Notes under the pieces: model-generated
The model's database searches: none
What the model was told of the DNA's origin: nothing
What the model saw: the letters and a program-made list of their open reading frames with translations, nothing else
Program-made: the position numbers and the translations under genes
DNA from: a virus
Strand: one strand, 5' to 3'
Length of the DNA stretch: 64,000 nt
Virus record (IMG/VR): IMGVR_UViG_3300042473_001540
Span: 124,001 to 188,000 of that record
Part shown: positions 1 to 64,000 of the stretch, piece by piece
Layout: every line of letters begins with the position of its first letter
How positions within the stretch are numbered: the first letter of the stretch is position 1

Positions 1-1
1 A

Positions 2-103
2 TTGCCCTCTACAGCTAGAGAACAAAACATAGAGGCTGTAAAAGACTTATTGAGTATCCTAGACAATTTTGGTTACCAGATCAGTCAAAAAACTACCGCC
101 TAA
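2..103 (+). CDS. 3' end of a gene that begins before the window
   Basis: An open frame runs in from the window edge and encodes the last 33 residues of a protein, ending in QISQKTTA and TAA. The visible tail contains an amphipathic stretch (EAVKDLLSILDNF) that gives no clue to function. It reads in the same direction as the VWA gene downstream and is followed by a perfect hairpin, so it may close a transcription unit. The true start and length cannot be seen. Confidence 0.45.
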   Translation: MPSTAREQNIEAVKDLLSILDNFGYQISQKTTA

Positions 104-136
104 AAACTTGCACCCTTAAAATTATCACCGTTAAAT

Positions 137-167
137 AAACATGCTGGATACAGTGTTCAGCATGTTT
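137..167 (+). terminator. hairpin between the partial gene and the VWA gene
   Basis: AAACATGCTG and CAGCATGTTT form a perfect 10-bp stem with an 11-nt loop. There is no long T-run after it, so it is either a weak terminator or a processing/stability hairpin in the leader of the next gene. Confidence 0.45.
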
Positions 168-211
168 GTATCTCCAGGCAGTTTAGACCTGGACGTGAAA
201 GAAGGCAAGTA

Positions 212-964
212 ATGCAACAAAATAATAACCCAGTCTGGGCAAATCCTTTTCCTGCACAATCACTAGTGAATTGGACACCAGCCGCAGCTGGTCGCAATGG
301 AACTCTTATTGCAGTGGTTCTTGATGAAAGTGGAAGCATGGGCCGTGTGCGCGATGCTACAATTTCTGGATTGAATGAGTTTGTTGAAGGACAAAAGACT
401 GCCGAAGGCGCTGGTGATGCCTATCTCACTATTGTTAAATTTGACGCCCCACAAATCACTACATTGTTTGAAAATCAACATGTGAAGTCTGTTAAGGCAC
501 TTACATCAGCTGACTATCAGCCTGGTGGTGGCACCAACCTAATGGATGCTATTGGGCACACTTTGGAAAAGATCAACAAGGTTCTTAACTCAGTGCCTCA
601 GGCCGAACGGCCAGGTGTGCTGGTTGTGATTGTAACTGACGGCGAGGAAAACTCAAGCCGCAGCTACAACACAGCTCAAATCAAGGAAATGGTCAAGCTG
701 AGTGAAGCCTCTGACTGGACTTTCACCTTCCTTGGTGCCAATGTAGATGCATTTGCAATGGGTCACACATTTGGTATGCAACAAAGTAACACAGTAACCT
801 ACTCAACCAACAGCATGGCAGACACCATGGATGTGCTAAGCAAGACCACTACTCGTGTTCGCATGGCCAAAAGTGCTGGAGTATCTACCGCTGATCTCTA
901 TGCAAGCGAGACTATGTATAGCGCAGTTGATCGCAACACGGTAATGGGCAACAAAAATGCGTAA
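212..964 (+). CDS. von Willebrand factor A (VWA) domain protein
   Basis: A 250-residue protein that is essentially one VWA domain. Strand 1 carries the metal-ion-dependent adhesion motif DESGSMG (about residues 38-44); GGGTNLMDAI (about 106-115) supplies the conserved Thr, and a VTDGEEN stretch (about 145-151) completes the MIDAS. There is no signal peptide or membrane segment. VWA proteins usually act as substrate adaptors for MoxR-type AAA+ ATPases, and this genome also encodes a MoxR ATPase at 46147 and a second VWA protein at 61002, so a joint role is an inference. The C-terminal third has no recognisable domain. The next gene overlaps its stop by 8 nt. Confidence 0.85.
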   Translation: MQQNNNPVWANPFPAQSLVNWTPAAAGRNGTLIAVVLDESGSMGRVRDATISGLNEFVEGQKTAEGAGDAYLTIVKFDAPQITTLFENQHVKSVKALTSADYQPGGGTNLMDAIGHTLEKINKVLNSVPQAERPGVLVVIVTDGEENSSRSYNTAQIKEMVKLSEASDWTFTFLGANVDAFAMGHTFGMQQSNTVTYSTNSMADTMDVLSKTTTRVRMAKSAGVSTADLYASETMYSAVDRNTVMGNKNA

Positions 965-1694
965 CGGCTATGGGTTGGATTTTATTATTCGGCCCAAAGG
1001 TCGCTCTCCAGCTGATGAATACCCTCATCGTGGCCAAACCTGGATTGAGGGTCGAGCGGGCAGTAACTATGTTATTGAACTTCAAAACCACACCTTAAGC
1101 CCAGTGATGGCTGTAGTGTCTGTTGACGGCATCTGCGTAATTGATGGCAAGCCCGCCAGTTATGAAAGCAATGGGTTTTTGATTCCAGCACAGGGAACCA
1201 CAAGCGTTCCTGGCTGGATGTTGAATAGGGAACAGGCAGCTGAGTTTGTATTTGGCAGCAAGAAGCATAGTTATGCAGCAGAATCTGGTTCAGACACCAG
1301 CAATGTTGGGGTGATTGGTGTAGCTTGGTTTCTCCAAAAAGAGCCCAGCTACACTGGGCAACCCTTTCCATTTTATGGAGCCGTTGACATTCATCAACTT
1401 GGCAAGAGTGTGCTGCGAGCCTCTGGGTCAATAGCTGCTAGTTCAATGAGTATAGGCAGTGTTGGTACTGGATTTGGTCAAGAAACGTCCTTCAATACCA
1501 CTCATGTGAGATTTGAACGAAACAGCAATCAACCGCAGGTTGTTCAAACCATCTTTTATGACAGTGCTGACAACCTTCAAAAAATGGGTATCCGTCTCAA
1601 GGAAAGAAACAGTTATCAGACTCGAGTCGCCTTCCCAGGTAGCGAGCCTGGCTTCTGCAAGCCTCCACCCAGTTGGGTACGAAAAACTCAATGA
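957..1694 (+). CDS. conserved protein with an extracellular/virion-like beta fold, function unknown
   Basis: A 245-residue soluble protein. The segment VMAVVSVDGICVIDGKPAS, followed by a FLIPAQGTTSVPGWMLN stretch, resembles a small conserved family seen in bacteria and phages, in which a beta-sandwich carries the pattern VDGxxVxDGxP...I.PGxxxxxxGW. The last 60 residues look like a separate strand-rich tail. It starts inside the end of the VWA gene, so the two are translationally coupled and probably share a job. I cannot assign a reaction. Confidence 0.7.
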   Translation: MRNGYGLDFIIRPKGRSPADEYPHRGQTWIEGRAGSNYVIELQNHTLSPVMAVVSVDGICVIDGKPASYESNGFLIPAQGTTSVPGWMLNREQAAEFVFGSKKHSYAAESGSDTSNVGVIGVAWFLQKEPSYTGQPFPFYGAVDIHQLGKSVLRASGSIAASSMSIGSVGTGFGQETSFNTTHVRFERNSNQPQVVQTIFYDSADNLQKMGIRLKERNSYQTRVAFPGSEPGFCKPPPSWVRKTQ

Positions 1695-1732
1695 CAAATT
1701 GACATTGCTGTTTCTGTGCACAAATATAATGC

Positions 1733-2578
1733 ATGGAAACAGCAATTTCAGTTTTTGGGGCCACAGGATTTGTGGGCAGTGCATTTGTTCAAAAAACCCA
1801 ACACAAATGCATAGGTGTTCCTCGAAATTCCCGAACTCCTCCCACAAACAACATACTGTATCTCATCTCTACAACTGACAATTATAATGTATTCAGTGAC
1901 CTGCACAAGGACATCAATACAAATTTAAATGTATTGATGGAGACCCTACAACACTGCAATCAACCAGATGTTGTTTTCAATTTTGTGTCATCTTGGTTTG
2001 TGTATGGAAGTCATACACAATTACCTGTTCCTGAAACTGCGCATTGTGATCCTCGGGGATTTTACAGCATTACCAAGAGAACAGCAGAGCAGCTCTTGAT
2101 GAGCTGGTGCAACACCTTTGGCGTCAAGTATCGTATCCTGCGTTTGTCTAACATTTATGGGCCAGGAGACGCTGGAGCAAGCACAAAGAAAAACGCTATC
2201 CAACACATGGTCTCACAATTGTATCATAACAAACCCATTGACTTGTATGAGAATGGTATGGTTTACAGAGACTTACTCTATATTGACGACGCAGTAAGAG
2301 CCATCAGCTTGGTGCTTGAAAAAGGTGAGCTCAACACTATCTACAACATTGGCTCAGGGCATGCCACGCTATTGCGTGATGTGATTGACATATCTGCCCA
2401 TCTAACAAATAGTAGATCTCAGATCAATGGCATACCAACACCTGAATTTCATCAAAAAATACAAAGTCGAGATTTTTGGCTTGATACGACCCTGCTTCAA
2501 AGTTTGGGGTTTGCGCCTCAAGTGTGTTTGACACAAGGCTTAACTGATCTTATCCGCAGCATTTCCACACACTCTTAA
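1733..2578 (+). CDS. NAD(P)-dependent sugar epimerase/dehydratase/reductase (extended SDR)
   Basis: A 281-residue Rossmann-fold protein of the extended short-chain dehydrogenase family. The dinucleotide motif GATGFVG lies at residues 9-15, the catalytic YSITK (YxxxK) about residue 111, and RLSNIYGPG (about 139-147) is typical of nucleotide-sugar epimerases, reductases and 4,6-dehydratases. YRDLLYIDDAV matches the conserved C-terminal segment. It lies directly before an E1-type 3-dehydrase, a pairing expected in 3,6-dideoxyhexose synthesis, where an SDR reduces or epimerises the 4-keto sugar. Substrate is inferred from context only. An AT-rich TATAAT lies just before the start. Confidence 0.85.
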   Translation: METAISVFGATGFVGSAFVQKTQHKCIGVPRNSRTPPTNNILYLISTTDNYNVFSDLHKDINTNLNVLMETLQHCNQPDVVFNFVSSWFVYGSHTQLPVPETAHCDPRGFYSITKRTAEQLLMSWCNTFGVKYRILRLSNIYGPGDAGASTKKNAIQHMVSQLYHNKPIDLYENGMVYRDLLYIDDAVRAISLVLEKGELNTIYNIGSGHATLLRDVIDISAHLTNSRSQINGIPTPEFHQKIQSRDFWLDTTLLQSLGFAPQVCLTQGLTDLIRSISTHS

Positions 2579-2599
2579 CAAAAAGGCCTTGAGTTTTTC

Positions 2600-3904
2600 A
2601 TGAGCATTCGCGCCCACATACAAGATTTTCTTAACCAAGTTGGTAATGAAGAACCCAATTTGTTTCCTTACATGGCCAACTCAGGTGATTTTGAACCTGG
2701 TAAATCCACTGTTTATTATTCTGGTCCCTACTGGGATCAAGATGAAATTGCCGAAATGATGCACAGCATATTGAAGGGCAAATGGTTGAGCAGTGGTGAA
2801 AAGGTTGCTCGCTTTGAAAAGGGTTTTGGCGAAAAGTTCAATCTACCCCATAATGTGATGGTAAACAGCGGGAGCTCGGCCAATCTCGCAATGATTGCAG
2901 CACTGAAAAAGAGTTTTGGGTGGAGTGACGACAGCGAGATTTTGGTTTGTGTGTGTGGCTTCCCCACTACTATTGCTCCCATTGTACAAAACAATCTCAA
3001 GCCAGTTTTTGTGGACATTGACTTCTCTGATCTCAACTGGGATTTGACACAACTGGAGTCAAAAATCACATCAAAAACGGTTGCGGTGTTCAGCAGTCCC
3101 GTGTTGGGCAATCCCTATGACTTTGATAGGATTCAAGAGATTGCAGCCCGGCACAAGCTCCAGCTCATCTCAGACAACTGTGACAGCCTAGGCAGCAAGT
3201 GGCGAGGACAGTATCTCACCGACTTCAGTGTGGCAGCATCTTGTAGCTTTTATCCAGCACACCATCTCTGCACCATGGAAGGCGGTATGGTGAGCAGCAA
3301 GAGTAAAGAGATCGTCACCCTGGCACGGAGCATCAGCTGGTGGGGTCGCGACTGCCATTGTGTGGGGGCACAAAATCTCATTCAGTGTGGCATGTGTGGC
3401 GAGAGGTTCAAAAAGTGGATCCAAGAGTATGACACGGTCATGGACCACAAATATTTGTTCAGCAACATGGGCTATAATCTCAAGCCACTAGACATGCAAG
3501 GTGGAGTTGGCTTAGTTCAGCTGAAAAAATGGGAAAAGATACACGCTCTTCGCCGTATCAACAAAACTCGCATCCAAGATATTTTAGAAACTGTGCCGGG
3601 GGTGCGTGTGGTGAATGAGCGAAGAGAAGCCGAGACCAGTTGGTTCGGTGTGCCTGTGATTTGTGAAAGCAAAGAACAGAAAGAGCACCTTGTGAGCTTC
3701 CTAGAGGGAAATAGGATTCAAACCAGAAATTATTTTGCTGGCAATATCCTAGTGCATCCTGGGTATCGCCATCTCGGTGACTATCGAGATTATTCCAATG
3801 CCAACTTGGTGCTCGACCGCGTGTTTTTCCTGGGTTGCAGTCCCACAATCACAGAGGGTATGTGCGACTACATCGCTTCAGTGGTGCAGCGAGCCACAAG
3901 CTAA
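2600..3904 (+). CDS. CDP-4-keto-6-deoxyglucose-3-dehydrase-like enzyme (E1/RfbH type, DegT/DnrJ fold)
   Basis: A 434-residue member of the PLP/PMP-dependent DegT/DnrJ/EryC1/StrS fold. The position that holds the PLP lysine in aminotransferases reads SFYPAHH (about residues 216-222), with histidine instead of lysine, the hallmark of E1 dehydrases (DdhC/RfbH, ColD) that use PMP to remove a hydroxyl. Cysteines at about 252, 254, 263 and 266 (GRDCHC, CGMC) followed by DHKYLFSNMGYNLK match the iron-sulfur region of RfbH proteins. The known reaction is C-3 deoxygenation of CDP-4-keto-6-deoxyglucose with a reductase partner (E3), which I do not see here. Its product would feed dideoxysugars for a surface glycan. 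Confidence 0.9.
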   Translation: MSIRAHIQDFLNQVGNEEPNLFPYMANSGDFEPGKSTVYYSGPYWDQDEIAEMMHSILKGKWLSSGEKVARFEKGFGEKFNLPHNVMVNSGSSANLAMIAALKKSFGWSDDSEILVCVCGFPTTIAPIVQNNLKPVFVDIDFSDLNWDLTQLESKITSKTVAVFSSPVLGNPYDFDRIQEIAARHKLQLISDNCDSLGSKWRGQYLTDFSVAASCSFYPAHHLCTMEGGMVSSKSKEIVTLARSISWWGRDCHCVGAQNLIQCGMCGERFKKWIQEYDTVMDHKYLFSNMGYNLKPLDMQGGVGLVQLKKWEKIHALRRINKTRIQDILETVPGVRVVNERREAETSWFGVPVICESKEQKEHLVSFLEGNRIQTRNYFAGNILVHPGYRHLGDYRDYSNANLVLDRVFFLGCSPTITEGMCDYIASVVQRATS

Positions 3905-3912
3905 ATCTCCTG

Positions 3913-3940
3913 TTGACATTTTTCCTGAGTCAGCTATTAT
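3913..3940 (+). promoter_or_regulatory. sigma70-type promoter
   Basis: TTGACA, 16 nt, then TATTAT. It lies in the gap after the 3-dehydrase gene and about 25 nt before a strong AGGAGG ribosome site at 3953-3958, so it should start a new transcript for the 119-residue protein and the HD hydrolase. Confidence 0.7.
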
Positions 3941-3963
3941 GAGCTCCATAACAGGAGGCACAT

Positions 3964-4323
3964 ATGCTGACTCAGGAAGCTTTGGTTGAGAGTGGCTACA
4001 AGAGGTTTCCTAATCCTCTTCCTTCCCGACTTGATCCAGAGTTCAACCAATACGGGTATCAAAAGCGTGTGTCAGATGAAAAGGGCATTCGTTATTTCAT
4101 CGATGTGATCCAGTACAACTGGAAGAATGTGCCTGGCTATCCGGGTGCGCAACTCACTTATGAGCCGGAAGTGCATCTATACACCAGCGATTGTGCAGCG
4201 TTGATTCGGGTCATTGTGCTCAATGACGCGCATTGCGCTAGTGTTGAAGCCCTTGAAGCATATGTGGATCAACTTTGGCGTCAAACAGGCGCCGGATATT
4301 ACGAAAGGTTTGGCTATGAGTGA
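3964..4323 (+). CDS. hypothetical protein, 119 residues
   Basis: A soluble acidic protein with no motif I recognise. The middle (GIRYFIDVIQYNWKN, then YEPEVHLYT) alternates polar and hydrophobic residues as in a beta-sheet, and the end (VEALEAYVDQLWRQTG) looks helical. It has its own sigma70 promoter and an AGGAGG ribosome site, so it is probably well expressed early. Its stop overlaps the HD gene start by 8 nt, which suggests coupled translation. Confidence 0.7.
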   Translation: MLTQEALVESGYKRFPNPLPSRLDPEFNQYGYQKRVSDEKGIRYFIDVIQYNWKNVPGYPGAQLTYEPEVHLYTSDCAALIRVIVLNDAHCASVEALEAYVDQLWRQTGAGYYERFGYE

Positions 4324-4855
4324 TCTAGTTCACAGTGCAAAGATCTTCTCAATTGCTGCTCACTCTGCTGTGGGACAGCGACGCAAGTATTCAGATGCAC
4401 CTTACTGGACACACTGCGAGCGTGTGGTGGCTACCTTGGACAAGTTCAGCCAGGCCCCTGTCTCGGATGAGATGCGTGCTGCCGCCTGGCTTCACGACGC
4501 AGTTGAGGACACCAATGTGGACCTTGAACTGATTCGTGACCTGTTTGGTAACAATGTGTATCACCTCGTGGAGATGCTAACTGATGTTAGTCGGCCTGAA
4601 GATGGGAACCGGCGAGCACGCAAAGCTCTAGACCTGGAGCACACCAAGCTAGCTAGCACAGAGGCTCGGAACATCAAGCTTGCAGATCTTATTGATAATG
4701 CTGAGAGTATTGTTGACAATGACCCAGGTTTCGCTGTAGTATGGCTTCGAGAGAAGCGTGCTCTCCTAGAGGTGCTGGCGGATGCTGATCCAGGTCTATA
4801 TGCTGAGGCACTTCGTGTATATAAGGAGTGTGATCGGAAACTGAACAAAAATTGA
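4316..4855 (+). CDS. HD-domain phosphohydrolase, SpoT/MESH1-like
   Basis: The ATG is preceded by GAAAGG and gives 179 residues. The pattern YWTHCERVVATL (about 26-37), AAAWLHDAVEDT (about 55-66, the HD pair plus the ED motif) and VYHLVEMLTDVSR (about 81-93) follows the (p)ppGpp hydrolase half of RelA/SpoT proteins. The synthetase, TGS and ACT domains are absent, so the length matches stand-alone small alarmone hydrolases (MESH1 type). Likely reaction: removal of the 3'-pyrophosphate of ppGpp, or a related nucleotide hydrolysis, in the cytoplasm. Such an enzyme could blunt a stringent response during infection; this is inference. Confidence 0.8.
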   Translation: MSDLVHSAKIFSIAAHSAVGQRRKYSDAPYWTHCERVVATLDKFSQAPVSDEMRAAAWLHDAVEDTNVDLELIRDLFGNNVYHLVEMLTDVSRPEDGNRRARKALDLEHTKLASTEARNIKLADLIDNAESIVDNDPGFAVVWLREKRALLEVLADADPGLYAEALRVYKECDRKLNKN

Positions 4856-4888
4856 TAACTCTTTGAAACGTTTTTGACTGGCAGGGTG

Positions 4889-4917
4889 TTGACAGCACAA
4901 AAACTACGCGCTATATA
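4889..4917 (+). promoter_or_regulatory. sigma70-type promoter
   Basis: TTGACA, 17 nt, then TATATA. It lies in the 97-nt gap between the HD hydrolase and the 64-residue gene; an AAAGGAG ribosome site follows before the next ATG. Confidence 0.75.
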
Positions 4918-4952
4918 CAGATACACTACAAACACACAAAGGAGAGACTCAA

Positions 4953-5147
4953 ATGGTAATTTATTCTGCTGAACCTCGTCGGGGCTTTGTGGCCAACATT
5001 GGTGATCGAGTTGTGTATGGCGAAGATGAAAACAACCTCCGCGGTGTGGGCTCAGTGACAGTGAACGAAAAGGGTCGACTGGTGGTAAATGAGCAGCCGC
5101 TGGAAACACTGCTTCGCAAATATGGCTACCTGCGCCTAGCAGCCTAA
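4953..5147 (+). CDS. hypothetical small protein, 64 residues
   Basis: A small basic-acidic protein with no cysteine and no membrane segment. VANIGDRVVYG and GSVTVNEKGRLVVN suggest a compact SH3-like or OB-like beta barrel. It has its own sigma70 promoter and a good ribosome site, and is closed by a strong inverted repeat, so it is a stand-alone unit placed just before the DNA ligase gene. Function unknown. Confidence 0.65.
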   Translation: MVIYSAEPRRGFVANIGDRVVYGEDENNLRGVGSVTVNEKGRLVVNEQPLETLLRKYGYLRLAA

Positions 5148-5151
5148 ATTT

Positions 5152-5188
5152 TGTGCGGGAGTCACAATTTGGTGTTGACTCCCGCACA
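5152..5188. terminator. 13-bp perfect inverted repeat overlapping the next promoter
   Basis: TGTGCGGGAGTCA and TGACTCCCGCACA pair without mismatch around an 11-nt AT-rich spacer. It sits immediately after the stop of the 64-residue gene, as a terminator would, but has no T-run, and its right arm contains the -35 box of the ligase promoter. It could be a terminator, an operator or both. Confidence 0.6.
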
Positions 5189-5202
5189 CACTGCTGTATA
5201 GT
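5175..5202 (+). promoter_or_regulatory. sigma70-type promoter of the DNA ligase unit
   Basis: TTGACT, 16 nt, then TATAGT. The -35 box lies inside the right arm of the inverted repeat at 5152-5188, so a protein bound to the repeat, or a cruciform, would block this promoter. The likely transcript covers the ligase, the 86-residue gene and the DUF350 gene. Confidence 0.7.
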
Positions 5203-5228
5203 GTGCTGACAAAGAGGGAAGAGAGCGT

Positions 5229-6578
5229 ATGCAAACCGCAGCTGACGTAATTGTTGCACTAGAAGCCACCAACAGTCGGCTGGACAAGGAAGCGATTGTT
5301 GAGCAGGCTTGGAAGCTGGGCATCACAGACTTTTTTAAAGGTGCAATGCTGGCGTTTGATGCGCTCGTGACCTTTGGCATCAAGAAGGTTCCGCTTATTG
5401 ATGATACTGAGCAGGGACCAGCTGCGGGCAGCTACACGTTTGCACACTTCAAAACTCTCGCAGATGCACTGAAGAATCGCAAGCTTACCGGGCATGATGC
5501 TCGTGACGCTGTGTTGGAAGCTGCTGAAAGCTGCAACACGCACGAGTGGAACAATTGGTATAGGCGCGTGCTACTCAAGGACTTCAAGTGCGGCCTGAGT
5601 GAGACCACCATCAACAAGGTGCTAGGCAAGCTCGGCAAAGACGCCAAAGCTTACACTGTGCCAGTGTTCACTTGCCAGCTGGCCAAGGACAGTGACGATC
5701 ACCCCAATGACATGCGGGGCAAGAAGCTGTGCGACTTCAAGCTGGATGGAGCAAGGTTGCTCACTGTGTTGAACAAGGCTACTGGCGAAGTAATCCAATA
5801 CAGCCGGAATGGCCACATCAACAATAACTTCCCTCAACTAACTGAGGCGCTGGCTACACTCTTGCCCCAACTAACTGAAAGCGTTGTGCTGGATGGGGAG
5901 GTTGTGTCTGCCAGCTTTCAGGCTATGATGAAGCAGTTCAAGCGCAAGAAGAACGTTGACACTTCTGATGCACATCTTGCACTGTTTGACATTGTGCCCT
6001 TGAGTGCATTTCTCAAGGGCGAATACAAGGTCTCGCAGCGTGATCGTCACCTCGCACTGTGTGAGCTGGAACCGCTCCTGAAGTCTGCTACCAAGGACCA
6101 GGTCAGTGTTGTGCCCAAGGTGGAAATTGACCTAGACACAGAGGAGGGGCAGGCTCGCCTCAGCGAGTTCAACCGCGAGGCACTTGACAGTGGCGTAGAA
6201 GGAATCATGGTGAAGGATCCCGGGGCTCCTTACAAGTGCAAGCGAAGCTCAAATTGGTTGAAGACAAAACCATTTATTTTTGTAGACCTTGAGGTAACTG
6301 CTGTTGTTCCAGGTAAACCTGGCACCAAGTATGAACACACCATGGGTGCTGTGGAGTTTGGTGGCGAGGATCAAGGACGAGTGATCTCGGTTAGTGTAGG
6401 CAGCGGCTGGAGCGACGAGGATCGTGATGTGATCTGGAAGCACCGGAAAAAGGCAGTTGGGCGTATTGGTGAGATACGAGCAGATCTCATCTCCAAGAGT
6501 GAGAACGGTGACACGTATAGCCTGCGCTTTCCTCGCTTTGAGCGTTGGCGTGGCTGGGCCCCAGGCGAGAAGATCTAA
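5229..6578 (+). CDS. ATP-dependent DNA ligase
   Basis: A 449-residue ligase that seals nicks using ATP. The adenylation motif reads FKLDGARLL with the nucleotide-binding lysine near residue 171; SVVLDGEVV (motif III region), GIMVKDPGAPY (motif IV) and WLKTKP (motif V) follow in order. An N-terminal helical region precedes the catalytic core and an OB-fold tail follows, giving a size like T4 gp30 and other phage ligases. The start is supported by AAGAGGGAAGAG just upstream. It heads a unit whose next gene starts within its stop (TAATG). Confidence 0.92.
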   Translation: MQTAADVIVALEATNSRLDKEAIVEQAWKLGITDFFKGAMLAFDALVTFGIKKVPLIDDTEQGPAAGSYTFAHFKTLADALKNRKLTGHDARDAVLEAAESCNTHEWNNWYRRVLLKDFKCGLSETTINKVLGKLGKDAKAYTVPVFTCQLAKDSDDHPNDMRGKKLCDFKLDGARLLTVLNKATGEVIQYSRNGHINNNFPQLTEALATLLPQLTESVVLDGEVVSASFQAMMKQFKRKKNVDTSDAHLALFDIVPLSAFLKGEYKVSQRDRHLALCELEPLLKSATKDQVSVVPKVEIDLDTEEGQARLSEFNREALDSGVEGIMVKDPGAPYKCKRSSNWLKTKPFIFVDLEVTAVVPGKPGTKYEHTMGAVEFGGEDQGRVISVSVGSGWSDEDRDVIWKHRKKAVGRIGEIRADLISKSENGDTYSLRFPRFERWRGWAPGEKI

Positions 6579-6838
6579 TGAAGTATGAGAAACTGCCCAA
6601 GAGCCCAGGCTGGATATTTTTCAGCACTGCAACAAATGCCAAGGAAAGGCGTGCTGAGCTCAAGCCCATTATGGTGCTATGCAAGAGTACCCTGGGACGC
6701 AGCCATGGACCCCACAATCAAGGCAGTCGGTGGTATTACTGCCATGCTCGCAGTCCCAACGGCTGGCTCAACAATAGAGACAGTGTGGTGATCGTGGACC
6801 CTGGCGTGGCTGCCCAGGTTATTTTGACATTTTTCTGA
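6578..6838 (+). CDS. hypothetical protein, 86 residues
   Basis: It begins in the TAATG junction with the ligase stop and is therefore translationally coupled to it. The protein is basic in its first half and rich in aromatic residues (GWIFFS, SRWYYCHARS, NGWLNNRDSVVIVDP). There is no transmembrane segment or known motif. The coupling hints at a DNA-related role, but nothing in the sequence proves it. Confidence 0.6.
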   Translation: MKYEKLPKSPGWIFFSTATNAKERRAELKPIMVLCKSTLGRSHGPHNQGSRWYYCHARSPNGWLNNRDSVVIVDPGVAAQVILTFF

Positions 6839-6854
6839 AAAAGGAAACCCAGAG

Positions 6855-7253
6855 ATGCTACTAGCTACCCTGCCCAACTTCCTGCTGTATTTTGGCAGCA
6901 GCCTTGTGATGATTGTCATCAGCCTCTACATCTACATCCGGATCACGCCCTATGATGAGATCCAACTCATCCGAGAAGGGAACACAGCCGCAGCACTGAG
7001 TTTTGCTGGCACCCTGCTGGGCATGACAGTAGCTATGGCCTCTGTGATCATCTACAGCACTGGTTGGCTTGACAAGGTCATTTGGTGTGCTGTGGCACTG
7101 GCTATGCAACTCCTAATGTGGGAGATCATGAACTGGGTGTTTGGCAACCTACAGCGCAGTATTGCAGTTGACCGCTGCATGGCTGATGCAATCATGTTGG
7201 GTACCAGCAGCCTGGCTGTTGGTATCCTACAGGCAGCCTGCTTCACCTACTAA
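6855..7253 (+). CDS. DUF350 inner-membrane protein (YjfL-like)
   Basis: A 132-residue protein with four hydrophobic segments (about residues 8-27, 45-65, 72-92 and 108-129) and the family signature ITPYDEIQLIREGNTAAALS after the first helix. This matches the DUF350/YjfL family of small inner-membrane proteins. In enterobacteria yjfL lies beside yjfM (DUF1190) and yjfC (glutathionylspermidine-synthase-like ATP-grasp), and the same order follows here. The family's biochemical role is not settled; it is linked to envelope stress systems. The promoter of the next gene starts 3 nt after its stop. Confidence 0.88.
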   Translation: MLLATLPNFLLYFGSSLVMIVISLYIYIRITPYDEIQLIREGNTAAALSFAGTLLGMTVAMASVIIYSTGWLDKVIWCAVALAMQLLMWEIMNWVFGNLQRSIAVDRCMADAIMLGTSSLAVGILQAACFTY

Positions 7254-7255
7254 GC

Positions 7256-7283
7256 TTGACACTTTCCTTAAACCTGCTATAGT
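7256..7283 (+). promoter_or_regulatory. sigma70-type promoter of the DUF1190 gene
   Basis: TTGACA, 16 nt, then TATAGT: the clearest example of the early-type promoter in this window. An AGGAG ribosome site and the ATG follow within 20 nt. Confidence 0.8.
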
Positions 7284-7300
7284 CCTCGCAGGAGACACAC

Positions 7301-8017
7301 ATGCGACACAGTCAAAAAATTGCTCTAGTGCTGTTGGGCTCAGTAAGCGCCATCAGCCTCACAGCTTGTGATGACAAGCCCAAGGATGGTGATCCCATCT
7401 ACGAGAGTGCTGACCAATGCAAGAGCATGGGAGGCACAAATTGTGATGATCGCTGGTACAAGGCCATGAGCGATCATGTGTCTACAGCGCCGAAATACAA
7501 TGACGAGCAAAGCTGTATTGCTCGTGGACACGAGCGTTGCACGTCGGTAACTGGACCGGGAAATTCGGGCAACATTTGGCTACCAGCCATGGTTGGCTTC
7601 ATGGCAGGACGCATGACAGCAGATACTCGGCCGGTTTACTTTCAAGGCTACAACAGCCCTACAAATGCCCGAGAGCGCGAAGATCGTCGAGTGATGGCTG
7701 GTGGTTACCACGGCGGCGGTGGGGCCACTACACCAGTTATGGTAGGAAACTACTACGGAGGCGGCTCGAGTTATGACAGCGGGCGCTTGGGCAGTGGCAT
7801 GAACCAGGGCGCAGCCCGCGCTGGATGGAATGTAAAGCCCGCCTCTCCAGGTGCTCCGGCTGCAAGCAGTGCAGGCACAGTGGCCCGGACTATGCCCACC
7901 TCTGTAAGCCGCGCGAGTGTCCCCTCTAGTGGCTCAAGTGCTGTGAGCACCAGCAGTGCTAGCCGCGGTGGATTTGGTGGTAGTGGTGCTGGTATGGGCA
8001 GCTCGGGCGGCGGTTGA
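7301..8017 (+). CDS. DUF1190 lipoprotein (YjfM/YgiB-like)
   Basis: A 238-residue secreted lipoprotein. It begins with a basic head (MRHSQK), a hydrophobic core and the lipobox LTAC with the lipidated cysteine at residue 23. The next part has the family pattern of paired cysteines and ESADQCKSMG-like segments, then a low-complexity tail rich in Gly and Ser (GGYHGGGG, GGFGGSGAGMGSSGGG) common in YgiB/YjfM proteins. It would sit in the periplasmic face of a membrane. It lies between the DUF350 and ATP-grasp genes, as yjfM does in bacteria. Confidence 0.88.
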   Translation: MRHSQKIALVLLGSVSAISLTACDDKPKDGDPIYESADQCKSMGGTNCDDRWYKAMSDHVSTAPKYNDEQSCIARGHERCTSVTGPGNSGNIWLPAMVGFMAGRMTADTRPVYFQGYNSPTNAREREDRRVMAGGYHGGGGATTPVMVGNYYGGGSSYDSGRLGSGMNQGAARAGWNVKPASPGAPAASSAGTVARTMPTSVSRASVPSSGSSAVSTSSASRGGFGGSGAGMGSSGGG

Positions 8018-8041
8018 CAAACCCAAAAATTCTGCTACAGT
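8014..8041 (+). promoter_or_regulatory. sigma70-type promoter of the ATP-grasp gene
   Basis: TTGACA, 16 nt, then TACAGT. The -35 box overlaps the TGA of the DUF1190 gene, so each member of the trio has its own promoter despite the tight spacing. Confidence 0.7.
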
Positions 8042-8063
8042 AAGGCTCAGAAGGAGACATCAT

Positions 8064-9215
8064 ATGCGACGTCACACAATGCAGGCCCGTCCCAACTGGC
8101 GCGAGCGTGCCGAGGAAGTGGGCTTCACGTTTCACACAAGTGGCAACCCCAGCACTGGTGGAGATGGCACCTACTGGGACGAGACTGTGGCCTACGAGTT
8201 CACCAGTGCCGAGATTGATGAGCTGGAAGCTGCTACCGAAGAGGTGCATGCTCGCTGCCTCGATGCTGTGGACCGAGTGTTCAATGACCGTGAGCTGATG
8301 ACGCGCATGGGCATCCCAGCTGACTATCACGACTACATCCAGTGGAGTTGGGCACGGAACGACCCATCACTCTATGGGCGATTTGACTTCGCCTATGACG
8401 GCAAGGGTCCGCCCAAGATGCTGGAATACAACGCTGACACGCCCACTATGGTGATTGAGTCGGCTATGATGCAGTGGTTTTGGCTACAGGACGAGCGCCG
8501 TGGCGCAGATCAGTTCAACAGCCTACATGAGCGCCTCGTGGAGCGATTTACTGAGATTCGCGTGCTCATGCCACCGGGTGAGCCCTTTTACTTTGCTGGC
8601 TTTGGGGACAATGAGGAAGAGCGGCAGACTTGTGTGTATCTTCAGGACCTGGCCACACAGGCTGGCCTTGATGCACGCTTCATCAACCTAGGCGACATTG
8701 GCTGGCTCAACAATCAGTTTGTGGACCTGGAAGATCGCCCCATCAAGTATTGGTTCAAGCTGTATCCGTGGGAGTGGATGTTCTCGGATGAGTTTGGCCA
8801 GCACACAAGGAATGATGTCAGCGGCATCATTGAACCCATCTGGAAGTGCATACTGAGCAACAAAGGCATTCTGCCTGTGCTCCACGAGATGTTCCCGGAT
8901 CACCCCAACATTCTGCCTGCCTACTGGACCTCAACAGAAGCTGGTGGCAGCGACTACGTGGCTAAGCCCATGCTCAGCCGTGAGGGTGCCAACATCAGTA
9001 TTGTGAGCAATGGACGCGAGGTAGCGAGCACTGCGGGCAAGTATCACGGGCACCGGATCTACCAACAGCGGGCGCGACTGTTCCAGCAAGATGGCCATCA
9101 TGCTGTGATTGGCAGTTGGGTGGTGGGAGACAAGCCAGCTGGGCTCATCATTCGAGACAGTGCCCGAGAGATTGTGCAGGACACCAGCCGCGTGGTGCCA
9201 CATTGGTTTCTGTGA
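8064..9215 (+). CDS. ATP-grasp glutathionylspermidine-synthase-like ligase (YjfC/YgiC family)
   Basis: Starting at the ATG behind AAGGAGA gives 383 residues, the usual length of YgiC/YjfC. Signature segments are MLEYNADTPT (about residues 123-132), the Gly-rich FAGFGDNEEE, and the ATP-grasp end YVAKPMLSREGANI and IGSWVVGDKPAGLIIRD. The family shares the synthetase fold of GspS, which joins glutathione to spermidine using ATP, but YgiC-type members lack the amidase domain and their true substrate is unknown. A longer reading from 7956 has no ribosome site. It completes a yjfL-yjfM-yjfC-like trio. Confidence 0.9.
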   Translation: MRRHTMQARPNWRERAEEVGFTFHTSGNPSTGGDGTYWDETVAYEFTSAEIDELEAATEEVHARCLDAVDRVFNDRELMTRMGIPADYHDYIQWSWARNDPSLYGRFDFAYDGKGPPKMLEYNADTPTMVIESAMMQWFWLQDERRGADQFNSLHERLVERFTEIRVLMPPGEPFYFAGFGDNEEERQTCVYLQDLATQAGLDARFINLGDIGWLNNQFVDLEDRPIKYWFKLYPWEWMFSDEFGQHTRNDVSGIIEPIWKCILSNKGILPVLHEMFPDHPNILPAYWTSTEAGGSDYVAKPMLSREGANISIVSNGREVASTAGKYHGHRIYQQRARLFQQDGHHAVIGSWVVGDKPAGLIIRDSAREIVQDTSRVVPHWFL

Positions 9216-9472
9216 GGGACTGGTTTGCACCAATTGGGACAGACATCAGCAAGTGGCGGAAACTGCCTCCGAACCAAAGAGTCTCTAGCAATAATCTATT
9301 GGCTGCTGGTTATCCGTATGTTCTGGTTCAAAATTCACAGAGTAATAAATGGAGTGAGATTCACGCATGGTGCCAAAATGTTTTGGGACAAGACAACTAC
9401 ACCTGGACTGGTGATGTGTTTTGGTTCCTCACAGAAGATGATGCAGTAAAATTCTCACTTGTGTGGGGCTAA
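9212..9472 (+). CDS. small Trp-rich protein, paralogue 1
   Basis: A GTG start overlaps the ATP-grasp stop (GTGA) and gives 86 residues. The C-terminal segment YTWTGDVFWFLTEDDAVKF is identical to that of the next gene, and both share ExxxWC in the middle (EIHAWC and EIHQWC). It is the first of four neighbouring genes with a terminal FxLxW motif. Function unknown. Confidence 0.7.
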   Translation: MRDWFAPIGTDISKWRKLPPNQRVSSNNLLAAGYPYVLVQNSQSNKWSEIHAWCQNVLGQDNYTWTGDVFWFLTEDDAVKFSLVWG

Positions 9473-9499
9473 CATGGAAAAAAACATTGGTTTTCCTAG

Positions 9500-9528
9500 T
9501 TGACATTGATATTCGAGTTACCATATGG
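9500..9528 (+). promoter_or_regulatory. possible sigma70 promoter
   Basis: TTGACA, 17 nt, then ATATGG (CATATG with 16). The -10 box is poor, but the -35 box is perfect and the site lies in the only gap of the small-protein array, 25 nt before the second member. Confidence 0.4.
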
Positions 9529-9552
9529 CCCTATCTTTCAGCAGAGACGCCC

Positions 9553-9789
9553 ATGTTTGATATAACAAAATGGACTCGGCTTCCTAAAGACAGAATTGTG
9601 TACGGCAAAGATCTTCAGGACGCCGAGTATCCTTTTGTCTACACGTCAAAAGAACATTTTGGCAAGTGGCAGGAGATACATCAATGGTGCAACACTGTGA
9701 TTGGCGCTGACAGATACACTTGGACCGGTGATGTGTTTTGGTTTCTCACGGAAGATGATGCTGTGAAATTCTCATTGGTATGGGGGTAG
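9553..9789 (+). CDS. small Trp-rich protein, paralogue 2
   Basis: It encodes 78 residues starting MFDITKWTRLPK, which aligns with DISKWRKLPP of the preceding gene, so these two are a recent duplication. The last 24 residues are identical in both. The conserved WC and FWF aromatic clusters suggest a small folded domain. No known motif. Confidence 0.7.
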   Translation: MFDITKWTRLPKDRIVYGKDLQDAEYPFVYTSKEHFGKWQEIHQWCNTVIGADRYTWTGDVFWFLTEDDAVKFSLVWG

Positions 9790-9790
9790 C

Positions 9791-10099
9791 ATGAAAATCC
9801 AAAGAAGTATTGATGGCTACGAGCGCAAAGACCTCTTGCAATATGTGTTTGCTTACTGTGTGAGTATTGAACAGGATATCCTCAACAGCGCCAAATTGCA
9901 AGAAATGCAGGCCTGGTGTGAAAAAGAGCTCTGTGAAGAAAGAGCAGGCAACATCATCCAGGAGGCAATGTGGGGCTGGTTGGACTACTTTGAAGGAGAT
10001 TGGTGTTTCATTTACGATGATCTCCACGACAATGGCGACTGGGTGTTTTGGTTCGCCAACAAAAGCGACATGACTAGGTTTCAACTCACATGGCTATAA
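9791..10099 (+). CDS. small Trp-rich protein, paralogue 3
   Basis: A 102-residue protein starting 1 nt after the previous stop. EMQAWCEKEL in the middle corresponds to the EIHxWC of the first two copies, and the end DWVFWFANKSDMTRFQLTW keeps the FWF...FxLTW pattern. It is more acidic and divergent, which shows that the family is old as well as recently duplicated. Function unknown. Confidence 0.7.
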   Translation: MKIQRSIDGYERKDLLQYVFAYCVSIEQDILNSAKLQEMQAWCEKELCEERAGNIIQEAMWGWLDYFEGDWCFIYDDLHDNGDWVFWFANKSDMTRFQLTWL

Positions 10100-10431
10100 A
10101 CGAGATTCGCTGGCAAGACATCTTTGTGGAGAAGGTGCATGAGTTTGAAAAAGTGCTGCCCATCTACAGGTGGTGCCTAGAAAGCTGGGGCAAAGAAGTG
10201 CCCGCCAATGCCTACACGTGGTTCAGGGTAGTGTTCTCAGCTGGTGAGCCCGGTGGTTGGACCAACAGTTGGCGAGACAGTGGCTTCAGCTTGATACACA
10301 TGAACAGCAAGGTAATTGAAGACATCAAAGAGGACGCGGGAAGCTATCCGGACCTACTGAAACGCTTCCCACTCTATGTTCTATTTTATAGCCAAGAGGC
10401 AGTAACTGAGTTTCGGTTGACCTGGCAATAA
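10090..10431 (+). CDS. small Trp-rich protein, paralogue 4
   Basis: A 113-residue protein whose ATG overlaps the previous stop by 10 nt. IYRWCLESW matches the WC element and the end YSQEAVTEFRLTW matches the terminal motif. Between them is an insert rich in Trp and Gly (GGWTNSWRDSGF). It closes the array and lies directly before the UV endonuclease. Confidence 0.7.
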   Translation: MAINEIRWQDIFVEKVHEFEKVLPIYRWCLESWGKEVPANAYTWFRVVFSAGEPGGWTNSWRDSGFSLIHMNSKVIEDIKEDAGSYPDLLKRFPLYVLFYSQEAVTEFRLTWQ

Positions 10432-10485
10432 GTTTTGACGCAACAGCAAACTATGTTAAAAAAGTGTGTAACACAGGAGACTCTG

Positions 10486-11511
10486 GTGACTGACAAGCGA
10501 ATTGGTTTTTGCTGTAAATTTGTATCTGAAACAGAGTTCAAAGACAAGAAGAGCGCAGCAGAGTGGCACAGCCTCTACAACACAAAAGGCACAACTGTAA
10601 CCTCACTGGAAAAGCTCACACGTACACAAGCCATTGACAAGCTGTGTGGCATTGTGCGCTACAACACTGAGGTACTTATGAGGCAGTTTCAGCTTGTAGG
10701 CAGTTGGCCACAAGAACTCCGAATGATGCGAATTGGCAGTGAGATTCTCCCTGCTCGCACACACGCCAATTGGAGCTCTGCCTATCAAGAATCTGTGATG
10801 ATTGAAGCACTGCGCGGATTTGGGGAGGTAGGCAAACTAGCACGTGACTTCGACATTCGACTCAGCACGCATCCTGGACAGTTCACTATGCTTGTGAGTC
10901 ATGAGCCCGAGGTGGTGGAGCGTGCTATTGAAGACCTCGAGTACCACTCGGAGATTTTCCGGCTCATGGGCTTTGATGGAAGTGATCAGCGACAGGAGAT
11001 CAACATCCATGGTGGTGCCCGTCGAGACGATTTCCTTGATTACTTTCAACACAGCTTTGCTCGGCTGAGCAGTGACACAAAGCAATGGCTGAGTGTGGAG
11101 AATGATGAGTACAGTTACGGTCTCGATCATCTCTTGCCCTTGAAAGACAAGGTGAAGATCTGTCTCGACATCAACCACTACTGGATTCATCAAGGAACGT
11201 ATCTCAGTCCAGATGACCCAAGGCTGACCCAGGTGATTGAAAGTTGGCGTGGTGCACGTCCAGAAATTCATGTGGCTTGGCCGCACGAAGATGTACTTCC
11301 CTCCCACAGCAACACAACCAGGCCAGACATTGCGTTGCTCGAGTCAAGTGGTATCAAACGAAGCAAGCTGCGTGCCCACAGCAAGCGACCTTGGAACAAG
11401 GCGTTGAACAGCTACTGTCTTGAGTTTTGGGATAGGATGGATCTCATGTGCGAAGCCAAGGAAAAGAATTTAGCTGCTAGAGAATTATATGACTATTCTC
11501 AAACACTATAA
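10486..11511 (+). CDS. uvsE: UV-damage endonuclease (UVDE/UvsE)
   Basis: A TIM-barrel endonuclease that nicks DNA 5' of UV photoproducts in an alternative excision repair route. Segments RLSTHPGQF, INIHGGARRDD, WLSVENDEY, KICLDINHYW and HVAWPHED carry the His/Glu/Asp metal ligands in the family order. I chose the GTG that follows AGGAGA because it yields MTDKRIGFCCKF, like the MRIGY start of the family; a TTG at 10435 or ATG at 10453 would add 11-17 residues but lacks a ribosome site. Length 341 residues is slightly above the usual 300 or so. Confidence 0.88.
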   Translation: MTDKRIGFCCKFVSETEFKDKKSAAEWHSLYNTKGTTVTSLEKLTRTQAIDKLCGIVRYNTEVLMRQFQLVGSWPQELRMMRIGSEILPARTHANWSSAYQESVMIEALRGFGEVGKLARDFDIRLSTHPGQFTMLVSHEPEVVERAIEDLEYHSEIFRLMGFDGSDQRQEINIHGGARRDDFLDYFQHSFARLSSDTKQWLSVENDEYSYGLDHLLPLKDKVKICLDINHYWIHQGTYLSPDDPRLTQVIESWRGARPEIHVAWPHEDVLPSHSNTTRPDIALLESSGIKRSKLRAHSKRPWNKALNSYCLEFWDRMDLMCEAKEKNLAARELYDYSQTL

Positions 11512-11514
11512 ATA
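11507..11514 (+). promoter_or_regulatory. T4-type late promoter (TATAAATA)
   Basis: A perfect TATAAATA, the T4 late -10 element recognised by gp55-RNA polymerase with the sliding clamp. It overlaps the stop of the UV endonuclease gene and lies about 41 nt before the SpeD-like start. Confidence 0.65.
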
Positions 11515-11549
11515 ACCACTTAAACCATCTTTTATACCAAGGAGCACAT

Positions 11550-11558
11550 ATGAGATGA
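11550..11558 (+). promoter_or_regulatory. two-codon minigene overlapping the speD-like start
   Basis: ATG AGA TGA begins 5 nt after AAGGAG, the ideal distance, while the SpeD ATG is 10 nt from the same site and overlaps the minigene stop. Such AUG-Arg minigenes can stall ribosomes or set re-initiation. Whether it is translated is inference. Confidence 0.35.
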
Positions 11559-11935
11559 AAAACCTACCAAGCTGGGGCAAACATTTGGTCGTCGATGCAG
11601 CAGGGTGCAATGAAGCCATCAACGACAAAGAGACTGTAACCAAATGGGTTGACCAACTGGTTAACGATATTGATATGATTGCATTTGGTCGACCAGAGAT
11701 TCATTGGTTCGCAGACCACGATGTTACTAAAGCTGGTATCAGTGCTGTGCAACTTATTACTACATCGGCTATTGTATGTCATTTTGTACCTCACACTTGG
11801 ACACTTCACCTAGACGTGTTTTCTTGTAAGGACTTTGATTCCAATATTGTGCTCAAGCTGTTGCAGGAATATTTTGGGGTGAAAGCTTGGAATATCAAGG
11901 AGTTTGAACGCGAAGCTCCTGACCTCAATAGCTGA
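11555..11935 (+). CDS. S-adenosylmethionine decarboxylase-like protein (SpeD family)
   Basis: A 126-residue protein like a class 1B SpeD. GKHLVVDAAGCN fits the start, TTSAIVCH aligns with the ESHISIH self-cleavage segment (Ser becomes the pyruvoyl group), PHTWTLHLDVFSC keeps the HTW and the conserved Cys, and FGVKAWNIKEFER fits the end. The Glu before the cleavage Ser is Thr and several flanking residues differ, so it may be a decarboxylase with changed substrate. SpeD normally supplies aminopropyl groups for spermidine. A two-codon reading frame (ATG AGA TGA) at 11550 overlaps this start and is better placed behind the AAGGAG site. Confidence 0.72.
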   Translation: MKNLPSWGKHLVVDAAGCNEAINDKETVTKWVDQLVNDIDMIAFGRPEIHWFADHDVTKAGISAVQLITTSAIVCHFVPHTWTLHLDVFSCKDFDSNIVLKLLQEYFGVKAWNIKEFEREAPDLNS

Positions 11936-11957
11936 ATTATATTATAAGGAAAAAGTA

Positions 11958-12545
11958 ATGCTTATAGGTTATGCAAGGACTAGCACACATGAACAATCCG
12001 CAAGTCTAGAATCTCAAATTGCAGCATTGCAACAGGCTGGGTGTGAAAAAATCTTCGCAGAACAAACCAGTGCTGTTGGAAGTAGACCGCAGCTCACCGC
12101 AGCGATGTCATATATTCGTGAAAAAGATGTGTTTATGGTTACACGAGTAGACCGGTTGGCTCGAAGTACATCAGATCTTCTCAAAATTGTAGAAGATTTG
12201 GAAAAGCGAGAAATTGGCCTAATAGTGCAGAGCATGAACGGCATGGAATTAGACACACGAAATGCAATATCCAAGTTGATGCTGACTGTTTTAGGCGCAG
12301 TAGCAGAGTTTGAGCGTCAAATGATGCTTGAGCGGCAGCGAGAGGGCATCGCCAAGGCAAAGGCAGAGCGGCGCTACAAGGGCAGGGCGCCAACAGCACG
12401 CAGGCAGCTGGCTGAGATTCAGTCACTAAAATCCCAAGGGGTTGGTGCAAGTGAGATCGCAAGGCGGCTTAAGATCAATAGGTCAAGCGTTTATCGAGTG
12501 TTGGCACCAAACTCTGTTATCAGCCCACTGGTTCAAGGTAAGTAA
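11958..12545 (+). CDS. small serine recombinase (resolvase/invertase family)
   Basis: A 195-residue resolvase. IGYARTSTHEQS at the start holds the catalytic serine with its Arg, VTRVDRLARSTSDLL carries the second arginine pair, and AEFERQMMLERQREGIAKAKAE is the long E-helix. The C-terminus (GASEIARRLKINRSSVYRVL) is the usual helix-turn-helix. AAGGAAAAA precedes the ATG. The length fits Tn3-type resolvases and Gin/Hin invertases, not large serine integrases. It could resolve genome dimers or invert a segment; I see no obvious crossover site next to it. Confidence 0.92.
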   Translation: MLIGYARTSTHEQSASLESQIAALQQAGCEKIFAEQTSAVGSRPQLTAAMSYIREKDVFMVTRVDRLARSTSDLLKIVEDLEKREIGLIVQSMNGMELDTRNAISKLMLTVLGAVAEFERQMMLERQREGIAKAKAERRYKGRAPTARRQLAEIQSLKSQGVGASEIARRLKINRSSVYRVLAPNSVISPLVQGK

Positions 12546-12564
12546 GTATAATGGCCACTGGTAC

Positions 12565-12837
12565 CTAATCTTCAACTATCAACAATTTCAAATCCCCTGA
12601 GCCCTTCAATAGTCTATGGAAGGTGTCTCGGGGGATTCTCACGACATCGCCGGGCTTGAGATTGCAGGGCATGCAGTTGTCCATTTGAAGTTGCCAACCA
12701 TTACCCTCAACCACTGTAATAAGTCTGTGACAGTGATCTCGATGCCACACTAGCTCATGAGAATCTACAGATTGAAAGAATGTTCTTTCCAAACCTTGAA
12801 TTTGTTTCTTGTCACTGTAGGGATTCATTACCACCAT
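12565..12837 (-). CDS. small cupin-fold protein
   Basis: A 90-residue single-domain cupin. VWHRDHCHRLITVVEG supplies the first metal-binding motif and LKPGDVVRIPRDTFHRLLKG the second. Similar one-domain proteins occur in T4-like marine phages, sometimes beside internal head proteins; that context agrees with the leader-bearing gene just upstream, whose stop overlaps this start. No enzymatic role can be named. It converges with the recombinase gene across 19 nt. Confidence 0.72.
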   Translation of the reverse strand: MVVMNPYSDKKQIQGLERTFFQSVDSHELVWHRDHCHRLITVVEGNGWQLQMDNCMPCNLKPGDVVRIPRDTFHRLLKGSGDLKLLIVED

Positions 12838-13406
12838 TTGGCACTAATTGGACTCAATCCCAAGGATTTAGTATAGCGGGGAACTCTACACGCCCAGTAT
12901 CCAGCCTTCATTTTGTCTGTTTTTTGTTCACAGTTGTGACGAGAAGCAAACGCTTTGCGTCGTTTGGGATCGCGGATTTTAACACTCAAACCTGACACAT
13001 CACCAAAGGCAATTTTTTTGACCCTGCCTGTTTTGGGATTCTTGACGTAGACGTAATACTTTTTAGGACCGCCTCTCTTGGGCTTGTTAAGCTCAACAGC
13101 TTTTCCTTGATACTCAGCCTCATCAAGACTTTCTGGAGTTTCAAAAATACAATCCAACGGAACCATTCTGCCTTCATACACACCAAACGTGCCTAAATCA
13201 CTCTCAATCATGTCCTGGTCAAGAGCGTGTTCCAAGAGTATATCTCCACAAGAAACACGACGTCGCATCTCACAAAAAAACTCAAACCAAGCTGGGCTGT
13301 GAATACGGAATATGTTATCAACTAGCGGAACTTTGTTATCCTGGTGCCATTGAATGGCTTGATTTACACTTTCATTCAAAGGTTGCGTAAGGTCTTGAAT
13401 TTTCAT
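12828..13406 (-). CDS. probable internal capsid protein with leader and C-terminal Cys/basic phage domain
   Basis: A 192-residue protein. The start MKIQDLTQPLNESVNQ resembles a T4 capsid-targeting leader ending in a prohead-protease site (L-N-E before Ser13). Residues 115-180 form a conserved phage domain: KKYYVYVKNPKTGRVKKIAFGD, then DPKRRKAFASRHNC and KAGYWACR, basic and with two cysteines. The same type of module is found in multi-domain head-associated proteins of marine T4-like phages. It shares the leader and module logic with the three giant proteins at 14893-22614. Function in the virion is inferred. Confidence 0.65.
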   Translation of the reverse strand: MKIQDLTQPLNESVNQAIQWHQDNKVPLVDNIFRIHSPAWFEFFCEMRRRVSCGDILLEHALDQDMIESDLGTFGVYEGRMVPLDCIFETPESLDEAEYQGKAVELNKPKRGGPKKYYVYVKNPKTGRVKKIAFGDVSGLSVKIRDPKRRKAFASRHNCEQKTDKMKAGYWACRVPRYTKSLGLSPISAKWW

Positions 13407-13439
13407 TTGGTTTCCCAGATCTTGAAACGTTTGTGTTAT

Positions 13440-14171
13440 TTAGAAACCAAAATGCTCTTGTAAGATCTTGTCTATTTTGTGCAGTTGTTGAGTTACAGGC
13501 CCTAATAGGCAGTGAGTCCAGTGAGAAGGAACTATCGGAGGCAAGTAGCCGTCAATGTCCCGATTTAAATTTAACACGTTGATTACACTAGGACAATCCA
13601 ACACTTTTGCGAAGTTATCAACAGGAACAACTGAGCCTGATGTTCCAATACACAGGAACAGGCTTTTGTCTGTAAGGCTGTCCAGTGTGTTGTAGAGATA
13701 TTGGTATTTGGGTGCTGGTTCACCAAACAACACTACCGCAGGCTTGACATCAGTCAGGCTTTGGCAATTGGGACAACCTAGGGAGATGTTGTATCGAGTG
13801 TAGCCAATATTCCAAACATGGCCACAGTTTTCGCATTGCATTTCATCCAGCTGTCCGTGAACATGCACAACAGGGATGCAACCAGCCTCCTCTAGCAAGA
13901 GGTCTGCATTTTGAGTTATCACTGTTGCACTGTATTTTCTCTGCCATTCTGCCACCTGTTTGTGGGCGGCGTTTGGCTGAAACTTCAGAAGCATTTCCCG
14001 TAAGTCGCTGTGAAATTCATTTACAATTTGAAAGTTTTGTCGCCAAGTGGCGTAATTACTGTAAACCAATGGATCATAACGGCTCCATAAACCTTCGCTA
14101 TCTTCTCTAAATGTGGGGATGCCGCTTTCAGCACTCAAACCAGCGCCGCTAAAAATCAATAATTGGGTCAT
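13440..14171 (-). CDS. NAD-dependent protein deacylase (sirtuin, Sir2 family)
   Basis: A 243-residue sirtuin. GAGLSAESGIPTFR (about residues 9-22) binds NAD, TQNADLL and HVHGQL hold the catalytic Asn, Asp and His, two CxxC pairs (CENC and CPNC) bind zinc, and KPAVVLFGE and GTSGSV complete the Rossmann core. I used the internal ATG giving MTQLLIFSGAG; the upstream part of the frame has no ribosome site. The expected reaction removes acyl groups from lysines, making nicotinamide and O-acyl-ADP-ribose. It is transcribed away from the neighbouring genes that encode GNAT and ADP-ribosyltransferase-like domains. Confidence 0.92.
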   Translation of the reverse strand: MTQLLIFSGAGLSAESGIPTFREDSEGLWSRYDPLVYSNYATWRQNFQIVNEFHSDLREMLLKFQPNAAHKQVAEWQRKYSATVITQNADLLLEEAGCIPVVHVHGQLDEMQCENCGHVWNIGYTRYNISLGCPNCQSLTDVKPAVVLFGEPAPKYQYLYNTLDSLTDKSLFLCIGTSGSVVPVDNFAKVLDCPSVINVLNLNRDIDGYLPPIVPSHWTHCLLGPVTQQLHKIDKILQEHFGF

Positions 14172-14267
14172 AATTTTGATTATGCAACAAATTTCTGGAG
14201 GGTTGCAATCCAATTCTCATGTTTACTGCCTTTGTATTGTGCTCACTGTCCAGACAATAAATATACT

Positions 14268-14906
14268 ATGCCATATTTGAATCATAATATCCCCGTTTTA
14301 ACATGCCTAATACGTAACCAATACCTTTACAATCACACCAAAGGCCACGGCGAGTTCACTCCCTGTGATGTACACAGTGTCGCAAGTATGGAGAAACGCA
14401 CGCCTTTATTTGAAGCATTTTTGGAAAATGGAGTGAACTGGACACGTCGACCCATAACTGCTTTTTGTTGGCGTAATGATGCACCAGTAAGACCACTTGC
14501 AGAACATGTTTATTGGGACTGTTTCAGTCATTATATTGATGTGCAGGTCCGGCAACGCATGGCGGGGTTAAGGGCTACGTTGTTGGTTTACACTGGGGAA
14601 CGTCGTCAAGGACAATACTGTATGACTTTAGACTGGGGTTGGGAAAACTCTGCTTTTACTGACACCAATTTCAGTGAAACGCCTGAACACAAATGCGCGC
14701 ATTTGTTCAAAATGGATGAAGGAAACTATTATCTTTATCCCAACAATAGAATCATTTGGCATGACAATGCTTGGGTGAAAAATCCTATAACCAGTAATCC
14801 TGGGTATCAAATAGACATGACAGTCTACAGTGTGGAGAACGCTGTGGACTTTTATACAGATGACAGCTATATGACACATGTGGAGCCTGTAAATGAAGCT
14901 GGTTGA
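14268..14906 (+). CDS. conserved T4-like phage protein of unknown function
   Basis: A 212-residue soluble protein. YLYNHTKGHGEFTPCDVHSV near the start, RRPITAFCWR and HVYWDCFSHYIDVQ in the middle resemble a hypothetical family I associate with T4-like marine phages. A late-promoter-like AATAAATA lies only 5 nt before the ATG, so either the transcript is nearly leaderless or the match is chance. It overlaps the start of the first giant polyprotein by 14 nt, hence probable co-expression. An upstream in-frame extension to 14163 would overlap the sirtuin start and is not supported. Confidence 0.75.
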   Translation: MPYLNHNIPVLTCLIRNQYLYNHTKGHGEFTPCDVHSVASMEKRTPLFEAFLENGVNWTRRPITAFCWRNDAPVRPLAEHVYWDCFSHYIDVQVRQRMAGLRATLLVYTGERRQGQYCMTLDWGWENSAFTDTNFSETPEHKCAHLFKMDEGNYYLYPNNRIIWHDNAWVKNPITSNPGYQIDMTVYSVENAVDFYTDDSYMTHVEPVNEAG

Positions 14907-17900
14907 TATTTTGGAAAACAAGGAGGACCAACAGAATCAAAAACCCAGTGTGTTCAGCCAGTGGGAAGACACTGACCCAAAGAATGACAAGCCGGAAGAG
15001 TCAAAAAATAATCCCAGTGAACTCTATCATAGCACTATACTAGACAATGCGCCTAATATCCTGCAATCAGGATATATAACAACCTCTATCTACAAAGATC
15101 CAGCCAAGGATATAGTGTTTGATTCTCGCTCTACAACACCCCATACATCACCAACTATAGCTGTTCTCACTTCTTGTGGGACACTGATGCAAACCTACAA
15201 CGAACAAATTTCTCGCCAGCTAACGACGGCAAGCAGTCAACTGGGAACGCAAAGCAAAGCCTATCGAGCCTTGCGTGCCATCAGTCACGTTTTGGAATCA
15301 CAGAAGCTTTTTGAAAACGATCCACAACTAGGTAACAACAGCATTTGGCTCTACACTGAAGGTTGCCAAAGTGCATTGCACATACTGCTCGACAACAAGA
15401 CAGCAAAAATCACTTGGTTAGGTAGTTTGAATGGCACTGGTAGGCAACTTTTGGAGCAGGGGTTAGCACAAAGCCAGAAACAAGGTGCCTTACTCGCTGT
15501 TGTGAAACCCATCTGGAACAGCCACAAATTTTATGAGAAGATGGGATTTCAAGATCAAGGAACTGGTTATTGGAACTTACCTCTTGAGGAATCAGCTAAT
15601 CAACTGGATCGCGCAGATCTAGAAGACTTATTGGGTGCAATCACATATGAGCAAGAAGAGATTAACGACGCCAGCTATGATGCTGCGGGACCAAAGTATG
15701 AAAAACTTGACAAGGATTTCAAAGCCTTAGAGGCTGTTGCTTATGTGGTTAAAAATAACTTACGAGCACTTGACAATCCCAACTTGGGAAAAAATAGCAT
15801 TTTCCTCTATAACTATACCCCAGATCTAGGCGTGTTCAGTGTAACTGCAATACATGTGGTGATTGAAAATCAAGTGGCGCATGTGAAATGGTTGGGCAGT
15901 TATGACAACAAACCTGGTGCTGGCAAAGCGTTGATGTTACAAGCCTTGACTATCGCAAAGAACAAAGGGGCCACCAAGAGCGTCGTAGAGGCCAAATGGG
16001 AAAGCGAAGGCTTTTATCACAAGCTGGGTTACGATGTGGAGAACAGAGGATCAAACAACCCATTTACAGGCACCAGTTTAGTCCAAATGGGAAAGAAGTT
16101 GGAAGAAGCTTGGACTGATGAAGACCAGCGTATGGTTCACAAAAATCCCACAATTCAAGATTTGAAAAGGTTGGCACGCAACAACAAGTATCACAGTGCC
16201 AGATTTGTGATCTACAAAGATGGCAGTGTTGTGGCTGCGGATAGCGAACATTATACTCACCACAGTGCTGCACCTGCCATGGGCGCTTGGGCTTTGAGAG
16301 GGTATGTGCAATACTTGGGTGGCAACGACTATGCCTATCGCAGCATGGAAGTCTACAGTCCCAAAAGTGTTGACCATCCTCTTTTCCGCAAGTGGGAATC
16401 TAGTGGTATAGAGAATGGCAATCCCTCTGTTGTTGAGGAAAAATGGACCAAAAAGTATAAGAAGAGTATCAACTGCTCTAATCCTCAAGGGTTCAGCCAA
16501 CGTGCTCACTGTGCTGCTAGACGCAAACGACAAAAGGGCGGAAAGACAACTAGCAAGCCCTTGAATGAAAACAATAACGTAGAAATACACAACTATAAAA
16601 AGCTGGATCGCATCTTAGTTGCATTGTGTAACCTAGTTGACACCAGACGAAAGAAAAACCCTGACAAATACGGATGGGTAGCCGCAGGGTTGTTGGATCC
16701 CCGCAACCGTCTTGTAATAGGTTTCAGCACATTTGCCAATGACAAATGGTATCATGCTGAACGATTGGCTATGAGGGCTTATCGTAAAAAATACGGAAGC
16801 ATACCTGATGGCTGTATAATTGTAACCACATGCAGTCCATGCAGCGAGCAGATGCCAAGATATGGTGAAAGTTGTACTGACCTAATCAACAAGAGTCCTG
16901 TCAAAAAAGTCTATTGCGGCTACTCTGATACAACTCAATCCCAAAGTCAACGCACTTTCAATATTATGGTTACTGCTGATACAAACATACGAGAACGGTG
17001 CCAAAAATTTGCTGAAAACTTCATGGATTGGGAAGCGCAATATTTGGATGAAAGCTTGCGTGATTGGTTCAAACAAAAATGGGTGCGATTTGGGACAGAT
17101 GGCAAGATCAGAGGCGACTGTGCTAGAGGCAGTGAAGGCGAAGGCAAGCCCAAATGCCTGCCACAGCGGAAGGCTTGGGCACTGGGCAAGAAAAAACGTG
17201 CAACTGCTGCTAGGCGCAAGCGTAGAGAAGATCCCAATCCTGAACGTGAAGGCAAGGCCCGGAACGTAGCCACAAAAGAAAGTGTTGGCTCTACAAAATT
17301 GGGAGATCTCTGCACTATCAAAACTAATTTTCCTGATGCTGACTTTTGGCTTGTGCGACGCAGTGATAGAACAAATGTGGGCACACCAGCCAAAGAATTC
17401 AGTCCCTATCATATTGGAATCAAAGTCACAGCTACTGAACAGCTGATGCCAGAATATCTCTACTATATGATGATGCATCTCCACAACCAAGGCTATTGGA
17501 ACAGTCGAAGCATGGGCATGAGCAATCTTGTGCACATACGCACAGAAGATGTGAAAAACATACAACTGGCTTTGACAGAGCATGAGCTGAAAGAAAACTC
17601 CAGTTGTCCACATTGCGGAGGCCAAATGGTTAACTACTCTATGCTCAGTGAAAAACAAGATGCCTGCTACTACAAAGTCAAGAGTCGCTACAAAGTTTGG
17701 CCCAGTGCCTATGCCAGCGGTGCATTAGTGCAGTGCAGGAAAAAGGGTGCAAAAAACTGGGGCAAGAGCAAGACAAATGAAAGCATAAGCATTGATCAAC
17801 AAGAGGAACATGGAGGTCTCGAAGCCTACATAACTGATACATCTACCCCACAATTGGTCAATTATCTTGCAAGTGAAAATGCACCCGCCGACCTTGCAGA

Positions 17901-18621
17901 AAAATTGCAACGCAGATACAAAACAATAGCTGTGTTCAAAAACATATGGGTCGAGGAAGATCATCAAGGGTCTGGAGTAGGTAGCTGGATTTTAGAGGCT
18001 GGTATTGGGGATGCAATAGACAACCAGGCTCATGCTGTCATTCTCACTGCTGTCTCAGATGATCCCAAAAGACAATCACAACTTGAGAAATGGTATAAGT
18101 CTTATGACTTCAAAGAAATAGCTCGCAGTTCAACTGGGTATCCTGTGATGTTACTAGATTTAAACAAAGACCAGGTCTCAGAAGCTGCCCCGTGGCTCGG
18201 GCAGGGAGATGAGCCACTGCCCACTAAACTCTATCATGTCACAAGAACAAGAAACCGTTTGAGCATACGCCAGAGAGGACTTGTTCCCAAAACAAAGGAA
18301 CATGATCATATATTGCGACAACCAGGTGTGTTTCTGTTTGAAACTTTTGAACAAGCTGAAGATTGGGCTTACTATTGGAGTCAAGATGAGGGCGAGAGTA
18401 TGGATATATGGGAAATCAAGGTTCAAGATCCCAATGATCTAACTCCTGATCCAGCATTGGATATTCAGCACGATTACGATGCATGGGTCATCTACAAGCC
18501 AATTCCTGCAGCCAATGTGAGGCTGAAATTTACGCAACGCTGGCCGGAACCTTGGGGAAAGCCTACTACAACGGTGAAAAAAATCCGCAACCTTGAAGAA
18601 GATCCTAATGAAACTGAATGA
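14893..18621 (+). CDS. giant multidomain protein: ART-like, GNAT, deaminase and phage head modules
   Basis: A 1242-residue chain of modules. In order: leader MKLVDILE (1-8); ART-like half domain (LYHSTI...ILQSGYI, 44-95); GNAT 1 (115-230); GNAT 2 (265-395); unknown domain (408-505); Cys/basic module (517-550); zinc deaminase (565-690, HAE at 621-623, SPC at 648-650, Cys661); basic Cys module (721-790); specificity-subunit-like domain (797-895); CPHC plus CYYKVKSRYKVWPSAYASGA module (905-955); GNAT 3 (970-1090); ART-like domain (LYHVT...RGLVP, 1111-1215). Several linkers carry LxE followed by a small residue (after 233, 405, 559, 720, 901), the T4 gp21 prohead-protease pattern. I infer a capsid-packaged polyprotein cut into effectors. 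Confidence 0.8.
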   Translation: MKLVDILENKEDQQNQKPSVFSQWEDTDPKNDKPEESKNNPSELYHSTILDNAPNILQSGYITTSIYKDPAKDIVFDSRSTTPHTSPTIAVLTSCGTLMQTYNEQISRQLTTASSQLGTQSKAYRALRAISHVLESQKLFENDPQLGNNSIWLYTEGCQSALHILLDNKTAKITWLGSLNGTGRQLLEQGLAQSQKQGALLAVVKPIWNSHKFYEKMGFQDQGTGYWNLPLEESANQLDRADLEDLLGAITYEQEEINDASYDAAGPKYEKLDKDFKALEAVAYVVKNNLRALDNPNLGKNSIFLYNYTPDLGVFSVTAIHVVIENQVAHVKWLGSYDNKPGAGKALMLQALTIAKNKGATKSVVEAKWESEGFYHKLGYDVENRGSNNPFTGTSLVQMGKKLEEAWTDEDQRMVHKNPTIQDLKRLARNNKYHSARFVIYKDGSVVAADSEHYTHHSAAPAMGAWALRGYVQYLGGNDYAYRSMEVYSPKSVDHPLFRKWESSGIENGNPSVVEEKWTKKYKKSINCSNPQGFSQRAHCAARRKRQKGGKTTSKPLNENNNVEIHNYKKLDRILVALCNLVDTRRKKNPDKYGWVAAGLLDPRNRLVIGFSTFANDKWYHAERLAMRAYRKKYGSIPDGCIIVTTCSPCSEQMPRYGESCTDLINKSPVKKVYCGYSDTTQSQSQRTFNIMVTADTNIRERCQKFAENFMDWEAQYLDESLRDWFKQKWVRFGTDGKIRGDCARGSEGEGKPKCLPQRKAWALGKKKRATAARRKRREDPNPEREGKARNVATKESVGSTKLGDLCTIKTNFPDADFWLVRRSDRTNVGTPAKEFSPYHIGIKVTATEQLMPEYLYYMMMHLHNQGYWNSRSMGMSNLVHIRTEDVKNIQLALTEHELKENSSCPHCGGQMVNYSMLSEKQDACYYKVKSRYKVWPSAYASGALVQCRKKGAKNWGKSKTNESISIDQQEEHGGLEAYITDTSTPQLVNYLASENAPADLAEKLQRRYKTIAVFKNIWVEEDHQGSGVGSWILEAGIGDAIDNQAHAVILTAVSDDPKRQSQLEKWYKSYDFKEIARSSTGYPVMLLDLNKDQVSEAAPWLGQGDEPLPTKLYHVTRTRNRLSIRQRGLVPKTKEHDHILRQPGVFLFETFEQAEDWAYYWSQDEGESMDIWEIKVQDPNDLTPDPALDIQHDYDAWVIYKPIPAANVRLKFTQRWPEPWGKPTTTVKKIRNLEEDPNETE

Positions 18622-21502
18622 CCTATTGAACAAGCCTACCAGTAGCGTAGCTGAGCTGGCTAAAAAATACAAAGTGTCAACAGACTCTGTGGAGAAACAG
18701 CTGGCACAGGGCATCAAAGTGGAGATGGAACACACCCGGTTGCGGAGTGTGGCGCGAGAAATAGCCTTGGATCACTTGGGTGAGGATCTTAACTATTACA
18801 AGAAATTGAGCAAACTTGAGAAAAAGCCTGCTCAAGAAGCTCTTCTGATAGAGCTGTTTGCCCTGCTAAATGAAGTAAAAATCGACAATGTGAGTGGCAT
18901 TGGGGAAGTGCCTGACAATAAGAATGTGGATTATCTTGGCTTGAGAGTCGCGATGAAGCCCAGTGTATTTTTGAAATTGGCTAGCCCTTTGTCAAGAGAA
19001 CATGCTGGGAGTGTGGATTATATCAAACAGCAACTAGATCAAGGGCAGGGAATGGCCAGTCCTTGGCTGGTCTTAGACATACCAATAGAATGGGAAAAAG
19101 GTCGTTATAATAAATCCGCAAGAGTAATTGGGCACGAAGGCCGCAACAGAATGTATGCGGTCCTAGAAACTGAAGGCGATGCACCTGTTGAAACTCATTT
19201 GTTTTTTGTCGGTGGATTGCGTGCTAGGCACATCAAACCTGAATGGATTGAAGCACTCAACCTGCGTCTTGTACCACAGAGAGCAAACACTAGTGTATCT
19301 GGCCCGTTTTTTGAACTGCTGTTAAAGACTCAAAAAAGTCTCTCAGAAGAAAATGAAAACAAAAGAGACACATACCGTGTAACCTGGAGAGGTAGATTGG
19401 GCGAATATGATCCCAATTATTTTGACATCAAAAGTGACCCACTTGAAGACGATGATGGCAAAGTCATCGCCGTAAAAGATCAGCTTGTTCCCAAATCTCA
19501 TTTGCGTGCCAATTTAAACATAACTCCAAATCCCAACCTAGTGTATAGGGGCATGAGTAATCATGAATTTCAAAATATCAAAAAAACAGGAGTGATACAA
19601 AGCAAAGGCGAGTATAACTTGGCTGGGCAACAGGGCTTAACCTATTTTTCAACTGAACCCAGGTCAGCTGAAACTTATGCTCATAGTTTTGCACCATGGA
19701 ATCAAAAAGCCAACTGGGACAATCCAGCATGGGTAATTGCAGTGCCCAAACCTGATGAATCAAAAATTGTGCATGTGCAAGGCACAGGATCACATGAAGT
19801 GGGAGTCAAAGGCTCTATACCAGCGAATCAAATAAGGGAGATATACCGAGGAAAGGTTGTAGAATACGATCCTGGTGTGCACAACCAAGTTGCACCATCA
19901 GCATGGCTGCATTGGGAGAAAATGCCTGTTGATACATTGTTAACAGAGCGCAAAGGTGCGCCTGGCACTCTCAAATCCAAAATCACCAGACTGTATGGCG
20001 GAGGTGTCACATGTGACAAAACACAAAAACTCAAAACACGCCAGGGTGCTACAACTCTAGACAAACGCCAAGCCAACTGGTTTCAAAACAAACATTGCGG
20101 CGGAGCAACTAGAGTTGATGAAATCATAAGTGGTGAGCATATTCCAGGCGATTGGAAAAAATATGGAAGCGGCGACGCAGAAATGTTTGAAACAGAGTTT
20201 GATCTTCAAGGATATAAGATCACAATAAGTGTGAGTCGGGATTGGGCCCAATCTGGTGCCTATGTGTTGATGAAGAAAAACATAGAGGCTGGAGCAAACC
20301 TGGTTGGCAGAGAAATAATATTCAGGGTAGATGGCGAAACTGATCCAACAGGCTTACTAGGCACAGGTGCAGCGAATGTAATTTCAATTGTTGTAGGAAA
20401 AATCATAGGACTACTACAAAATATAGAATGGGACTATTTGGTCTTCGCAGGTGCTGGGGACAGTAGACAAAGAGTATATACTAAAATATTGAGTCAGATA
20501 TCTCCAGGACTTGATTCAGAGCCAATGCAATTTGGAGATTGGTTCCTGCTGATCAAAAACCATTTGTTGGCAGCAAAATCTCAAGAGCTGGATGAAGTTT
20601 TTAAAGGCAAGCCACTTCCTGGAGATTGGCAATCAATAAAGGGCGGTTCAACCCACTACACTGAATTTGAATTTGCTGGCAGTGAAGTGCAAATAGCAGT
20701 CGTAAAAGACGCTTCTTATGAGCTTCAAACTATCTTGCAAAAGCAAGTGCCAGAAAACTGGGTTGGATATGAAGTGTCCTTCTCTGTAGATCACAGCATC
20801 TCTGTAACAGGTATGTTTGACCAAAAAAGTGCCCAATTATTTGATTTGATTATACGAAAACTCAAATGGTTTTTCCAGACCCACAGCTGGGACTACATCA
20901 ACTTCAGTGGGGATGAGCGCAGCCGCAACAAGCTCTATCTCCGGCTGGCAAAACAGTTGGCACCTGCTGATAGCACAGTGTTGCACACTAACAAAAGCTT
21001 TGCAATTGTCAAGCAGGACAAGCTTGCATCATTCACTAACTTGGACGAAAGTTTAAGTTACAAAGGTTTGCGTCCTGGAGCAAATATTTGGTATGAGCCT
21101 GGCATGCAATATTCCCAATATAATTTATATCCAGGCAAAAGTATTGTGGGCCAGCGAGTATACCATATGACCAATAAGCTTACAAGTATAATAAAGTCAG
21201 GCGGACTGAAACCAAAATATGATGAGACTGGTGCTAGAGAATTTGGCCGATATAGCACTGTGGAATATCCTTTCACTCCAGTTATTGCTATATTTTTTGA
21301 TGTTGGTGAGCATGATTGGTTTGGCAAATACATCTTAAGTTGGGAAATAACACCTGAGGATAAAACTGCACGAGCATATATGCCAGTAGATACCATGCAG
21401 CCTTCAGATAGAGATAATTTGCTGCCCAATTGTCAGGTAACACCTGTAAGTATTGATAGGATTACTATCACAGATCTCAAAGGAAACCTTATAAAAGTAT
21501 GA
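18608..21502 (+). CDS. giant multidomain protein 2: DUF5661-like, ART-like and repeated capsid modules
   Basis: A 964-residue protein overlapping the previous gene by 14 nt. Order: leader MKLNDLLNKP; helical DUF5661-like domain (AELAKKYKVSTDSVEKQL...EHTRLRSVAREIALDHL, 14-70); domain with IGHEGRNRMYAVL (100-235); ART-like domain beginning VYRGMSNHEF (310-420, with TYFST and ETYAHS); a TRLYGG...ATTLDKRQANWF module (455-497); two related repeats (about 510-655 and 668-805, each with GDW at the start and a WDY...G..SR pattern near the end); and a C-terminal ART-like domain starting VYHMTNKLTSIIKSGGLKP (850-964). LxE sites occur near 89, 247, 447, 663 and 814. It is probably packaged with its neighbours. 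Confidence 0.75.
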   Translation: MKLNDLLNKPTSSVAELAKKYKVSTDSVEKQLAQGIKVEMEHTRLRSVAREIALDHLGEDLNYYKKLSKLEKKPAQEALLIELFALLNEVKIDNVSGIGEVPDNKNVDYLGLRVAMKPSVFLKLASPLSREHAGSVDYIKQQLDQGQGMASPWLVLDIPIEWEKGRYNKSARVIGHEGRNRMYAVLETEGDAPVETHLFFVGGLRARHIKPEWIEALNLRLVPQRANTSVSGPFFELLLKTQKSLSEENENKRDTYRVTWRGRLGEYDPNYFDIKSDPLEDDDGKVIAVKDQLVPKSHLRANLNITPNPNLVYRGMSNHEFQNIKKTGVIQSKGEYNLAGQQGLTYFSTEPRSAETYAHSFAPWNQKANWDNPAWVIAVPKPDESKIVHVQGTGSHEVGVKGSIPANQIREIYRGKVVEYDPGVHNQVAPSAWLHWEKMPVDTLLTERKGAPGTLKSKITRLYGGGVTCDKTQKLKTRQGATTLDKRQANWFQNKHCGGATRVDEIISGEHIPGDWKKYGSGDAEMFETEFDLQGYKITISVSRDWAQSGAYVLMKKNIEAGANLVGREIIFRVDGETDPTGLLGTGAANVISIVVGKIIGLLQNIEWDYLVFAGAGDSRQRVYTKILSQISPGLDSEPMQFGDWFLLIKNHLLAAKSQELDEVFKGKPLPGDWQSIKGGSTHYTEFEFAGSEVQIAVVKDASYELQTILQKQVPENWVGYEVSFSVDHSISVTGMFDQKSAQLFDLIIRKLKWFFQTHSWDYINFSGDERSRNKLYLRLAKQLAPADSTVLHTNKSFAIVKQDKLASFTNLDESLSYKGLRPGANIWYEPGMQYSQYNLYPGKSIVGQRVYHMTNKLTSIIKSGGLKPKYDETGAREFGRYSTVEYPFTPVIAIFFDVGEHDWFGKYILSWEITPEDKTARAYMPVDTMQPSDRDNLLPNCQVTPVSIDRITITDLKGNLIKV

Positions 21503-22614
21503 GAATTTACCATTTAGTGCCCTTAAAGAAGTTGCTAGAAGCTTATCAGCCATTGACAACCAAATGGCAACAAGACAATGTGGGCTCAGTTTCAAGATAT
21601 ATTACAAGCTTTGAGTATGATGACCATTTAGTCGAACAAAGACTTACTCAAGATAAAAATCAAAAAGACTTACAGGATGCATTGGCTGCCAGTGATTTAG
21701 AGCCCAATCCACAAGCCAAGGGCTATGTTTGGTTATGGACAGTGGATGGGGAAATAGAACAAACTGGCACAATGGGCCTTAAGGCCATACCCTTGTGGAA
21801 AGAATTGGTGCGACGCCTCTTTGGTTGGCTTGGATCTCATGAATGGGACTACTTGACTTTTATTGGTGGACGCGGCAGCAGGAACAAGCTCTATAGCGCA
21901 TTGGGTCAAATGTTGGCGCAGAGAGCTGGTGCCAAAGTATATTTTGATTTTGACACAAGTGACTTTGTTGTATATAAGCCCAGTGCAATAGTTCAACCAA
22001 AATTGCAAGAGGCTTTTGATTACCAACTTCCCCGGGATAAATGGAAGATAAAAACAGAAGGCGACAGCTATATTGATTTTTTGTTTGAAATTGATGGCAA
22101 CGAATACGAGCTTCGAATGTCTCGATTGCAAGAGCCTCAGAAGAGGGGTATTTACGAGGTGGAATTTAGGCACACAGAGTATGGCATGGACATAAGTGGC
22201 ACAGGTTCAGCCTTTAAAGTCTTCAGTGCTGTGTTTCAACTTCTCAAGTATGCTATTGATCATCAAAAAACCTTACCTGTAAATGGACTTTGGTTCCAGG
22301 CTTGGGCCCCGAGCAGGAAAAAGCGTTATAAGAGTATGGCACCAAAATTAGCAAGACATCTGGGTTGGACTTGGGTAACCAAGCAAGAGAGTTTTCCCTA
22401 CTCTCTCTCGCCAGGAACAGATGGCTACTTGATTCTCAAACCCAGTCTTGGCGAAACAGCTGGTGTGGGCAAGATAGTTAAAGGTGTGAACACTACCACC
22501 GATGTGGGACCTGATGCTGTTCAAAAACAAGCCCGGAAATTTCTCAACAAAGTCACAGCAGGAGGAGTTCCTCCTCAAACTCAAAGCAATGGCAAATTTC
22601 CCTCGGTTAAATAA
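21499..22614 (+). CDS. capsid-module protein 3 sharing repeats with the 964-residue protein
   Basis: A 371-residue protein starting at ATGA overlapping the previous stop. MRIYHLVPLKKLLEAY is a plausible capsid leader with an LLE/A cut after Glu14. Residues 75-160 (WDYLTFIGGRGSRNKLYSALG) and 178-330 repeat the module seen twice in the preceding protein, with an LQE/A site at 169-171 between the two copies. The end, TTTDVGPDAVQKQARKFLNKV, is a terminal segment also known from T4-like marine phage head proteins. No enzymatic motif is visible, so it may be a structural or carrier part of the same packaged set. Confidence 0.7.
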   Translation: MRIYHLVPLKKLLEAYQPLTTKWQQDNVGSVSRYITSFEYDDHLVEQRLTQDKNQKDLQDALAASDLEPNPQAKGYVWLWTVDGEIEQTGTMGLKAIPLWKELVRRLFGWLGSHEWDYLTFIGGRGSRNKLYSALGQMLAQRAGAKVYFDFDTSDFVVYKPSAIVQPKLQEAFDYQLPRDKWKIKTEGDSYIDFLFEIDGNEYELRMSRLQEPQKRGIYEVEFRHTEYGMDISGTGSAFKVFSAVFQLLKYAIDHQKTLPVNGLWFQAWAPSRKKRYKSMAPKLARHLGWTWVTKQESFPYSLSPGTDGYLILKPSLGETAGVGKIVKGVNTTTDVGPDAVQKQARKFLNKVTAGGVPPQTQSNGKFPSVK

Positions 22615-22620
22615 GCTGAA

Positions 22621-23616
22621 ATGGCAACTTTGTATAGTTTTGGTATGGATCCCACACGGTGGTACAGCAGGGCATTATATGCCTTCTCTACCAATGAATT
22701 AGGCTGGACTACAGGCAATAGTCCAGTCAATGGACTGGGCAGCATACAATCCATGGCGTATGGAAACAATACGTGGGTTGGTGCTACAAATTTTGGAGAC
22801 TTCACAGTAAGTGGTGATGGTGTAAATTGGTATTCCTACACTCCTGAAAACAAAAGTTGGCTTGTTAACAAAATCACATGGGGACAAGGATTGTTCACAG
22901 TTGTGGGACATGAAAAAAACTTCAGTAACCTTGCAGAAACTGGATTTGTCGCAGTGTCTGGAAATGGTGGTCCAGCAACTTGGGTCAGAAAATTTGTCAG
23001 TTATCAAGAACCCATGACTTTGTTTGATATCAAACACTTGGGCCTAGGAAAATGGATTGCTGTGGGCTGCACAAATCATCTGCGACAGCCTGTGGTAATC
23101 TATAGTGAAGACAACACTGACTCTTGGACAAGAATACTACTTCCAGATATTATCCCTGGCGGTATTTACAGTATTGAAGCCCACGTAGGAAGTAGTGTAA
23201 AAGTTTGGCTGGGCGGCAAAGGCTGGATAGCCTATACCAACGATTTTCAAACCACAAGCACAGAATGGACATTGTTTGATAATTTAAAAGATCAAGGCAA
23301 ATCCAAACCATTTACGCGGTTATTATACCGATCCACACTGGGCAAAGAAGCTATTGTTGCACTGTCAGGATCTACAGTTTGGTTCAACGACACAGCTTTG
23401 AATTGGCGGAGCACTACACAAGAGGGCTATAGATTCCAGGACGTAGCTAATTTCCAAAACCCCTTAACAAGCCAAGAGTCATTTAACTTTTCTGTTGGAG
23501 GCATGTTGAACCAGTACACTGGATTCAAAACTCCTTGGCAAGCCCAGAGCACACAAGAATTCTCCCTCATTGGATATAACAATGGAGTCCAAGCCAGCAG
23601 CCTTATTGTTGTTTGA
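22621..23616 (+). CDS. beta-propeller-like virion protein
   Basis: A 331-residue protein with repeated blades of the type YGNNTWVGATNFGDFTVSGDGVNWYSY, seen about every 50 residues as W..G.G.ftvVg or KWIAVGC...YSEDNTDSW. This is the BNR/sialidase-like or photosynthesis-stability-like propeller pattern common in phage tail and baseplate-associated proteins. Catalytic residues of sialidases are not evident. It follows the capsid-protein genes by 6 nt and reads in the same direction, so it is likely a late structural or receptor-binding protein. Confidence 0.65.
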   Translation: MATLYSFGMDPTRWYSRALYAFSTNELGWTTGNSPVNGLGSIQSMAYGNNTWVGATNFGDFTVSGDGVNWYSYTPENKSWLVNKITWGQGLFTVVGHEKNFSNLAETGFVAVSGNGGPATWVRKFVSYQEPMTLFDIKHLGLGKWIAVGCTNHLRQPVVIYSEDNTDSWTRILLPDIIPGGIYSIEAHVGSSVKVWLGGKGWIAYTNDFQTTSTEWTLFDNLKDQGKSKPFTRLLYRSTLGKEAIVALSGSTVWFNDTALNWRSTTQEGYRFQDVANFQNPLTSQESFNFSVGGMLNQYTGFKTPWQAQSTQEFSLIGYNNGVQASSLIVV

Positions 23617-23672
23617 CACATGTGCTGTCTGCCACACAATCATGGCATACAACAAACGTGGAGCAAAAGTAG

Positions 23673-23948
23673 ATGGGTATCGGCACTCTAGGACCAAATG
23701 ATCGCTCAAAGATTATGGCCCTTGTGAATTCAGGTATTGATGTGTTGCGCGAGATTGCTACCCTCAAAGAGGGACTAAAAGACCAAGTGGGATCAGTAAG
23801 TGAGGAACTGGATATTGACAAAAAGATCCTAAACATGGCTATCCGAACCGCCTACAAGATGAGCCAGCAGAATCAAGACACTTTGAACGATCTTCAAACA
23901 CAGCTGGACAGTGTTGAAGAAGTGCTAAAAGCAGCAGGTGTTTCCTAA
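23673..23948 (+). CDS. small coiled-coil protein, possible DsbA-like DNA-binding protein
   Basis: A 91-residue helical protein (KIMALVNSGIDVLREIATLKEGLKDQVGSVSEELDIDKKILNMAIRTAYK). The pattern of an N-terminal helix, a conserved E.dI....LNm...ayk middle and an acidic C-terminal helix resembles T4 DsbA, the late-transcription double-stranded DNA-binding protein, and its marine phage relatives. I am not certain of this. A hairpin follows its stop. It is close to the replication block, where such proteins are often found. Confidence 0.5.
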   Translation: MGIGTLGPNDRSKIMALVNSGIDVLREIATLKEGLKDQVGSVSEELDIDKKILNMAIRTAYKMSQQNQDTLNDLQTQLDSVEEVLKAAGVS

Positions 23949-23978
23949 GGCTGCACTCAAAGCAAGGATACATTTTTA

Positions 23979-24001
23979 TAGATCTTTGACTCAAAGATCT
24001 A
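23979..24001 (+). terminator. hairpin after the small coiled-coil gene
   Basis: TAGATCTTTG and CAAAGATCTA form a perfect 10-bp stem with a 3-nt loop, 30 nt past the stop. No T-run follows on this strand, though CATTTTTA precedes it, so it may work better on the opposite strand. Confidence 0.4.
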
Positions 24002-24012
24002 AATGGATTGTA

Positions 24013-24228
24013 ATGTTTTTTTTGGAGATTTTAGGTACAGCCAGCATACTGCTGGCTGTCGCCGTTTAAGCCTTTCAAATATTACCTTTGAGCACATTGT
24101 ATTTGTTTTGGTTGTTTGGCAGTGTAGCCTTGACCATCAGCAGTATTTTGCGTAAGAATCTATTACTCGCTGTAATGATGTTGTTTTATACAGGGTTGAA
24201 TTTATATGGATTATGGAGTTTTGGATGA
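24013..24228 (+). pseudogene. small membrane protein interrupted by an in-frame TAA
   Basis: Reading from the ATG gives MFFLEILGTASILLAVAV, a TAA at 24067-24069, and then, still in the same frame, 52 more residues (AFQILPLSTLYLFWLFGSVA, SSILRKNLLLAVMMLFYTGL and NLYGLW). Ignoring the stop, this is a coherent three-helix membrane protein of about 70 residues similar in pattern to small PnuC-like or YgjV-like proteins. A perfect 10-bp hairpin with a 3-nt loop lies at 24037-24059, just before the stop. It is either a recent nonsense mutation, a readthrough gene or a sequencing error. The end overlaps the polymerase start. Confidence 0.5.
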
Positions 24229-26981
24229 CGTATGTTGATGCTATTTTGGAGAAAGACAAACACTGTATTCAAGTTGTGGAGCGTGTAAACCACAAACGAG
24301 TCTACAACACATATCCCAGCAAATACGTAATGTATTTTCCCAGTGAGCGTGGAAAATACACTAGCATTTATGGTGAACGGCTGGATAAATTTGAAACCAA
24401 TCGTTGGGAAGAGTTTCAAAGAGAGTGTCGCTTGGTTCCAAAAACACAACAATATGAAAGTGATAGCAATCCCATTTTCCGTTGTTTTTATGAACATTAC
24501 AAAAATACAGCAAGTCCACAGTTGCATGTGGCGTTTTTTGACTTGGAAACTGATTTTGATCCTGATCGGGGCTTCTCGTCAACTGACGAGGCGTTCAATC
24601 CCATTACAGCAGTATCTGTATATTTGAGTTGGCTGGGCAAAAACTTTACTCTTGTCCTCAAACCCAAAACACTCACAGTAGAGCAAGCATCAGCAGTTGT
24701 GGACAAATTTGAAGACACTGTGCTGTGTAGCAATGAAACTGAGCTATTGGATGTGTTTCTCACCCTCATTGAGGATGCAGATGTTCTCACAGGTTGGAAT
24801 TCAGAGGGTTATGATATTCCCTATTTGCACAATCGTATCATTCAAATTTTGAGTAAGGAGCACACTAAAAGGCTGTGTCTCTGGAACAAATTTCCCAAGA
24901 AAAGGGAGTATGAAAGCTATGGCAAGCCCACTATTACTTTTGATCTAGTGGGCAGAGTCCATCTTGACTATCTGCAACTGTACCGCAAGCATACCTATCA
25001 CGAGATGCACAGTTATCGACTGGACTTTGTGGGCGAGTATGAAGTGGGCGACAAGAAGATAGCTTACGAAGGCAGCTTGGACAAGCTCTATAACGAAGAC
25101 TTTGAAAAGTTCATTGCCTATAACAGGCAAGACGTTATGCTGTTGGTGAAAATTGATCGCAAGCTGAAATTCATTGATCTAAGCAATGATCTAGCACACA
25201 CAAACGGAGTGTTGATCCAAACAACAATGGGGTCAGTACAGCTTATTGACAATGCCATTACTAACGAAGCACATGATCTTGGCTTATGTGTTCCTACTCG
25301 ACGTAGAGACAATCCTGAAATCATGAAAGACGATCAGGGTGAAGACATTGAGCCCAATGGTATTGCTGGTGCATATGTGGCTGACCCAGTTGAAGGCATG
25401 CACAAATGGATTGGCGGTGTAGACATCAACAGTCTATATCCCAGTGCTATTCGAAGTTTGAACATGAGCAAGGAAACAGTAGTGGGGCAAATCCGCCCTG
25501 TGGGTAATGATCGTTTGATTCAACACAGGATGCAAAAGGAAAAACGCACTTTTGCTGACAGTTGGAACGAGATGTTTGGCATTATTGAGTATAACCAAGT
25601 GATGAATAGGGAAATGGTTATGCTGACTGTGGACTTTGAAGACGGCACCACTGTGGAACTCAGTGCTGACGAACTGTATCAATGGATTTTTGAAAATCCC
25701 AAAAAGCAAATGACGCTCAGTGCCAATGGCACTATTTTTGATCTCAACAAGGAAGGTGTGGTACCAGGCTTGCTGGCCCGCTGGTATGGTGAGAGAAAGG
25801 AGTTGCAGGCAGAAGCCAAAGCATGTTTCAAAAAAGCTGATGAAGAACCTAATCCCTCTAAGAAGAGTGAGTATCAAGAAAAAGCTGATTTTTATGACAG
25901 AAGGCAGTTGATTAAGAAAATTTTGCTAAATTCACTTTATGGAGCTATCGGAAATTCTAGCTCATCGTGGTTTGACAACCGTATTGCACAAAGTACTACT
26001 TTAACAGGTAGATGTATCGTCAAACACATGGGTAGTAAGATCAATGAGGTAATATCAGGGAAATATCACTACAAAGGTGATGCTGTCATATATGGCGACA
26101 CCGACAGCATTTATTTTAGCGCATATCCAGTAATGAGCCAGCTTGAAGACTTCAAAAGCTTTGATTGGAGTCGTGAAGCAGTGGTGCAACTGTATGATCA
26201 AGTTGCAGACATCACTAACCAAAGCTTTCCTGGATTTATGAAACAGGCATTCAATGTACCTGAATCCAGGAGTGTGATCAAAGCTGGCCGTGAACTAGTA
26301 GCAAGCCATGGATTGTTCATTACCAAAAAACGGTATGCTGTGATGATCTACGACAAAGAAGGCAAGCGAAAGGATGTAGATGGCAAGCCAGGTGAGATCA
26401 AAGTTATGGGGCTTGATCTCAAGAGAAGTGATACACCAAAACCAGTCCAGGACTTCTTGAGTGAGATTTTAACTTTGGTTTTGACTGAGGTTGACAAAGA
26501 CAGCATTTTCACGCGCATCAAGGAGTTCCGCACAGAGTTCAGCCAATGGCCCAGCTGGGCAAAAGGCAGCCCCAAAAGGGTGAATAACCTTACTCAATAT
26601 GGCATGATTAAGAAAGCTCAGGAAAGCGTTGACCTCAACAAAGACACTGGGAAAAGAAAAACTATTCCGGGCCATGTCCTTGCGAGCCTAAACTGGAACC
26701 TATTGTGTGAGATCTACAACGATTATGGATCAATGCGAATTCAAGACGGGCAAAAGGTGATTGTCTGTAAGCTGAGATCAAACCCTTTGGGTATGACATC
26801 TGTTGCATACCCTGTAGATCAACTGTATCTTCCTGATTGGTTCAAGTCTATGCCTTTTGACAACGCTCTTATGGAGGCCACAATTTTGGACAAGAAACTG
26901 GAAAACTTGTTGGGTGTATTGCACTGGAATCTTGAAGATGCCAAAAACAACGAAACTTTTGACAGCATGTTTAGTTTTTGA
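24225..26981 (+). CDS. DNA polymerase, family B, T4 gp43-like
   Basis: The replicative polymerase with proofreading, 918 residues. Exo I FDLETD (105-110), Exo II LTGWNSEGYDIPYL (188-201), Exo III YNRQDVMLL (299-307), motif A GGVDINSLYPSAI (397-409), motif B ILLNSLYGAIGN (near 570) and motif C YGDTDSIYF (near 625) are all intact. The end, NETFDSMFSF, looks like the clamp-binding tail of gp43. I start at the second ATG because GGAG lies 6 nt before it; the first ATG (24213) would contain that site. The gp45-like clamp is encoded 1.3 kb downstream. Confidence 0.97.
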   Translation: MTYVDAILEKDKHCIQVVERVNHKRVYNTYPSKYVMYFPSERGKYTSIYGERLDKFETNRWEEFQRECRLVPKTQQYESDSNPIFRCFYEHYKNTASPQLHVAFFDLETDFDPDRGFSSTDEAFNPITAVSVYLSWLGKNFTLVLKPKTLTVEQASAVVDKFEDTVLCSNETELLDVFLTLIEDADVLTGWNSEGYDIPYLHNRIIQILSKEHTKRLCLWNKFPKKREYESYGKPTITFDLVGRVHLDYLQLYRKHTYHEMHSYRLDFVGEYEVGDKKIAYEGSLDKLYNEDFEKFIAYNRQDVMLLVKIDRKLKFIDLSNDLAHTNGVLIQTTMGSVQLIDNAITNEAHDLGLCVPTRRRDNPEIMKDDQGEDIEPNGIAGAYVADPVEGMHKWIGGVDINSLYPSAIRSLNMSKETVVGQIRPVGNDRLIQHRMQKEKRTFADSWNEMFGIIEYNQVMNREMVMLTVDFEDGTTVELSADELYQWIFENPKKQMTLSANGTIFDLNKEGVVPGLLARWYGERKELQAEAKACFKKADEEPNPSKKSEYQEKADFYDRRQLIKKILLNSLYGAIGNSSSSWFDNRIAQSTTLTGRCIVKHMGSKINEVISGKYHYKGDAVIYGDTDSIYFSAYPVMSQLEDFKSFDWSREAVVQLYDQVADITNQSFPGFMKQAFNVPESRSVIKAGRELVASHGLFITKKRYAVMIYDKEGKRKDVDGKPGEIKVMGLDLKRSDTPKPVQDFLSEILTLVLTEVDKDSIFTRIKEFRTEFSQWPSWAKGSPKRVNNLTQYGMIKKAQESVDLNKDTGKRKTIPGHVLASLNWNLLCEIYNDYGSMRIQDGQKVIVCKLRSNPLGMTSVAYPVDQLYLPDWFKSMPFDNALMEATILDKKLENLLGVLHWNLEDAKNNETFDSMFSF

Positions 26982-27044
26982 AAGGTTGACAACGGAGCTA
27001 TATGTCAAGTAGATTTGACAAAAGTCAACCTTAAGGAATAATTC

Positions 27045-27419
27045 ATGAATATTTTTTCTGCCTTATACGAACGCATACGACGGATGTTTGGGCCTGATCA
27101 AACACCAGTTTCAACTACTCTTGCACCCAGGACAGAACCAATCCAGCCAATAGTTGTGACACCCGCTGGAAATCCTGTGCCACCCAGCTCAGAGAAGGCA
27201 GCCCTTGTAATTGAAAAAGGTGCATACCAACCAATCACGTCTAGTCCAACAGATCCACCAGTGTTGCAGCAACCTGCCCCTGTAATTACTGCCAAACAAG
27301 AGCCATCACAGGAACCTCCCCCAGCTAAAACAGGGAAAAAGCCAAAAGCTACAACAGCCCTTAAGGAACCCAAGGCGCCTAGTCAACGCAAGGCACCAGC
27401 CAAAAAGAAAACTAATTAG
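27045..27419 (+). CDS. hypothetical protein with a basic Pro/Ala/Lys-rich tail
   Basis: A 124-residue protein. It begins with a short amphipathic helix (MNIFSALYERIRRMFG), continues with a disordered Pro/Thr-rich part and ends in a histone-H1-like tail (KTGKKPKATTALKEPKAPSQ, then RKAPAKKKTN). That composition suggests binding to DNA or RNA, but there is no folded domain. An AAGGAA ribosome site precedes the ATG, and GGTTGAC/GTCAACC repeats flank the upstream gap. Function unknown. Confidence 0.6.
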   Translation: MNIFSALYERIRRMFGPDQTPVSTTLAPRTEPIQPIVVTPAGNPVPPSSEKAALVIEKGAYQPITSSPTDPPVLQQPAPVITAKQEPSQEPPPAKTGKKPKATTALKEPKAPSQRKAPAKKKTN

Positions 27420-27428
27420 CCAATTCTA

Positions 27429-28061
27429 GTGAGCCCTCTCTTTGGAACCTCTCTTGAAGAGAGGGCTCAACTCTTACGGTATAAGTCCTACCCTCCAACT
27501 TCACCGGCTTCTTGGAACTCACCAACAAGCACCCCCACTAGCACCTTAGTGTTCGTTACTGGCCATGTGTGTCTAGATTCAGTAGTGGACGACTTTCATG
27601 AAGTCGACAGCATAATTGAAGCTGAAGATTTGCTGTTTTCACAAGCAAACACTGTGGTGGAAAAATACGATGGATTGCCATTTGCACTCCGTAGACAGTC
27701 AACCTTATTAGGGCATCAAAATCGTCGAGGCTGTGGTAATCTCATTTTCACAACTCCGGAGATACGTGCCCAAATACCAGACAATCAACTGTATATTGAT
27801 GACAGCAATTCCTGTAAACAAGTGGGCTGTTGGTACTCAGCAGGCGTGTTGCGCAAATTTGACAAACAAGGCAGTCAAATATTTGTTAGTGATCGGGTAC
27901 CCGAGCACACTGCCTATGTGGCATACAAAGGTTCAAGTGATTTAGACAGCGTTGCACTCCTGTTCAAAAAAGAAGATCAAATGCGACTGTGGTGTCCCTT
28001 AAGAGTTGACATACCCGTGAGCATCGCTCACTATATTACAAAGGTTGTGTTTGACAACTGA
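27429..28061 (+). CDS. hypothetical protein, about 200 residues, start uncertain
   Basis: The frame opens at a GTG buried in a hairpin and no good ribosome site or ATG is seen, so the real start may be further in, for example the GTG near STLVFVTGHVC (residue about 41). The body is soluble with scattered cysteines (GHQNRRGCGN, SNSCKQVGCWYSAG) and a strand-rich end (VAYKGSSDLDSVALLF, RLWCPLRVDIPVSIAHY). I recognise no family. It sits between the polymerase and clamp genes. Confidence 0.55.
   Translation: MSPLFGTSLEERAQLLRYKSYPPTSPASWNSPTSTPTSTLVFVTGHVCLDSVVDDFHEVDSIIEAEDLLFSQANTVVEKYDGLPFALRRQSTLLGHQNRRGCGNLIFTTPEIRAQIPDNQLYIDDSNSCKQVGCWYSAGVLRKFDKQGSQIFVSDRVPEHTAYVAYKGSSDLDSVALLFKKEDQMRLWCPLRVDIPVSIAHYITKVVFDN
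27430..27469 (+). terminator. 12-bp hairpin at the head of the 210-residue frame
   Basis: TGAGCCCTCTCT and AGAGAGGGCTCA pair perfectly around a 16-nt loop, 10 nt after the preceding stop. No T-run follows. It covers the GTG where the next frame opens, so it may end the previous transcript or control translation of the next gene. Confidence 0.5.
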
Positions 28062-28079
28062 CTCAATTGTGGAAAAATT

Positions 28080-28283
28080 ATGAAATCCCAAAAAACTCGA
28101 ATATATGAGCCTACTGAACTCAAAACTTTATTTGAAGCATTGAACAGTGCACCACCTTGGCTAAGTCGAAGGTTCATACTCAAGAACATGATGGGTTGGA
28201 CTGATGATGATTTGAAACAAAATGCCATCCTGGTTGACGAAGAGACAACACAACGCAAAATGGGTAACAAAGGGAGTTATTGA
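28080..28283 (+). CDS. small hypothetical protein, 67 residues
   Basis: A helical protein; the segment WLSRRFILKNMMGWTDDDLKQNAILVDEE recalls the C-terminal tail of T4-like portal proteins (a ...WV.KN.L..TD.DI pattern), but this is a short separate gene in the replication block, so the likeness may be superficial. A GGGAG ribosome site for the clamp gene lies within its last codons, and its stop is 2 nt before the clamp ATG. Confidence 0.55.
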   Translation: MKSQKTRIYEPTELKTLFEALNSAPPWLSRRFILKNMMGWTDDDLKQNAILVDEETTQRKMGNKGSY

Positions 28284-28285
28284 AA

Positions 28286-29038
28286 ATGACAGCAACAGCT
28301 ATTAAGGATGCAATTTCTGATCTTGCAAAGAACGTGATCAGTACTGGCTTTTACGAAAAAATCAAGGTGTCTGGTGGCGCCAAAACCAGCACCATTGAGG
28401 CTATTGACAAAGACAAACAAGTGATTCTCAAGGCTGAAACTTTGCATCCTGTGGACGGCTGGGCTGGAGAATTTGGCCTTGCCAATCTAGGCTTGCTCAA
28501 CAGCATTGTGAATGATTCCGAGTTTGCCCACAAAGACAGCAAGCTTGAACTAGTGCTTACTGAGCGTGAAGGTGTAGACGTTCCCACTGAGATGCACTAC
28601 ACAAACAAGAGCAATAGTTTCATCAATTATCGCTTCCTAGCAAAAAACATGGTCCCAGATCAACCCAAGTACATGGAACCACAGTGGGACGTGAAAATCA
28701 AACCCAGCAAAAGCAACATTCAACAGTTCAATTGGGCTGCTGGCAGTCTCAGCAGCTACGAGCAATACTTCATTCCCAAGACAGTTGATGGTAACCTCAA
28801 GTTTTTCATTGGAGATGAAGGTGCAGCTACTCAACGCGGCGGTGTAGTGTTTGCTACAGGGGTTACGGGCGAGTTTGAAAGCTCACACAAATGGCCTATT
28901 GCTCTTGTATCTGCACTTTTGAAGCTGGTTGATGGTGCTGATGCTGAAATGAGCTTCTCCGTCAAGGGTGCTATTCAGCTCAAGCTCAATACTGGCATTA
29001 CCACATACAAGTATGTGCTGCCAGCAAAGCTGCGCTAA
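28286..29038 (+). CDS. DNA polymerase sliding clamp, gp45-like
   Basis: A 250-residue protein with the layout of T4-type clamps. It has an N-terminal helix, strands with GFYEKIKVSGG, a FGLANLGLLNSIVNDSEF segment equivalent to the gp45 'L..FLG.L.LV.DDAE' element, a connecting loop with MVPDQPKYMEP and a final strand YKYVLPAKLR. The clamp encircles DNA to hold the polymerase and, in T4, activates late transcription. The ATG follows AAGGGAG by 9 nt; an upstream TTG is less likely. A textbook terminator closes the gene. Confidence 0.8.
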   Translation: MTATAIKDAISDLAKNVISTGFYEKIKVSGGAKTSTIEAIDKDKQVILKAETLHPVDGWAGEFGLANLGLLNSIVNDSEFAHKDSKLELVLTEREGVDVPTEMHYTNKSNSFINYRFLAKNMVPDQPKYMEPQWDVKIKPSKSNIQQFNWAAGSLSSYEQYFIPKTVDGNLKFFIGDEGAATQRGGVVFATGVTGEFESSHKWPIALVSALLKLVDGADAEMSFSVKGAIQLKLNTGITTYKYVLPAKLR

Positions 29039-29048
29039 TAGGACACAG

Positions 29049-29074
29049 TGGGCACCCCACAGTGCCCATTTTTT
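29049..29074 (+). terminator. rho-independent terminator after the clamp gene
   Basis: TGGGCAC and GTGCCCA form a 7-bp GC-rich stem with a 6-nt loop, followed directly by TTTTTT. This is the clearest intrinsic terminator in the window; the T-run also leads into the GGAG site of the next gene. Confidence 0.9.
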
Positions 29075-29085
29075 GGAGACTGCTT

Positions 29086-29616
29086 GTGCCAGTTGAACAC
29101 GAACGCAAAATGCTCCTGCGACCTGAAAGCCCGCAGGAGCTACTACGACATTTGAAACGCCAACCCCTTGTGCAAACCTTTGAAATAACACAGGGTTATA
29201 TCAACAAAAGTGCAAGAATTCGACATGTGGTACCACACAATGGTGATGCAGAAACGCATTGGTTCACTTTCAAAACCAAGGTTACTGGAAATACAGTGGA
29301 GATCGAAACAGAAATTTCAATCCACGACTATCACAAACTTTTCTTGATAGCTAAACCCGTAATCCACAAAACTCGCTGCAAGTTTCAAGAAGGGTTGAAC
29401 TGTTGGGACGTGGATTTTTTCAAAAATCCCAAAAGCGGCGACATTTATTTGAGCATGGCAGAAGTGGAAATGCCAGAATTTGAGTTAGACCTTCCTGAGG
29501 TTCATCCTCTCTTACAGGAGAATTTTTGGCGCTGGATTGACGCAAACGACAAGAGGTTTCAGAACAAGAATCTTAGTAACTATAAAAAAGTTTTGATGAA
29601 CCTGAAAGGTCTATAA
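29086..29616 (+). CDS. CYTH-domain triphosphate hydrolase
   Basis: Starting at the GTG behind GGAG gives 176 residues. The signature ExExK appears as VEHERKMLL at the very start, followed by QGYINKSARIR, HWFTFKTK, VEIETEIS, IHKTRCKF and MAEVEMPEFEL, the alternating charged strands that line the triphosphate tunnel. Members hydrolyse inorganic triphosphate, thiamine triphosphate or make cAMP; a phage copy is most simply a tripolyphosphatase. It overlaps the PlcP-like gene by 1 nt (TAATG), so it belongs to a four-gene operon with a phosphate/lipid theme. Confidence 0.8.
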   Translation: MPVEHERKMLLRPESPQELLRHLKRQPLVQTFEITQGYINKSARIRHVVPHNGDAETHWFTFKTKVTGNTVEIETEISIHDYHKLFLIAKPVIHKTRCKFQEGLNCWDVDFFKNPKSGDIYLSMAEVEMPEFELDLPEVHPLLQENFWRWIDANDKRFQNKNLSNYKKVLMNLKGL

Positions 29617-30404
29617 TGCCAAACAGCAAATATCGTAGCATCTTCATAAGCGATACGCATCTTGGTAGTCGTGCATGCCAAGCTGAGCTACTTGTGGAGT
29701 TTTTGAAACACAACTCCTGCCAAAATCTATACCTCGTTGGTGACATATTTGATTTGTGGAAATTGAAAAGCAGCAAATTCTGGCCACAAACACATAGCAA
29801 TGTGGTTCGAAGAATTCTCACTGCGGCCAAGAGAGGCACACAGGTGAGATATGTTTTAGGTAATCATGATGAGTACCTTCGAGCATGGATTCCAGACATA
29901 CACACTTTTGGCAACATTGAGCTGGGCAATGCCTTTGAACATCACTCTGTTCATGGGCAGAGATTTTTGGTAACACACGGTGATTTGTTTGACGGTGTAA
30001 TTCGATATCACAAATGGCTTAGCTTGATGGGCGACAAAGCACACAGTTTTTTACTGTGGTTGAACACACATTTGAATCATATGCGCCGGTTTTTTGGAAA
30101 AGATTATTGGAGTCTAAGTTCATACCTTAAAACAAACACGAAACAAGCTGTTGCATTTATCACCAAATACGAGCAACATGTAGTACAATATGCTCGGGAC
30201 GAAGCATTTCATGGAGTAATTTGTGGCCATATTCATTCTCCATCGTTGAAAACGTTTGAGGATGGGTTTGTGTATATGAATTGTGGTGATTTTTGTGAAA
30301 CTGTGTCAGCTTTGGTTGAAAACTTTGATGGCTCAATAGAGCTACTGGTTTACGACACTGAAACAAAAAGTATGATGACGAAAAACACATGGAGCCTTGA
30401 ATGA
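29616..30404 (+). CDS. PlcP-like phospholipase C (calcineurin-type metallophosphoesterase)
   Basis: A 262-residue two-metal phosphoesterase. Metal ligands are visible as SDTHLG (D13, H15), VGDIFD (D43), GNHDE (N83, H84), THGD (H121) and GHIH (H205, H207). Beyond these the sequence follows PlcP of Sinorhizobium and marine Alphaproteobacteria closely: GSRACQAELL, LKSSKFWPQTHSNVVR and YMNCGDFCE, and an Agt-like glycosyltransferase gene follows. PlcP removes the head group from phosphatidylcholine or -ethanolamine to leave diacylglycerol under phosphate starvation. LpxH is the other annotation possible for this fold, but the partner gene favours PlcP. Confidence 0.85.
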   Translation: MPNSKYRSIFISDTHLGSRACQAELLVEFLKHNSCQNLYLVGDIFDLWKLKSSKFWPQTHSNVVRRILTAAKRGTQVRYVLGNHDEYLRAWIPDIHTFGNIELGNAFEHHSVHGQRFLVTHGDLFDGVIRYHKWLSLMGDKAHSFLLWLNTHLNHMRRFFGKDYWSLSSYLKTNTKQAVAFITKYEQHVVQYARDEAFHGVICGHIHSPSLKTFEDGFVYMNCGDFCETVSALVENFDGSIELLVYDTETKSMMTKNTWSLE

Positions 30405-31393
30405 GACTTGTGATTGTTGATGACAACTGCCAAGACCAAGTGAATGGTGTTGTAACTACAATGAATGCAGTGAAAAAACAAATGTTTTCTCGAGGCATAC
30501 AGAATCTCATTCACATCACTCCTGATCAAATGATGTCTATGCCTGCATTGGTATATCCAGGTGCTCGCATACCATTGAATTTTTGGAATTTGAAAAAAAG
30601 AATAGAGGCGTATGAACCCACACACTTGCACATTTGTACAGAAGGTGTGCTGGGCTTAACTGCTAGGCAATTTTTTCAAAACAAAAATTGGCGCTACACA
30701 ACTAGCTTTCACACAAGATGGGATCACTATCTCAAGGAAAAATTTGGTGTGCCGGCCCTCAAAACCATGAGGTATCTCAAATGGTTTCATCAAAATAGTG
30801 CAGCAACTTTGGTCAACACTCCTACTATGCAAAGAGAGATGGTGTCGCTTGGCCTGTCTCAAGCCATCACATGGTCACGGGGAGTCAACACCCAACTGTT
30901 TCAATTTAATGACCGCAAGTGTGACACCAAGCCCACATTGTTGAGTGTTGGTCGAATCAGTGCTGAGAAAAATTTAGAGGTGTTTTGTAGCCTATCAGCA
31001 GAAAAATACAATCTAGTGTGTGTTGGTGATGGCCCTGATCTCAAGCGGTTACAGAACAAATACCCCTGGGTGACATTTACTGGGCAATTGAGCGGTAAGC
31101 AACTGGTACAGCAGTTCCAAAATGCTGACTGCTTTGTTTTCACCAGCAAAAGTGACACGTTTGGGTTGGTTATGATTGAAAGCATGAGTGTTGGTACTCC
31201 TGTTGCAGCATTTCCTGTGCAGGGTCCAATAGATGTTGTAGATGATGGGGTGACTGGTGTGCTAAATGAGGATATTCAGACAGCTATCTCGCAATGTTTG
31301 ACATTGAGTCGAAAAACTGTTTTTGAAGGCAGCAAGCGATGGAGTTGGGAAAAAACAACTGATATCTTTGTTGATACGCTGGTACCCAAATGA
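30401..31393 (+). CDS. Agt-like diacylglycerol glycosyltransferase (GT4)
   Basis: A 330-residue GT-B glycosyltransferase starting in the ATGA overlap with plcP. VNGVVTTMNAVKK binds the acceptor side; HICTEGVLGLTAR, TTSFHTRWDHYLKEKFG and TWSRGVNTQLF are typical of the Agt/SQD2-like group; SVGRISAEKNLEVF and SDTFGLVMIESMSVGTPVAA form the nucleotide-sugar site with the E-x7-E motif. In bacteria Agt adds glucose or glucuronic acid to diacylglycerol released by PlcP, swapping phospholipid for glycolipid. The gene pair here is strong evidence for the same pathway in the phage. Membrane association would be peripheral. Confidence 0.85.
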   Translation: MRLVIVDDNCQDQVNGVVTTMNAVKKQMFSRGIQNLIHITPDQMMSMPALVYPGARIPLNFWNLKKRIEAYEPTHLHICTEGVLGLTARQFFQNKNWRYTTSFHTRWDHYLKEKFGVPALKTMRYLKWFHQNSAATLVNTPTMQREMVSLGLSQAITWSRGVNTQLFQFNDRKCDTKPTLLSVGRISAEKNLEVFCSLSAEKYNLVCVGDGPDLKRLQNKYPWVTFTGQLSGKQLVQQFQNADCFVFTSKSDTFGLVMIESMSVGTPVAAFPVQGPIDVVDDGVTGVLNEDIQTAISQCLTLSRKTVFEGSKRWSWEKTTDIFVDTLVPK

Positions 31394-31617
31394 AACATAA
31401 AAAAACCATTCCATCAAATTTTCCCACTCTCAAATGTGTTGCATGCGGCACAAGCTGTGAGCCTTACAGGAAATACGTTTGTGACAATGATGGGGCAGTA
31501 GTCCATACTCAAAGTGACATTTGGCCAGAATATTTCCGTGACATGGGGACCACCCGTATTGAGTTTTGTAGTGCACAATGTGGCCTCAAATATTGCACAG
31601 TAAATCAATTGGTGTAG
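31390..31617 (+). CDS. small zinc-finger protein, 75 residues
   Basis: It starts in an ATGA overlap with the agt-like stop and ends the operon. Cysteines in CVACGTSCEPYRKYVC and EFCSAQCGLKYC form two CxxC-like pairs, the layout of a small treble-clef or MYM-type zinc knuckle. It may bind nucleic acid or another protein of the operon; nothing more specific can be said. Confidence 0.6.
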   Translation: MKHKKTIPSNFPTLKCVACGTSCEPYRKYVCDNDGAVVHTQSDIWPEYFRDMGTTRIEFCSAQCGLKYCTVNQLV

Positions 31618-31620
31618 CGG

Positions 31621-31647
31621 TTGATTTAGCTGACTACAGCATATAAT
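31621..31647 (+). promoter_or_regulatory. sigma70-type promoter before the QueD-like gene
   Basis: A perfect TATAAT at 31642-31647 preceded 15 nt upstream by TTGATT. It lies just after the stop of the zinc-finger gene and 27 nt before the QueD-like ATG, which also has an AAAGAGAG ribosome site. Confidence 0.6.
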
Positions 31648-31673
31648 CTGAACACATAACAAAGAGAGAAATA

Positions 31674-32045
31674 ATGACAGAACCAACTACAAGAAAAATC
31701 TACGTGACTTTTCAACGTGAAGGGATTCACAAGTATCCAGCAGCTGGAACTGACCCCTCCCTTGCAGATGTAAATTTTCTTCAATATCCGCATAGGCACA
31801 TGTTTCATTTCAAGGTTGGAATTGGCGTCAATCACCTAGACCGAGACATTGAATTTATCATTTTCAAGCGTTGGCTGGAAAGTCTCTATGGTGATGGTGT
31901 GATCCAACTGGATTTCAAAAGCTGCGAGATGATCGCCGAAGACCTCTACGCCCAAATCTCTGCTCGCTATCCAGGTCGTGCAGTGAGCATTGACGTTAGT
32001 GAAGATGGTGAGAATGGGGCTGTGCTAGCCTGGGACGCTGCATAA
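31674..32045 (+). CDS. QueD/PTPS-like (T-fold) protein
   Basis: A 123-residue protein. HRHMFHFKVGIGV followed by DRDIEFIIFKRWLESL parallels the zinc-binding HGHxYxVxVxV and DFxxLK of 6-carboxytetrahydropterin synthase (QueD), and SIDVSEDGENGAVL parallels its end with the conserved Glu. QueD makes 6-carboxytetrahydropterin, the QueE substrate, from dihydroneopterin triphosphate. FolE, QueE and a DpdA are encoded nearby, which supports this reading, but the sequence is divergent and another T-fold role is possible. Confidence 0.6.
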   Translation: MTEPTTRKIYVTFQREGIHKYPAAGTDPSLADVNFLQYPHRHMFHFKVGIGVNHLDRDIEFIIFKRWLESLYGDGVIQLDFKSCEMIAEDLYAQISARYPGRAVSIDVSEDGENGAVLAWDAA

Positions 32046-32060
32046 CCACCAAGGATTGCT

Positions 32061-32122
32061 ATACAAAGTATTTGAGCGCCAGGAGATCGAGATAGGATTG
32101 TGCTGGCTCAAATACTTTGTAT
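32061..32122. repeat. 17-bp perfect inverted repeat
   Basis: ATACAAAGTATTTGAGC and GCTCAAATACTTTGTAT pair perfectly across a 28-nt spacer. It begins 15 nt after the QueD-like stop and has no T-run, so a simple terminator is doubtful. It may be a stable small RNA hairpin, a processing site or the remains of a small mobile repeat. Confidence 0.6.
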
Positions 32123-32154
32123 TGGCGATAACCTTATAATTTTCAATGCTATAA

Positions 32155-32183
32155 TTGTCAAAAACTCCTGTGGTTTATATACT
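32155..32183 (+). promoter_or_regulatory. sigma70-type promoter before the glycosyltransferase-dpdA pair
   Basis: TTGTCA, 17 nt, then TATACT. It follows the 17-bp inverted repeat and lies about 30 nt before the glycosyltransferase ATG, with GAAGGA as the ribosome site. Confidence 0.65.
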
Positions 32184-32215
32184 ATCTCTATTAGAGAATA
32201 TTTGAAGGATCAAAA

Positions 32216-33304
32216 ATGCCCAATGTATTTGTATGGCCTATCGAGCCATTGGATAATCGCTACACCCAACAATGGTATCACGAGATTCCGTTGCGGCTCC
32301 AAGAAATAGTTGGAAATGCAGCAAAAGTAATCCAACTTGATGGGGTCCAAAACACTACAAGCACCACATCTGGTGCATTTTTGAATTTCAGCGACACCAA
32401 CAGATGGAAAAGCACTCAACTGGTTGAGTTTCTCAACAAACATGATGCTGGAGAAACAACTCCAAATGATGTGCATTTGTTCACTGACGCTTGGAATCCA
32501 GTGATTCTGCAAGTCAAGTATATGAATGATCTCATGGGATATAATTGGAACATACAAGGTTACTGGCATGCTGGAGCATACGATCCCACTGATATCCTTG
32601 GATATAAAATGAGCAAACCGTGGCCCTGGCTAGCTGAGCAGGCACTGTTTCATGCCTGCGATGAGAATTGGTATGCAACAGATTTTCATAAAAAAATGTT
32701 TTTGAGCAATCTGGGCATCAGCAATGAATATCATCACAAAGCCAAAACTAGTGGGCAACCACACTCTGCTATTGTCAAACAAATGCAAGATATTATGCAG
32801 GACAGCCGAGAGAGGAAACAGGGCGTTATTTGGCCACACCGTTACAATCCAGATAAGCAGCCTGAAATTGCTGAAGATCTCTCCAACAGCATGAAACAGC
32901 CTTGGTGTATTACACAAAAAATGAATCTCAACAAAAGCAGTTATTACGAAAAGCTGGCTGACTGCCAAGTAATTTTTTCCTGTAGCTTGCATGAAAACTT
33001 GGGCATCAGTGTAATGGAAGCTGTGCTGGCAGATGTGATCCCAGTGCTGCCCAATCGGTGCAGCTACAGCGAAATGTATCATCCTGATTTTCTCTATCCC
33101 AGCAACTGGACTCAAGATTGGGAAAGTTATCAAACACACAAACAACAATTGACTGAATTTATTCAGTACAGATTGAATCACCCCAAAAAGTTCAGTAGGC
33201 AGTTGGAAAAGCAAAAGAAAGTGCTCTTACAAAAATATCTTTCAGCTAGCGTAATGTTTGAAAACATCAGCAACACAGTTGCTAGATCAACCACAGTAAA
33301 GTAA
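32216..33304 (+). CDS. GT-B glycosyltransferase resembling tRNA-queuosine mannosyltransferase
   Basis: A 362-residue protein. The C-terminal half has VIWPHRYNPDKQPEIAEDL, YYEKLADCQVIFSCSLHENL, GISVMEAVLADVIPVLPNRC and SYSEMY, parallel to the W.HRWE.DK.PE, DVVIST..HEFFG..MLEAV..G..P..PNR..YPE pattern of DUF3524 enzymes that mannosylate queuosine in tRNA. The N-terminal half is divergent. It lies 9 nt before dpdA, on the same transcript. I infer that it may glycosylate a 7-deazaguanine product in phage DNA, but a surface-sugar enzyme cannot be excluded. Confidence 0.65.
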   Translation: MPNVFVWPIEPLDNRYTQQWYHEIPLRLQEIVGNAAKVIQLDGVQNTTSTTSGAFLNFSDTNRWKSTQLVEFLNKHDAGETTPNDVHLFTDAWNPVILQVKYMNDLMGYNWNIQGYWHAGAYDPTDILGYKMSKPWPWLAEQALFHACDENWYATDFHKKMFLSNLGISNEYHHKAKTSGQPHSAIVKQMQDIMQDSRERKQGVIWPHRYNPDKQPEIAEDLSNSMKQPWCITQKMNLNKSSYYEKLADCQVIFSCSLHENLGISVMEAVLADVIPVLPNRCSYSEMYHPDFLYPSNWTQDWESYQTHKQQLTEFIQYRLNHPKKFSRQLEKQKKVLLQKYLSASVMFENISNTVARSTTVK

Positions 33305-33313
33305 GATATATCT

Positions 33314-34972
33314 ATGACAAAACTTTCCAGCCCCAACCCACATTTGAAAAAAATTGATCAAAACATGCAACCTGTGGTGGGTAGAGACATGTGGACCACC
33401 AACAAGGACTATGCTATTTTTCTTCCTTCAATCTCAGCGATCTATGTGCGACTAGTAAGTCAGCCCAACGCTCGCACAGTCAAGGGGCTGCCGGGTGGAT
33501 TGCAGGATTTGGACTTTCTGCAAACCAATACCAACTTATTTTATTATCCCACTGCACTCTACAGCAGCGGTCACAGTTATTGGGATCCTGCTCAAAGTGA
33601 TATCCAAGAAGCTATGGTGCAAAAGCGAGACAAAAACGCCTCAGTAATTGTGGGCGACAGTGGTGGTTATCAGATTGCTACTGGCGTTCTCAAATGGCCT
33701 TGGCAGAAAAAAGAAAAGCAAACTGATCAAGACTGGATGAAGGACAAAGACGCCATTAGGATGAAAATCCTACGCTGGCTTGAACACACTTGTGACTACA
33801 GTATGGTATTAGATGTCCCCACAGGCAGCTTGTTGAAGTTTGGTAACGATCCCATCACAGGTGAGAACCTACATCCTGGGGTTAAGAACTTTAGAGACTG
33901 TCTTGAAAGCAGTATGGAGAATCACAACTTTTTCATCAAAAATCGTCGGGAAGGTAGTACACAATTTTTGAATGTGTTGCAGGGGCGCAATCAAGAAGAA
34001 GGTGACATTTGGTGGGACGTTGTGAAAGATCTTCCTTTTGAAACCTGGGCATTCAGTAATGTGCAAGCCAGCAACTTTGCTATAAATCTCCGTCGGATCA
34101 TTATCATGCGAGATGGCAAGTATTTGGATAACAGAGATTGGATCCATTATCTAGGCAATGGCAAAATCAAGGCAGGCTGCGCTCTTACTACACTTCAACG
34201 AGTGTGGAGAAAGCACATCAACGAGCGTACAACTCTCAGTTACGATGCAGCAAGTCCTTTTGTGAACGTAGCAAAAGGCAACATCTACTACAGTTGGGAA
34301 GTAAGTCCGCAAAGCATTGCATATAAAAACAACTCGTTGCCAGACAAAAAAGAGCTTAAGGGCAGTCAAGAACTGTTTCAAGACTGGATCAATCGCCACA
34401 ATCAAAAACATGCTGTTCGCGAAAGCAGCATTGGCAAGCGGATCACCATTGGTGATATCTGTGTCAAAGGTTATGAAGATCTCAATTTCAAAAAACAAGC
34501 TTTTTCACAAAAAGAGTTTGAAAGCTTGTTGTATCAACAAAGCTTGGAAGGCGTTCATGGCGAGAAGTTTCGCTACAGTGATGAATACAAACATTATCTT
34601 ATGCATGAGCACACTGACCACGGCAGCGGCATGTTTGATTGGGGCAAGAAAGAGTTTAAGGACCATGAAAAGTATCAGGTCAAATGGCCCAGCAGCATGG
34701 ATGGTCTCAGCTATGTGCTGGGCATGAGCCACAATGTTGAGCTTCATATTGAAGCTATTCAACATGCATGTGCAATGCAAGACCTGCCAATGGAGGAGAG
34801 GAAACATCACATCAGCGAAGACTTGATTGAATTTGCTGGGGGACTTTGTGAAGAGATCTTCACTAGTGAAAAACCCATGCAACTGATTGAAAAACATTCT
34901 GCTATGTTAGCCAAAATCACAGGAATGAACGCTGATAACAACATTGTCATGGATTTTGATGAATTTGAATAG
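33314..34972 (+). CDS. dpdA: DpdA-like DNA 7-deazaguanine transglycosylase
   Basis: A 552-residue member of the tRNA-guanine transglycosylase superfamily. VGDSGGYQIATG (Asp115) matches the DSGG(F/Y)Q base-recognition loop, VLDVPTG (Asp167) the second acid, FLNVLQG the VQG segment and SYDAASPF the Asp-Ser/Ala-Ser-PF motif. It is longer than tRNA TGTs and lacks their visible zinc cluster, as expected for phage DpdA enzymes that exchange guanine in DNA for preQ0 or related bases. FolE, QueE and a QueD-like protein nearby supply the precursor. QueC is not visible in this window. Confidence 0.82.
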   Translation: MTKLSSPNPHLKKIDQNMQPVVGRDMWTTNKDYAIFLPSISAIYVRLVSQPNARTVKGLPGGLQDLDFLQTNTNLFYYPTALYSSGHSYWDPAQSDIQEAMVQKRDKNASVIVGDSGGYQIATGVLKWPWQKKEKQTDQDWMKDKDAIRMKILRWLEHTCDYSMVLDVPTGSLLKFGNDPITGENLHPGVKNFRDCLESSMENHNFFIKNRREGSTQFLNVLQGRNQEEGDIWWDVVKDLPFETWAFSNVQASNFAINLRRIIIMRDGKYLDNRDWIHYLGNGKIKAGCALTTLQRVWRKHINERTTLSYDAASPFVNVAKGNIYYSWEVSPQSIAYKNNSLPDKKELKGSQELFQDWINRHNQKHAVRESSIGKRITIGDICVKGYEDLNFKKQAFSQKEFESLLYQQSLEGVHGEKFRYSDEYKHYLMHEHTDHGSGMFDWGKKEFKDHEKYQVKWPSSMDGLSYVLGMSHNVELHIEAIQHACAMQDLPMEERKHHISEDLIEFAGGLCEEIFTSEKPMQLIEKHSAMLAKITGMNADNNIVMDFDEFE

Positions 34973-34974
34973 CA

Positions 34975-34995
34975 ATAACACAATTTTTGTGTTAT
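34975..34995 (+). terminator. AT-rich hairpin after dpdA
   Basis: ATAACACAA and TTGTGTTAT form a perfect 9-bp stem with a TTT loop right after the dpdA stop. Its right arm overlaps the first bases of the late promoter of folE. Confidence 0.5.
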
Positions 34996-35000
34996 AAATA
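34993..35000 (+). promoter_or_regulatory. T4-type late promoter of folE
   Basis: A perfect TATAAATA 76 nt before the folE ATG. The transcript leader would fold TGCTAC-ATTACG-GTAGCA (35004-35021) and GGTG-GAAA-CACC (35026-35037, a GNRA tetraloop), so folE has a structured 5' end. Confidence 0.6.
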
Positions 35001-35075
35001 GTCTGCTACATTACGGTAGCAAATTGGTGGAAACACCCGTTGTGCATAAACGACAGATGCTTTGAAAGGAAAGAT

Positions 35076-35756
35076 ATGAGCTATAATCGCACAAAATGTG
35101 ATCCTGAACTGGGTCGCAAAGTACATGAATACCTAGTTTCCAAAGGGGTTGAAACCCCAACAGTGGAAAATTCCCTAAGCCGCACAGACAAAATTGATAT
35201 TATTGAACGCAAGTTCAAGGACATCATGGAAACAATGGGCTTGAATCTATCAGATGATAGTTTGGCTGAAACGCCGACACGAGTGGCTCGCATGTTTATC
35301 CAGGAACTTTTTTGGGGTCTTGATTGGGAAGCTTTCCCCAAGTGCACCACTGTTGCCAACAAAATGGGCTATGATGAAATGGTGTGTGAACGAAATGTCA
35401 CTGTCAAAAGTGCCTGCGAACATCACTTCATTGTGATTGATGGTGTAGCAACTGTGGCTTATATTCCCAAAGAAAAGGTATTGGGCCTAAGCAAGATCAA
35501 TCGAATTGTCGAATACTTTAGCCGCCGACCACAAATTCAAGAGCGTTTGACTGAGCAGATCTTTCATGCAATGGAATATATCCTGGAAACCGATAGCATT
35601 GCTGTCGTCATTCACGGCAAGCACTATTGCGTAAGTCATCGTGGCGTTGAAGATGATTGCAGCAGCACAGTTACCAGCAAGCTGGGTGGTGCGTTCAAAC
35701 AGGATCCCAGTGCTCGTGCTGAATTTATGAAGATGGTTGACTTGACCTCTCTCTAA
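35076..35756 (+). CDS. folE: GTP cyclohydrolase I
   Basis: A 226-residue enzyme converting GTP to dihydroneopterin triphosphate, the first step to folate and to 7-deazaguanines. Zinc ligands are in SACEHHF (C114, H116, H117) and KHYCVSHRG (C185); AETPTRVARMF, VLGLSKINRIV and QERLTEQI are standard family segments. AAAGGAAAG precedes the ATG. Its place beside dpdA and upstream of queE suggests that it feeds DNA modification. The late promoter and structured leader before it point to separate control. Confidence 0.96.
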   Translation: MSYNRTKCDPELGRKVHEYLVSKGVETPTVENSLSRTDKIDIIERKFKDIMETMGLNLSDDSLAETPTRVARMFIQELFWGLDWEAFPKCTTVANKMGYDEMVCERNVTVKSACEHHFIVIDGVATVAYIPKEKVLGLSKINRIVEYFSRRPQIQERLTEQIFHAMEYILETDSIAVVIHGKHYCVSHRGVEDDCSSTVTSKLGGAFKQDPSARAEFMKMVDLTSL

Positions 35757-35795
35757 TACAACAGTTATTGTAACAGAGAATTTTTAGGTCAAAAT

Positions 35796-36080
35796 ATGAA
35801 AATCATCAACAGTAGATATAGAGAGTGGAATGTGTTGCCCGAGAGTGTTCGGGCAATACTCATTCACAATCAATTACTCCTTAGCTTCGAAGAGCTTTAC
35901 AAGCCATCCAACCAACGTTATGAACCCAGTTATGAACTGTTGTTCAATTGGTGTGTGGAAAATTGCACCAATATTTGGTCCACAGAAAAAATCAGCTATG
36001 AGAGTTTTCGGTTCAGTTTTTGGGCTGTGGAAGATCAAGCTCGTTTTATAGAGTTTTTGCAATCGCCCAGAGGTTCCTGA
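35796..36080 (+). CDS. small aromatic-rich protein, 94 residues
   Basis: ELLFNWCVENC and the end FRFSFWAVEDQARFIEFL recall the WC and FWF...F elements of the four small Trp-rich proteins at 9212-10431, so it is probably a distant fifth member. Start by ATG after GGTCAAAAT without a strong ribosome site. Its stop overlaps the next ATG (TGATG). Function unknown. Confidence 0.6.
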   Translation: MKIINSRYREWNVLPESVRAILIHNQLLLSFEELYKPSNQRYEPSYELLFNWCVENCTNIWSTEKISYESFRFSFWAVEDQARFIEFLQSPRGS

Positions 36081-36535
36081 TGGCCTCTAATATTTTTAAG
36101 GTAACCAGTGTCTGTCAAGGCAGTGTAACCGGTATCACAGTGAATAACCTTGGATCAGGTTACACGGTTGGTACGTTACTGACATTTGGTAGCAGTAATG
36201 CCAGGCCTACTCAAGCATTGCGAGTTGACAATGACTATGGCGAAACCATCTTAAGCATCAGCATACAAGGTGAGGTCACTTGGCATCAAAACCATCCCAC
36301 TAAGGCAGCATCTAAGTTGGTAGACAGTTTGCAGAACTGCATTGACATAAAAGCCGCTGGGGAAGTAGCTATAGCAAGAAGTTATCTACAAGGGGTTAAA
36401 AAGTGTTTGAGGATAGCTAAACAAGTTTCCCATGAGGACCTGATTAGGCCATTGGAAACAGAAGTTGAGCATAGAGAAGGGAAACTCACTTGGCAGGCGT
36501 TAAACAACAGTTTGGAGAATCAAAATGACACATGA
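36080..36535 (+). CDS. hypothetical protein with a virion-type GSGYT strand motif
   Basis: A 151-residue protein. The start has GSVTGITVNNLGSGYTVGTLLTFG, like the short beta repeats (ItV.n.GsGYt) found in phage structural proteins; the remaining two thirds are helical (KAASKLVDSLQNCIDIKAAG, ARSYLQGVKKCLRIAKQV). An upstream extension to 36020 would lie inside the previous gene and is unlikely. It overlaps the methyltransferase gene by 11 nt. Confidence 0.6.
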   Translation: MASNIFKVTSVCQGSVTGITVNNLGSGYTVGTLLTFGSSNARPTQALRVDNDYGETILSISIQGEVTWHQNHPTKAASKLVDSLQNCIDIKAAGEVAIARSYLQGVKKCLRIAKQVSHEDLIRPLETEVEHREGKLTWQALNNSLENQNDT

Positions 36536-37106
36536 AACCAGTAAAGCTGTTATGAGAAGGCTCTCTGACAGCAGATTTATTACTCGATATTTCGTAGGCA
36601 ATGGCATTGACATTGGTGCTGGGGATGACCCAGTCAGCAATTACAAAGATTTTTTTCCAGGAATGCAGCAGGTGAGAAATTGGGACCTACCTGATGGTGA
36701 TGCGCAGTTGATGGCAGGTGTAGCTGACAACAGTTTTGATTGGTTACTCAGCAGCCATTGTCTTGAGCACATGAGAGACCCTACAGAAGCTATGAGAAAC
36801 TGGAGCAGAATTTTGCAACCAGGTGGGCATATGGTCCTATTGGTTCCAGATGAAGACCTTTATGAACAAGGGGTTTTTCCCAGTCGTTTCAACTGGGATC
36901 ACAAAACTACTTGGACAATTCAAAAAAATCTCAGCTGGAGTCCTGTTTCTGTAAGCTGCACAAGTTTCCTAGCCAACTTTCCCGAACTCACTATCTTGAA
37001 GCTTGAGCTTTTGGATGCCAGTTATCGATACCATATTCAAAATCAAGATCAAACACTGACACCCATTGGTGAATCAGCTATCGAAATCATTCTTAGGAAA
37101 AAGTGA
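36525..37106 (+). CDS. SAM-dependent methyltransferase (type 11)
   Basis: A 193-residue class I methyltransferase. GNGIDIGAGDDP is the SAM-binding motif I, FDWLLSSHCLEHMRDP motif IV, and ILQPGGHMVLLVPD the following strand. Members of this group methylate sugars, small molecules or lipids. It lies at the head of a sugar-transferase cluster, so a sugar or glycan substrate is the best guess. Confidence 0.85.
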   Translation: MTHETSKAVMRRLSDSRFITRYFVGNGIDIGAGDDPVSNYKDFFPGMQQVRNWDLPDGDAQLMAGVADNSFDWLLSSHCLEHMRDPTEAMRNWSRILQPGGHMVLLVPDEDLYEQGVFPSRFNWDHKTTWTIQKNLSWSPVSVSCTSFLANFPELTILKLELLDASYRYHIQNQDQTLTPIGESAIEIILRKK

Positions 37107-37131
37107 CAATCTTGCACGACTCTGGTATAGT
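37103..37131 (+). promoter_or_regulatory. sigma70-type promoter of the glycosyltransferase cluster
   Basis: GTGACA, 17 nt, then TATAGT. The -35 box overlaps the methyltransferase stop; the start point falls about 20 nt before the next gene. Confidence 0.6.
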
Positions 37132-37157
37132 TTTGAAATAGTTTTCTTGGGTTGATT

Positions 37158-37949
37158 GTGCTGAAAAACTTCATAACCTATGCCACTGCTGGTGATATAA
37201 TATACAGTCTTTGTGCAGTAAAAATCCTTGGGGGTGGCAACATTTACCTCAAATTGGGATACCTTGATGAGTTTTGCCGAAATGTGTTGGGTTGGTACAA
37301 TCAGCCCTTCACAGGCAGAATAAGTGAAAAAGATTTTCAAAACATTGAAAGCCTGTTGTTACACCAAAGTTATTTGCATGAAGTGCAAATCTATACCAAC
37401 CAGCACATTGATTATGATTTAGCAGCTGAAAATTGGAAATTCATATTACCTTCTGGTTGGCAAGGTAATCAAACTCAAGCCTATGCCTTGGGACTGGGAT
37501 GGGATATGACTGACGTTCAATTGCAGCACCAGTTGTTGAGAGAGCCTTGGCTCACACAGGTTAGCCCAATCCTTATCCCCAATCGACCCATAGTAATCAA
37601 TCGAACACCTAGACATAGAGACAACAGTGCTACACAAAAATGGATGGATTTTATCAAACAAGGTCTGTGCAAGCAGGCTGTGTTTGTGGGCACACCTAGA
37701 GAACATCAAGAGTGGCAAACAGAGTTCAAGGAGACTATTGACTATTTTCCTACCCTAGATCTGTTGCATTTGGCACAGGTAATTCAAGGTTGTGAAATGT
37801 TCATTGGCAATCAAAGTGCGCCATTGGCTATAGCGATAGGTTTGGGCAAAAGCTATTGGTGCGAAGGCAATCGGGATACAAAAACACAAACTCCTCTAGG
37901 AGGCGGGGGCGATTGTTGGTTTGACCGCATAAATGGAAATTATTTTTGA
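37158..37949 (+). CDS. GT9-like (heptosyltransferase-fold) glycosyltransferase
   Basis: About 263 residues. FITYATAGDIIYSLCAVKIL resembles the N-terminal 'R..aiGD.l...P.l..L' of GT9 enzymes, and VIQGCEMFIGNQSAPLAIAIGLG matches the nucleotide-sugar site 'D.fvGNdSg..HlAaalG'. It is shorter than bacterial heptosyltransferases (about 350). The start is a GTG (MLKNFIT) or a TTG 6 nt earlier; neither has a clear ribosome site. Confidence 0.65.
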   Translation: MLKNFITYATAGDIIYSLCAVKILGGGNIYLKLGYLDEFCRNVLGWYNQPFTGRISEKDFQNIESLLLHQSYLHEVQIYTNQHIDYDLAAENWKFILPSGWQGNQTQAYALGLGWDMTDVQLQHQLLREPWLTQVSPILIPNRPIVINRTPRHRDNSATQKWMDFIKQGLCKQAVFVGTPREHQEWQTEFKETIDYFPTLDLLHLAQVIQGCEMFIGNQSAPLAIAIGLGKSYWCEGNRDTKTQTPLGGGGDCWFDRINGNYF

Positions 37950-37960
37950 TCGGGCAACAC

Positions 37961-38653
37961 ATGTATGGACTGCTGGTTGTTTACAACAACAATTTCTCAG
38001 AACTTTCAAAAATAACCTTGGACAAAAACAAAAAGCTGTATGCTCAGAGACACAATTATCATCTGTTTGAAAAAACCACTTGGACCAGTCACTTTGACAG
38101 AATCCATGCGGTGTTGGAACTTTTTGACACACACCCACATCTCAGTTGGCTTTGGTATACTGATACTGATGTTTTGATCACCAACTTCAAAACAACCATA
38201 CAAGAAAAAACTAGTGACACACATGATTTACTCATCTCAACTGATGTAAATGGCCTCAATACAGGCAGCATTTTATTTCGTAACTCAAGTCAGTGTCGGT
38301 CATTACTGCACGAGTTATTGAAAGTGGAAAAAGAAGCTTTGCAACATTGGGACTCAGAACAGTGGGCATTGAATCAGTTATTTGGGTTCCCCGGCACACA
38401 CCACCCAAGTTACCCGCAAGGCGAGTCTTTGAAAATTCCACATCCTTGGGACAAAACGATTCAAGTTGTGCCTCAACGAATGTTAAACAGCTATGATTAC
38501 AACCTATATCCTTATATACCAAAACCTGCCTTGGACAAACTGTTGACAGATGGCTCATGGCAGCCAGGCGATTGGGCTGTGCATTTTCCTGGTGTAAGTG
38601 AATCAGAAAAAATAAATTTGTGCAACAGTTGGCAAAACAAAATACTGTTGTAA
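37961..38653 (+). CDS. glycosyltransferase, GT34-like (galactosyl/mannosyltransferase, GMA12/MNN10 type)
   Basis: A 230-residue GT-A protein. WLWYTDTDVLI contains the DxD metal motif preceded by Tyr-Thr as in GMA12/MNN10-like enzymes; LNTGSILFRNS, DSEQWALNQL and DWAVHFPG correspond to the conserved N.G.f..r, D..al and .HF.G segments. I use the ATG; a TTG 15 nt upstream is possible. Expected activity is transfer of a hexose to a glycan. It is followed by a GT17 gene. Confidence 0.75.
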   Translation: MYGLLVVYNNNFSELSKITLDKNKKLYAQRHNYHLFEKTTWTSHFDRIHAVLELFDTHPHLSWLWYTDTDVLITNFKTTIQEKTSDTHDLLISTDVNGLNTGSILFRNSSQCRSLLHELLKVEKEALQHWDSEQWALNQLFGFPGTHHPSYPQGESLKIPHPWDKTIQVVPQRMLNSYDYNLYPYIPKPALDKLLTDGSWQPGDWAVHFPGVSESEKINLCNSWQNKILL

Positions 38654-38671
38654 CTGCCAAAGGACAAAAAA

Positions 38672-39544
38672 TTGAAAGTATATGATTGTTTTACTTTTTT
38701 CAATGAGTTAGATCTACTTGAAATACGCCTTGAAGAGCTATGGGACGTTGTTGACTATTTTGTGTTAGCTGAATCAAATGTTACACATACTGGCATGTTC
38801 AAGCCCTTGTATTTTGATCTAAACAAACAACGCTTTGAAAAATATGCCCAGAAAATTCGTCACATTGTTGTTGATGACATGCCTGGCGGTGAAGACAACC
38901 TTTGGTTCAGAGAAAATCATCAACGCAGATGTCTTGCTCGAGGACTAGGAGACAAAAGCCCTGATGATTTGATCATTGTAACTGATGCCGATGAAATTCC
39001 TCGAGCATCAGTAGTTTCTAGCATAAAACATGATAGTCAGCACACTCGTTGGATTTTGTTTGCTCCACAGTATTTGTATAAATTAAATTACATGAGAATC
39101 AAAACCACAAATGGGGTAGATTGGCAAGCTGGTCCAAGTATTATTGTCTCAAAGTCTCAAGACTTTACTGACCCTCAAACAGAACGAACATTTACGTTTC
39201 CATGGGTTGGGTTGCCTGATGGCACAGCCTTTGTTGCGCATGGAGGTTGGCATTGGAGCTCATTGGGAAACAATCAGCATTGTATTCAAAAGATCAACAG
39301 TTTTGTTCATACAAATGAGAATATACCTGAAATAGTCGAAAACTTTGACATTGACAGATTTATAGCCACAAAAGGTAGCCATCACACCCCAGGACAGTTT
39401 TTTGAAACAGTGGAATTGAACAACTATTTTCCCAATTTTGTCTTATCCAATGCACAAAAATTCTCGCAACATGTTGCACCTGGGTTAGGTGTCAAAACAA
39501 GTGATATCTATCCTTTTGATACCCAACACACTTACAGAACATAA
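38672..39544 (+). CDS. GT17-family glycosyltransferase (MGAT3-like)
   Basis: A 290-residue protein with a TTG start supported by AAAGGA and by the family's usual opening KVYDCFTFFNELDLLEIRL. FVLAESNVTHTG, KPLYFD, DNLWFRENHQRR and IIVTDADEIPR (with the DxD) are all GT17 signatures. In animals the family adds bisecting GlcNAc to N-glycans; bacterial and phage members have unknown acceptors. TTG is a rare start here, yet the alignment leaves little choice. Confidence 0.88.
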   Translation: MKVYDCFTFFNELDLLEIRLEELWDVVDYFVLAESNVTHTGMFKPLYFDLNKQRFEKYAQKIRHIVVDDMPGGEDNLWFRENHQRRCLARGLGDKSPDDLIIVTDADEIPRASVVSSIKHDSQHTRWILFAPQYLYKLNYMRIKTTNGVDWQAGPSIIVSKSQDFTDPQTERTFTFPWVGLPDGTAFVAHGGWHWSSLGNNQHCIQKINSFVHTNENIPEIVENFDIDRFIATKGSHHTPGQFFETVELNNYFPNFVLSNAQKFSQHVAPGLGVKTSDIYPFDTQHTYRT

Positions 39545-39560
39545 CAAGGGAGAAATAAAA

Positions 39561-40145
39561 ATGGACATGAGCCTTGAACAAATGCTGGCCCAAACAGGTA
39601 AGCGCCAAGCCAGCTTTGAAATAATGATAAATCATCTAAAACAAACTGCCAATCCGTTGATTGTTGAAACTGGATGCAGTCGCAGCCTACAACATGGATT
39701 CCACGGTGATGGTTTCAGTACAATAATTTTTGACAAGTATGTGGAAACTTTTTCTGGGCAACTATTGACAGTTGATTTGGATGAGTCTCATGTGAATTTT
39801 TCTCGCTCACAAGTGTGCTCAAACACACAAATTTTTTGTCAAGACAGTGTTGTTTGGTTACGAAATTTAAGTCAAAAGTTGCAGGCAGAAAACCGTCAGA
39901 TAAACTTACTCTATCTCGACAGTTTTGATTTTTACCCAGACAATCCTCATCCCAGTAGTTTTCATCATATGAAAGAATTGACTGCAATTTGGAGTTGTTT
40001 GGGTCCAGGCACAATGATTGCTGTGGACGATAATTTTGGTGACTCTTCTTCTCGGATAGGCAAAGGCAAGTATGTGGAAGAATTCTTTCAAAACATTTGT
40101 GTGCCGCTTGTATATGACGGCTATCAACTAGTTTGGCAGCTTTAA
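39561..40145 (+). CDS. class I SAM-dependent methyltransferase-like protein
   Basis: A 194-residue protein with AGGGAG before the ATG. LIVETGCSRS is the SAM-binding loop, QLLTVDLDESHVNFS motif II with the acidic residue, NLLYLDSFDF motif IV and GPGTMIAVDDNFGD the last strand, the arrangement of Methyltransf_24-type proteins. It ends the sugar cluster. A sugar or glycan methyl transfer is the most economical guess. Confidence 0.75.
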   Translation: MDMSLEQMLAQTGKRQASFEIMINHLKQTANPLIVETGCSRSLQHGFHGDGFSTIIFDKYVETFSGQLLTVDLDESHVNFSRSQVCSNTQIFCQDSVVWLRNLSQKLQAENRQINLLYLDSFDFYPDNPHPSSFHHMKELTAIWSCLGPGTMIAVDDNFGDSSSRIGKGKYVEEFFQNICVPLVYDGYQLVWQL

Positions 40146-40207
40146 CACAAGCTCCTTGACTTGTCTGCATGGTTACAACAAAATTATAACAAATAGGAGA
40201 ATCTAGG

Positions 40208-41089
40208 ATGTTTGGACGCAATGAGCTGGTTGGTGAACGTTACTTCAAAAATGCAGAAGATGAACTTTTTGTAACTAGTATTTTCACCACATTTCAGGGA
40301 GAAGGCCCATATCGAGGCGAGCCTGCTGTGTTTGTTAGGCTAGCCAAGTGCAATCTCCAATGTTCATTTTGTGATACTTTCTTTGATGATGGTGATTGGA
40401 TGACAATCCAAGAGATTGACTCCAAAATCGCAAAGAGCATCTCTGACAGCTTCAATGGTAATACCCCTCTTTGGGCTGATGTTGTGTATGGGGGTCCAGG
40501 AAGTGATCCTGTAAAGAAACGCAACATGGTTCTCGTGCTTACTGGCGGTGAGCCCATGCTACAAAAAAACATTGTTCCATTTTTAGAGCATATGAATACC
40601 CAGTTTGCCCGAACGCAAATTGAAAGCAACGGCACTATCGTCCAGAACATTCCTCAGGAAACTACCTTAGTAGTAAGTCCCAAGTGCAGTGAAAAAAATG
40701 GCCGTCCGGTGAAATATCTTGAACCACGAGCAGAAATGCTAGGAAGAGCAGACTGTTTGAAATTTGTAATGAGTGCAGATTCTGATACTCCTTACAATAA
40801 TGTCCCTGACTGGGCACACAACTGGCGGGACCAAACTGGTAAGAAGGTGTTTGTAAGTCCCATGAACATTTACAACCATGAACCGCAGAAAAGCAAGCAA
40901 ATTCGAGCTGAGAAAAATCAAATTAGTCTTGAAGAACGCAGTATTGTGGATGAAGTTGTGAGTTTTTGGACGCCAGGGCTTATCAATATGCAAACTGCTC
41001 AAGCCAATCACGAACACGCTGCTCGTTATTGTGTCCAGAACGGATTCGTCTTTAATATGCAATTGCATTTATTTGGAAGTTACGCCTAA
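40208..41089 (+). CDS. queE: 7-carboxy-7-deazaguanine synthase (radical SAM)
   Basis: A 293-residue radical SAM enzyme turning 6-carboxytetrahydropterin into 7-carboxy-7-deazaguanine. The cluster motif CNLQCSFC (C48, C52, C55) is the CxxxCxxC form; TTFQGEGPYRGEPAVFVRL and VLTGGEPMLQ are typical of QueE. It is longer than bacterial QueE because of an insert around residues 75-100 (WADVVYGGPGSD) and a C-terminal extension, which is common in phage copies. An AATAGGAG ribosome site is present. It serves the same pathway as folE and dpdA. Confidence 0.95.
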   Translation: MFGRNELVGERYFKNAEDELFVTSIFTTFQGEGPYRGEPAVFVRLAKCNLQCSFCDTFFDDGDWMTIQEIDSKIAKSISDSFNGNTPLWADVVYGGPGSDPVKKRNMVLVLTGGEPMLQKNIVPFLEHMNTQFARTQIESNGTIVQNIPQETTLVVSPKCSEKNGRPVKYLEPRAEMLGRADCLKFVMSADSDTPYNNVPDWAHNWRDQTGKKVFVSPMNIYNHEPQKSKQIRAEKNQISLEERSIVDEVVSFWTPGLINMQTAQANHEHAARYCVQNGFVFNMQLHLFGSYA

Positions 41090-41091
41090 GC

Positions 41092-41358
41092 ATGAGCATA
41101 CCTGTCAGATTTGATTGGTATTCAGATAGTGGCGAGCTGTTGGTGGCCAACCGGGGATTCTTCACCATCTCGTATGGTCAGGATCCCCACAATCTCTCCA
41201 CGCTAGCTAGTAGGGTGGCTGAGTGTCCTATTTCAGAGCACCAAAAATACATCCATCCCCAAGTGAGGTATGCAGTGCCACTTTCAGCACCCGACTACAT
41301 GTTTGATCTACAAGATCTCAGTTATGTGCTACCAAACAACTTCAAGGAAAAAACATGA
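41092..41358 (+). CDS. hypothetical protein, 88 residues
   Basis: It starts 2 nt after the queE stop and overlaps the next gene by 4 nt (ATGA). The sequence is strand-rich in the first half (VRFDWYSDSGELLVANRGFF) with no cysteines or membrane segments. No known motif. Coupling to queE suggests co-expression only. Confidence 0.6.
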   Translation: MSIPVRFDWYSDSGELLVANRGFFTISYGQDPHNLSTLASRVAECPISEHQKYIHPQVRYAVPLSAPDYMFDLQDLSYVLPNNFKEKT

Positions 41359-41975
41359 GCAAGAATCTAAAAATCCCCTTTGGCCTTTGGCCAGGAAGTT
41401 GGGGTCTACGAGGTCGCACAAGACAAATTGCAGAAGCCGAATACACTATGCAGGGTCTTGACCTTGAGTTACGCTTGATTGAAATAAATGAGGAAGATCC
41501 TCTTCAGAAAGAGATCAAAACTCTCAAATCCAAAAAGAAATATGGGCAACTTACTGAGTATGAGTTTGACCAGCAAATATGCATGCTGACTACTGAAGAA
41601 ACCAGTGTTGATCGTGCAATAGCCCTGTTGGATGTTGAACTCAAACACAACAAAATTGATCGCAATGAGCATGAGAAGCAAACAGCTGAGGCCAAAAAAG
41701 AGCCTTGGGTAGCTATGCCCAACATCAGTTGGGACCCCACTGATCCGTCACGAAGCTTTTTTGAATTGGATTACAACAGTTATTTTGTGGAATTTCTCCG
41801 CAACCACGGTTATGAAGGTGCCAGTGAGCAAGAAGTAGTGGAAAAGTGGTTAACAGATGTTTGTCGAGCCGTAGCCTCAGATTTGGGCGAACAAGATGAT
41901 GCATTTGTTGCCACTGCTATACCAACTAACCGGAGAGCAAGGCGACCTAACAAACAGAAGACTGAATACAGTTGA
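41355..41975 (+). CDS. conserved T4-like phage protein of unknown function
   Basis: A 206-residue charged protein with a long helical middle (LELRLIEINEEDPLQKEIKT, DQQICMLTTEETSVDRAIAL) and a more conserved end, EPWVAMPNISWDPTDPSRSFFELDYN followed by FVEFLRNHGYEG, that I associate with T4-like marine phages. The tail is basic (RRARRPNKQK). No catalytic motif. The promoter of the next gene starts within its last codons. Confidence 0.68.
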   Translation: MSKNLKIPFGLWPGSWGLRGRTRQIAEAEYTMQGLDLELRLIEINEEDPLQKEIKTLKSKKKYGQLTEYEFDQQICMLTTEETSVDRAIALLDVELKHNKIDRNEHEKQTAEAKKEPWVAMPNISWDPTDPSRSFFELDYNSYFVEFLRNHGYEGASEQEVVEKWLTDVCRAVASDLGEQDDAFVATAIPTNRRARRPNKQKTEYS

Positions 41976-41999
41976 CACACTGCCTAGCCTTGCTAGAGT
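41972..41999 (+). promoter_or_regulatory. sigma70-type promoter of the exonuclease gene
   Basis: TTGACA, 16 nt, then TAGAGT. The -35 box overlaps the stop of the preceding gene. A start point near 42006 fits the chosen TTG start of the exonuclease. Confidence 0.55.
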
Positions 42000-42024
42000 T
42001 GTGTCATATAGTGGAGATAGAACT

Positions 42025-43005
42025 TTGAGCACTTATGTAATTGTAGATCTGCAAAATTTGGCGATGCGTGTTCGATATGGTGTAAGAGCTCCAGATTTCA
42101 ATGCACAAGTGGGCTTGGCCATGCACATTATTTTCACCAGCATCAAAAAGGTGTGGAACGATTTCAATGGGTCACATTTAGTGTGCTGCCTCGAAAGCAG
42201 GAGTTGGCGACGGGATTTTTACCAGCCTTACAAAGCTCATCGCCGAGTAGCTGCTGGACAGCGCACAGCGGATGAACAGGAAGAAGATCGAGTGTTTTAT
42301 GAAGCTCTTGATGACTTCATTAAGTTCGTAAGCTCGCGTACCAATGCAACAGTGTTGAAGGCGCCACAAGCTGAAGCAGATGATCTCATTGCACGTTGGA
42401 TCCAATTGCATCCGGGTGATGATCATGTGATTGTCAGCACTGACAGTGACTTTCAACAACTGCTAGCCACGAATGTTAAAATTTACGATGGTATCAGTGC
42501 GTTGCTCTATACCATAAACGGAATTTACGACAAAGATGGCAATCTTGCGCACAACAAGAAGGGCGAGGCACTACCAGTGCCTCATCCTGAATGGATTTTG
42601 TTTGAAAAATGCATTAGGGGTGATGCCAGTGATAATGTCATGAGTGCATTCCCAGGTGTGCGGAAGAAAAAGATGTTGGAAGCATTTGAAAACAAAGTGT
42701 CCCAAGGCTATTCCTGGAACAATCTCATGCTCAGCACGTGGACAGACCACAACGGAGAAGAGATTCGAGTTCGTGACGCATATGAAAGAAACTGTACTCT
42801 TGTTGATCTCACCGCTCAGCCTCAAGAGTTTGTGGAAACTTGGGATACTTGCATCAAAAATGCAGTAAACCAACCCCGTAAGGCACAAGTGGGCATTGCA
42901 TTGCTGAAATTTGCAGCACAGTGGGGTTTGATGCGGATTGAAAAAACAGCCTCAGATTACAGTGTGTGTTTCAGTAGTGAATATCAAGGACACTTGACCG
43001 AGTAA
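42025..43005 (+). CDS. 5'-3' exonuclease / flap nuclease (T4 RNase H-like)
   Basis: A 326-residue FEN-type nuclease that removes RNA primers and flaps. YVIVDLQNLAMR carries the first Asp, LESRSWRRDFYQPYKAHR the arched helical region, AEADDLIARW and STDSDFQQLL the acidic metal ligands, and KCIRGDASDNV the helix-hairpin-helix entry. I start at a TTG preceded by GGAGATAG because the promoter lies just upstream; longer frames from 41896 would be outside the transcript. It complements the polymerase and ligase. Confidence 0.85.
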   Translation: MSTYVIVDLQNLAMRVRYGVRAPDFNAQVGLAMHIIFTSIKKVWNDFNGSHLVCCLESRSWRRDFYQPYKAHRRVAAGQRTADEQEEDRVFYEALDDFIKFVSSRTNATVLKAPQAEADDLIARWIQLHPGDDHVIVSTDSDFQQLLATNVKIYDGISALLYTINGIYDKDGNLAHNKKGEALPVPHPEWILFEKCIRGDASDNVMSAFPGVRKKKMLEAFENKVSQGYSWNNLMLSTWTDHNGEEIRVRDAYERNCTLVDLTAQPQEFVETWDTCIKNAVNQPRKAQVGIALLKFAAQWGLMRIEKTASDYSVCFSSEYQGHLTE

Positions 43006-43013
43006 ATAAGGCT

Positions 43014-43568
43014 ATGGATTTGGATTTTCAAAACATCTGGAACATCCTAGTCTCATGTCAACCTCCTGAGATCACACACTTTCAACAAAAGAGCCATCCT
43101 GGCCGCGGATGGTGGTTAAAGACGTGTGTACCACTTATTGGTGAACCAGACCTATACAAAATTTGGAGTCGCATCATCAAAAACAACAATCGTTTGGTTT
43201 GTATTACTAGTGAAAGTTTTGATTGGCAACAGGCCCCAATTCCAAATACTGCTAGCATTTGGTGCCGCGATGGTATAGATATAACCCTAAAAATAGCAGA
43301 TGGTGTTTTTGACTACAACATATTGCCTTTTGAAAATTCATTTAACCAACATGGAAACTCCTTAAGAAAACAATTGCTTAAATTCAACGAATCTTATCCA
43401 GGGGCACTAGCACCTGATGAGTTGACAAAGCTGGTTGCTGTTGCAGACTTGATGTGTAACTGGCAGACAGAAACACAAGCGAAGGCCCGTAGGGCAAAGT
43501 TCAAGGTAGTTGACAATGAAGAAAATCTCAGCCAAACCCATCAGTGCACAAAGTTGGATGTTGACTGA
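43014..43568 (+). CDS. hypothetical protein, 184 residues
   Basis: A soluble protein beginning 8 nt after the exonuclease stop. Trp-rich patches (HPGRGWWLKTC, YKIWSRII, ESFDWQQAP) alternate with strands, and the end is helical and charged. No family recognised. It overlaps the next gene by about 50 nt in another frame, unusual for this window, so the last residues should be taken with caution. Confidence 0.6.
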   Translation: MDLDFQNIWNILVSCQPPEITHFQQKSHPGRGWWLKTCVPLIGEPDLYKIWSRIIKNNNRLVCITSESFDWQQAPIPNTASIWCRDGIDITLKIADGVFDYNILPFENSFNQHGNSLRKQLLKFNESYPGALAPDELTKLVAVADLMCNWQTETQAKARRAKFKVVDNEENLSQTHQCTKLDVD

Positions 43569-43992
43569 ATGGGGGAATAGAGTTGGAGTGCTCAGTGCCC
43601 AGGATGGATCTTACACGCTCCTAAGCAGCCAAACAACTGAAACATTCTCTAGTCAAGAGGCGTTGGAAAAGTCGCTGGGGTGGCACATCACTTTTGAGCA
43701 ACTGGAAGCAAAGGAAGAACCTTTGGACAAAATTGGCGTTTGGCCAATCAAGCATACGAATCCACAAAATGTCCAAGACTCTCCTTTTGTTACCTATTCA
43801 AAAACAGCACACAGCAAAAGTAGATTTGCAGCTGGATATTGGGGCATTCACTATAGTCATGGCTGGAGTCCCAGTTTTTGTCCCAAGATGGAAACTGTAG
43901 AAAACGCCCCTACTGTGGGGCCATTTTCCAGCAAGTTGGAACTCAATACAGTGCTCAACAAAAAACAAAAAGAGGGACAAAAACAGCCATGA
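43516..43992 (+). CDS. conserved T4-like phage protein of unknown function
   Basis: A 158-residue protein. Its second half, VTYSKTAHSKSRFAAGYWGI followed by HYSHGWSPSFCPK and VGPFSSKLEL, follows a pattern I associate with hypothetical proteins of marine T4-like phages (aromatic AGYW...G....FCPK...GPF). ATG preferred over the TTG two codons earlier. It overlaps the next gene by 4 nt. Confidence 0.68.
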   Translation: MKKISAKPISAQSWMLTEWGNRVGVLSAQDGSYTLLSSQTTETFSSQEALEKSLGWHITFEQLEAKEEPLDKIGVWPIKHTNPQNVQDSPFVTYSKTAHSKSRFAAGYWGIHYSHGWSPSFCPKMETVENAPTVGPFSSKLELNTVLNKKQKEGQKQP

Positions 43993-44234
43993 GCAGCAAC
44001 TTTTCCAGTGATCCCATCAATCAGTTTGTGAAACTGGTGAACACTGCTCGCGACTACAACTCAAAAGAGATTCGCATGTCAAGAGAAGACGCGGAAAGTT
44101 TGGCCTTGAGCTTAACTGCATTGTTGGCTCGCGATGTAAATCTTGCACAAAAAGTGATGGAACTACAAGAAAAACTTGTGGGGCAACTGCAATCAACCCC
44201 ACGCAATCTAGATCTCAATGGAGGCACGTTCTGA
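43989..44234 (+). CDS. hypothetical helical protein, 81 residues
   Basis: Starts in an ATGA overlap with the preceding stop. It is almost wholly helical (DPINQFVKLVNTARDYNSKE, RDVNLAQKVMELQEKLVGQL) with heptad-like spacing, so it may form a small coiled coil or bind DNA or protein. Its stop overlaps the nucleotidyltransferase-like start by one base. Function unknown. Confidence 0.62.
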   Translation: MSSNFSSDPINQFVKLVNTARDYNSKEIRMSREDAESLALSLTALLARDVNLAQKVMELQEKLVGQLQSTPRNLDLNGGTF

Positions 44235-44926
44235 TGTTGATGAAGCCTGTGGTTGATCCCTTATTCCAAACTTTGATTGCTCGAATGCCTCCTTTGAGTA
44301 TTACTGAAGGGCCTTGGATTGCTGGCGGCGCGGCACGCAAACTTTGGGAAAACAATCCCTGGACTACTGGTGACTTAGATGTGTTTTTCACCAGCGGGGA
44401 ACAGCTGGCCACTTGGAAAAAAATCTTTGAAACCTCTCTTATGGTGAATGTGCAGGAGGAGTTTGAAAAAGAAACTGAATGCATGGAACAAGAAGACAAC
44501 ACCTTCACAGTAGAGCTTTTCAACAACTTCAAATGCCTACAGACCAAACCCAAAAACAAGTTTTACGTTGCACACCAAAGTGATAATGCCATCACTTATC
44601 GGATGCCAGGTGATTCCCCGCTCACAGGAATAACAGTGCAAATGATCAAACGCCGCTTTGGAGAAAGTGTAGAGAAGGTTTGGGACAGCTTTGACTTCCA
44701 CAATTGTGAGTTTGCCACAGATGGGAAAACACTGCTGGCTTCAGAATCTGCTGCTTGGGGCAGCCTTTCTGGAGAGCTGCTCTTGAAAGACTCTGACAAC
44801 ACCCGCAACTTGCCCTTGAGAACCTTGAAATATCATTTGCATGGTTTTGAAGCCAGCAAAGAATTGCTATTGACTGCGGTAGAGCAACTTACAAAGGGAG
44901 GAGTAACATGGGACAACGATTACTAG
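44234..44926 (+). CDS. nucleotidyltransferase-fold protein
   Basis: A 230-residue protein. GPWIAGGAARKLWENN followed by TGDLDVFFTSG has the GG..R and DxD features of the polymerase-beta/poly(A)-polymerase head superfamily. The later part (VQMIKRRFGESVEKVWDSFDFHNCEFA) matches phage relatives I have seen described only as nucleotidyltransferases. Substrate unknown. It overlaps the next gene by 19 nt. Confidence 0.65.
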   Translation: MLMKPVVDPLFQTLIARMPPLSITEGPWIAGGAARKLWENNPWTTGDLDVFFTSGEQLATWKKIFETSLMVNVQEEFEKETECMEQEDNTFTVELFNNFKCLQTKPKNKFYVAHQSDNAITYRMPGDSPLTGITVQMIKRRFGESVEKVWDSFDFHNCEFATDGKTLLASESAAWGSLSGELLLKDSDNTRNLPLRTLKYHLHGFEASKELLLTAVEQLTKGGVTWDNDY

Positions 44927-45321
44927 ACTTCCAGCATTCAGATTTGGAATGCCTCCGAATCGCCAGCGATTTGGGTGAAAGTGTCCTGGTAGACCGGTTG
45001 CCAACCTCAGAGGGCACCACTTGCGTAATTGCTGCTGGCAGCCTTTTGTTCACATCTCGCAGTTTCACCACATTTTGGATGTGGCTATGCATGGGTGGCA
45101 AATGGTATCAAGCAAACATCTGCAAAGATGGTGAACATGAGCTGATCCGTGATATGCGACTGTTAAATCCCAATGTCTATGCTCATGTGTGCAAAGACAC
45201 TCAGTTTGTGCCTGAGCGTTTTCTCAGCTTTCTCTTCAGTATTCTCAGCAAAAAACTCAAGAACATGACCCATGAGGAGCGTTTTGCCACTTTCAAGCGA
45301 GTGGTTTACGAGGTGGACTGA
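44908..45321 (+). CDS. hypothetical protein, 137 residues
   Basis: AAAGGGAGGAG precedes the ATG. The body is mixed alpha/beta with a hydrophobic aromatic centre (SFTTFWMWLCMGGKWYQ) and a helical end (RFLSFLFSILSKKLKNMTHE). It is not clearly a membrane protein because the central stretch is short. No family recognised. Confidence 0.62.
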   Translation: MGQRLLDFQHSDLECLRIASDLGESVLVDRLPTSEGTTCVIAAGSLLFTSRSFTTFWMWLCMGGKWYQANICKDGEHELIRDMRLLNPNVYAHVCKDTQFVPERFLSFLFSILSKKLKNMTHEERFATFKRVVYEVD

Positions 45322-45339
45322 CTGAGAAAACTCACGACT

Positions 45340-45347
45340 CATAAATA
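45340..45347 (+). promoter_or_regulatory. T4-type late promoter (CATAAATA)
   Basis: CATAAATA, one base from the T4 late consensus, 28 nt before the ATG of the following small gene. Confidence 0.5.
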
Positions 45348-45374
45348 TTGCACACCAGAAACAAGGCAATAGTC

Positions 45375-45677
45375 ATGAGTCGTCCCAAGCCCAAAGTGTT
45401 GTTGAGCTACACTGATCCCAAGACATTTCAGAGCGAACAGATTATTGCGGCCAAGGCAATTTATGCTGTATTTTATGATGGAACCCCCATCAACCTCAAG
45501 AGTGTCAATACACTGCATGACGATTCAAATCCAAAATATCGTAGGGTCACTTTTCCAGAAAGTCCTGGGCATGCCTTCAATCTTGCTGATAAACTTAACA
45601 AAATGTTCAAAACAACTAAATTTGAAGTGTTTGAGTTTTCCCAAGGTGTTAAGATATCTAGACCTCCCAAGGTGTAA
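45375..45677 (+). CDS. conserved T4-like phage protein, 100 residues
   Basis: A basic protein: MSRPKPKVLLSYTDPKTFQSEQ, then AIYAVFYDGTPINLKSVN, KYRRVTFPESPGHAFNLA and DKLNKMFKTTKFEVF. This pattern is familiar from hypothetical proteins of T4-like marine phages. It has a late promoter, so it may belong to the virion or to packaging. The next gene begins at the base after its stop. Function unknown. Confidence 0.7.
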   Translation: MSRPKPKVLLSYTDPKTFQSEQIIAAKAIYAVFYDGTPINLKSVNTLHDDSNPKYRRVTFPESPGHAFNLADKLNKMFKTTKFEVFEFSQGVKISRPPKV

Positions 45678-46073
45678 GTGACCCAATTACAGCGGGCAAT
45701 CTGGGAAGATTTTTGCGAGCAGATCAACCCAGATGCAACTGAGCAAGCTTTTCCAGAAAACCTTGTGGAAGGTGGTTTTGAAGGTTTTTGTAAAATTCTG
45801 TTTGTAAATTGGAGCAGCACACGCCCTAGTTTTCGGTTAACATCAACAGGGCTTCTGATCCTTTGTAGGATGTACCAATTTTGGGAATTTGATATCAGCA
45901 AACAGCCTTTCAACACATTTAATATTCCAAAGGTTCACATCCATCTGTATAGGAGTGTGAAAAGCCCTTATCACTATGATCAAAAACGGTTTGTAGTTTT
46001 TCATTCTGAGCGTGCTATGGAACTGGAGATGGCGGGTGGCAATATACTGACGTGGGCTGAAATGTTCGGATGA
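45678..46073 (+). CDS. hypothetical protein, 131 residues (GTG start)
   Basis: The GTG follows the preceding TAA directly, with AAGGTGTAAGTG as weak ribosome site. It reads MTQLQRAIWEDFCEQINPDA and contains WSSTRPSFRLTSTGLLIL and HLYRSVKSPYHYDQKRFVVF, a pattern of a small helical domain followed by strands. I recognise a resemblance to other T4-like hypothetical proteins only loosely. Confidence 0.6.
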   Translation: MTQLQRAIWEDFCEQINPDATEQAFPENLVEGGFEGFCKILFVNWSSTRPSFRLTSTGLLILCRMYQFWEFDISKQPFNTFNIPKVHIHLYRSVKSPYHYDQKRFVVFHSERAMELEMAGGNILTWAEMFG

Positions 46074-46081
46074 TTTTTGTG

Positions 46082-46109
46082 TTGACGTAAAAAATACCTG
46101 CCATATATT
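46082..46109 (+). promoter_or_regulatory. sigma70-type promoter of the MoxR gene
   Basis: TTGACG, 16 nt, then TATATT, about 38 nt before the ATG. Spacing and form match the other early-type promoters. Confidence 0.68.
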
Positions 46110-46146
46110 CAGCTGGTAATACACAACAGCAAGGACACACGCAGAC

Positions 46147-47361
46147 ATGGCTAAGGCAGCTCAAGAGAAAATCCAGACAATCACTACTGTCAGTCCCAGC
46201 AAGCTGAAGGTGATGATCGATCACGTGACGCGTAGGAAGCGACCTCTCTTCATCGCCGGCCCTCCTGGCATTGGCAAGAGTGACATTGTTGCAGAGGTTG
46301 CTCGTGCTCAGAAGCGCCCACTGATTGACATTCGACTTCCCCTACTTGAGGCCACTGACATTCGAGGCATTCCGCACCTCGCAGAAGTGACTATCCGCGA
46401 TGCAGAAGGCAACGTGGTAAAGAATGAGCACAACGTTCCACTGACAGAGAAGATTTTCAAGTGGAGCAACCCTACCGATCTGCCCACTGATCCCAACAGC
46501 CGCGCAATGGTGTTTTTTGATGAGATGAGCGCAGCACCACCCTCTGTGCAGGCTGCCACATATCAGCTGATCCTGAACCGGCGCATTGGCAGTTACCAGC
46601 TGCCTGATGATGCAGTGATGGTTGCTGCTGGTAACCGAGTGCGTGACAAGGGTGTGGCCTACAACATGCCAACTCCGCTGGCAAATCGCTTCATCCATGC
46701 AACGCTGGCTGTGGACTTTGATGACTGGCAGGAATGGGCTATGATGAATCGCATCCACGAGCATGTGGTGGGTTACCTCAGCTATCAGCCCAATGATCTC
46801 TTTGACTTTGATCCCCGTCGCGAAAGCTATGCGTTTGCTACCCCACGTAGCTGGAGCTTTGTCAGCGAACTGCTGTATGAGCCCCAACTGGATGGCAGCT
46901 ACCGCGAGACGGATCTGCCAGCAGATGTGCTTGGCGATCTCATCAAGGGCACTGTAGGTGAGGGTCCTGCCCTGAAGTTCCTCAGCTATCGTCGACAAGC
47001 AGCTAACCTACCCCGTGCACGCGACATCCTTGATGGCACAGTCACCAAGCTGAACGTGAAGCAGATGGACATTTGCTATGCACTGACCACTGCACTGGTG
47101 TATGAGCTCACAGATGATGTCAAGAAAGCTGAGAGTAATAAGCAGAATGGTGTGAAGAATTCGCACGATGACATGTATAAGAGCGCCGATCGCTTCTTCC
47201 AGTTCATGATGGACAACTTTGAACCGGAGATGGTTGTAATGGGTGCTCGGTCGTTTATGGCAACTACACGTGACCACCCCATCAAGCCAAATCAACTGAG
47301 TTCATGGAAAGTTTTTGTGAAACAATATTCGTCACTTATTCCGAGCATGAACGCAAACTAA
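46147..47361 (+). CDS. MoxR-type AAA+ ATPase
   Basis: A 404-residue AAA+ protein. Walker A GPPGIGKSD (residues 38-46), Walker B MVFFDEMSAA, sensor 1 VAAGNR and the arginine-finger region PTPLANRF follow the MoxR order. MoxR ATPases remodel protein complexes together with VWA-domain partners; this genome has two such partners (212 and 61002). Codon and base composition are GC-richer than in the sugar-transferase genes nearby. It has its own promoter and a strong terminator, so it is a single-gene unit. Confidence 0.92.
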   Translation: MAKAAQEKIQTITTVSPSKLKVMIDHVTRRKRPLFIAGPPGIGKSDIVAEVARAQKRPLIDIRLPLLEATDIRGIPHLAEVTIRDAEGNVVKNEHNVPLTEKIFKWSNPTDLPTDPNSRAMVFFDEMSAAPPSVQAATYQLILNRRIGSYQLPDDAVMVAAGNRVRDKGVAYNMPTPLANRFIHATLAVDFDDWQEWAMMNRIHEHVVGYLSYQPNDLFDFDPRRESYAFATPRSWSFVSELLYEPQLDGSYRETDLPADVLGDLIKGTVGEGPALKFLSYRRQAANLPRARDILDGTVTKLNVKQMDICYALTTALVYELTDDVKKAESNKQNGVKNSHDDMYKSADRFFQFMMDNFEPEMVVMGARSFMATTRDHPIKPNQLSSWKVFVKQYSSLIPSMNAN

Positions 47362-47381
47362 ACTCAGCTACTAGAGTTACC

Positions 47382-47428
47382 AAGAACAAGGGTGCAGCGT
47401 TGTGGAGCACTGCACCTTTGTTCTTTTT
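47382..47428 (+). terminator. rho-independent terminator of the MoxR gene
   Basis: AAGAACAAGGGTGCAG and CTGCACCTTTGTTCTT form a 16-bp stem with one G-T pair and a 12-nt loop, then TTT. It lies 20 nt past the stop. Confidence 0.85.
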
Positions 47429-47621
47429 AGCTACTGCGTTCCTTTCATATGCACTAGCAAGGTTGCGATCCTCAAAAGGATTTATGATACCTCAAGCCAA
47501 ATCAACTTTCTACGTGTAAGGTTGTTTGTGAATCAGTCTTCCCCGCGTGCACGTCTATAGCACCATAGGTGAAAACGGAGGACAATATGCCCTCCGTTTT
47601 CATGTTTTTGCATAACTTAAA
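47429..47621. other. non-coding stretch between convergent genes
   Basis: Apart from the flanking terminators, I see no gene here: the open frames are short and have no ribosome sites. The sequence CGCGTGCACG near 47545 is palindromic but short. Confidence 0.5.
47570..47602 (-). terminator. bidirectional hairpin terminator
   Basis: TGAAAACGGAGG and CCTCCGTTTTCA form a perfect 12-bp stem with a 9-nt loop. It lies 20 nt past the stop of the minus-strand gene and has A/T tracts at the stem base on both strands, as in bidirectional intrinsic terminators. Confidence 0.75.
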
Positions 47622-47930
47622 TTATCCGTTCAAAATGGTCTTGATACGTGTAATGAGATCTTCGTTGCGCCAAGTGTCCCTTATAGCATCATACGCATCA
47701 TTGTCCCACACTGTAATCCCTCGACGACTGCTTCCTCTTGTTTGCGTGCTGCCATCTGGTCTTGTGTCAGTAACAAATGGCCCAAGCTCAATCTCAGCCC
47801 GCACAGAACGGTTCACAATGCTTTCATAAATTTCAGCAATAACAAACTCATTTGTTACTACTCTTTCACTTAAAACAATTTCAGTAGTTATTGTTTGTGG
47901 ATCAATAATTGATCCCACTGTCTCACTCAT
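47622..47930 (-). CDS. hypothetical protein, 102 residues
   Basis: A soluble protein of short strands and acidic helices (TEIVLSERVVTNEFVIAEIY, then SRRGITVWDNDAYDAIRDTW). It has a T4-type late promoter 25 nt upstream and a strong terminator, so it is probably made late as part of the virion or its assembly. An AAGGAGAAAAA ribosome site precedes the ATG. No family recognised. Confidence 0.68.
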   Translation of the reverse strand: MSETVGSIIDPQTITTEIVLSERVVTNEFVIAEIYESIVNRSVRAEIELGPFVTDTRPDGSTQTRGSSRRGITVWDNDAYDAIRDTWRNEDLITRIKTILNG

Positions 47931-47954
47931 GTTTTTTTCTCCTTGGATATAACA

Positions 47955-47962
47955 TATTTATA
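47955..47962 (-). promoter_or_regulatory. T4-type late promoter on the minus strand
   Basis: TATAAATA read on the minus strand, 25 nt before the 102-residue gene. It overlaps the stop region of the upstream GT2 gene. Confidence 0.6.
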
Positions 47963-48833
47963 TAACTTTATTGAACTCTAGTGCAGTTAGCAAGGATTTT
48001 ATTATGTCGTTGAAACGGCATTCGTTAAGTAACCCGTGTAATTGATATTTTTCAATAATAGATGTTGGTTGTCCTGAACTCATACACAAGTCGTGTAAAT
48101 CTTCTCCCCATTTCTCAATAAAAGTTTGCATATACAACCGGTTACGCAGTTGAGTTTCAGCTAAGGTTTCCGCCCCGTTCCAACTACTGCAACCGTTGAA
48201 GTGTAGCAAATAACTGCTGCAATATTTGATTTCAAAGCCTTTTTGAAGTAGGCGCAATCTATAGTCCACATCTTCACCTCCCATGTTGAACGCTTCATCA
48301 AAGCCTCCAACTTCTTGGTAAATTAGACGTGGAATTCTACATACATAGGTGGGCATGAGAAGGCGCTCAAAAGGTGCTGGTGACCGTGCAGCATGTGTGT
48401 GAGCAGCTACATTCAAATGTAGAAATCTACCACCAAATTGCTGTAGATTTAAGGTAGGGTCAAAGCCATAAAAATGAGTTTGATTACAACTGGGAATGCT
48501 CACTGTCCTGTCATTTATCACTAGACGGGTAGCCCACTTGGGGGTAAAAACAACATCATTGCTGAGGAAAACTAAATCTGCATATTGTTCATCAGCCCAT
48601 CTCAGCAATTGATTGATATTTGTGCTAAAATTCTGAGGGTTTGAATTCACATATACTAGGTTGGGATCAAAACAGTCCAAATGCCAGTTTTTAGTCCATT
48701 CTCCGTCGTTGTCAATCAACACAAACCTATCTTCTGCAGATAATTTTGTGTGTTTGAAAAAACTTGTAAGGGCTACATGTGTATATTGGTTGCTGCTTGC
48801 AACAGTTATCATCCCATATAAGGTGCCTGCCAT
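47958..48833 (-). CDS. GT2-family glycosyltransferase
   Basis: A 291-residue GT-A enzyme. The start YGMITVASSNQY has the N-terminal strand, DLVFLSNDVVFTP stands where the metal-binding acidic motif lies, and GGFDEAFNMGGEDVDYRLRLLQKG is the classic GT2 acceptor/catalytic motif. It is the last member of the minus-strand group that begins with the giant fibre, though a 430-nt gap separates it from the carbamoyltransferase gene. Confidence 0.85.
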   Translation of the reverse strand: MAGTLYGMITVASSNQYTHVALTSFFKHTKLSAEDRFVLIDNDGEWTKNWHLDCFDPNLVYVNSNPQNFSTNINQLLRWADEQYADLVFLSNDVVFTPKWATRLVINDRTVSIPSCNQTHFYGFDPTLNLQQFGGRFLHLNVAAHTHAARSPAPFERLLMPTYVCRIPRLIYQEVGGFDEAFNMGGEDVDYRLRLLQKGFEIKYCSSYLLHFNGCSSWNGAETLAETQLRNRLYMQTFIEKWGEDLHDLCMSSGQPTSIIEKYQLHGLLNECRFNDIIKSLLTALEFNKVI

Positions 48834-49263
48834 TTATAATTGCTTTCTTGTAGGTGTATGAAACTTCCAGTGTTGCATACTTTTGTTAAAAGATCTGCTA
48901 TATGCGTGAATCTAGAGGATATTTTGTAATTCTAAGCTGTTTCATTACCAAAAAATCATAAGGTAATTACAGATCCTACAACACAGTCGTCAAGTCTCTT
49001 GGAGAATTGGTAGTAGCGACCACTTTTTTTGGACTGTATGCTATCCAATATCAAACTCATTGTGAGTATTTGCCGGCGTCGATCTCAAGTTATTTGTGCA
49101 ACCACACCAACAGGGCTGTTGATGTCTCTTATAAGGATGTGCACAAAACTATGCAAAGGATCACTTATAGTGGCAGAGAACTTTGGATTTTGTTTAATTA
49201 TGCTGTTGAGCAGTGGGCTACCTGCTCCAGGTAACGCACTGCTCAAGTGAAACTCTTTTAAAT
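48834..49263. other. 430-nt intergenic region, no convincing gene
   Basis: Several short frames of 63-75 codons cross this stretch on both strands, but none has a ribosome site or a plausible protein. It holds a long hairpin at 49206-49246 next to the carbamoyltransferase stop. A TTGACG on the minus strand at 48988-48993 could be a weak -35 box for the GT2 gene. The rest is AT-rich and unexplained. Confidence 0.5.
49206..49246 (-). terminator. compound hairpin after the carbamoyltransferase gene
   Basis: TTGAGCAGTG pairs with CACTGCTCAA (10 bp), and inside it TACCTG pairs with CAGGTA around a CTC loop. It lies 17 nt past the minus-strand stop. No T-run is seen, so its action as a terminator is unproven. 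Confidence 0.5.
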
Positions 49264-50961
49264 TTACTGTTTGCATACTAACATTCCCAGATCGGGAAGA
49301 TACAGGTAGTGGATATCACAGTTGAAGATTGTTATCAAGGCGTCTACCAGTGTTTCCACCAATGGCTGCCCAGCTAGATTGAAACTAGTGTTAAACAGCA
49401 ACGGTGTTTCGGTTTGTTGCCGAAAAGCATCTAGCAGCTGATACAAATGCAAGTTTTGCTCGCTGGTGACAGTTTGTACTCTGCAGGTGCCATCCACATG
49501 TGTAACTGCAGGAATCAACTCTCTTTGGCTTTCCTTCACATTTACAGCATACATCATGTAAGGGCTTTCATTGAGATTGCGCATGTCAAACCAGTCATTT
49601 GCATGTTCTGCCATCACACTCGCAGCAAAAGGGCGGAACCATTCACGATTTTTAACTTGGTTAACAATATCCTTGCCGTTGGTTACTCGAGGATCAAAAA
49701 GAATGCTTCTGTTGCCTAGTGCACGAGGCCCACCTTCACTAGCGCCTTGAAACAAAGCCACAATATTGCCTTCTGCCAGCAGTAGTGCCACTTCAGCAGG
49801 TGATGTGTCTCTCATGCTGATACCTTCAACAGAAGCAATAGTGGTTTCAATCTGATTATAGTCTGGCAACACACTCAAGTAGAGATGAGAGAGTGGTTGA
49901 GGTGTAGTATCTTGGCTCAGAACATAATAAGCATGCCGAGCTAAACCAATGGCTGTTCCACCATCATGTGCAATGGGATCAATGTAAAACTCAATATTAG
50001 GGAAACGTTCTAGATATTTGTAGTTGGCAACACAGTTGAGTGCATAACCACCACTGATTACAATGCGATTTTCTCCAGTAATGTCAATAGCACGCTCAAT
50101 CAACTTCACCATCTGCTCTTCAGTTTCTTTCTGCACATGGTAGGCTAGATTCTTGTCTTGATCTCGCACTAATTCAAAGTTATTATGCCAGTCACTTGGT
50201 TGTGTGTATCTACGCAAGTAAGGAAATCTATTCTCGTCAATGTGTGCGCCGGTGGGATATCGAGGAATCAACAAGTTCTTGTTGCCTTTATTGTTGATGA
50301 AAAAGGCAGGAATGTTGCTGTCTTCTTGGCCATAAGGAGCTAGTCCCATGGTCTTCCCAGCTTCAATAGCCCCAAATCCTAAATAATCACTTACACTCTC
50401 GTATGCCTTAACAATAGTAACATTATTATCAAATTCTTGGATACCGTTGTCGTAGTAGAGGCTGGTTTCCGCACCGTCACTGTATCTTTTGTAAACTGCG
50501 TTGAACTCATGTGGATAGCTGCAATGATAGATGCTTTCAGTTTCAAAACCCCCAGTAAGTGGTAGTCCTTCTCCCATGCTTTCTTGCACATAGCTTCCGG
50601 CCCCATCTACGACCAAGGCGCATGCTGTTTCAAAACCACTGCCATAGAAGGCATTAGCTGCATGACCCAAGTGATGTAGATGGCCCATTAGGGTAACTTG
50701 CACATTAGGACTGAATTTGCGAGCTAATGCAGCATAGGCATTCTCGTTAGTCCAAGGAAGAGTAACCCAATTAGTGGTGGTCCCACCAATGATCAAGTGG
50801 TCTACCAAATGATTAGTTAGTACCCATAGCATGGCTCTAAATGGATTACCGTCATACTTTAGGCGACTCCATCGTTCTTCCTCGCTATAAAACAGCAACT
50901 TACCGTCTTCAACAAGCGCCACACTGCTGTTGTGACCGGGATTGATGGCCATTATTTTCAT
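49264..50961 (-). CDS. carbamoyltransferase (NodU/CmcH/TobZ family)
   Basis: A 565-residue O-carbamoyltransferase. NPGHNSSVALVEDGKLLFYSEEER opens the Kae1-like domain, HLHHLGHAANAFYGSGF holds the metal-binding histidines, VVDGAGSY, GAIEAGKTMGLAPYG and ISGGYALNCVANYK continue the ATP site, and GASEGGPRALGNRSILFDPR begins the C-terminal domain. The enzyme makes carbamoyl-AMP and transfers the group to a hydroxyl of a sugar or nucleoside. Its start overlaps the previous stop (TGATG). Neighbouring glycosyltransferases suggest a glycan substrate. Confidence 0.93.
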   Translation of the reverse strand: MKIMAINPGHNSSVALVEDGKLLFYSEEERWSRLKYDGNPFRAMLWVLTNHLVDHLIIGGTTTNWVTLPWTNENAYAALARKFSPNVQVTLMGHLHHLGHAANAFYGSGFETACALVVDGAGSYVQESMGEGLPLTGGFETESIYHCSYPHEFNAVYKRYSDGAETSLYYDNGIQEFDNNVTIVKAYESVSDYLGFGAIEAGKTMGLAPYGQEDSNIPAFFINNKGNKNLLIPRYPTGAHIDENRFPYLRRYTQPSDWHNNFELVRDQDKNLAYHVQKETEEQMVKLIERAIDITGENRIVISGGYALNCVANYKYLERFPNIEFYIDPIAHDGGTAIGLARHAYYVLSQDTTPQPLSHLYLSVLPDYNQIETTIASVEGISMRDTSPAEVALLLAEGNIVALFQGASEGGPRALGNRSILFDPRVTNGKDIVNQVKNREWFRPFAASVMAEHANDWFDMRNLNESPYMMYAVNVKESQRELIPAVTHVDGTCRVQTVTSEQNLHLYQLLDAFRQQTETPLLFNTSFNLAGQPLVETLVDALITIFNCDIHYLYLPDLGMLVCKQ

Positions 50962-51893
50962 CAGCGTGTTTTCCTTTCAATATCTGCAACAATCTTTTGA
51001 TAGATGTCGTCTAGTTCTTTGGTTGAGAATTTCATTGTGCCTTCATTCAGCCTATTGCTGAGATTTACGTCCAGACCAGCAATACGAATAGGACTATATT
51101 TCCTAGCAGCAGGCTTTTCAATTATTTGAAAGTAATCTGGATAGCTGGTGTTCTTGGGAAACGTACTCCCAATAATTACTGTGCCTGGTACTCCAGAGGC
51201 TCTAGCAATATGCTGGCCTACACTGTCACATCCTACAAAATAGTCAGAGTTGGCAACTAGAGCTGACCAAACTCTTAAATCAGCAGTGTATTTGGCACTC
51301 CAGTTGTCGTCTTTCAATTGAAAGTCAGGCTCGCCAAAAAAGATCATGTTGTATTTTTGATTAAGACGCCGGCTCAGGCTCAAATAGTCGTTTGAGCTTA
51401 AGCTTCTGCTTTCTTCGTCAATCACTGTGGCACGATCCAGTTTGGCACCACGGCCAAAGGGTTGAAATACAATAGTTTTGTTCTTTTTGCTCACACTTTT
51501 GAGATCAGCTATGGTATTCTTGGCTACTAGAGTTTCTTGTTGATTGAATGCCAAGCGTGGTGGCAATAAATCACTGTGATCTGTAGTTTGGTTGATTTCC
51601 CTGTCAAAAGCTTCAGCCAAACTTATCTCTTGCCTAAAATATGCTGGGATACGATAAGGCTCCGGGGTTACTATTTGATCAGCATTCTTGACTACGTTGT
51701 CAAAAACACCTTTTGTATCAAGATTGTAGGTGCGATCTTGCAGCTCGGGAATACCCCAGTATAAGAAATCCCATGCCCCAACCAACACAGCCCATTCGCT
51801 GTTGGGATGCAATCGACCGTATTTGATTAATGCAGGAATAGCGGTGATTACTCTACCAGCACCACCGTCTATCCAAAATATCTTTTTTGTCAT
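50961..51893 (-). CDS. GT9-like glycosyltransferase
   Basis: A 310-residue protein from the ATG giving MTKKIFWIDGGAGRVITAIPAL, which resembles the phosphate-binding start of GT9 heptosyltransferases. FQPFGRGAKLDRA and VANSDYFVGCDSVGQHIARASG match the nucleotide-sugar half. It is coupled to the carbamoyltransferase by a TGATG junction. An 18-residue N-terminal extension is possible in frame but unlike the family. Confidence 0.72.
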   Translation of the reverse strand: MTKKIFWIDGGAGRVITAIPALIKYGRLHPNSEWAVLVGAWDFLYWGIPELQDRTYNLDTKGVFDNVVKNADQIVTPEPYRIPAYFRQEISLAEAFDREINQTTDHSDLLPPRLAFNQQETLVAKNTIADLKSVSKKNKTIVFQPFGRGAKLDRATVIDEESRSLSSNDYLSLSRRLNQKYNMIFFGEPDFQLKDDNWSAKYTADLRVWSALVANSDYFVGCDSVGQHIARASGVPGTVIIGSTFPKNTSYPDYFQIIEKPAARKYSPIRIAGLDVNLSNRLNEGTMKFSTKELDDIYQKIVADIERKTR

Positions 51894-52015
51894 TCTAGTT
51901 CCTCGAAGCTTCAAGATATTATAAGGCAAATTGACTATTTTTGCCAAAATTTAAGATTCATCTGCCTATAATAGACTAAAAAGCTGTTGAGAACTTGACC
52001 AACACTTGTAGGTAG

Positions 52016-52678
52016 TCACAATTGCCGGCCTTTTGTCTGTCCCAGCCCTGTGTACCATTGTAGGAAGTCACCCTGATATTGCTTATAGCCGCCGTGCTTG
52101 CAAGTGATTGTGGTGTCAAGATATATGGGAAATCCGCCTTCCTGAAGTTTTTCAAACATACGTATGTCCTCACTCATAAGACCGGTGTTGGTAACTATCA
52201 CATCACAGATCATTCGGCGTTGCTTCATGTCTTTGGGATCAATATAGGCTTGACTGGTGTTCCACAAATGGTTTATAGCTTGTCGACTCATGCGTGCAAA
52301 TCCTGTGCCCAAGCCATCAACTTCCATCAAACCAGTTTGCGGGTCAATAGGGCGTTTAGTCATTTGTCTTACAACATATTCTGGACGATCCCCTTTTTTG
52401 GGATATGTGCCACCCACAACATCTACAGGATGATCCAGTAGTTTAAAAAACTGTTGCGGGGTCCATTCAATATCTTGATCAATCCATACGAGATCATCAA
52501 CACCGATCTCATATGCTAATTGCAAGGTGTCATTTCTAGCTCTTTGAATCAATGCATCGAAGCTGACCCATAAGGGTAAAAGTTCAATGTTTCTTTTTTC
52601 AGCAGCTTTAGTAGTATAAAATAAACTGCTAGTGTAGCTGACCTCTACCTTGCCATCATAGCTAGGGGTGCCTATCAT
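52016..52678 (-). CDS. GT-A-fold glycosyltransferase
   Basis: A 220-residue protein if started at the ATG coupled to the previous stop (TAATG); an ATG 36 nt upstream would add 12 residues. MIGTPSYDGKVEVSYTSSL, FDALIQRARNDTLQLAYE and DDLVWIDQDIEWTPQQFFKLL hold the nucleotide-binding strands and a DxD (DQD). DVVGGTYPKKGDRPEY and GTGFARMSRQAI complete a family common in phages. Sugar unknown. Confidence 0.78.
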   Translation of the reverse strand: MIGTPSYDGKVEVSYTSSLFYTTKAAEKRNIELLPLWVSFDALIQRARNDTLQLAYEIGVDDLVWIDQDIEWTPQQFFKLLDHPVDVVGGTYPKKGDRPEYVVRQMTKRPIDPQTGLMEVDGLGTGFARMSRQAINHLWNTSQAYIDPKDMKQRRMICDVIVTNTGLMSEDIRMFEKLQEGGFPIYLDTTITCKHGGYKQYQGDFLQWYTGLGQTKGRQL

Positions 52679-53586
52679 TACTCTGCGACGAGTTGATTGA
52701 TTAAAATTTGCCATTCGTGTATTCTAGTGTTCCAACTGTAGAGTTTGTCAAATAATAATGCTTGATTTTGCCATTGAGGGTTATTTGAATCATATTTGCT
52801 CAATTGGTTATCAAGAGATTTAGCAAAGGCTGCTGACAATACCCGTTTGTTGGTAGTATAGTCTACAAAACAAGCACTTTCGCCAAGGGTTTCTTCAAGA
52901 GCACCAAGTCGAGTGGTGACCACCTGGCACCCAGCACTAGCAGCCTCTATTGCTGAGATGCAGCTGGTTTCTGGGAAAGTGCTGGGATATACCCATAAGT
53001 GACTGCCTTGCAATCTCTTTCTCACAGCTTGATTGAGCCCGTAACCAACATACTGGATTTGAGTGTGCTGGCGACAGCGATCAAACAAAGACTGATAGCC
53101 TCTCATGGTGCTGTCACTGAAACCTTTGCCATAGATAATGGTGCTGCTGTAAACTGTGAGACGCCAGTTTTGATATTGCAGTTGGTCTACAGCATCCAGC
53201 AACACATCAAGTCCTCTCCAAGGAGTGCTGGTGTAGATCATTTCAATTTGCTGAGAGGCGGGTTTGAGTTGCCAATTGAAAGAGTGTATGGCATTGCGGA
53301 TCACAACTGTTTTGTTTGGATCTATGCCAAAATAGTTTATCCATTTTATACGTTGCCATTCACTTACAAATATCCAGCAAGCAACAGCCTGTTGAAACTG
53401 TGGATTAGCCGCACCTTGACTGGCCTCTTGGTCGGTGTCGAGATGCTGCCAAACAACGTTCTTTTTGTTGGGATCTATTTGATGTAAGCTGCAATTGCTT
53501 ACTATGAGATTCAACGATGTTGGCCAACCTCCCAGTTGTTGAGAGAGATTGGCCATCATGAGTTCAGTGCCACCGCGTGGGATCAT
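52678..53586 (-). CDS. GT4-family glycosyltransferase
   Basis: A 302-residue GT-B protein starting 11 nt after the fibre stop. MIPRGGTELMMANLSQQL is the acceptor-side opening usual for GT4 ('GG.e......La'), IFVSEWQRIKWI and VIRNAIHSFNW mark the domain junction, MIYTSTPWRGLDVLLDAV the sugar-nucleotide site, and YPSTFPETSCISAIEAASAG the E-x7-E motif. It is the first of the glycosyltransferase genes behind the fibre gene. Confidence 0.87.
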   Translation of the reverse strand: MIPRGGTELMMANLSQQLGGWPTSLNLIVSNCSLHQIDPNKKNVVWQHLDTDQEASQGAANPQFQQAVACWIFVSEWQRIKWINYFGIDPNKTVVIRNAIHSFNWQLKPASQQIEMIYTSTPWRGLDVLLDAVDQLQYQNWRLTVYSSTIIYGKGFSDSTMRGYQSLFDRCRQHTQIQYVGYGLNQAVRKRLQGSHLWVYPSTFPETSCISAIEAASAGCQVVTTRLGALEETLGESACFVDYTTNKRVLSAAFAKSLDNQLSKYDSNNPQWQNQALLFDKLYSWNTRIHEWQILINQLVAE

Positions 53587-53597
53587 AAGCCTAAAGT

Positions 53598-56500
53598 CTA
53601 CACACCTTTGGCAGTGAGTGCAAGTTCAAGAGCTGTCACACGCTGATTGAGCTGATCGTTGCTTTCAGCCAACTCTTGCACAGCTCGAATCAACACAGGG
53701 AACACGTTAGCTACTGTGGCTTCAAGCTTCTCTGGGTTGTCCTCAAGCACCAAATGCAGCCAGTCTTGTAGATTATATCGATTGCTGACTTCCAGTACTT
53801 CTTGAGCAATAAATCCAGCGCTCTTGACCCCTACTCGGCTGCCATCTCTAGTATTCCATGTGAATTTTACTGGACGTAGATCACGTATCAGCTGCAATCC
53901 CAAAGGAATATCTTCGATGTCAGTTTTGTCTCTAGCATCAGACAAAGCAGTAATAGTAGTTACCTGAGCTCGCAGTGTAGTAATGCTGGAATCACCAAAA
54001 GTTATTGTGTTGTTGCTGGTTGCTGTTGCTCCACTTGCACCGCATCCCAAAAACACGTTGTTACTGCCATTTGTGTTGCTCGTACCTGCTGATCGTCCTA
54101 TTGCAGTGTTGTTTGTGCCATTGGTATTCTGCTGTAGGGCAGCGCCGCCAATTGCTATGTTTGAATTGGTGGTATTGTTCCTTAGAGCACATGCCCCCAA
54201 TGCAATGTTGTCACTGCCACAAAAGTTAGTGCCAAGGGCATCAAAGCCCAGGCCTATATTATTGATACCACTTGTATTAAATTGGAGTGCCCAACAACCA
54301 ACTGCAATGTTATTGCTACCAGTTGTATTGCATCGTAGAGCACAAGCACCGATAGCTGTATTATTACTACCATTTTGGTTGCAACAAAGCGCAGCTAGGC
54401 CAAATGCCATGTTAAATAGCCCAGTGCTGCTGGTATTGGATGTGCCTATTTTATAACTGCTAGTGCAGTCCAAACACGCATATCCACAACAGCCCACAGG
54501 GTTGCCGTTTATAGCAAATCCATTCCCATCTATAGCCAGTCGCAGACAACTGCCAGCAGCAATCAGCACACAAGATACACTGCCTGCTGCTGGTGTTACA
54601 TTGCCAATTACCGTGTTGTTGAACCCAGTTGTGATCAGACTTCCAGCGTTTTGGCCAATTGCTATGTTACATGTTCCAGTGGTGTTGGCAGTCAGCGCAC
54701 CAATACCCAGTGCTATGTTACCAGTCCCAGTAGTATTCTGCTGTAGGGCAGCGCCGCCAATTGCTATGTTTGAATTGGTGGTATTGTTCCTTAGAGCACA
54801 TGCCCCCAATGCAATGTTGTCACAGCCACCAGGGTTAATTCCAAGGGCATCAAAGCCCATGCCTATGTTATTGTTACCACTTGTATTAAATTGGAGTGCT
54901 AAACAACCAACTGCAATGTTGTGACACCCGCTAGTATTGCATCGTAGAGCAGACGCACCGATAGCTGTATTGCTACAACCATTACGGTTGCAACAAAGCG
55001 CAGCTAGGCCAAATGCCATGTTAAATAGCCCAGTGCTGCTGGTATTGGATGTGCCTATTTTATAACTGCTAGTGCAGTCCAAACACGCATATCCACAACA
55101 GCCCACAGGGTTGCCGTTTATAGCAAATCCATTCCCATCTATAGCCAGTCGCAGACAACTGCCAGCAGCAATCAGCACACAAGATACACTGCCTGCTGCT
55201 GGTGTTACATTGCCAATTACCGTGTTGTTGAACCCAGTTGTGATCAGACTTCCAGCGTTTTGGCCAATTGCTATGTTACATGTTCCAGTGGTGTTGGCAG
55301 TCAGCGCACCAATACCCAGTGCTATGTTACCAGTCCCAGTAGTATTCTGCGATAGGGCAAAGTAACCAATTGCTATGTTGCAACCGGTGGTGTTTGAGCA
55401 AAGGGCCAATGCCCCCAATGCTATGTTGTCACTTCCATTCAAGTTAGTGCCTAGGGCATTAACTCCCATGCCTATGTTATTGCAACCTAGTGTGTTGAAT
55501 TGAAGTGCCAAACAACCAATTGCAATATTATGAGACCCGTTCTGGTTGCATCGTAGAGCAGACGCACCGATAGCTGTATTGCTACAACCAGTTAAATTAC
55601 AACAAAGCGCCCCTTGGCCAAATGCCATGTTAAATGTCCCAGCACTGCTGGACATAAATGTGCCTATTTTATAACTGGAAGTGCAGTCCAAACATGCATA
55701 TCCACAGCTACCAATAGATGCTCCATTAACATAAAGCCCAGTTCCGTCTACTCGCAGTCGTTCACATGCGCCAGCACCAATCAATACAGTGCAAACCAAA
55801 CCCCCGGTGCCAGACAAATTGCCAATTACCGTGTTGTTGAACCCAGTGGTTATTAGGGAGCCAGCGTTTTGGCCAATTGCTATGTTACATGTTCCAGTGG
55901 TGTTGGCAGTCAGCGCACCAATACCCAGTGCTATGTTAAATGTGCCATTGGTATTCTGCTGTAGGGCAGCGCCGCCAATTGCTATGTTTGAATTGGTAAG
56001 ATTGTTCCTTAGAGCACATGCCCCCAATGCAATGTTGTCACAGCCACCAGGGTTAATGCCAAGGGCATCAAAGCCCATGCCTATGTTATTGTTACCAGTT
56101 AGGTTTAATTGGAGTGCCAAACAACCAACTGCAATGTTATTGCTACCAGCAGTATTGCATCGTAGAGCAGACGCACCGATAGCTGTATTGCTACTACCAT
56201 TACGGTTGCAACAAAGCGCACCTAGGCCAAATGCCATGTTATATAACCCAGTGCTGCTGGACATAAATGTGCCTATTTTATAACTGCTAGTGCAGTCCAA
56301 AGACGCATATCCACAGCTACCAATAGATGCCCCATTAACATAAAGCCCACTTGAGTCTACTTTCAGTCGTTCACAACTGCCAGCACCAATCAATACAGTG
56401 TTATTCAAACCCGTAGTGCCAGACAAATTGCCAATTATTGTGTTGTTAGATCCAGTTACAACATTTCCAGCTCCTTGGCCAATTGCTATGTTACATGTTC

Positions 56501-59500
56501 CAACGGCGTTTGCACTCAGCGCACCAATACCCAGTGCTATGTTAAATGTGCCACTGCAATTCTGCTGTAGGGCAGCGCCGCCAATTGCTATGTTTGAATT
56601 GGTCTGATTGTTCCTTAGAGCACATGCCCCCAATGCAATGTTGTCACTGCCACCAGAGGTAGTGCCAAGGGTGCCAAGGGCATCAAAGCCCATGCCTATG
56701 TTATTGTTACCACTTGTATTAAATTGGAGTGCCAGACAACCAACTGCAATGTTATTGCTACCAGTTGTATTGCATCGTAGAGCAGACGCACCGATAGCTG
56801 TATTATTACTACCATTTAGATTAAGACAAAGCGCAGCTAGGCCAAATGCCATGTTATATAACCCAGTGCTGCTGGACATAAATGTGCCTATTTTATAACT
56901 GCTATAGACGTCCAAACACGCATATCCACAGCTACCAATAGATGCCCCATTAACATAAAGCCCACTTGAGTCTACTTTCAGTCGTTCACAACTGCCAGCA
57001 CCAATCAATACAGTGTTATTCAAACCCGTAGTGCCAGACAAATTGCCAATTATTGTGTTGTTAGATCCAGTTACAACATTTCCAGCTCCTTGGCCAATTG
57101 CTATGTTACATGTTCCAACGGCGTTTGCACTCAGCGCACCAATACCCAGTGCTATGTTAAATGTGCCACTGCAATTCTGCTGTAGGGCAGCGCCGCCAAT
57201 TGCTATGTTTGAATTGGTCTGATTGTTCCTTAGAGCACATGCCCCCAATGCAATGTTGTCACTGCCACCAGAGGTAGTGCCAAGGGTGCCAAGGGCATCA
57301 AAGCCCATGCCTATGTTATTGTTACCAGTTAGGTTAAGTTGGAGTGCTAAACAACCAACTGCAATATTGTGACACCCGCTAGTATTGCATCGTAGAGCAG
57401 ACGCACCGATAGCTGTATTGCTACAACCATTTCGGTTACAACAAAGCGCACCTTGGCCAAATGCCATGTTAAATGTCCCAGTGCTGCTGGTATTGAATGT
57501 GCCTATTTTATAACTGCTAGTGCAGTCCAAACACGCATATCCGCAACAGCCCACACCGCTGCCGTTTATAGCAAATCCATTCACATCTATAGCCAGTCGC
57601 TGACAACTGCCAGCAGCAATCAGCACACAACATACACTGCCGGCTGCTGGTGACAAATTGCCAATTATTGTGTTGTTGAACCCAGTTGTGATCAGACTTC
57701 CAGCGAGTTGGCCAATTGCTATGTTACATATTCCAGCGGTGTTTGCAGTCAGCGCACCAATACCCAGTGCTATGTTAAATGTGCCACTGGTATTCTGCTG
57801 TAGGGCAGCGCCGCCAATTGCTATGTTTGAATTGGTAATATTGTTCCTTAGAGCACATGCCCCCAATGCAATGTTGTCACTGCCATTAAAATTAGTGCCA
57901 AGGGCATCAAAGCCCATGCCTATGTTATTGTTACCACTTGTATTAAATTGGAGTGCCAAACAACCAACTGCAATGTTATTGCTACCAGTTGTATTGCATC
58001 GTAGAGCACTCGCACCGATAGCTGTATTGCTACAACCATTTCGGTTACAACAAAGCGCACCTTGGCCAAAAGCAAAGTTGTTTGTTCCTGTACTGACTGT
58101 AAGGCCGTTACCAACCTTATAGCTGGCATAGATGTCCAAATTGGCAGTAGTAGCCGCAACACCTGTTAAAGCAGCGCCGCAACCAAAATAACATCTTGCA
58201 CACACGTCCCCTGTGCCGTTGTTGACAACCAAACAGTTTGCGTCAACTCTTAGTCTTTCGTTTGTTCCAGCGCCTATCAACACTGTGTTCACACAATCAG
58301 CTGTGCCAGCCAAGTTACCAATTACTGTATTACTGCACCCAGTTGTTATTGAAAAACCTGCACAAACGCCTATACCAATGTTGCTGTTACCAGTTGTGTT
58401 GCAGTTCAGGGCCATGAATCCAAGTGCTGTATTGAAACAGCCTATAGTATTTGACTTAAGACTATTCCCGCCAACCGCAGTATTGCACAAACCTATTGTG
58501 TTAGCTGTAAGGCTGCAAGTGCCTATACCAACATTTTCCACTCCTGTGGTATTGGCGTCTACAGCATAAGCCCCAATTCCAATGTTGTTAAAGCCTGAGG
58601 TATTAGCCCCCAATGCAAAGGCACCAAAACCTATGTTTTGGCATCCTATTGTATTGTTTTGAAGTACTTGCTCACCAACCGCAGTGTTGTAGCCACCAGT
58701 TGTAGTCCTTCTCAAGGCAAAATGTCCCAGAGCCACATTGGCTGTTCCCTGTGTGCCACTTACGCAACAAAGAGCCCCGTTACCAACACCAATGTTACCA
58801 CACGGCCCGCCTCCTAACATCATGGTGTCAATGCCTATTGCGATATTACTGCGCCCAGTTGTGCTTGCACACATGCTGCTGCTGCCAAATGCCAAGTTTT
58901 GACATCCAAAACCGTTGTTGACCAAAGCTAGACAACCAACTGCAATGTTATCTGCTCCAGTAGCAGTAGTATTGCCAGCATTATATCCCAACTGCACATT
59001 CGACCCAACAGGAGTGTTGGCATAAACTGTCCCCAAACTTGTGGGAGTAGCAGCAGACACACTTCCGCCGCTAATGCCAGTTAAACCAGCACCACAGCCA
59101 AAGAAGCAGCGAGCACACACATCACCAGTGCCATTGTTTACAACTAGACAATTGGCGTCAACACGGATACGTTCAGTAGCCCCTGCGCCAATCAATACAG
59201 TGGCGGTGAGGCCAGCACAACCTGATAAATTACCTATAATAGTATTGCTGGTTCCGGTTGTGATATTACCCCCACTGCTGTTGCCAATTGCTATATTACA
59301 TGCACCAGTAGTTGTGTTGAGTAGCGAAAGAACACCAATGCCAATGTTGCAGTTGCCAGTATTAGCGGCCAAAGCACATCTGCCCATTGCAATGTTACGA
59401 ACTCCTACTGTATTGCTGGCCAAAGCAAATGGCCCAACAGCAACGTTGCTACCACCCGATGTGTTTGCAGCTAGTGAGCATGCGCCAAGAGCAATATTGC

Positions 59501-60728
59501 ATGCTCCAATGGTGTTGGCACATGATGCGTAGTGGCCGATAGCTGTATTCAAGGTTCCTGTTGTGTTGGCAGAGAGGGCAAACGATCCAAATGCAGCATT
59601 GTCTGAACCAACTGAGCTGCTGCACATGCTGGAGAATCCCAAAGCAATATTGTTGCAGCCTGTGGTGTTGCAGCGCAAAGCATTTGAGCCCACAGCGATG
59701 TTCCATAAGCCGTTAGTGAGTCCTCCCAGGGCACTGCTGCCAACAGCTACGTTGTCTGATCCACTCACACTATTGAACAGGGCACAGTCACCAACAGCAA
59801 TGTTCCGACTGCCACTGGTGTTGTTAAACAAACTGTTGTTGCCAACAGCAATGTTCAAGTTGCCTTGGGTATTGCAACGCAAGGCGCTTGTGCCCAGTGC
59901 AGTATTGTAGCTGCCTGTTGTGTTGCACAACAGGGTGGCTTCACCAAATGCGGCATTGAAGCTGCCAGTGGTATTAGTGCACAGACTGTTCCGCCCAACA
60001 GCCACATTCATTTGGCCCACAGTGTTGGCATATAGTGCACACCGCCCTACAGCCACGTTCCAATTGCCAGTTGTGTTTGAGAACAACGCGTCGCTGCCAA
60101 GGGCAGTATTTTCTTGCCCAATCGTATTGGATTTGAGCGCGTCTACCCCCACGGCAGTGTTTTGAACGCCAGTTGTGTTATTGCTGAGCGCCAAACAACC
60201 AATAGCAATATTTTCTGTGCCTGTGCTGGTTGTGCTGCCTGCACAGTATCCTATTGCAGTGTTGGAGTTGTTGCTTGTGAGGCCATACACAGTTCCCAAT
60301 TGAATTGGAGTTGCTGCTGAAACTGCCCCGCCAGAAATGCCAGTTAAACCAGCACCACAACCAAAGAAGCAGCGGGCACACACATCACCAGTGCCATTGT
60401 TGACAACTAGACAATTGGCGTCAACACGCAATCTCTCAGTTGTGCCAGCACCAATCAGCACAGTGTCAACGAGGCCTGGGGTACCAGCCAACTGCCCAAT
60501 CACTGTGTTGGCACAGCCTGTTGTGATGCTACCACCAGCATAGACACCTAGACCCATGTTCAGAGAGCCGGTTGAGACAGCCAGAAGAGCCCCACCACCA
60601 AAAGCTGTATTGCTAACACCTGTGTTGAGATTACAAAGTGCATTGATACCCACGGCTGTGTTAAGTGCAGTCGTATTGCATCCTGTACTATTGGGAATCA
60701 CTATATTCCCACAAATTTTTATCGCCAT
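53598..60728 (-). CDS. giant repetitive tail fibre with C-terminal S74 chaperone
   Basis: A 2376-residue fibre. Nearly all of it is a repeated 14-16 residue motif of the type NTTGxNNIAVGxxAL, the trimeric beta-roll pattern of YadA-like heads and phage fibres. The first part is built of about 290-residue blocks ending in ERLRVDANCLVVNNGTGDVC, the second of seven blocks of 203-205 residues ending in GCCGYACLDCTSSYKIG or variants. Cysteine is unusually abundant. The last 114 residues, SDARDKTDIEDIPLGLQLIR onward with SAGFIAQEV, form a peptidase-S74 intramolecular chaperone; self-cleavage before Ser2263 is expected. It heads the minus-strand group of glycosyltransferases. Confidence 0.93.
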   Translation of the reverse strand: MAIKICGNIVIPNSTGCNTTALNTAVGINALCNLNTGVSNTAFGGGALLAVSTGSLNMGLGVYAGGSITTGCANTVIGQLAGTPGLVDTVLIGAGTTERLRVDANCLVVNNGTGDVCARCFFGCGAGLTGISGGAVSAATPIQLGTVYGLTSNNSNTAIGYCAGSTTSTGTENIAIGCLALSNNTTGVQNTAVGVDALKSNTIGQENTALGSDALFSNTTGNWNVAVGRCALYANTVGQMNVAVGRNSLCTNTTGSFNAAFGEATLLCNTTGSYNTALGTSALRCNTQGNLNIAVGNNSLFNNTSGSRNIAVGDCALFNSVSGSDNVAVGSSALGGLTNGLWNIAVGSNALRCNTTGCNNIALGFSSMCSSSVGSDNAAFGSFALSANTTGTLNTAIGHYASCANTIGACNIALGACSLAANTSGGSNVAVGPFALASNTVGVRNIAMGRCALAANTGNCNIGIGVLSLLNTTTGACNIAIGNSSGGNITTGTSNTIIGNLSGCAGLTATVLIGAGATERIRVDANCLVVNNGTGDVCARCFFGCGAGLTGISGGSVSAATPTSLGTVYANTPVGSNVQLGYNAGNTTATGADNIAVGCLALVNNGFGCQNLAFGSSSMCASTTGRSNIAIGIDTMMLGGGPCGNIGVGNGALCCVSGTQGTANVALGHFALRRTTTGGYNTAVGEQVLQNNTIGCQNIGFGAFALGANTSGFNNIGIGAYAVDANTTGVENVGIGTCSLTANTIGLCNTAVGGNSLKSNTIGCFNTALGFMALNCNTTGNSNIGIGVCAGFSITTGCSNTVIGNLAGTADCVNTVLIGAGTNERLRVDANCLVVNNGTGDVCARCYFGCGAALTGVAATTANLDIYASYKVGNGLTVSTGTNNFAFGQGALCCNRNGCSNTAIGASALRCNTTGSNNIAVGCLALQFNTSGNNNIGMGFDALGTNFNGSDNIALGACALRNNITNSNIAIGGAALQQNTSGTFNIALGIGALTANTAGICNIAIGQLAGSLITTGFNNTIIGNLSPAAGSVCCVLIAAGSCQRLAIDVNGFAINGSGVGCCGYACLDCTSSYKIGTFNTSSTGTFNMAFGQGALCCNRNGCSNTAIGASALRCNTSGCHNIAVGCLALQLNLTGNNNIGMGFDALGTLGTTSGGSDNIALGACALRNNQTNSNIAIGGAALQQNCSGTFNIALGIGALSANAVGTCNIAIGQGAGNVVTGSNNTIIGNLSGTTGLNNTVLIGAGSCERLKVDSSGLYVNGASIGSCGYACLDVYSSYKIGTFMSSSTGLYNMAFGLAALCLNLNGSNNTAIGASALRCNTTGSNNIAVGCLALQFNTSGNNNIGMGFDALGTLGTTSGGSDNIALGACALRNNQTNSNIAIGGAALQQNCSGTFNIALGIGALSANAVGTCNIAIGQGAGNVVTGSNNTIIGNLSGTTGLNNTVLIGAGSCERLKVDSSGLYVNGASIGSCGYASLDCTSSYKIGTFMSSSTGLYNMAFGLGALCCNRNGSSNTAIGASALRCNTAGSNNIAVGCLALQLNLTGNNNIGMGFDALGINPGGCDNIALGACALRNNLTNSNIAIGGAALQQNTNGTFNIALGIGALTANTTGTCNIAIGQNAGSLITTGFNNTVIGNLSGTGGLVCTVLIGAGACERLRVDGTGLYVNGASIGSCGYACLDCTSSYKIGTFMSSSAGTFNMAFGQGALCCNLTGCSNTAIGASALRCNQNGSHNIAIGCLALQFNTLGCNNIGMGVNALGTNLNGSDNIALGALALCSNTTGCNIAIGYFALSQNTTGTGNIALGIGALTANTTGTCNIAIGQNAGSLITTGFNNTVIGNVTPAAGSVSCVLIAAGSCLRLAIDGNGFAINGNPVGCCGYACLDCTSSYKIGTSNTSSTGLFNMAFGLAALCCNRNGCSNTAIGASALRCNTSGCHNIAVGCLALQFNTSGNNNIGMGFDALGINPGGCDNIALGACALRNNTTNSNIAIGGAALQQNTTGTGNIALGIGALTANTTGTCNIAIGQNAGSLITTGFNNTVIGNVTPAAGSVSCVLIAAGSCLRLAIDGNGFAINGNPVGCCGYACLDCTSSYKIGTSNTSSTGLFNMAFGLAALCCNQNGSNNTAIGACALRCNTTGSNNIAVGCWALQFNTSGINNIGLGFDALGTNFCGSDNIALGACALRNNTTNSNIAIGGAALQQNTNGTNNTAIGRSAGTSNTNGSNNVFLGCGASGATATSNNTITFGDSSITTLRAQVTTITALSDARDKTDIEDIPLGLQLIRDLRPVKFTWNTRDGSRVGVKSAGFIAQEVLEVSNRYNLQDWLHLVLEDNPEKLEATVANVFPVLIRAVQELAESNDQLNQRVTALELALTAKGV
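54445..58111. repeat. tandem 609/615-bp repeats inside the fibre gene
   Basis: The SYKIG (once SYKVG) codons recur at 54445, 55054, 55663, 56272, 56887, 57502 and 58111, giving periods of 609, 609, 609, 615, 615 and 609 bp. Some copies are nearly identical in DNA: about 400 bp from 56304 matches the stretch 615 bp further on without a mismatch that I can see. This points to recent duplication or gene conversion. Confidence 0.9.
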
Positions 60729-60909
60729 AGTGGATTACACCTTGTTTTCGTTTTCAGAGTTCTTTCCTGCACTACAACAAAAATGGCTGAACCATCTTCG
60801 CTCTCCCCTGCTGGATCAAACTCGGCTACCCCTATTTACGGAATGGTCTTGGAGCTAGGTAGTTGATTACCGTTTTGCCTCTACCTTTTTAAGGTGTCCT
60901 GACACCGTC

Positions 60910-60926
60910 GGGAAAAATTTTTTCCC
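60910..60926. other. AT-centred palindrome between divergent genes
   Basis: GGGAAAAATTTTTTCCC forms a near-perfect palindrome, preceded by a small GGTGTC-CT-GACACC hairpin at 60893-60906. It lies in the 273-nt gap between the divergent fibre and VWA genes, which otherwise holds no gene. It may be a bent-DNA element or a weak terminator. Confidence 0.4.
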
Positions 60927-60936
60927 AAATTTCCAC

Positions 60937-60964
60937 GTGACTTAAGAGTTTTTGGTTGTATATT
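60937..60964 (+). promoter_or_regulatory. sigma70-type promoter of the VWA/metallopeptidase-like gene
   Basis: GTGACT, 16 nt, then TATATT, followed by a strong AAGGAGG ribosome site and the ATG about 38 nt on. TATTAT with 18-nt spacing is an alternative -10. Confidence 0.6.
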
Positions 60965-61001
60965 ATGCTGAATATGCCACTACGCAAGGAGGCCACTTAT
61001 T

Positions 61002-62264
61002 ATGTCTATCGCCAATGACGATTCAGCTATGACCAAGATCCGCAAGGCTCGATTGAAGTTGATGTTCACCCATCCTTTTTTCGGAACATTGGTCATGAAC
61101 CTTCCGGTTAAGGACGCAACTGATGCTGGATGGTGCCCGACTGCTGCGGTTGATGGTCGATATATCTACTACAACCGAAATTTCATCAACGACCTATCAG
61201 TTGATGAAGTGCTGTTTGTTTTTGCGCACGAGTGCTACCATTGTATCTTTGATCACTTTGGTCGACGCAGCCATCGTGATCCGCAGTGGTTTAACATGGC
61301 CAATGATTACGTTATAAACGGCCTACTTGTGCAAGACAAGATTGGCAAAATGCCAGAAAAAAAGGTAGAAGTTAAAGACGCTGATGGCAAATCCACCCAG
61401 CGTGTTGGCCTCTACGACAGCAAGTATCTGGGCTGGACGTCAGAAAAAGTCTATGACGACCTTGTAAAGCGCAAGGTGAAGAAACAGCTTACTCTCGACG
61501 TGCACATTGAGATGGGCAAAGATGCCCAAAACTCAGATGGGCAAAAAAGCAACCAAGGCATTCCTGTTGAGATTGATGAGGAAAGCCTCAAACAGCTTCG
61601 AGCTGAGCTCAAAGACAAGGTTCTGCAAGCTGCCAATGCCTCTGCTGGAAATCTTCCAGCCAGCATTGCACGTCTTGTGGACCATCTTGTGGAGCCCAAG
61701 ATCAACTGGCGTGACTTCATTCGCGAGACTATTCAAAGCCAACTCACAAGCGACTACACCTACCGGCGCCCCAATCGTCGCCATCATGGTGGTGATGTGG
61801 TGTTTGCCAGCCTGGAGCGTGAGGAAACTGTGGATGTGGAGGTCAGCATTGACCAAAGCGGCAGCATCTCTGCTGACATGGCACGCGACTTTCTAAGTGA
61901 AGTTTTGGGGATAACTTCACAATATGATAATTTCCGGCTTGCAGTCAGCACCTTTGATACCCGGCTCTATAATCGCCAGGAGTTTACTCCAGAAAACATT
62001 GAAGAGCTGCTGGAGTATGAGCCCATGGGTGGCGGCGGAACCGACATTTCTGTGGTTATTAGATCACTCAAGGAAATGAATGTTGAGCCCAAGGTATTGA
62101 TCATCTTCACAGATCTTGAATCAAGTGAGTTTGGCGAGCCCAATTTCTGTCCCGTTGTTTGGCTTGTCAACAATCCTTGGAACAAGAATATCGTTCCGCC
62201 GTTTGGTACCTGGGTGCGGTTCACAAAAGAAGAAGGGGTGGCTGAAACAGGAGATGCAGGCTAG
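61002..62264 (+). CDS. VWA-like metallopeptidase-fold protein (DUF2201 type)
   Basis: A 420-residue protein. The N-terminal half carries VFAHECYHCIFDH, an HExxH zinc motif (about residues 75-87) in the DUF2201 metallopeptidase-like domain; the C-terminal half is a VWA domain with DQSGSIS (MIDAS) and MGGGGTDISVVI. Bacterial relatives are encoded beside MoxR-type ATPases and work with them. Here the MoxR gene lies 14 kb away on the same strand. AAGGAGG precedes the ATG, and a bidirectional terminator follows. Confidence 0.9.
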   Translation: MSIANDDSAMTKIRKARLKLMFTHPFFGTLVMNLPVKDATDAGWCPTAAVDGRYIYYNRNFINDLSVDEVLFVFAHECYHCIFDHFGRRSHRDPQWFNMANDYVINGLLVQDKIGKMPEKKVEVKDADGKSTQRVGLYDSKYLGWTSEKVYDDLVKRKVKKQLTLDVHIEMGKDAQNSDGQKSNQGIPVEIDEESLKQLRAELKDKVLQAANASAGNLPASIARLVDHLVEPKINWRDFIRETIQSQLTSDYTYRRPNRRHHGGDVVFASLEREETVDVEVSIDQSGSISADMARDFLSEVLGITSQYDNFRLAVSTFDTRLYNRQEFTPENIEELLEYEPMGGGGTDISVVIRSLKEMNVEPKVLIIFTDLESSEFGEPNFCPVVWLVNNPWNKNIVPPFGTWVRFTKEEGVAETGDAG

Positions 62265-62275
62265 ATAATTGCCTC

Positions 62276-62305
62276 AATAGGCGGAAGTTATTTCCGCCTA
62301 TTTTT
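62276..62305. terminator. bidirectional rho-independent terminator
   Basis: AATAGGCGGAA and TTCCGCCTATT form an 11-bp stem with a 5-nt loop, followed by TTTTT on the plus strand. It contains the stop codon of the minus-strand homing endonuclease, so it ends both convergent genes. Confidence 0.88.
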
Positions 62306-63223
62306 AGCACTTGCAGACATTTTTCTTTTTGACTCGTCAGAATGTTTGAGACCTTGTCTGCTTTCACTGATTTTCTTTTTTGTCTCATCCGAAAGCTTGC
62401 GACCTTTGTTATTTTCGCTGATTTTCCTTTTTGTTTCTTCAGATTGAGTTTTACCCTTTTTAATCTCGCTCATTTTCTGTTTTGACAAATCGCTGTGTTT
62501 CTTTCCTTTGAACGGGTTAACCATTCCGTTGGTGTAATTCTGCTTGTTTTTTTGACGTGATTTTTCTTTTACTTCTTCGCTGCGCGGAATGCCACGGAGT
62601 TTACTGACCTTGCCCATATTGATTTGGGATAATAAGGCTCTAGTTTGCTCGGATACAATACGACCCTTCAATTTAGCTGCGCGTTTAGCCACTAATTCTA
62701 GTGGCTGTTTTTTACCTTTCAAAGCTTCTGATCTTTTTCTATTGGACTCCTCTGAGGGAGTTCTGCCTTTGCTACTTTCTCCTATCTTCTTGCAGGTTTC
62801 TGGTGAATGTTTTCTGCCTGTCCTGACTTGTGATACCATCTTTCTGCACTTCTCATATAGAGATGCAGTAACAAAATGTGAATTTGTTCGATAACCTACC
62901 ATATAATTCAGTGCATAAATCATTTTAGCTTTCGCTGAGTCAGTAGATACTATATAAATCAATAGTTGATGACATAACAAATGTTCTCTTGCTGTGAGGC
63001 GAACTAAATTCGAAGGGTCATTTGAATTTCCTTCAATCCATCCTCTTGTACCCTTCCGATTACGATGTAAAAAGAAAGAGTCAGGGACTATGTGATGTTG
63101 TTCTGTATACCCAACAAGTTGACGAATTCTTGCTGATTCAATTATACTGTAATACCATTGAGTGTATTTGTTGTCTAAATACGGATGGTTGATAGGCAAA
63201 GATACCCTAGGCAATAATTTCAT
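62288..63223 (-). CDS. HNH homing endonuclease with NUMOD3 repeats
   Basis: A 311-residue free-standing homing endonuclease. The N-terminal HNH core is YTEQHHIVPDSFF ... NDPSNLVRLTAREHLLCHQLL; after it come at least six NUMOD3 DNA-binding repeats of the form KGRKLSDETKKKISES. The ATG giving MKLLPRVSLP has AAGGAG 8 nt upstream, better than the longer frame. The gene is inserted against the direction of its neighbours. Such enzymes cut the matching site in rival phages and spread by repair. Confidence 0.93.
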   Translation of the reverse strand: MKLLPRVSLPINHPYLDNKYTQWYYSIIESARIRQLVGYTEQHHIVPDSFFLHRNRKGTRGWIEGNSNDPSNLVRLTAREHLLCHQLLIYIVSTDSAKAKMIYALNYMVGYRTNSHFVTASLYEKCRKMVSQVRTGRKHSPETCKKIGESSKGRTPSEESNRKRSEALKGKKQPLELVAKRAAKLKGRIVSEQTRALLSQINMGKVSKLRGIPRSEEVKEKSRQKNKQNYTNGMVNPFKGKKHSDLSKQKMSEIKKGKTQSEETKRKISENNKGRKLSDETKKKISESRQGLKHSDESKRKMSASAKNRRK

Positions 63224-63292
63224 GCTGAATGCTCCTTCATAGCGTTTAGAGCGGTCGGAGAGGTTAGAGGCTCGCGGACCGCAATTGTATTT

Positions 63293-63308
63293 AGTGTCAA
63301 TTTTGACA
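63293..63308. promoter_or_regulatory. short inverted repeat with divergent TTGACA boxes
   Basis: GTGTCAA-TT-TTGACAC places a perfect -35-like TTGACA on each strand between the divergent endonuclease gene and the 89-residue gene. No convincing -10 box lies at the right distance on either side, so its role as a promoter or operator is unproven. Confidence 0.4.
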
Positions 63309-63337
63309 CGTACACACATAATTGTACAAACTCTGCT

Positions 63338-63607
63338 ATGAGCACCAACATATCAACCCAACTTGAAGAACTGGCTGTGGGCATTGTCACCAGAGTCAGT
63401 GAAATGCTGTATGTGGCCAGCAAAGATCTTGAGCCCAGCAAGCGGGAAAAGATCGTAGAGATGATTGAAAACCAACTGCCTACAGTGGTTGTCAACACTC
63501 TCTTCCGAACAGAGGCTCTTCACACACCAAAAGGCATTGATCATCTCAGAGAGAATATCGAAGATTATTCAATGCAGTTCACACAAATGTTCATCAGGAA
63601 CGATTGA
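63338..63607 (+). CDS. hypothetical helical protein, 89 residues
   Basis: Mostly helical: STQLEELAVGIVTRVSEMLY, KREKIVEMIENQLPTVVVNT and GIDHLRENIEDYSMQFTQMF. There is no motif I know. It follows the divergent region with the TTGACA inverted repeat; no ribosome site is evident. A small GC-rich hairpin follows its stop. Confidence 0.6.
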   Translation: MSTNISTQLEELAVGIVTRVSEMLYVASKDLEPSKREKIVEMIENQLPTVVVNTLFRTEALHTPKGIDHLRENIEDYSMQFTQMFIRND

Positions 63608-63615
63608 GCTTAAAT

Positions 63616-63635
63616 AGGGGTGTGACCCAACCCCT
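63616..63635 (+). terminator. short hairpin after the 89-residue gene
   Basis: AGGGGT and ACCCCT pair around an 8-nt loop, 9 nt after the stop. No T-run directly follows, so it is a weak candidate. Confidence 0.35.
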
Positions 63636-63669
63636 CACTGTTTGTCTCAAATTTCCACGAGACTGTTCC

Positions 63670-63930
63670 ATGACACTGCTAAGAATAGCAGTACTGGAAA
63701 CTCAAATCACAAACACATATGAAAATGTAGGTTTCCGCAAACAGGAAACAATTTATGACATTGACGTCACCATAGAGTTTAACTCAGTTGGTGACCAAAT
63801 ACATTGGGAATTTACCAATTCCTCCTTGACACAAGTGGCTGGCATGTTATTTTGGCCCCATGAGCAAGAAAACAACAGCTTATTTTTCCATAGACATCGA
63901 AACCGATGGACCCTGTCCAGGACTCAATAG
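63670..63930 (+). CDS. possible small protein, 86 residues
   Basis: The frame from this ATG reads MTLLRIAVLETQITNTYENV and continues as a strand-rich protein, but its last 70 nt overlap the start of the DnaQ-like gene in another frame and a promoter lies inside it. No clear ribosome site. It may be real, or the stretch may be leader sequence only. Confidence 0.4.
   Translation: MTLLRIAVLETQITNTYENVGFRKQETIYDIDVTIEFNSVGDQIHWEFTNSSLTQVAGMLFWPHEQENNSLFFHRHRNRWTLSRTQ
63826..63853 (+). promoter_or_regulatory. sigma70-type promoter of the DnaQ-like gene
   Basis: TTGACA, 16 nt, then TATTTT. The start point would fall at or just before the ATG at 63860, so the transcript would have almost no leader; an additional upstream promoter may exist. 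Confidence 0.45.
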
Positions 63931-64000
63931 TATGTTGAGCTTGGGTTGTGTGGCTTTTGATGAACAGGGCAACAATCTTGACACCTACTATGTGAACTTG
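63860..64000 (+). CDS. DnaQ-type 3'-5' exonuclease, 5' part only
   Basis: The first 47 residues are visible before the window ends. YFSIDIETDGPCPGLNSMLS followed by LGCVAFDEQGN matches the Exo I motif (DIETDG) and following strand of DEDD-family exonucleases, such as RNase T/DnaQ-like proteins of phages. The rest of the catalytic motifs would lie beyond the edge. It would trim or proofread nucleic acid 3' ends. Confidence 0.82.
   Translation, partial: MSKKTTAYFSIDIETDGPCPGLNSMLSLGCVAFDEQGNNLDTYYVNL

What the first reader, a model, noticed from the sequence alone, without database searches (positions are those of the whole stretch)
14893..22614. Capsid-packed effector polyproteins with ART-like, GNAT and deaminase domains separated by prohead-protease sites
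Three overlapping genes (1242, 964 and 371 residues) string together domains that modify proteins or nucleic acids with Cys/basic modules typical of T4-like head proteins. Two of the N-termini (MKLVDILE, MRIYHLVPLKKLLE), and that of the 192-residue protein at 12828 (MKIQDLTQPLNE), look like T4 capsid-targeting leaders ending in [IL]xE. Further [IL]xE sites fall between domains, for example after residues 233, 405, 559, 720 and 901 of the first protein, several followed by Ser, Ala or Asn. Known: T4 gp21 cuts at [IL]xE, and T4 Alt, an ADP-ribosyltransferase, is packed and injected. Inferred: this phage delivers a cleavable multi-effector cargo. Some [IL]xE also occur inside domains, so the pattern needs a statistical test.
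Basis: partly seen in the sequence, partly recalled or inferred. Interest (0 to 1): 0.92.

Follow-up and report, generated by a model that had tools for sequence, protein, structure and literature searches.

The report
Phage effector cassettes cut by capsid protease
A giant T4-like phage appears to pack strings of enzymes into its head as long precursor proteins whose parts are separated by cutting sites for the phage's own head protease, and related environmental viruses shuffle the same parts at the same kind of site.

Summary
The three genes are real (p1 1242, p2 964, p3 371 aa) and modular: GNAT x3, deaminase, Cys/basic modules and a weak Tpt1-like domain in p1; DUF5661, ART-type and GNAT-type folds in p2; two more copies of p2's GNAT-type domain in p3. 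Position is decisive. Relatives of five modules, in upstream contexts under 40% alike, carry [ILVM]xE exactly at the border: A 40/43, B 47/60, C 23/34, H 14/15, V 5/6, against 2-4% background. Sister loci swap cassettes and split genes at these sites, a short N-terminal leader replacing the internal site. Our contig has no gp21 hit; it ends 65 bases before one, which an overlapping contig, identical at the locus, carries. The capsid protein has LFE|N aligned with T4 gp23 LTE|A. Best reading: polyvalent effectors packed by T4-type leaders and cut in trans by gp21. Cleavage, packaging and injection in this phage are inferred, not shown. Structure predictions were poor.

The parts
14893..18621 (+). 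p1, 1242 aa polyvalent precursor
14893..14916 (+). p1 N-terminal leader MKLVDILE| (CTS-like, 8 residues)
   Evidence: compare T4 IPI N-terminus and CTS description
14917..15591 (+). p1 9-233: unassigned N-terminal stretch plus GNAT 1; ends LEE|S
   Evidence: FR47 187-227 E 2.4e-6
15592..16107 (+). p1 234-405: GNAT 2; ends LEE|A
   Evidence: Acetyltransf_10 342-402 E 1e-9
16108..16440 (+). p1 406-516: domain X, no family; ends VVEE|K
   Evidence: follows ..MKLLDLFE|A in L060; nothing significant in Pfam
16441..16569 (+). p1 517-559: Cys/basic module A; ends LNE|N
   Evidence: border test 40/43
16570..17052 (+). p1 560-720: deaminase cassette; ends LDE|S
   Evidence: dCMP_cyt_deam_1 586-676 E 9.5e-10
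17053..17595 (+). p1 721-901: Cys/basic module B plus unassigned stretch; ends LKE|N
   Evidence: border test 47/60; phrog_727 678-990 E 2.4e-40
17596..17652 (+). p1 902-920: CPHCGG piece (zinc-knuckle-like by eye); ends LSE|K
17653..17781 (+). p1 921-963: Cys/basic module C (DUF5872-like, weak); ends KTNE|S
   Evidence: border test 23/34; DUF5872 E 0.052, below cut-off
17782..18183 (+). p1 964-1097: GNAT 3; ends VSE|A; absent in sister protein L056:7198-9024
   Evidence: Acetyltransf_7 1012-1075 E 9.8e-14
18184..18600 (+). p1 1098-1236: Tpt1/KptA-like ART candidate; ends NLEE|D
   Evidence: PTS_2-RNA E 0.012, below cut-off; mobile cassette in L060
18608..21502 (+). p2, 964 aa polyvalent precursor
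18608..18874 (+). p2 1-89: DUF5661; ends LLNE|V
   Evidence: PF18905 16-73 E 2.5e-11
18875..19348 (+). p2 90-247: domain V (VKIDN); ends LSE|E
   Evidence: border 5/6; three contexts follow an N-terminal leader
19349..19948 (+). p2 248-447: ART-type fold; ends LTE|R
   Evidence: 254-440 45.6% to a 'large polyvalent protein' of phage Pag-Yong1; Z 6.6-8.8 to ART-type folds
19949..20122 (+). p2 448-505: Cys module E; ends VDE|I
20123..20596 (+). p2 506-663: domain G, GNAT-type fold; ends LDE|V
   Evidence: Z 6.6-8.2 to GNAT folds at 512-652 (weak model)
20597..21049 (+). p2 664-814: second domain G; ends LDE|S
21050..21499 (+). p2 815-964: C-terminal domain (ART-like by eye only); another domain (HAD-like by eye, Pfam E 0.1) takes its place in L058
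21499..22614 (+). p3, 371 aa: leader to 14, domain G 15-171, domain G 172-319, tail T 320-371
   Evidence: cuts LLE|A, LQE|A, LGE|T; weak match to a virion protein of PA5oct
12828..13406 (-). p0, 192 aa: leader MKIQDLTQPLNE|, Cys/basic module H after LDE|A at residue 96
   Evidence: border test for H 14/15; phrog_7595 E 1.7e-14

Best explanation
p1, p2, p3 and p0 are capsid cargo precursors. A short N-terminal leader ending in [IL]xE targets each into the prohead core, as the capsid-targeting propeptides of T4 internal proteins do. The T4-type prohead protease gp21 then removes the leader and cuts at [ILV]xE linkers between cassettes, leaving separate small proteins in the head: acetyltransferases, a deaminase, ADP-ribosyltransferase-type domains and Cys/basic modules that may bind the packaged DNA. 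They enter the host with the DNA and modify host proteins or nucleic acids at once. Each cassette carries its own border site, so cassettes can be swapped or genes split without losing packaging or release. Shown by sequence: cassettes, border sites, shuffling at the sites, protease in the phage. Inferred: cutting, packaging, injection, host targets, DNA binding.
For: Border test over five modules, 129 of 158 contexts with [ILVM]xE at the border. Shuffling and gene splitting at the sites: p2 LLNE|VKIDN = gene starts MKLWDFLQE|VKIDN (L058) and MRLIDLFE|AVKIDN (L060, L319); p1 VVEE|KWTKKY = gene start MKLQELLDFNAANLEE|KWTKKY (L056). Homology ends peak exactly at P1 (48 at offset 0; 7-35 at the 60 other offsets) and homology starts at +3 (49; 35-39 at +5 to +7; 9-26 elsewhere). 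gp21 in the overlapping contig and in 13 of 25 module-bearing contigs over 100 kb that I chose (12 of 14 of at least 200 kb). Capsid protein site aligned with T4. T4 gp21 cuts after L/I-X-E and 10-19 residue propeptides target cargo (PMC9026906 passages). A virion protein with the same sort of N-terminus: cytidyltransferase SSM1_190 of S-SM1, MKKFSAFLNE|A, reported in virions (it has none of modules A-E). Weak homologue of domain G marked ESI-MS/MS in PA5oct.
Against: No virion data for this phage. Cyanophage SSM1_115, which carries modules B and C, is annotated hypothetical, not structural. 27 of 46 [ILV]xE in p1-p3 are not at assigned borders, so accessibility must choose. Border sites are kept better than others overall (28/38 vs 17/37) but not in p2 (12/20 vs 11/20). 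Module starts were set by p1/p2/p0's own sites, and B's border was moved one residue, so E could in part be a conserved module edge. Modules D (3/14) and E (0/4 at -1, 2/4 at -3) do not show it. p1's leader is shorter than T4's; p2's is unclear (SVAE at 16). Generic breakpoint enrichment is modest (starts 220/866 vs 150.9 expected, reversed motif 165 vs 127.8; ends 246/787 vs 136.9, reversed 177 vs 112.7). 12 of 25 contigs had no gp21 hit. KTNE at p1 963 does not fit [ILV]xE.
Confidence: 0.72

Rival explanations
1. Packaged polyvalent proteins that stay intact: the [ILV]xE triplets are linker, helix-end or conserved module-edge features, and the proteins are injected as multi-domain chains, as proposed for other polyvalent proteins.
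For: Raw counts are only mildly enriched and control ORFs are enriched too; 27 of 46 triplets are not at assigned borders; module starts were set from the window's own sites.
Against: E, not D, at P1 (E in 136 and D in 2 of 158 contexts) with mostly I/L/V/M at P3 and variable P2 and P1' across unrelated modules; the same triplet ends N-terminal leaders; gene fission at the sites.
Confidence: 0.13
2. Cut in the prohead, but a head-building set: Cys/basic modules compact DNA or act as core proteins, and the enzyme domains act on virion or phage components rather than on the host.
Against: Cargo of modular proteins includes deaminase, GNAT, sigma-70 region 4, ParB-like, nucleotidyltransferase and LysM/GH19 domains, which fit takeover better than assembly; domain content varies between sister loci.
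Confidence: 0.12
3. Not packaged: ordinary late or cytosolic multi-domain enzymes that happen to share mobile modules.
For: No virion data; SSM1_115 is not annotated structural.
Against: Leaders, border sites and gp21 co-occurrence.
Confidence: 0.03

Closest known systems
Polyvalent proteins (Iyer et al. 2017, PMC5512222; passages seen)
   Same: Long proteins mixing domains such as ART and GNAT with nucleic-acid domains, proposed to be injected with phage DNA; p2's ART-type domain is 45.6% identical to part of an annotated large polyvalent protein.
   Different: In the passages seen, processing is ascribed to peptidase domains inside the protein (zincins, C-terminal assemblin-like). Here Pfam finds no peptidase in p1-p3 and the sites fit a separate capsid protease.
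T4 internal head proteins and Alt (PMC9026906 passages)
   Same: Short N-terminal capsid-targeting propeptide removed by gp21, which cuts after L/I-X-E; Alt is a packaged ADP-ribosyltransferase.
   Different: T4 cargo carries one activity per protein (recalled); here several cassettes lie in a row with a site at each border.
SPN3US ejection proteins (PMC10052503 passages)
   Same: Jumbo-phage head cargo processed by the prohead protease after a short motif ending in E.
   Different: Thirteen of the 14 reported cuts remove N-terminal propeptides and the other a C-terminal one; separation of enzyme domains is not described in the passages seen.

Membership tests
Polyvalent proteins | Several biochemically unlike domains in one chain | tested here: met
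   p1: GNAT and deaminase above Pfam cut-off; p2: ART- and GNAT-type folds, weak model
Polyvalent proteins | Delivered into the host with the DNA | not testable with these tools
   no virion or infection data
Polyvalent proteins | Embedded peptidase (common theme, not required) | tested here: inconclusive
   no Pfam peptidase in p1-p3; a HELTH zincin-like motif by eye in sister L060:9962
T4-type capsid-targeted internal proteins | N-terminal leader of 10-19 residues ending in [IL]xE (p3, p0) | tested here: met
   p3 14 residues, p0 12 residues
T4-type capsid-targeted internal proteins | The same leader in p1 and p2 | tested here: inconclusive
   p1 has [IL]xE at residue 8, shorter than in T4; p2 only SVAE at 16, at the DUF5661 edge
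T4-type capsid-targeted internal proteins | gp21 protease encoded by the same phage | tested here: met
   overlapping contig G001, phrog_207 E 1.5e-48; none in our truncated contig
T4-type capsid-targeted internal proteins | Found cut in virions | not testable with these tools
   needs virion mass spectrometry
Prohead protease gp21 (S77) | GEL[ND]HP histidine and SSRG serine motifs | tested here: met
   alignment with T4 gp21 only; that these residues are catalytic is recalled
ADP-ribosyltransferase fold | ART fold | tested here: inconclusive
   p2 309-441 Z 6.6-8.8 on a model of mean pLDDT 47.9; p1 C-terminus E 0.012

The most novel reading that the evidence does not exclude
A widespread trans-cut polyprotein platform in T4-like jumbo phages: exchangeable effector cassettes, each bounded by a gp21 site, are strung together behind a capsid-targeting leader, released inside the head and injected together; the cut site doubles as the recombination border.
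Probability: 0.55. Interest if true: 0.88.

Novelty: new variant of a known kind. Interest (0 to 1): 0.8.

Why it matters
It would join two known ideas, polyvalent injected proteins and T4 capsid targeting, into one mechanism: how jumbo phages load many different effectors. It also gives a reading rule, [ILV]xE borders behind a leader, that splits long 'hypothetical' phage proteins into cargo and predicts new anti-host domains. I found no report of it in full-text searches of openly licensed papers or in passages of five papers; subscription papers and supplements were not seen.

Tried and rejected
Raw [ILV]xE counting: too weak to settle anything. Generic homology-breakpoint test: positive but diluted, and the reversed motif is also enriched. 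Leader frequency: 41/97 modular vs 318/1371 control ORFs, significant (p 7e-5), but the control rate is high. AlphaFold of p1 residues 1-1200: mean pLDDT 34, unusable. AlphaFold of p2: 47.9; Foldseek gave nothing at E <= 0.001; only the VIA second look was of some use. PDB sequence searches of two ART candidate segments: no hit, and one chance-level hit at E 0.35. PADLOC: nothing for the four window proteins given (p1, p2, p3, Sir2); of three sister proteins only L061 rang. DUF5661 (module D) border: 3/14 at -1; module E 0/4 at -1, 2/4 at -3. The model start for the large domain G drifted inward, so its junctions were read by eye. Absence of gp21 from our contig was first taken as evidence against; dropped. 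In one search only T4 and this phage were aligned for gp21, since the script did not pick up the other homologues. In one search only 4 of 8 intended extra proteins were found and used. Rows dropped before counts: near-identical copies of the locus (listing), and contexts at least 40% alike upstream or with too little upstream sequence.
Full report
What is there. The window lies at 124001-188000 of a 309,756-base IMG/VR virus record. The phage is T4-like: its DNA polymerase is 46.7% identical to that of Agrobacterium jumbo phage Atu_ph07 and its portal matches phrog_213 at E 1.4e-104. Three overlapping genes, p1, p2 and p3, are as described. Pfam gives GNAT and deaminase domains in p1 and DUF5661 in p2 above cut-off. 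The p1 C-terminus resembles Tpt1/KptA only weakly. p2 309-441 takes an ART-type fold and p2 512-652 a GNAT-type fold in a poor model.

Is [IL]xE more than chance? By count, barely: 23 [ILV]xE in p1 against 14.3±3.2 in shuffles, and ordinary ORFs of the same loci are enriched as well. By position, yes. I collected relatives of small modules from IMG/VR and looked at the residues just before each module, after removing contexts at least 40% alike upstream. [ILVM]xE sits exactly at the border in 40 of 43 contexts for module A, 47 of 60 for B, 23 of 34 for C, 14 of 15 for H (the module of p0) and 5 of 6 for V, against 2.2-3.8% elsewhere in the same flanks. P1 is E in 136 of 158 contexts and D in 2; among the 136, P3 is L 79, I 25, V 16, M 9; P2 and P1' vary. 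This looks like a protease specificity, and it is the L/I-X-E rule of T4 gp21 (PMC9026906 passages), widened to V and M. Limits: module starts were taken from the window's own sites, B's border was shifted by one residue after a first look, and two further modules, D and E, did not show it.

Shuffling at the sites. Sister loci hold the same cassettes in other orders. The V domain follows an internal LLNE| in p2, but follows the N-terminal leaders MKLWDFLQE| in L058 and MRLIDLFE|A in L060 and L319. p1's internal VVEE|KWTKKY becomes a gene start with its own leader in L056. GNAT 3 of p1 is missing from an L056 protein, the junction still reading E|AAPW. p2's last domain is replaced by another (HAD-like by eye) after the site in L058. 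Genes thus split, fuse and swap at the proposed cut sites. Across 108 non-redundant modular proteins plus 4 added ones, homology ends peak at the P1 residue.

Protease. Three searches of the window's own record found no gp21; the phrog_207 model found it in 9 of 9 other T4-like records. An overlapping contig, 100% identical over p1 and p2, has it at E 1.5e-48; the match starts 65 bases past the end of our contig. That contig also encodes a scaffold-like and a major capsid protein, whose GILFE|NATPG aligns with T4 gp23 GSFLTE|AEIG (that T4 is cut there is recalled). Of 25 chosen contigs over 100 kb with modular proteins, 13 have gp21: 12 of 14 of at least 200 kb and 1 of 11 shorter ones.

Cargo elsewhere. 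In 52 modular proteins Pfam finds DUF5872 in 12, DUF5661 in 6, Acetyltransf_7 and Acetyltransf_1 (GNAT) in 5 each, cytidylyltransferase-like in 5, LysM in 3, deaminase in 2 and sigma-70 region 4 in 1, among 22 families.

Packaging evidence is indirect. S-SM1 cytidyltransferase SSM1_190 (T4-GC 190) begins MKKFSAFLNE|A, and that cluster is reported among S-SM1 virion proteins; it carries none of modules A-E. PA5oct gp135, a weak relative of domain G, is marked ESI-MS/MS. Against: S-SM1's own protein with modules B and C is annotated hypothetical.

Verdict. The reading of a cleavable, capsid-packed multi-effector cargo is supported by comparative sequence evidence; the biochemical steps remain to be shown. 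It works like T4 cargo maturation applied to polyvalent proteins, a combination I did not find described in the searches named.

Noticed in passing
13440-14213 (-): Sir2-family gene (PF02146 E 2.8e-37) beside the effector genes: another NAD-using enzyme.
   Followed up: no
22621-23616 (+): 331-aa protein downstream of p3; a similar one follows a p3-related gene in L319:3410-4405; perhaps virion.
   Followed up: no
11904-12545 (+): 213-aa protein that reads like a serine recombinase/resolvase (by eye).
   Followed up: no
L061:9713-13360: Modular protein with repeated GVAE| linkers and a sigma-70 region 4 domain (E 1.2e-17): a possible packaged transcription factor.
   Followed up: partly
L041, L043-L045, L268, L280: Modular proteins joining a cytidylyltransferase-like domain and a KTDG/KLDG ligase-like motif (by eye): possible packaged RNA repair.
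   Followed up: no
L068:14399-17328: Neighbouring proteins with collagen-like GPP repeats between portal and core genes.
   Followed up: no
53598-60728 (-): 2376-aa ORF, not examined.
   Followed up: no
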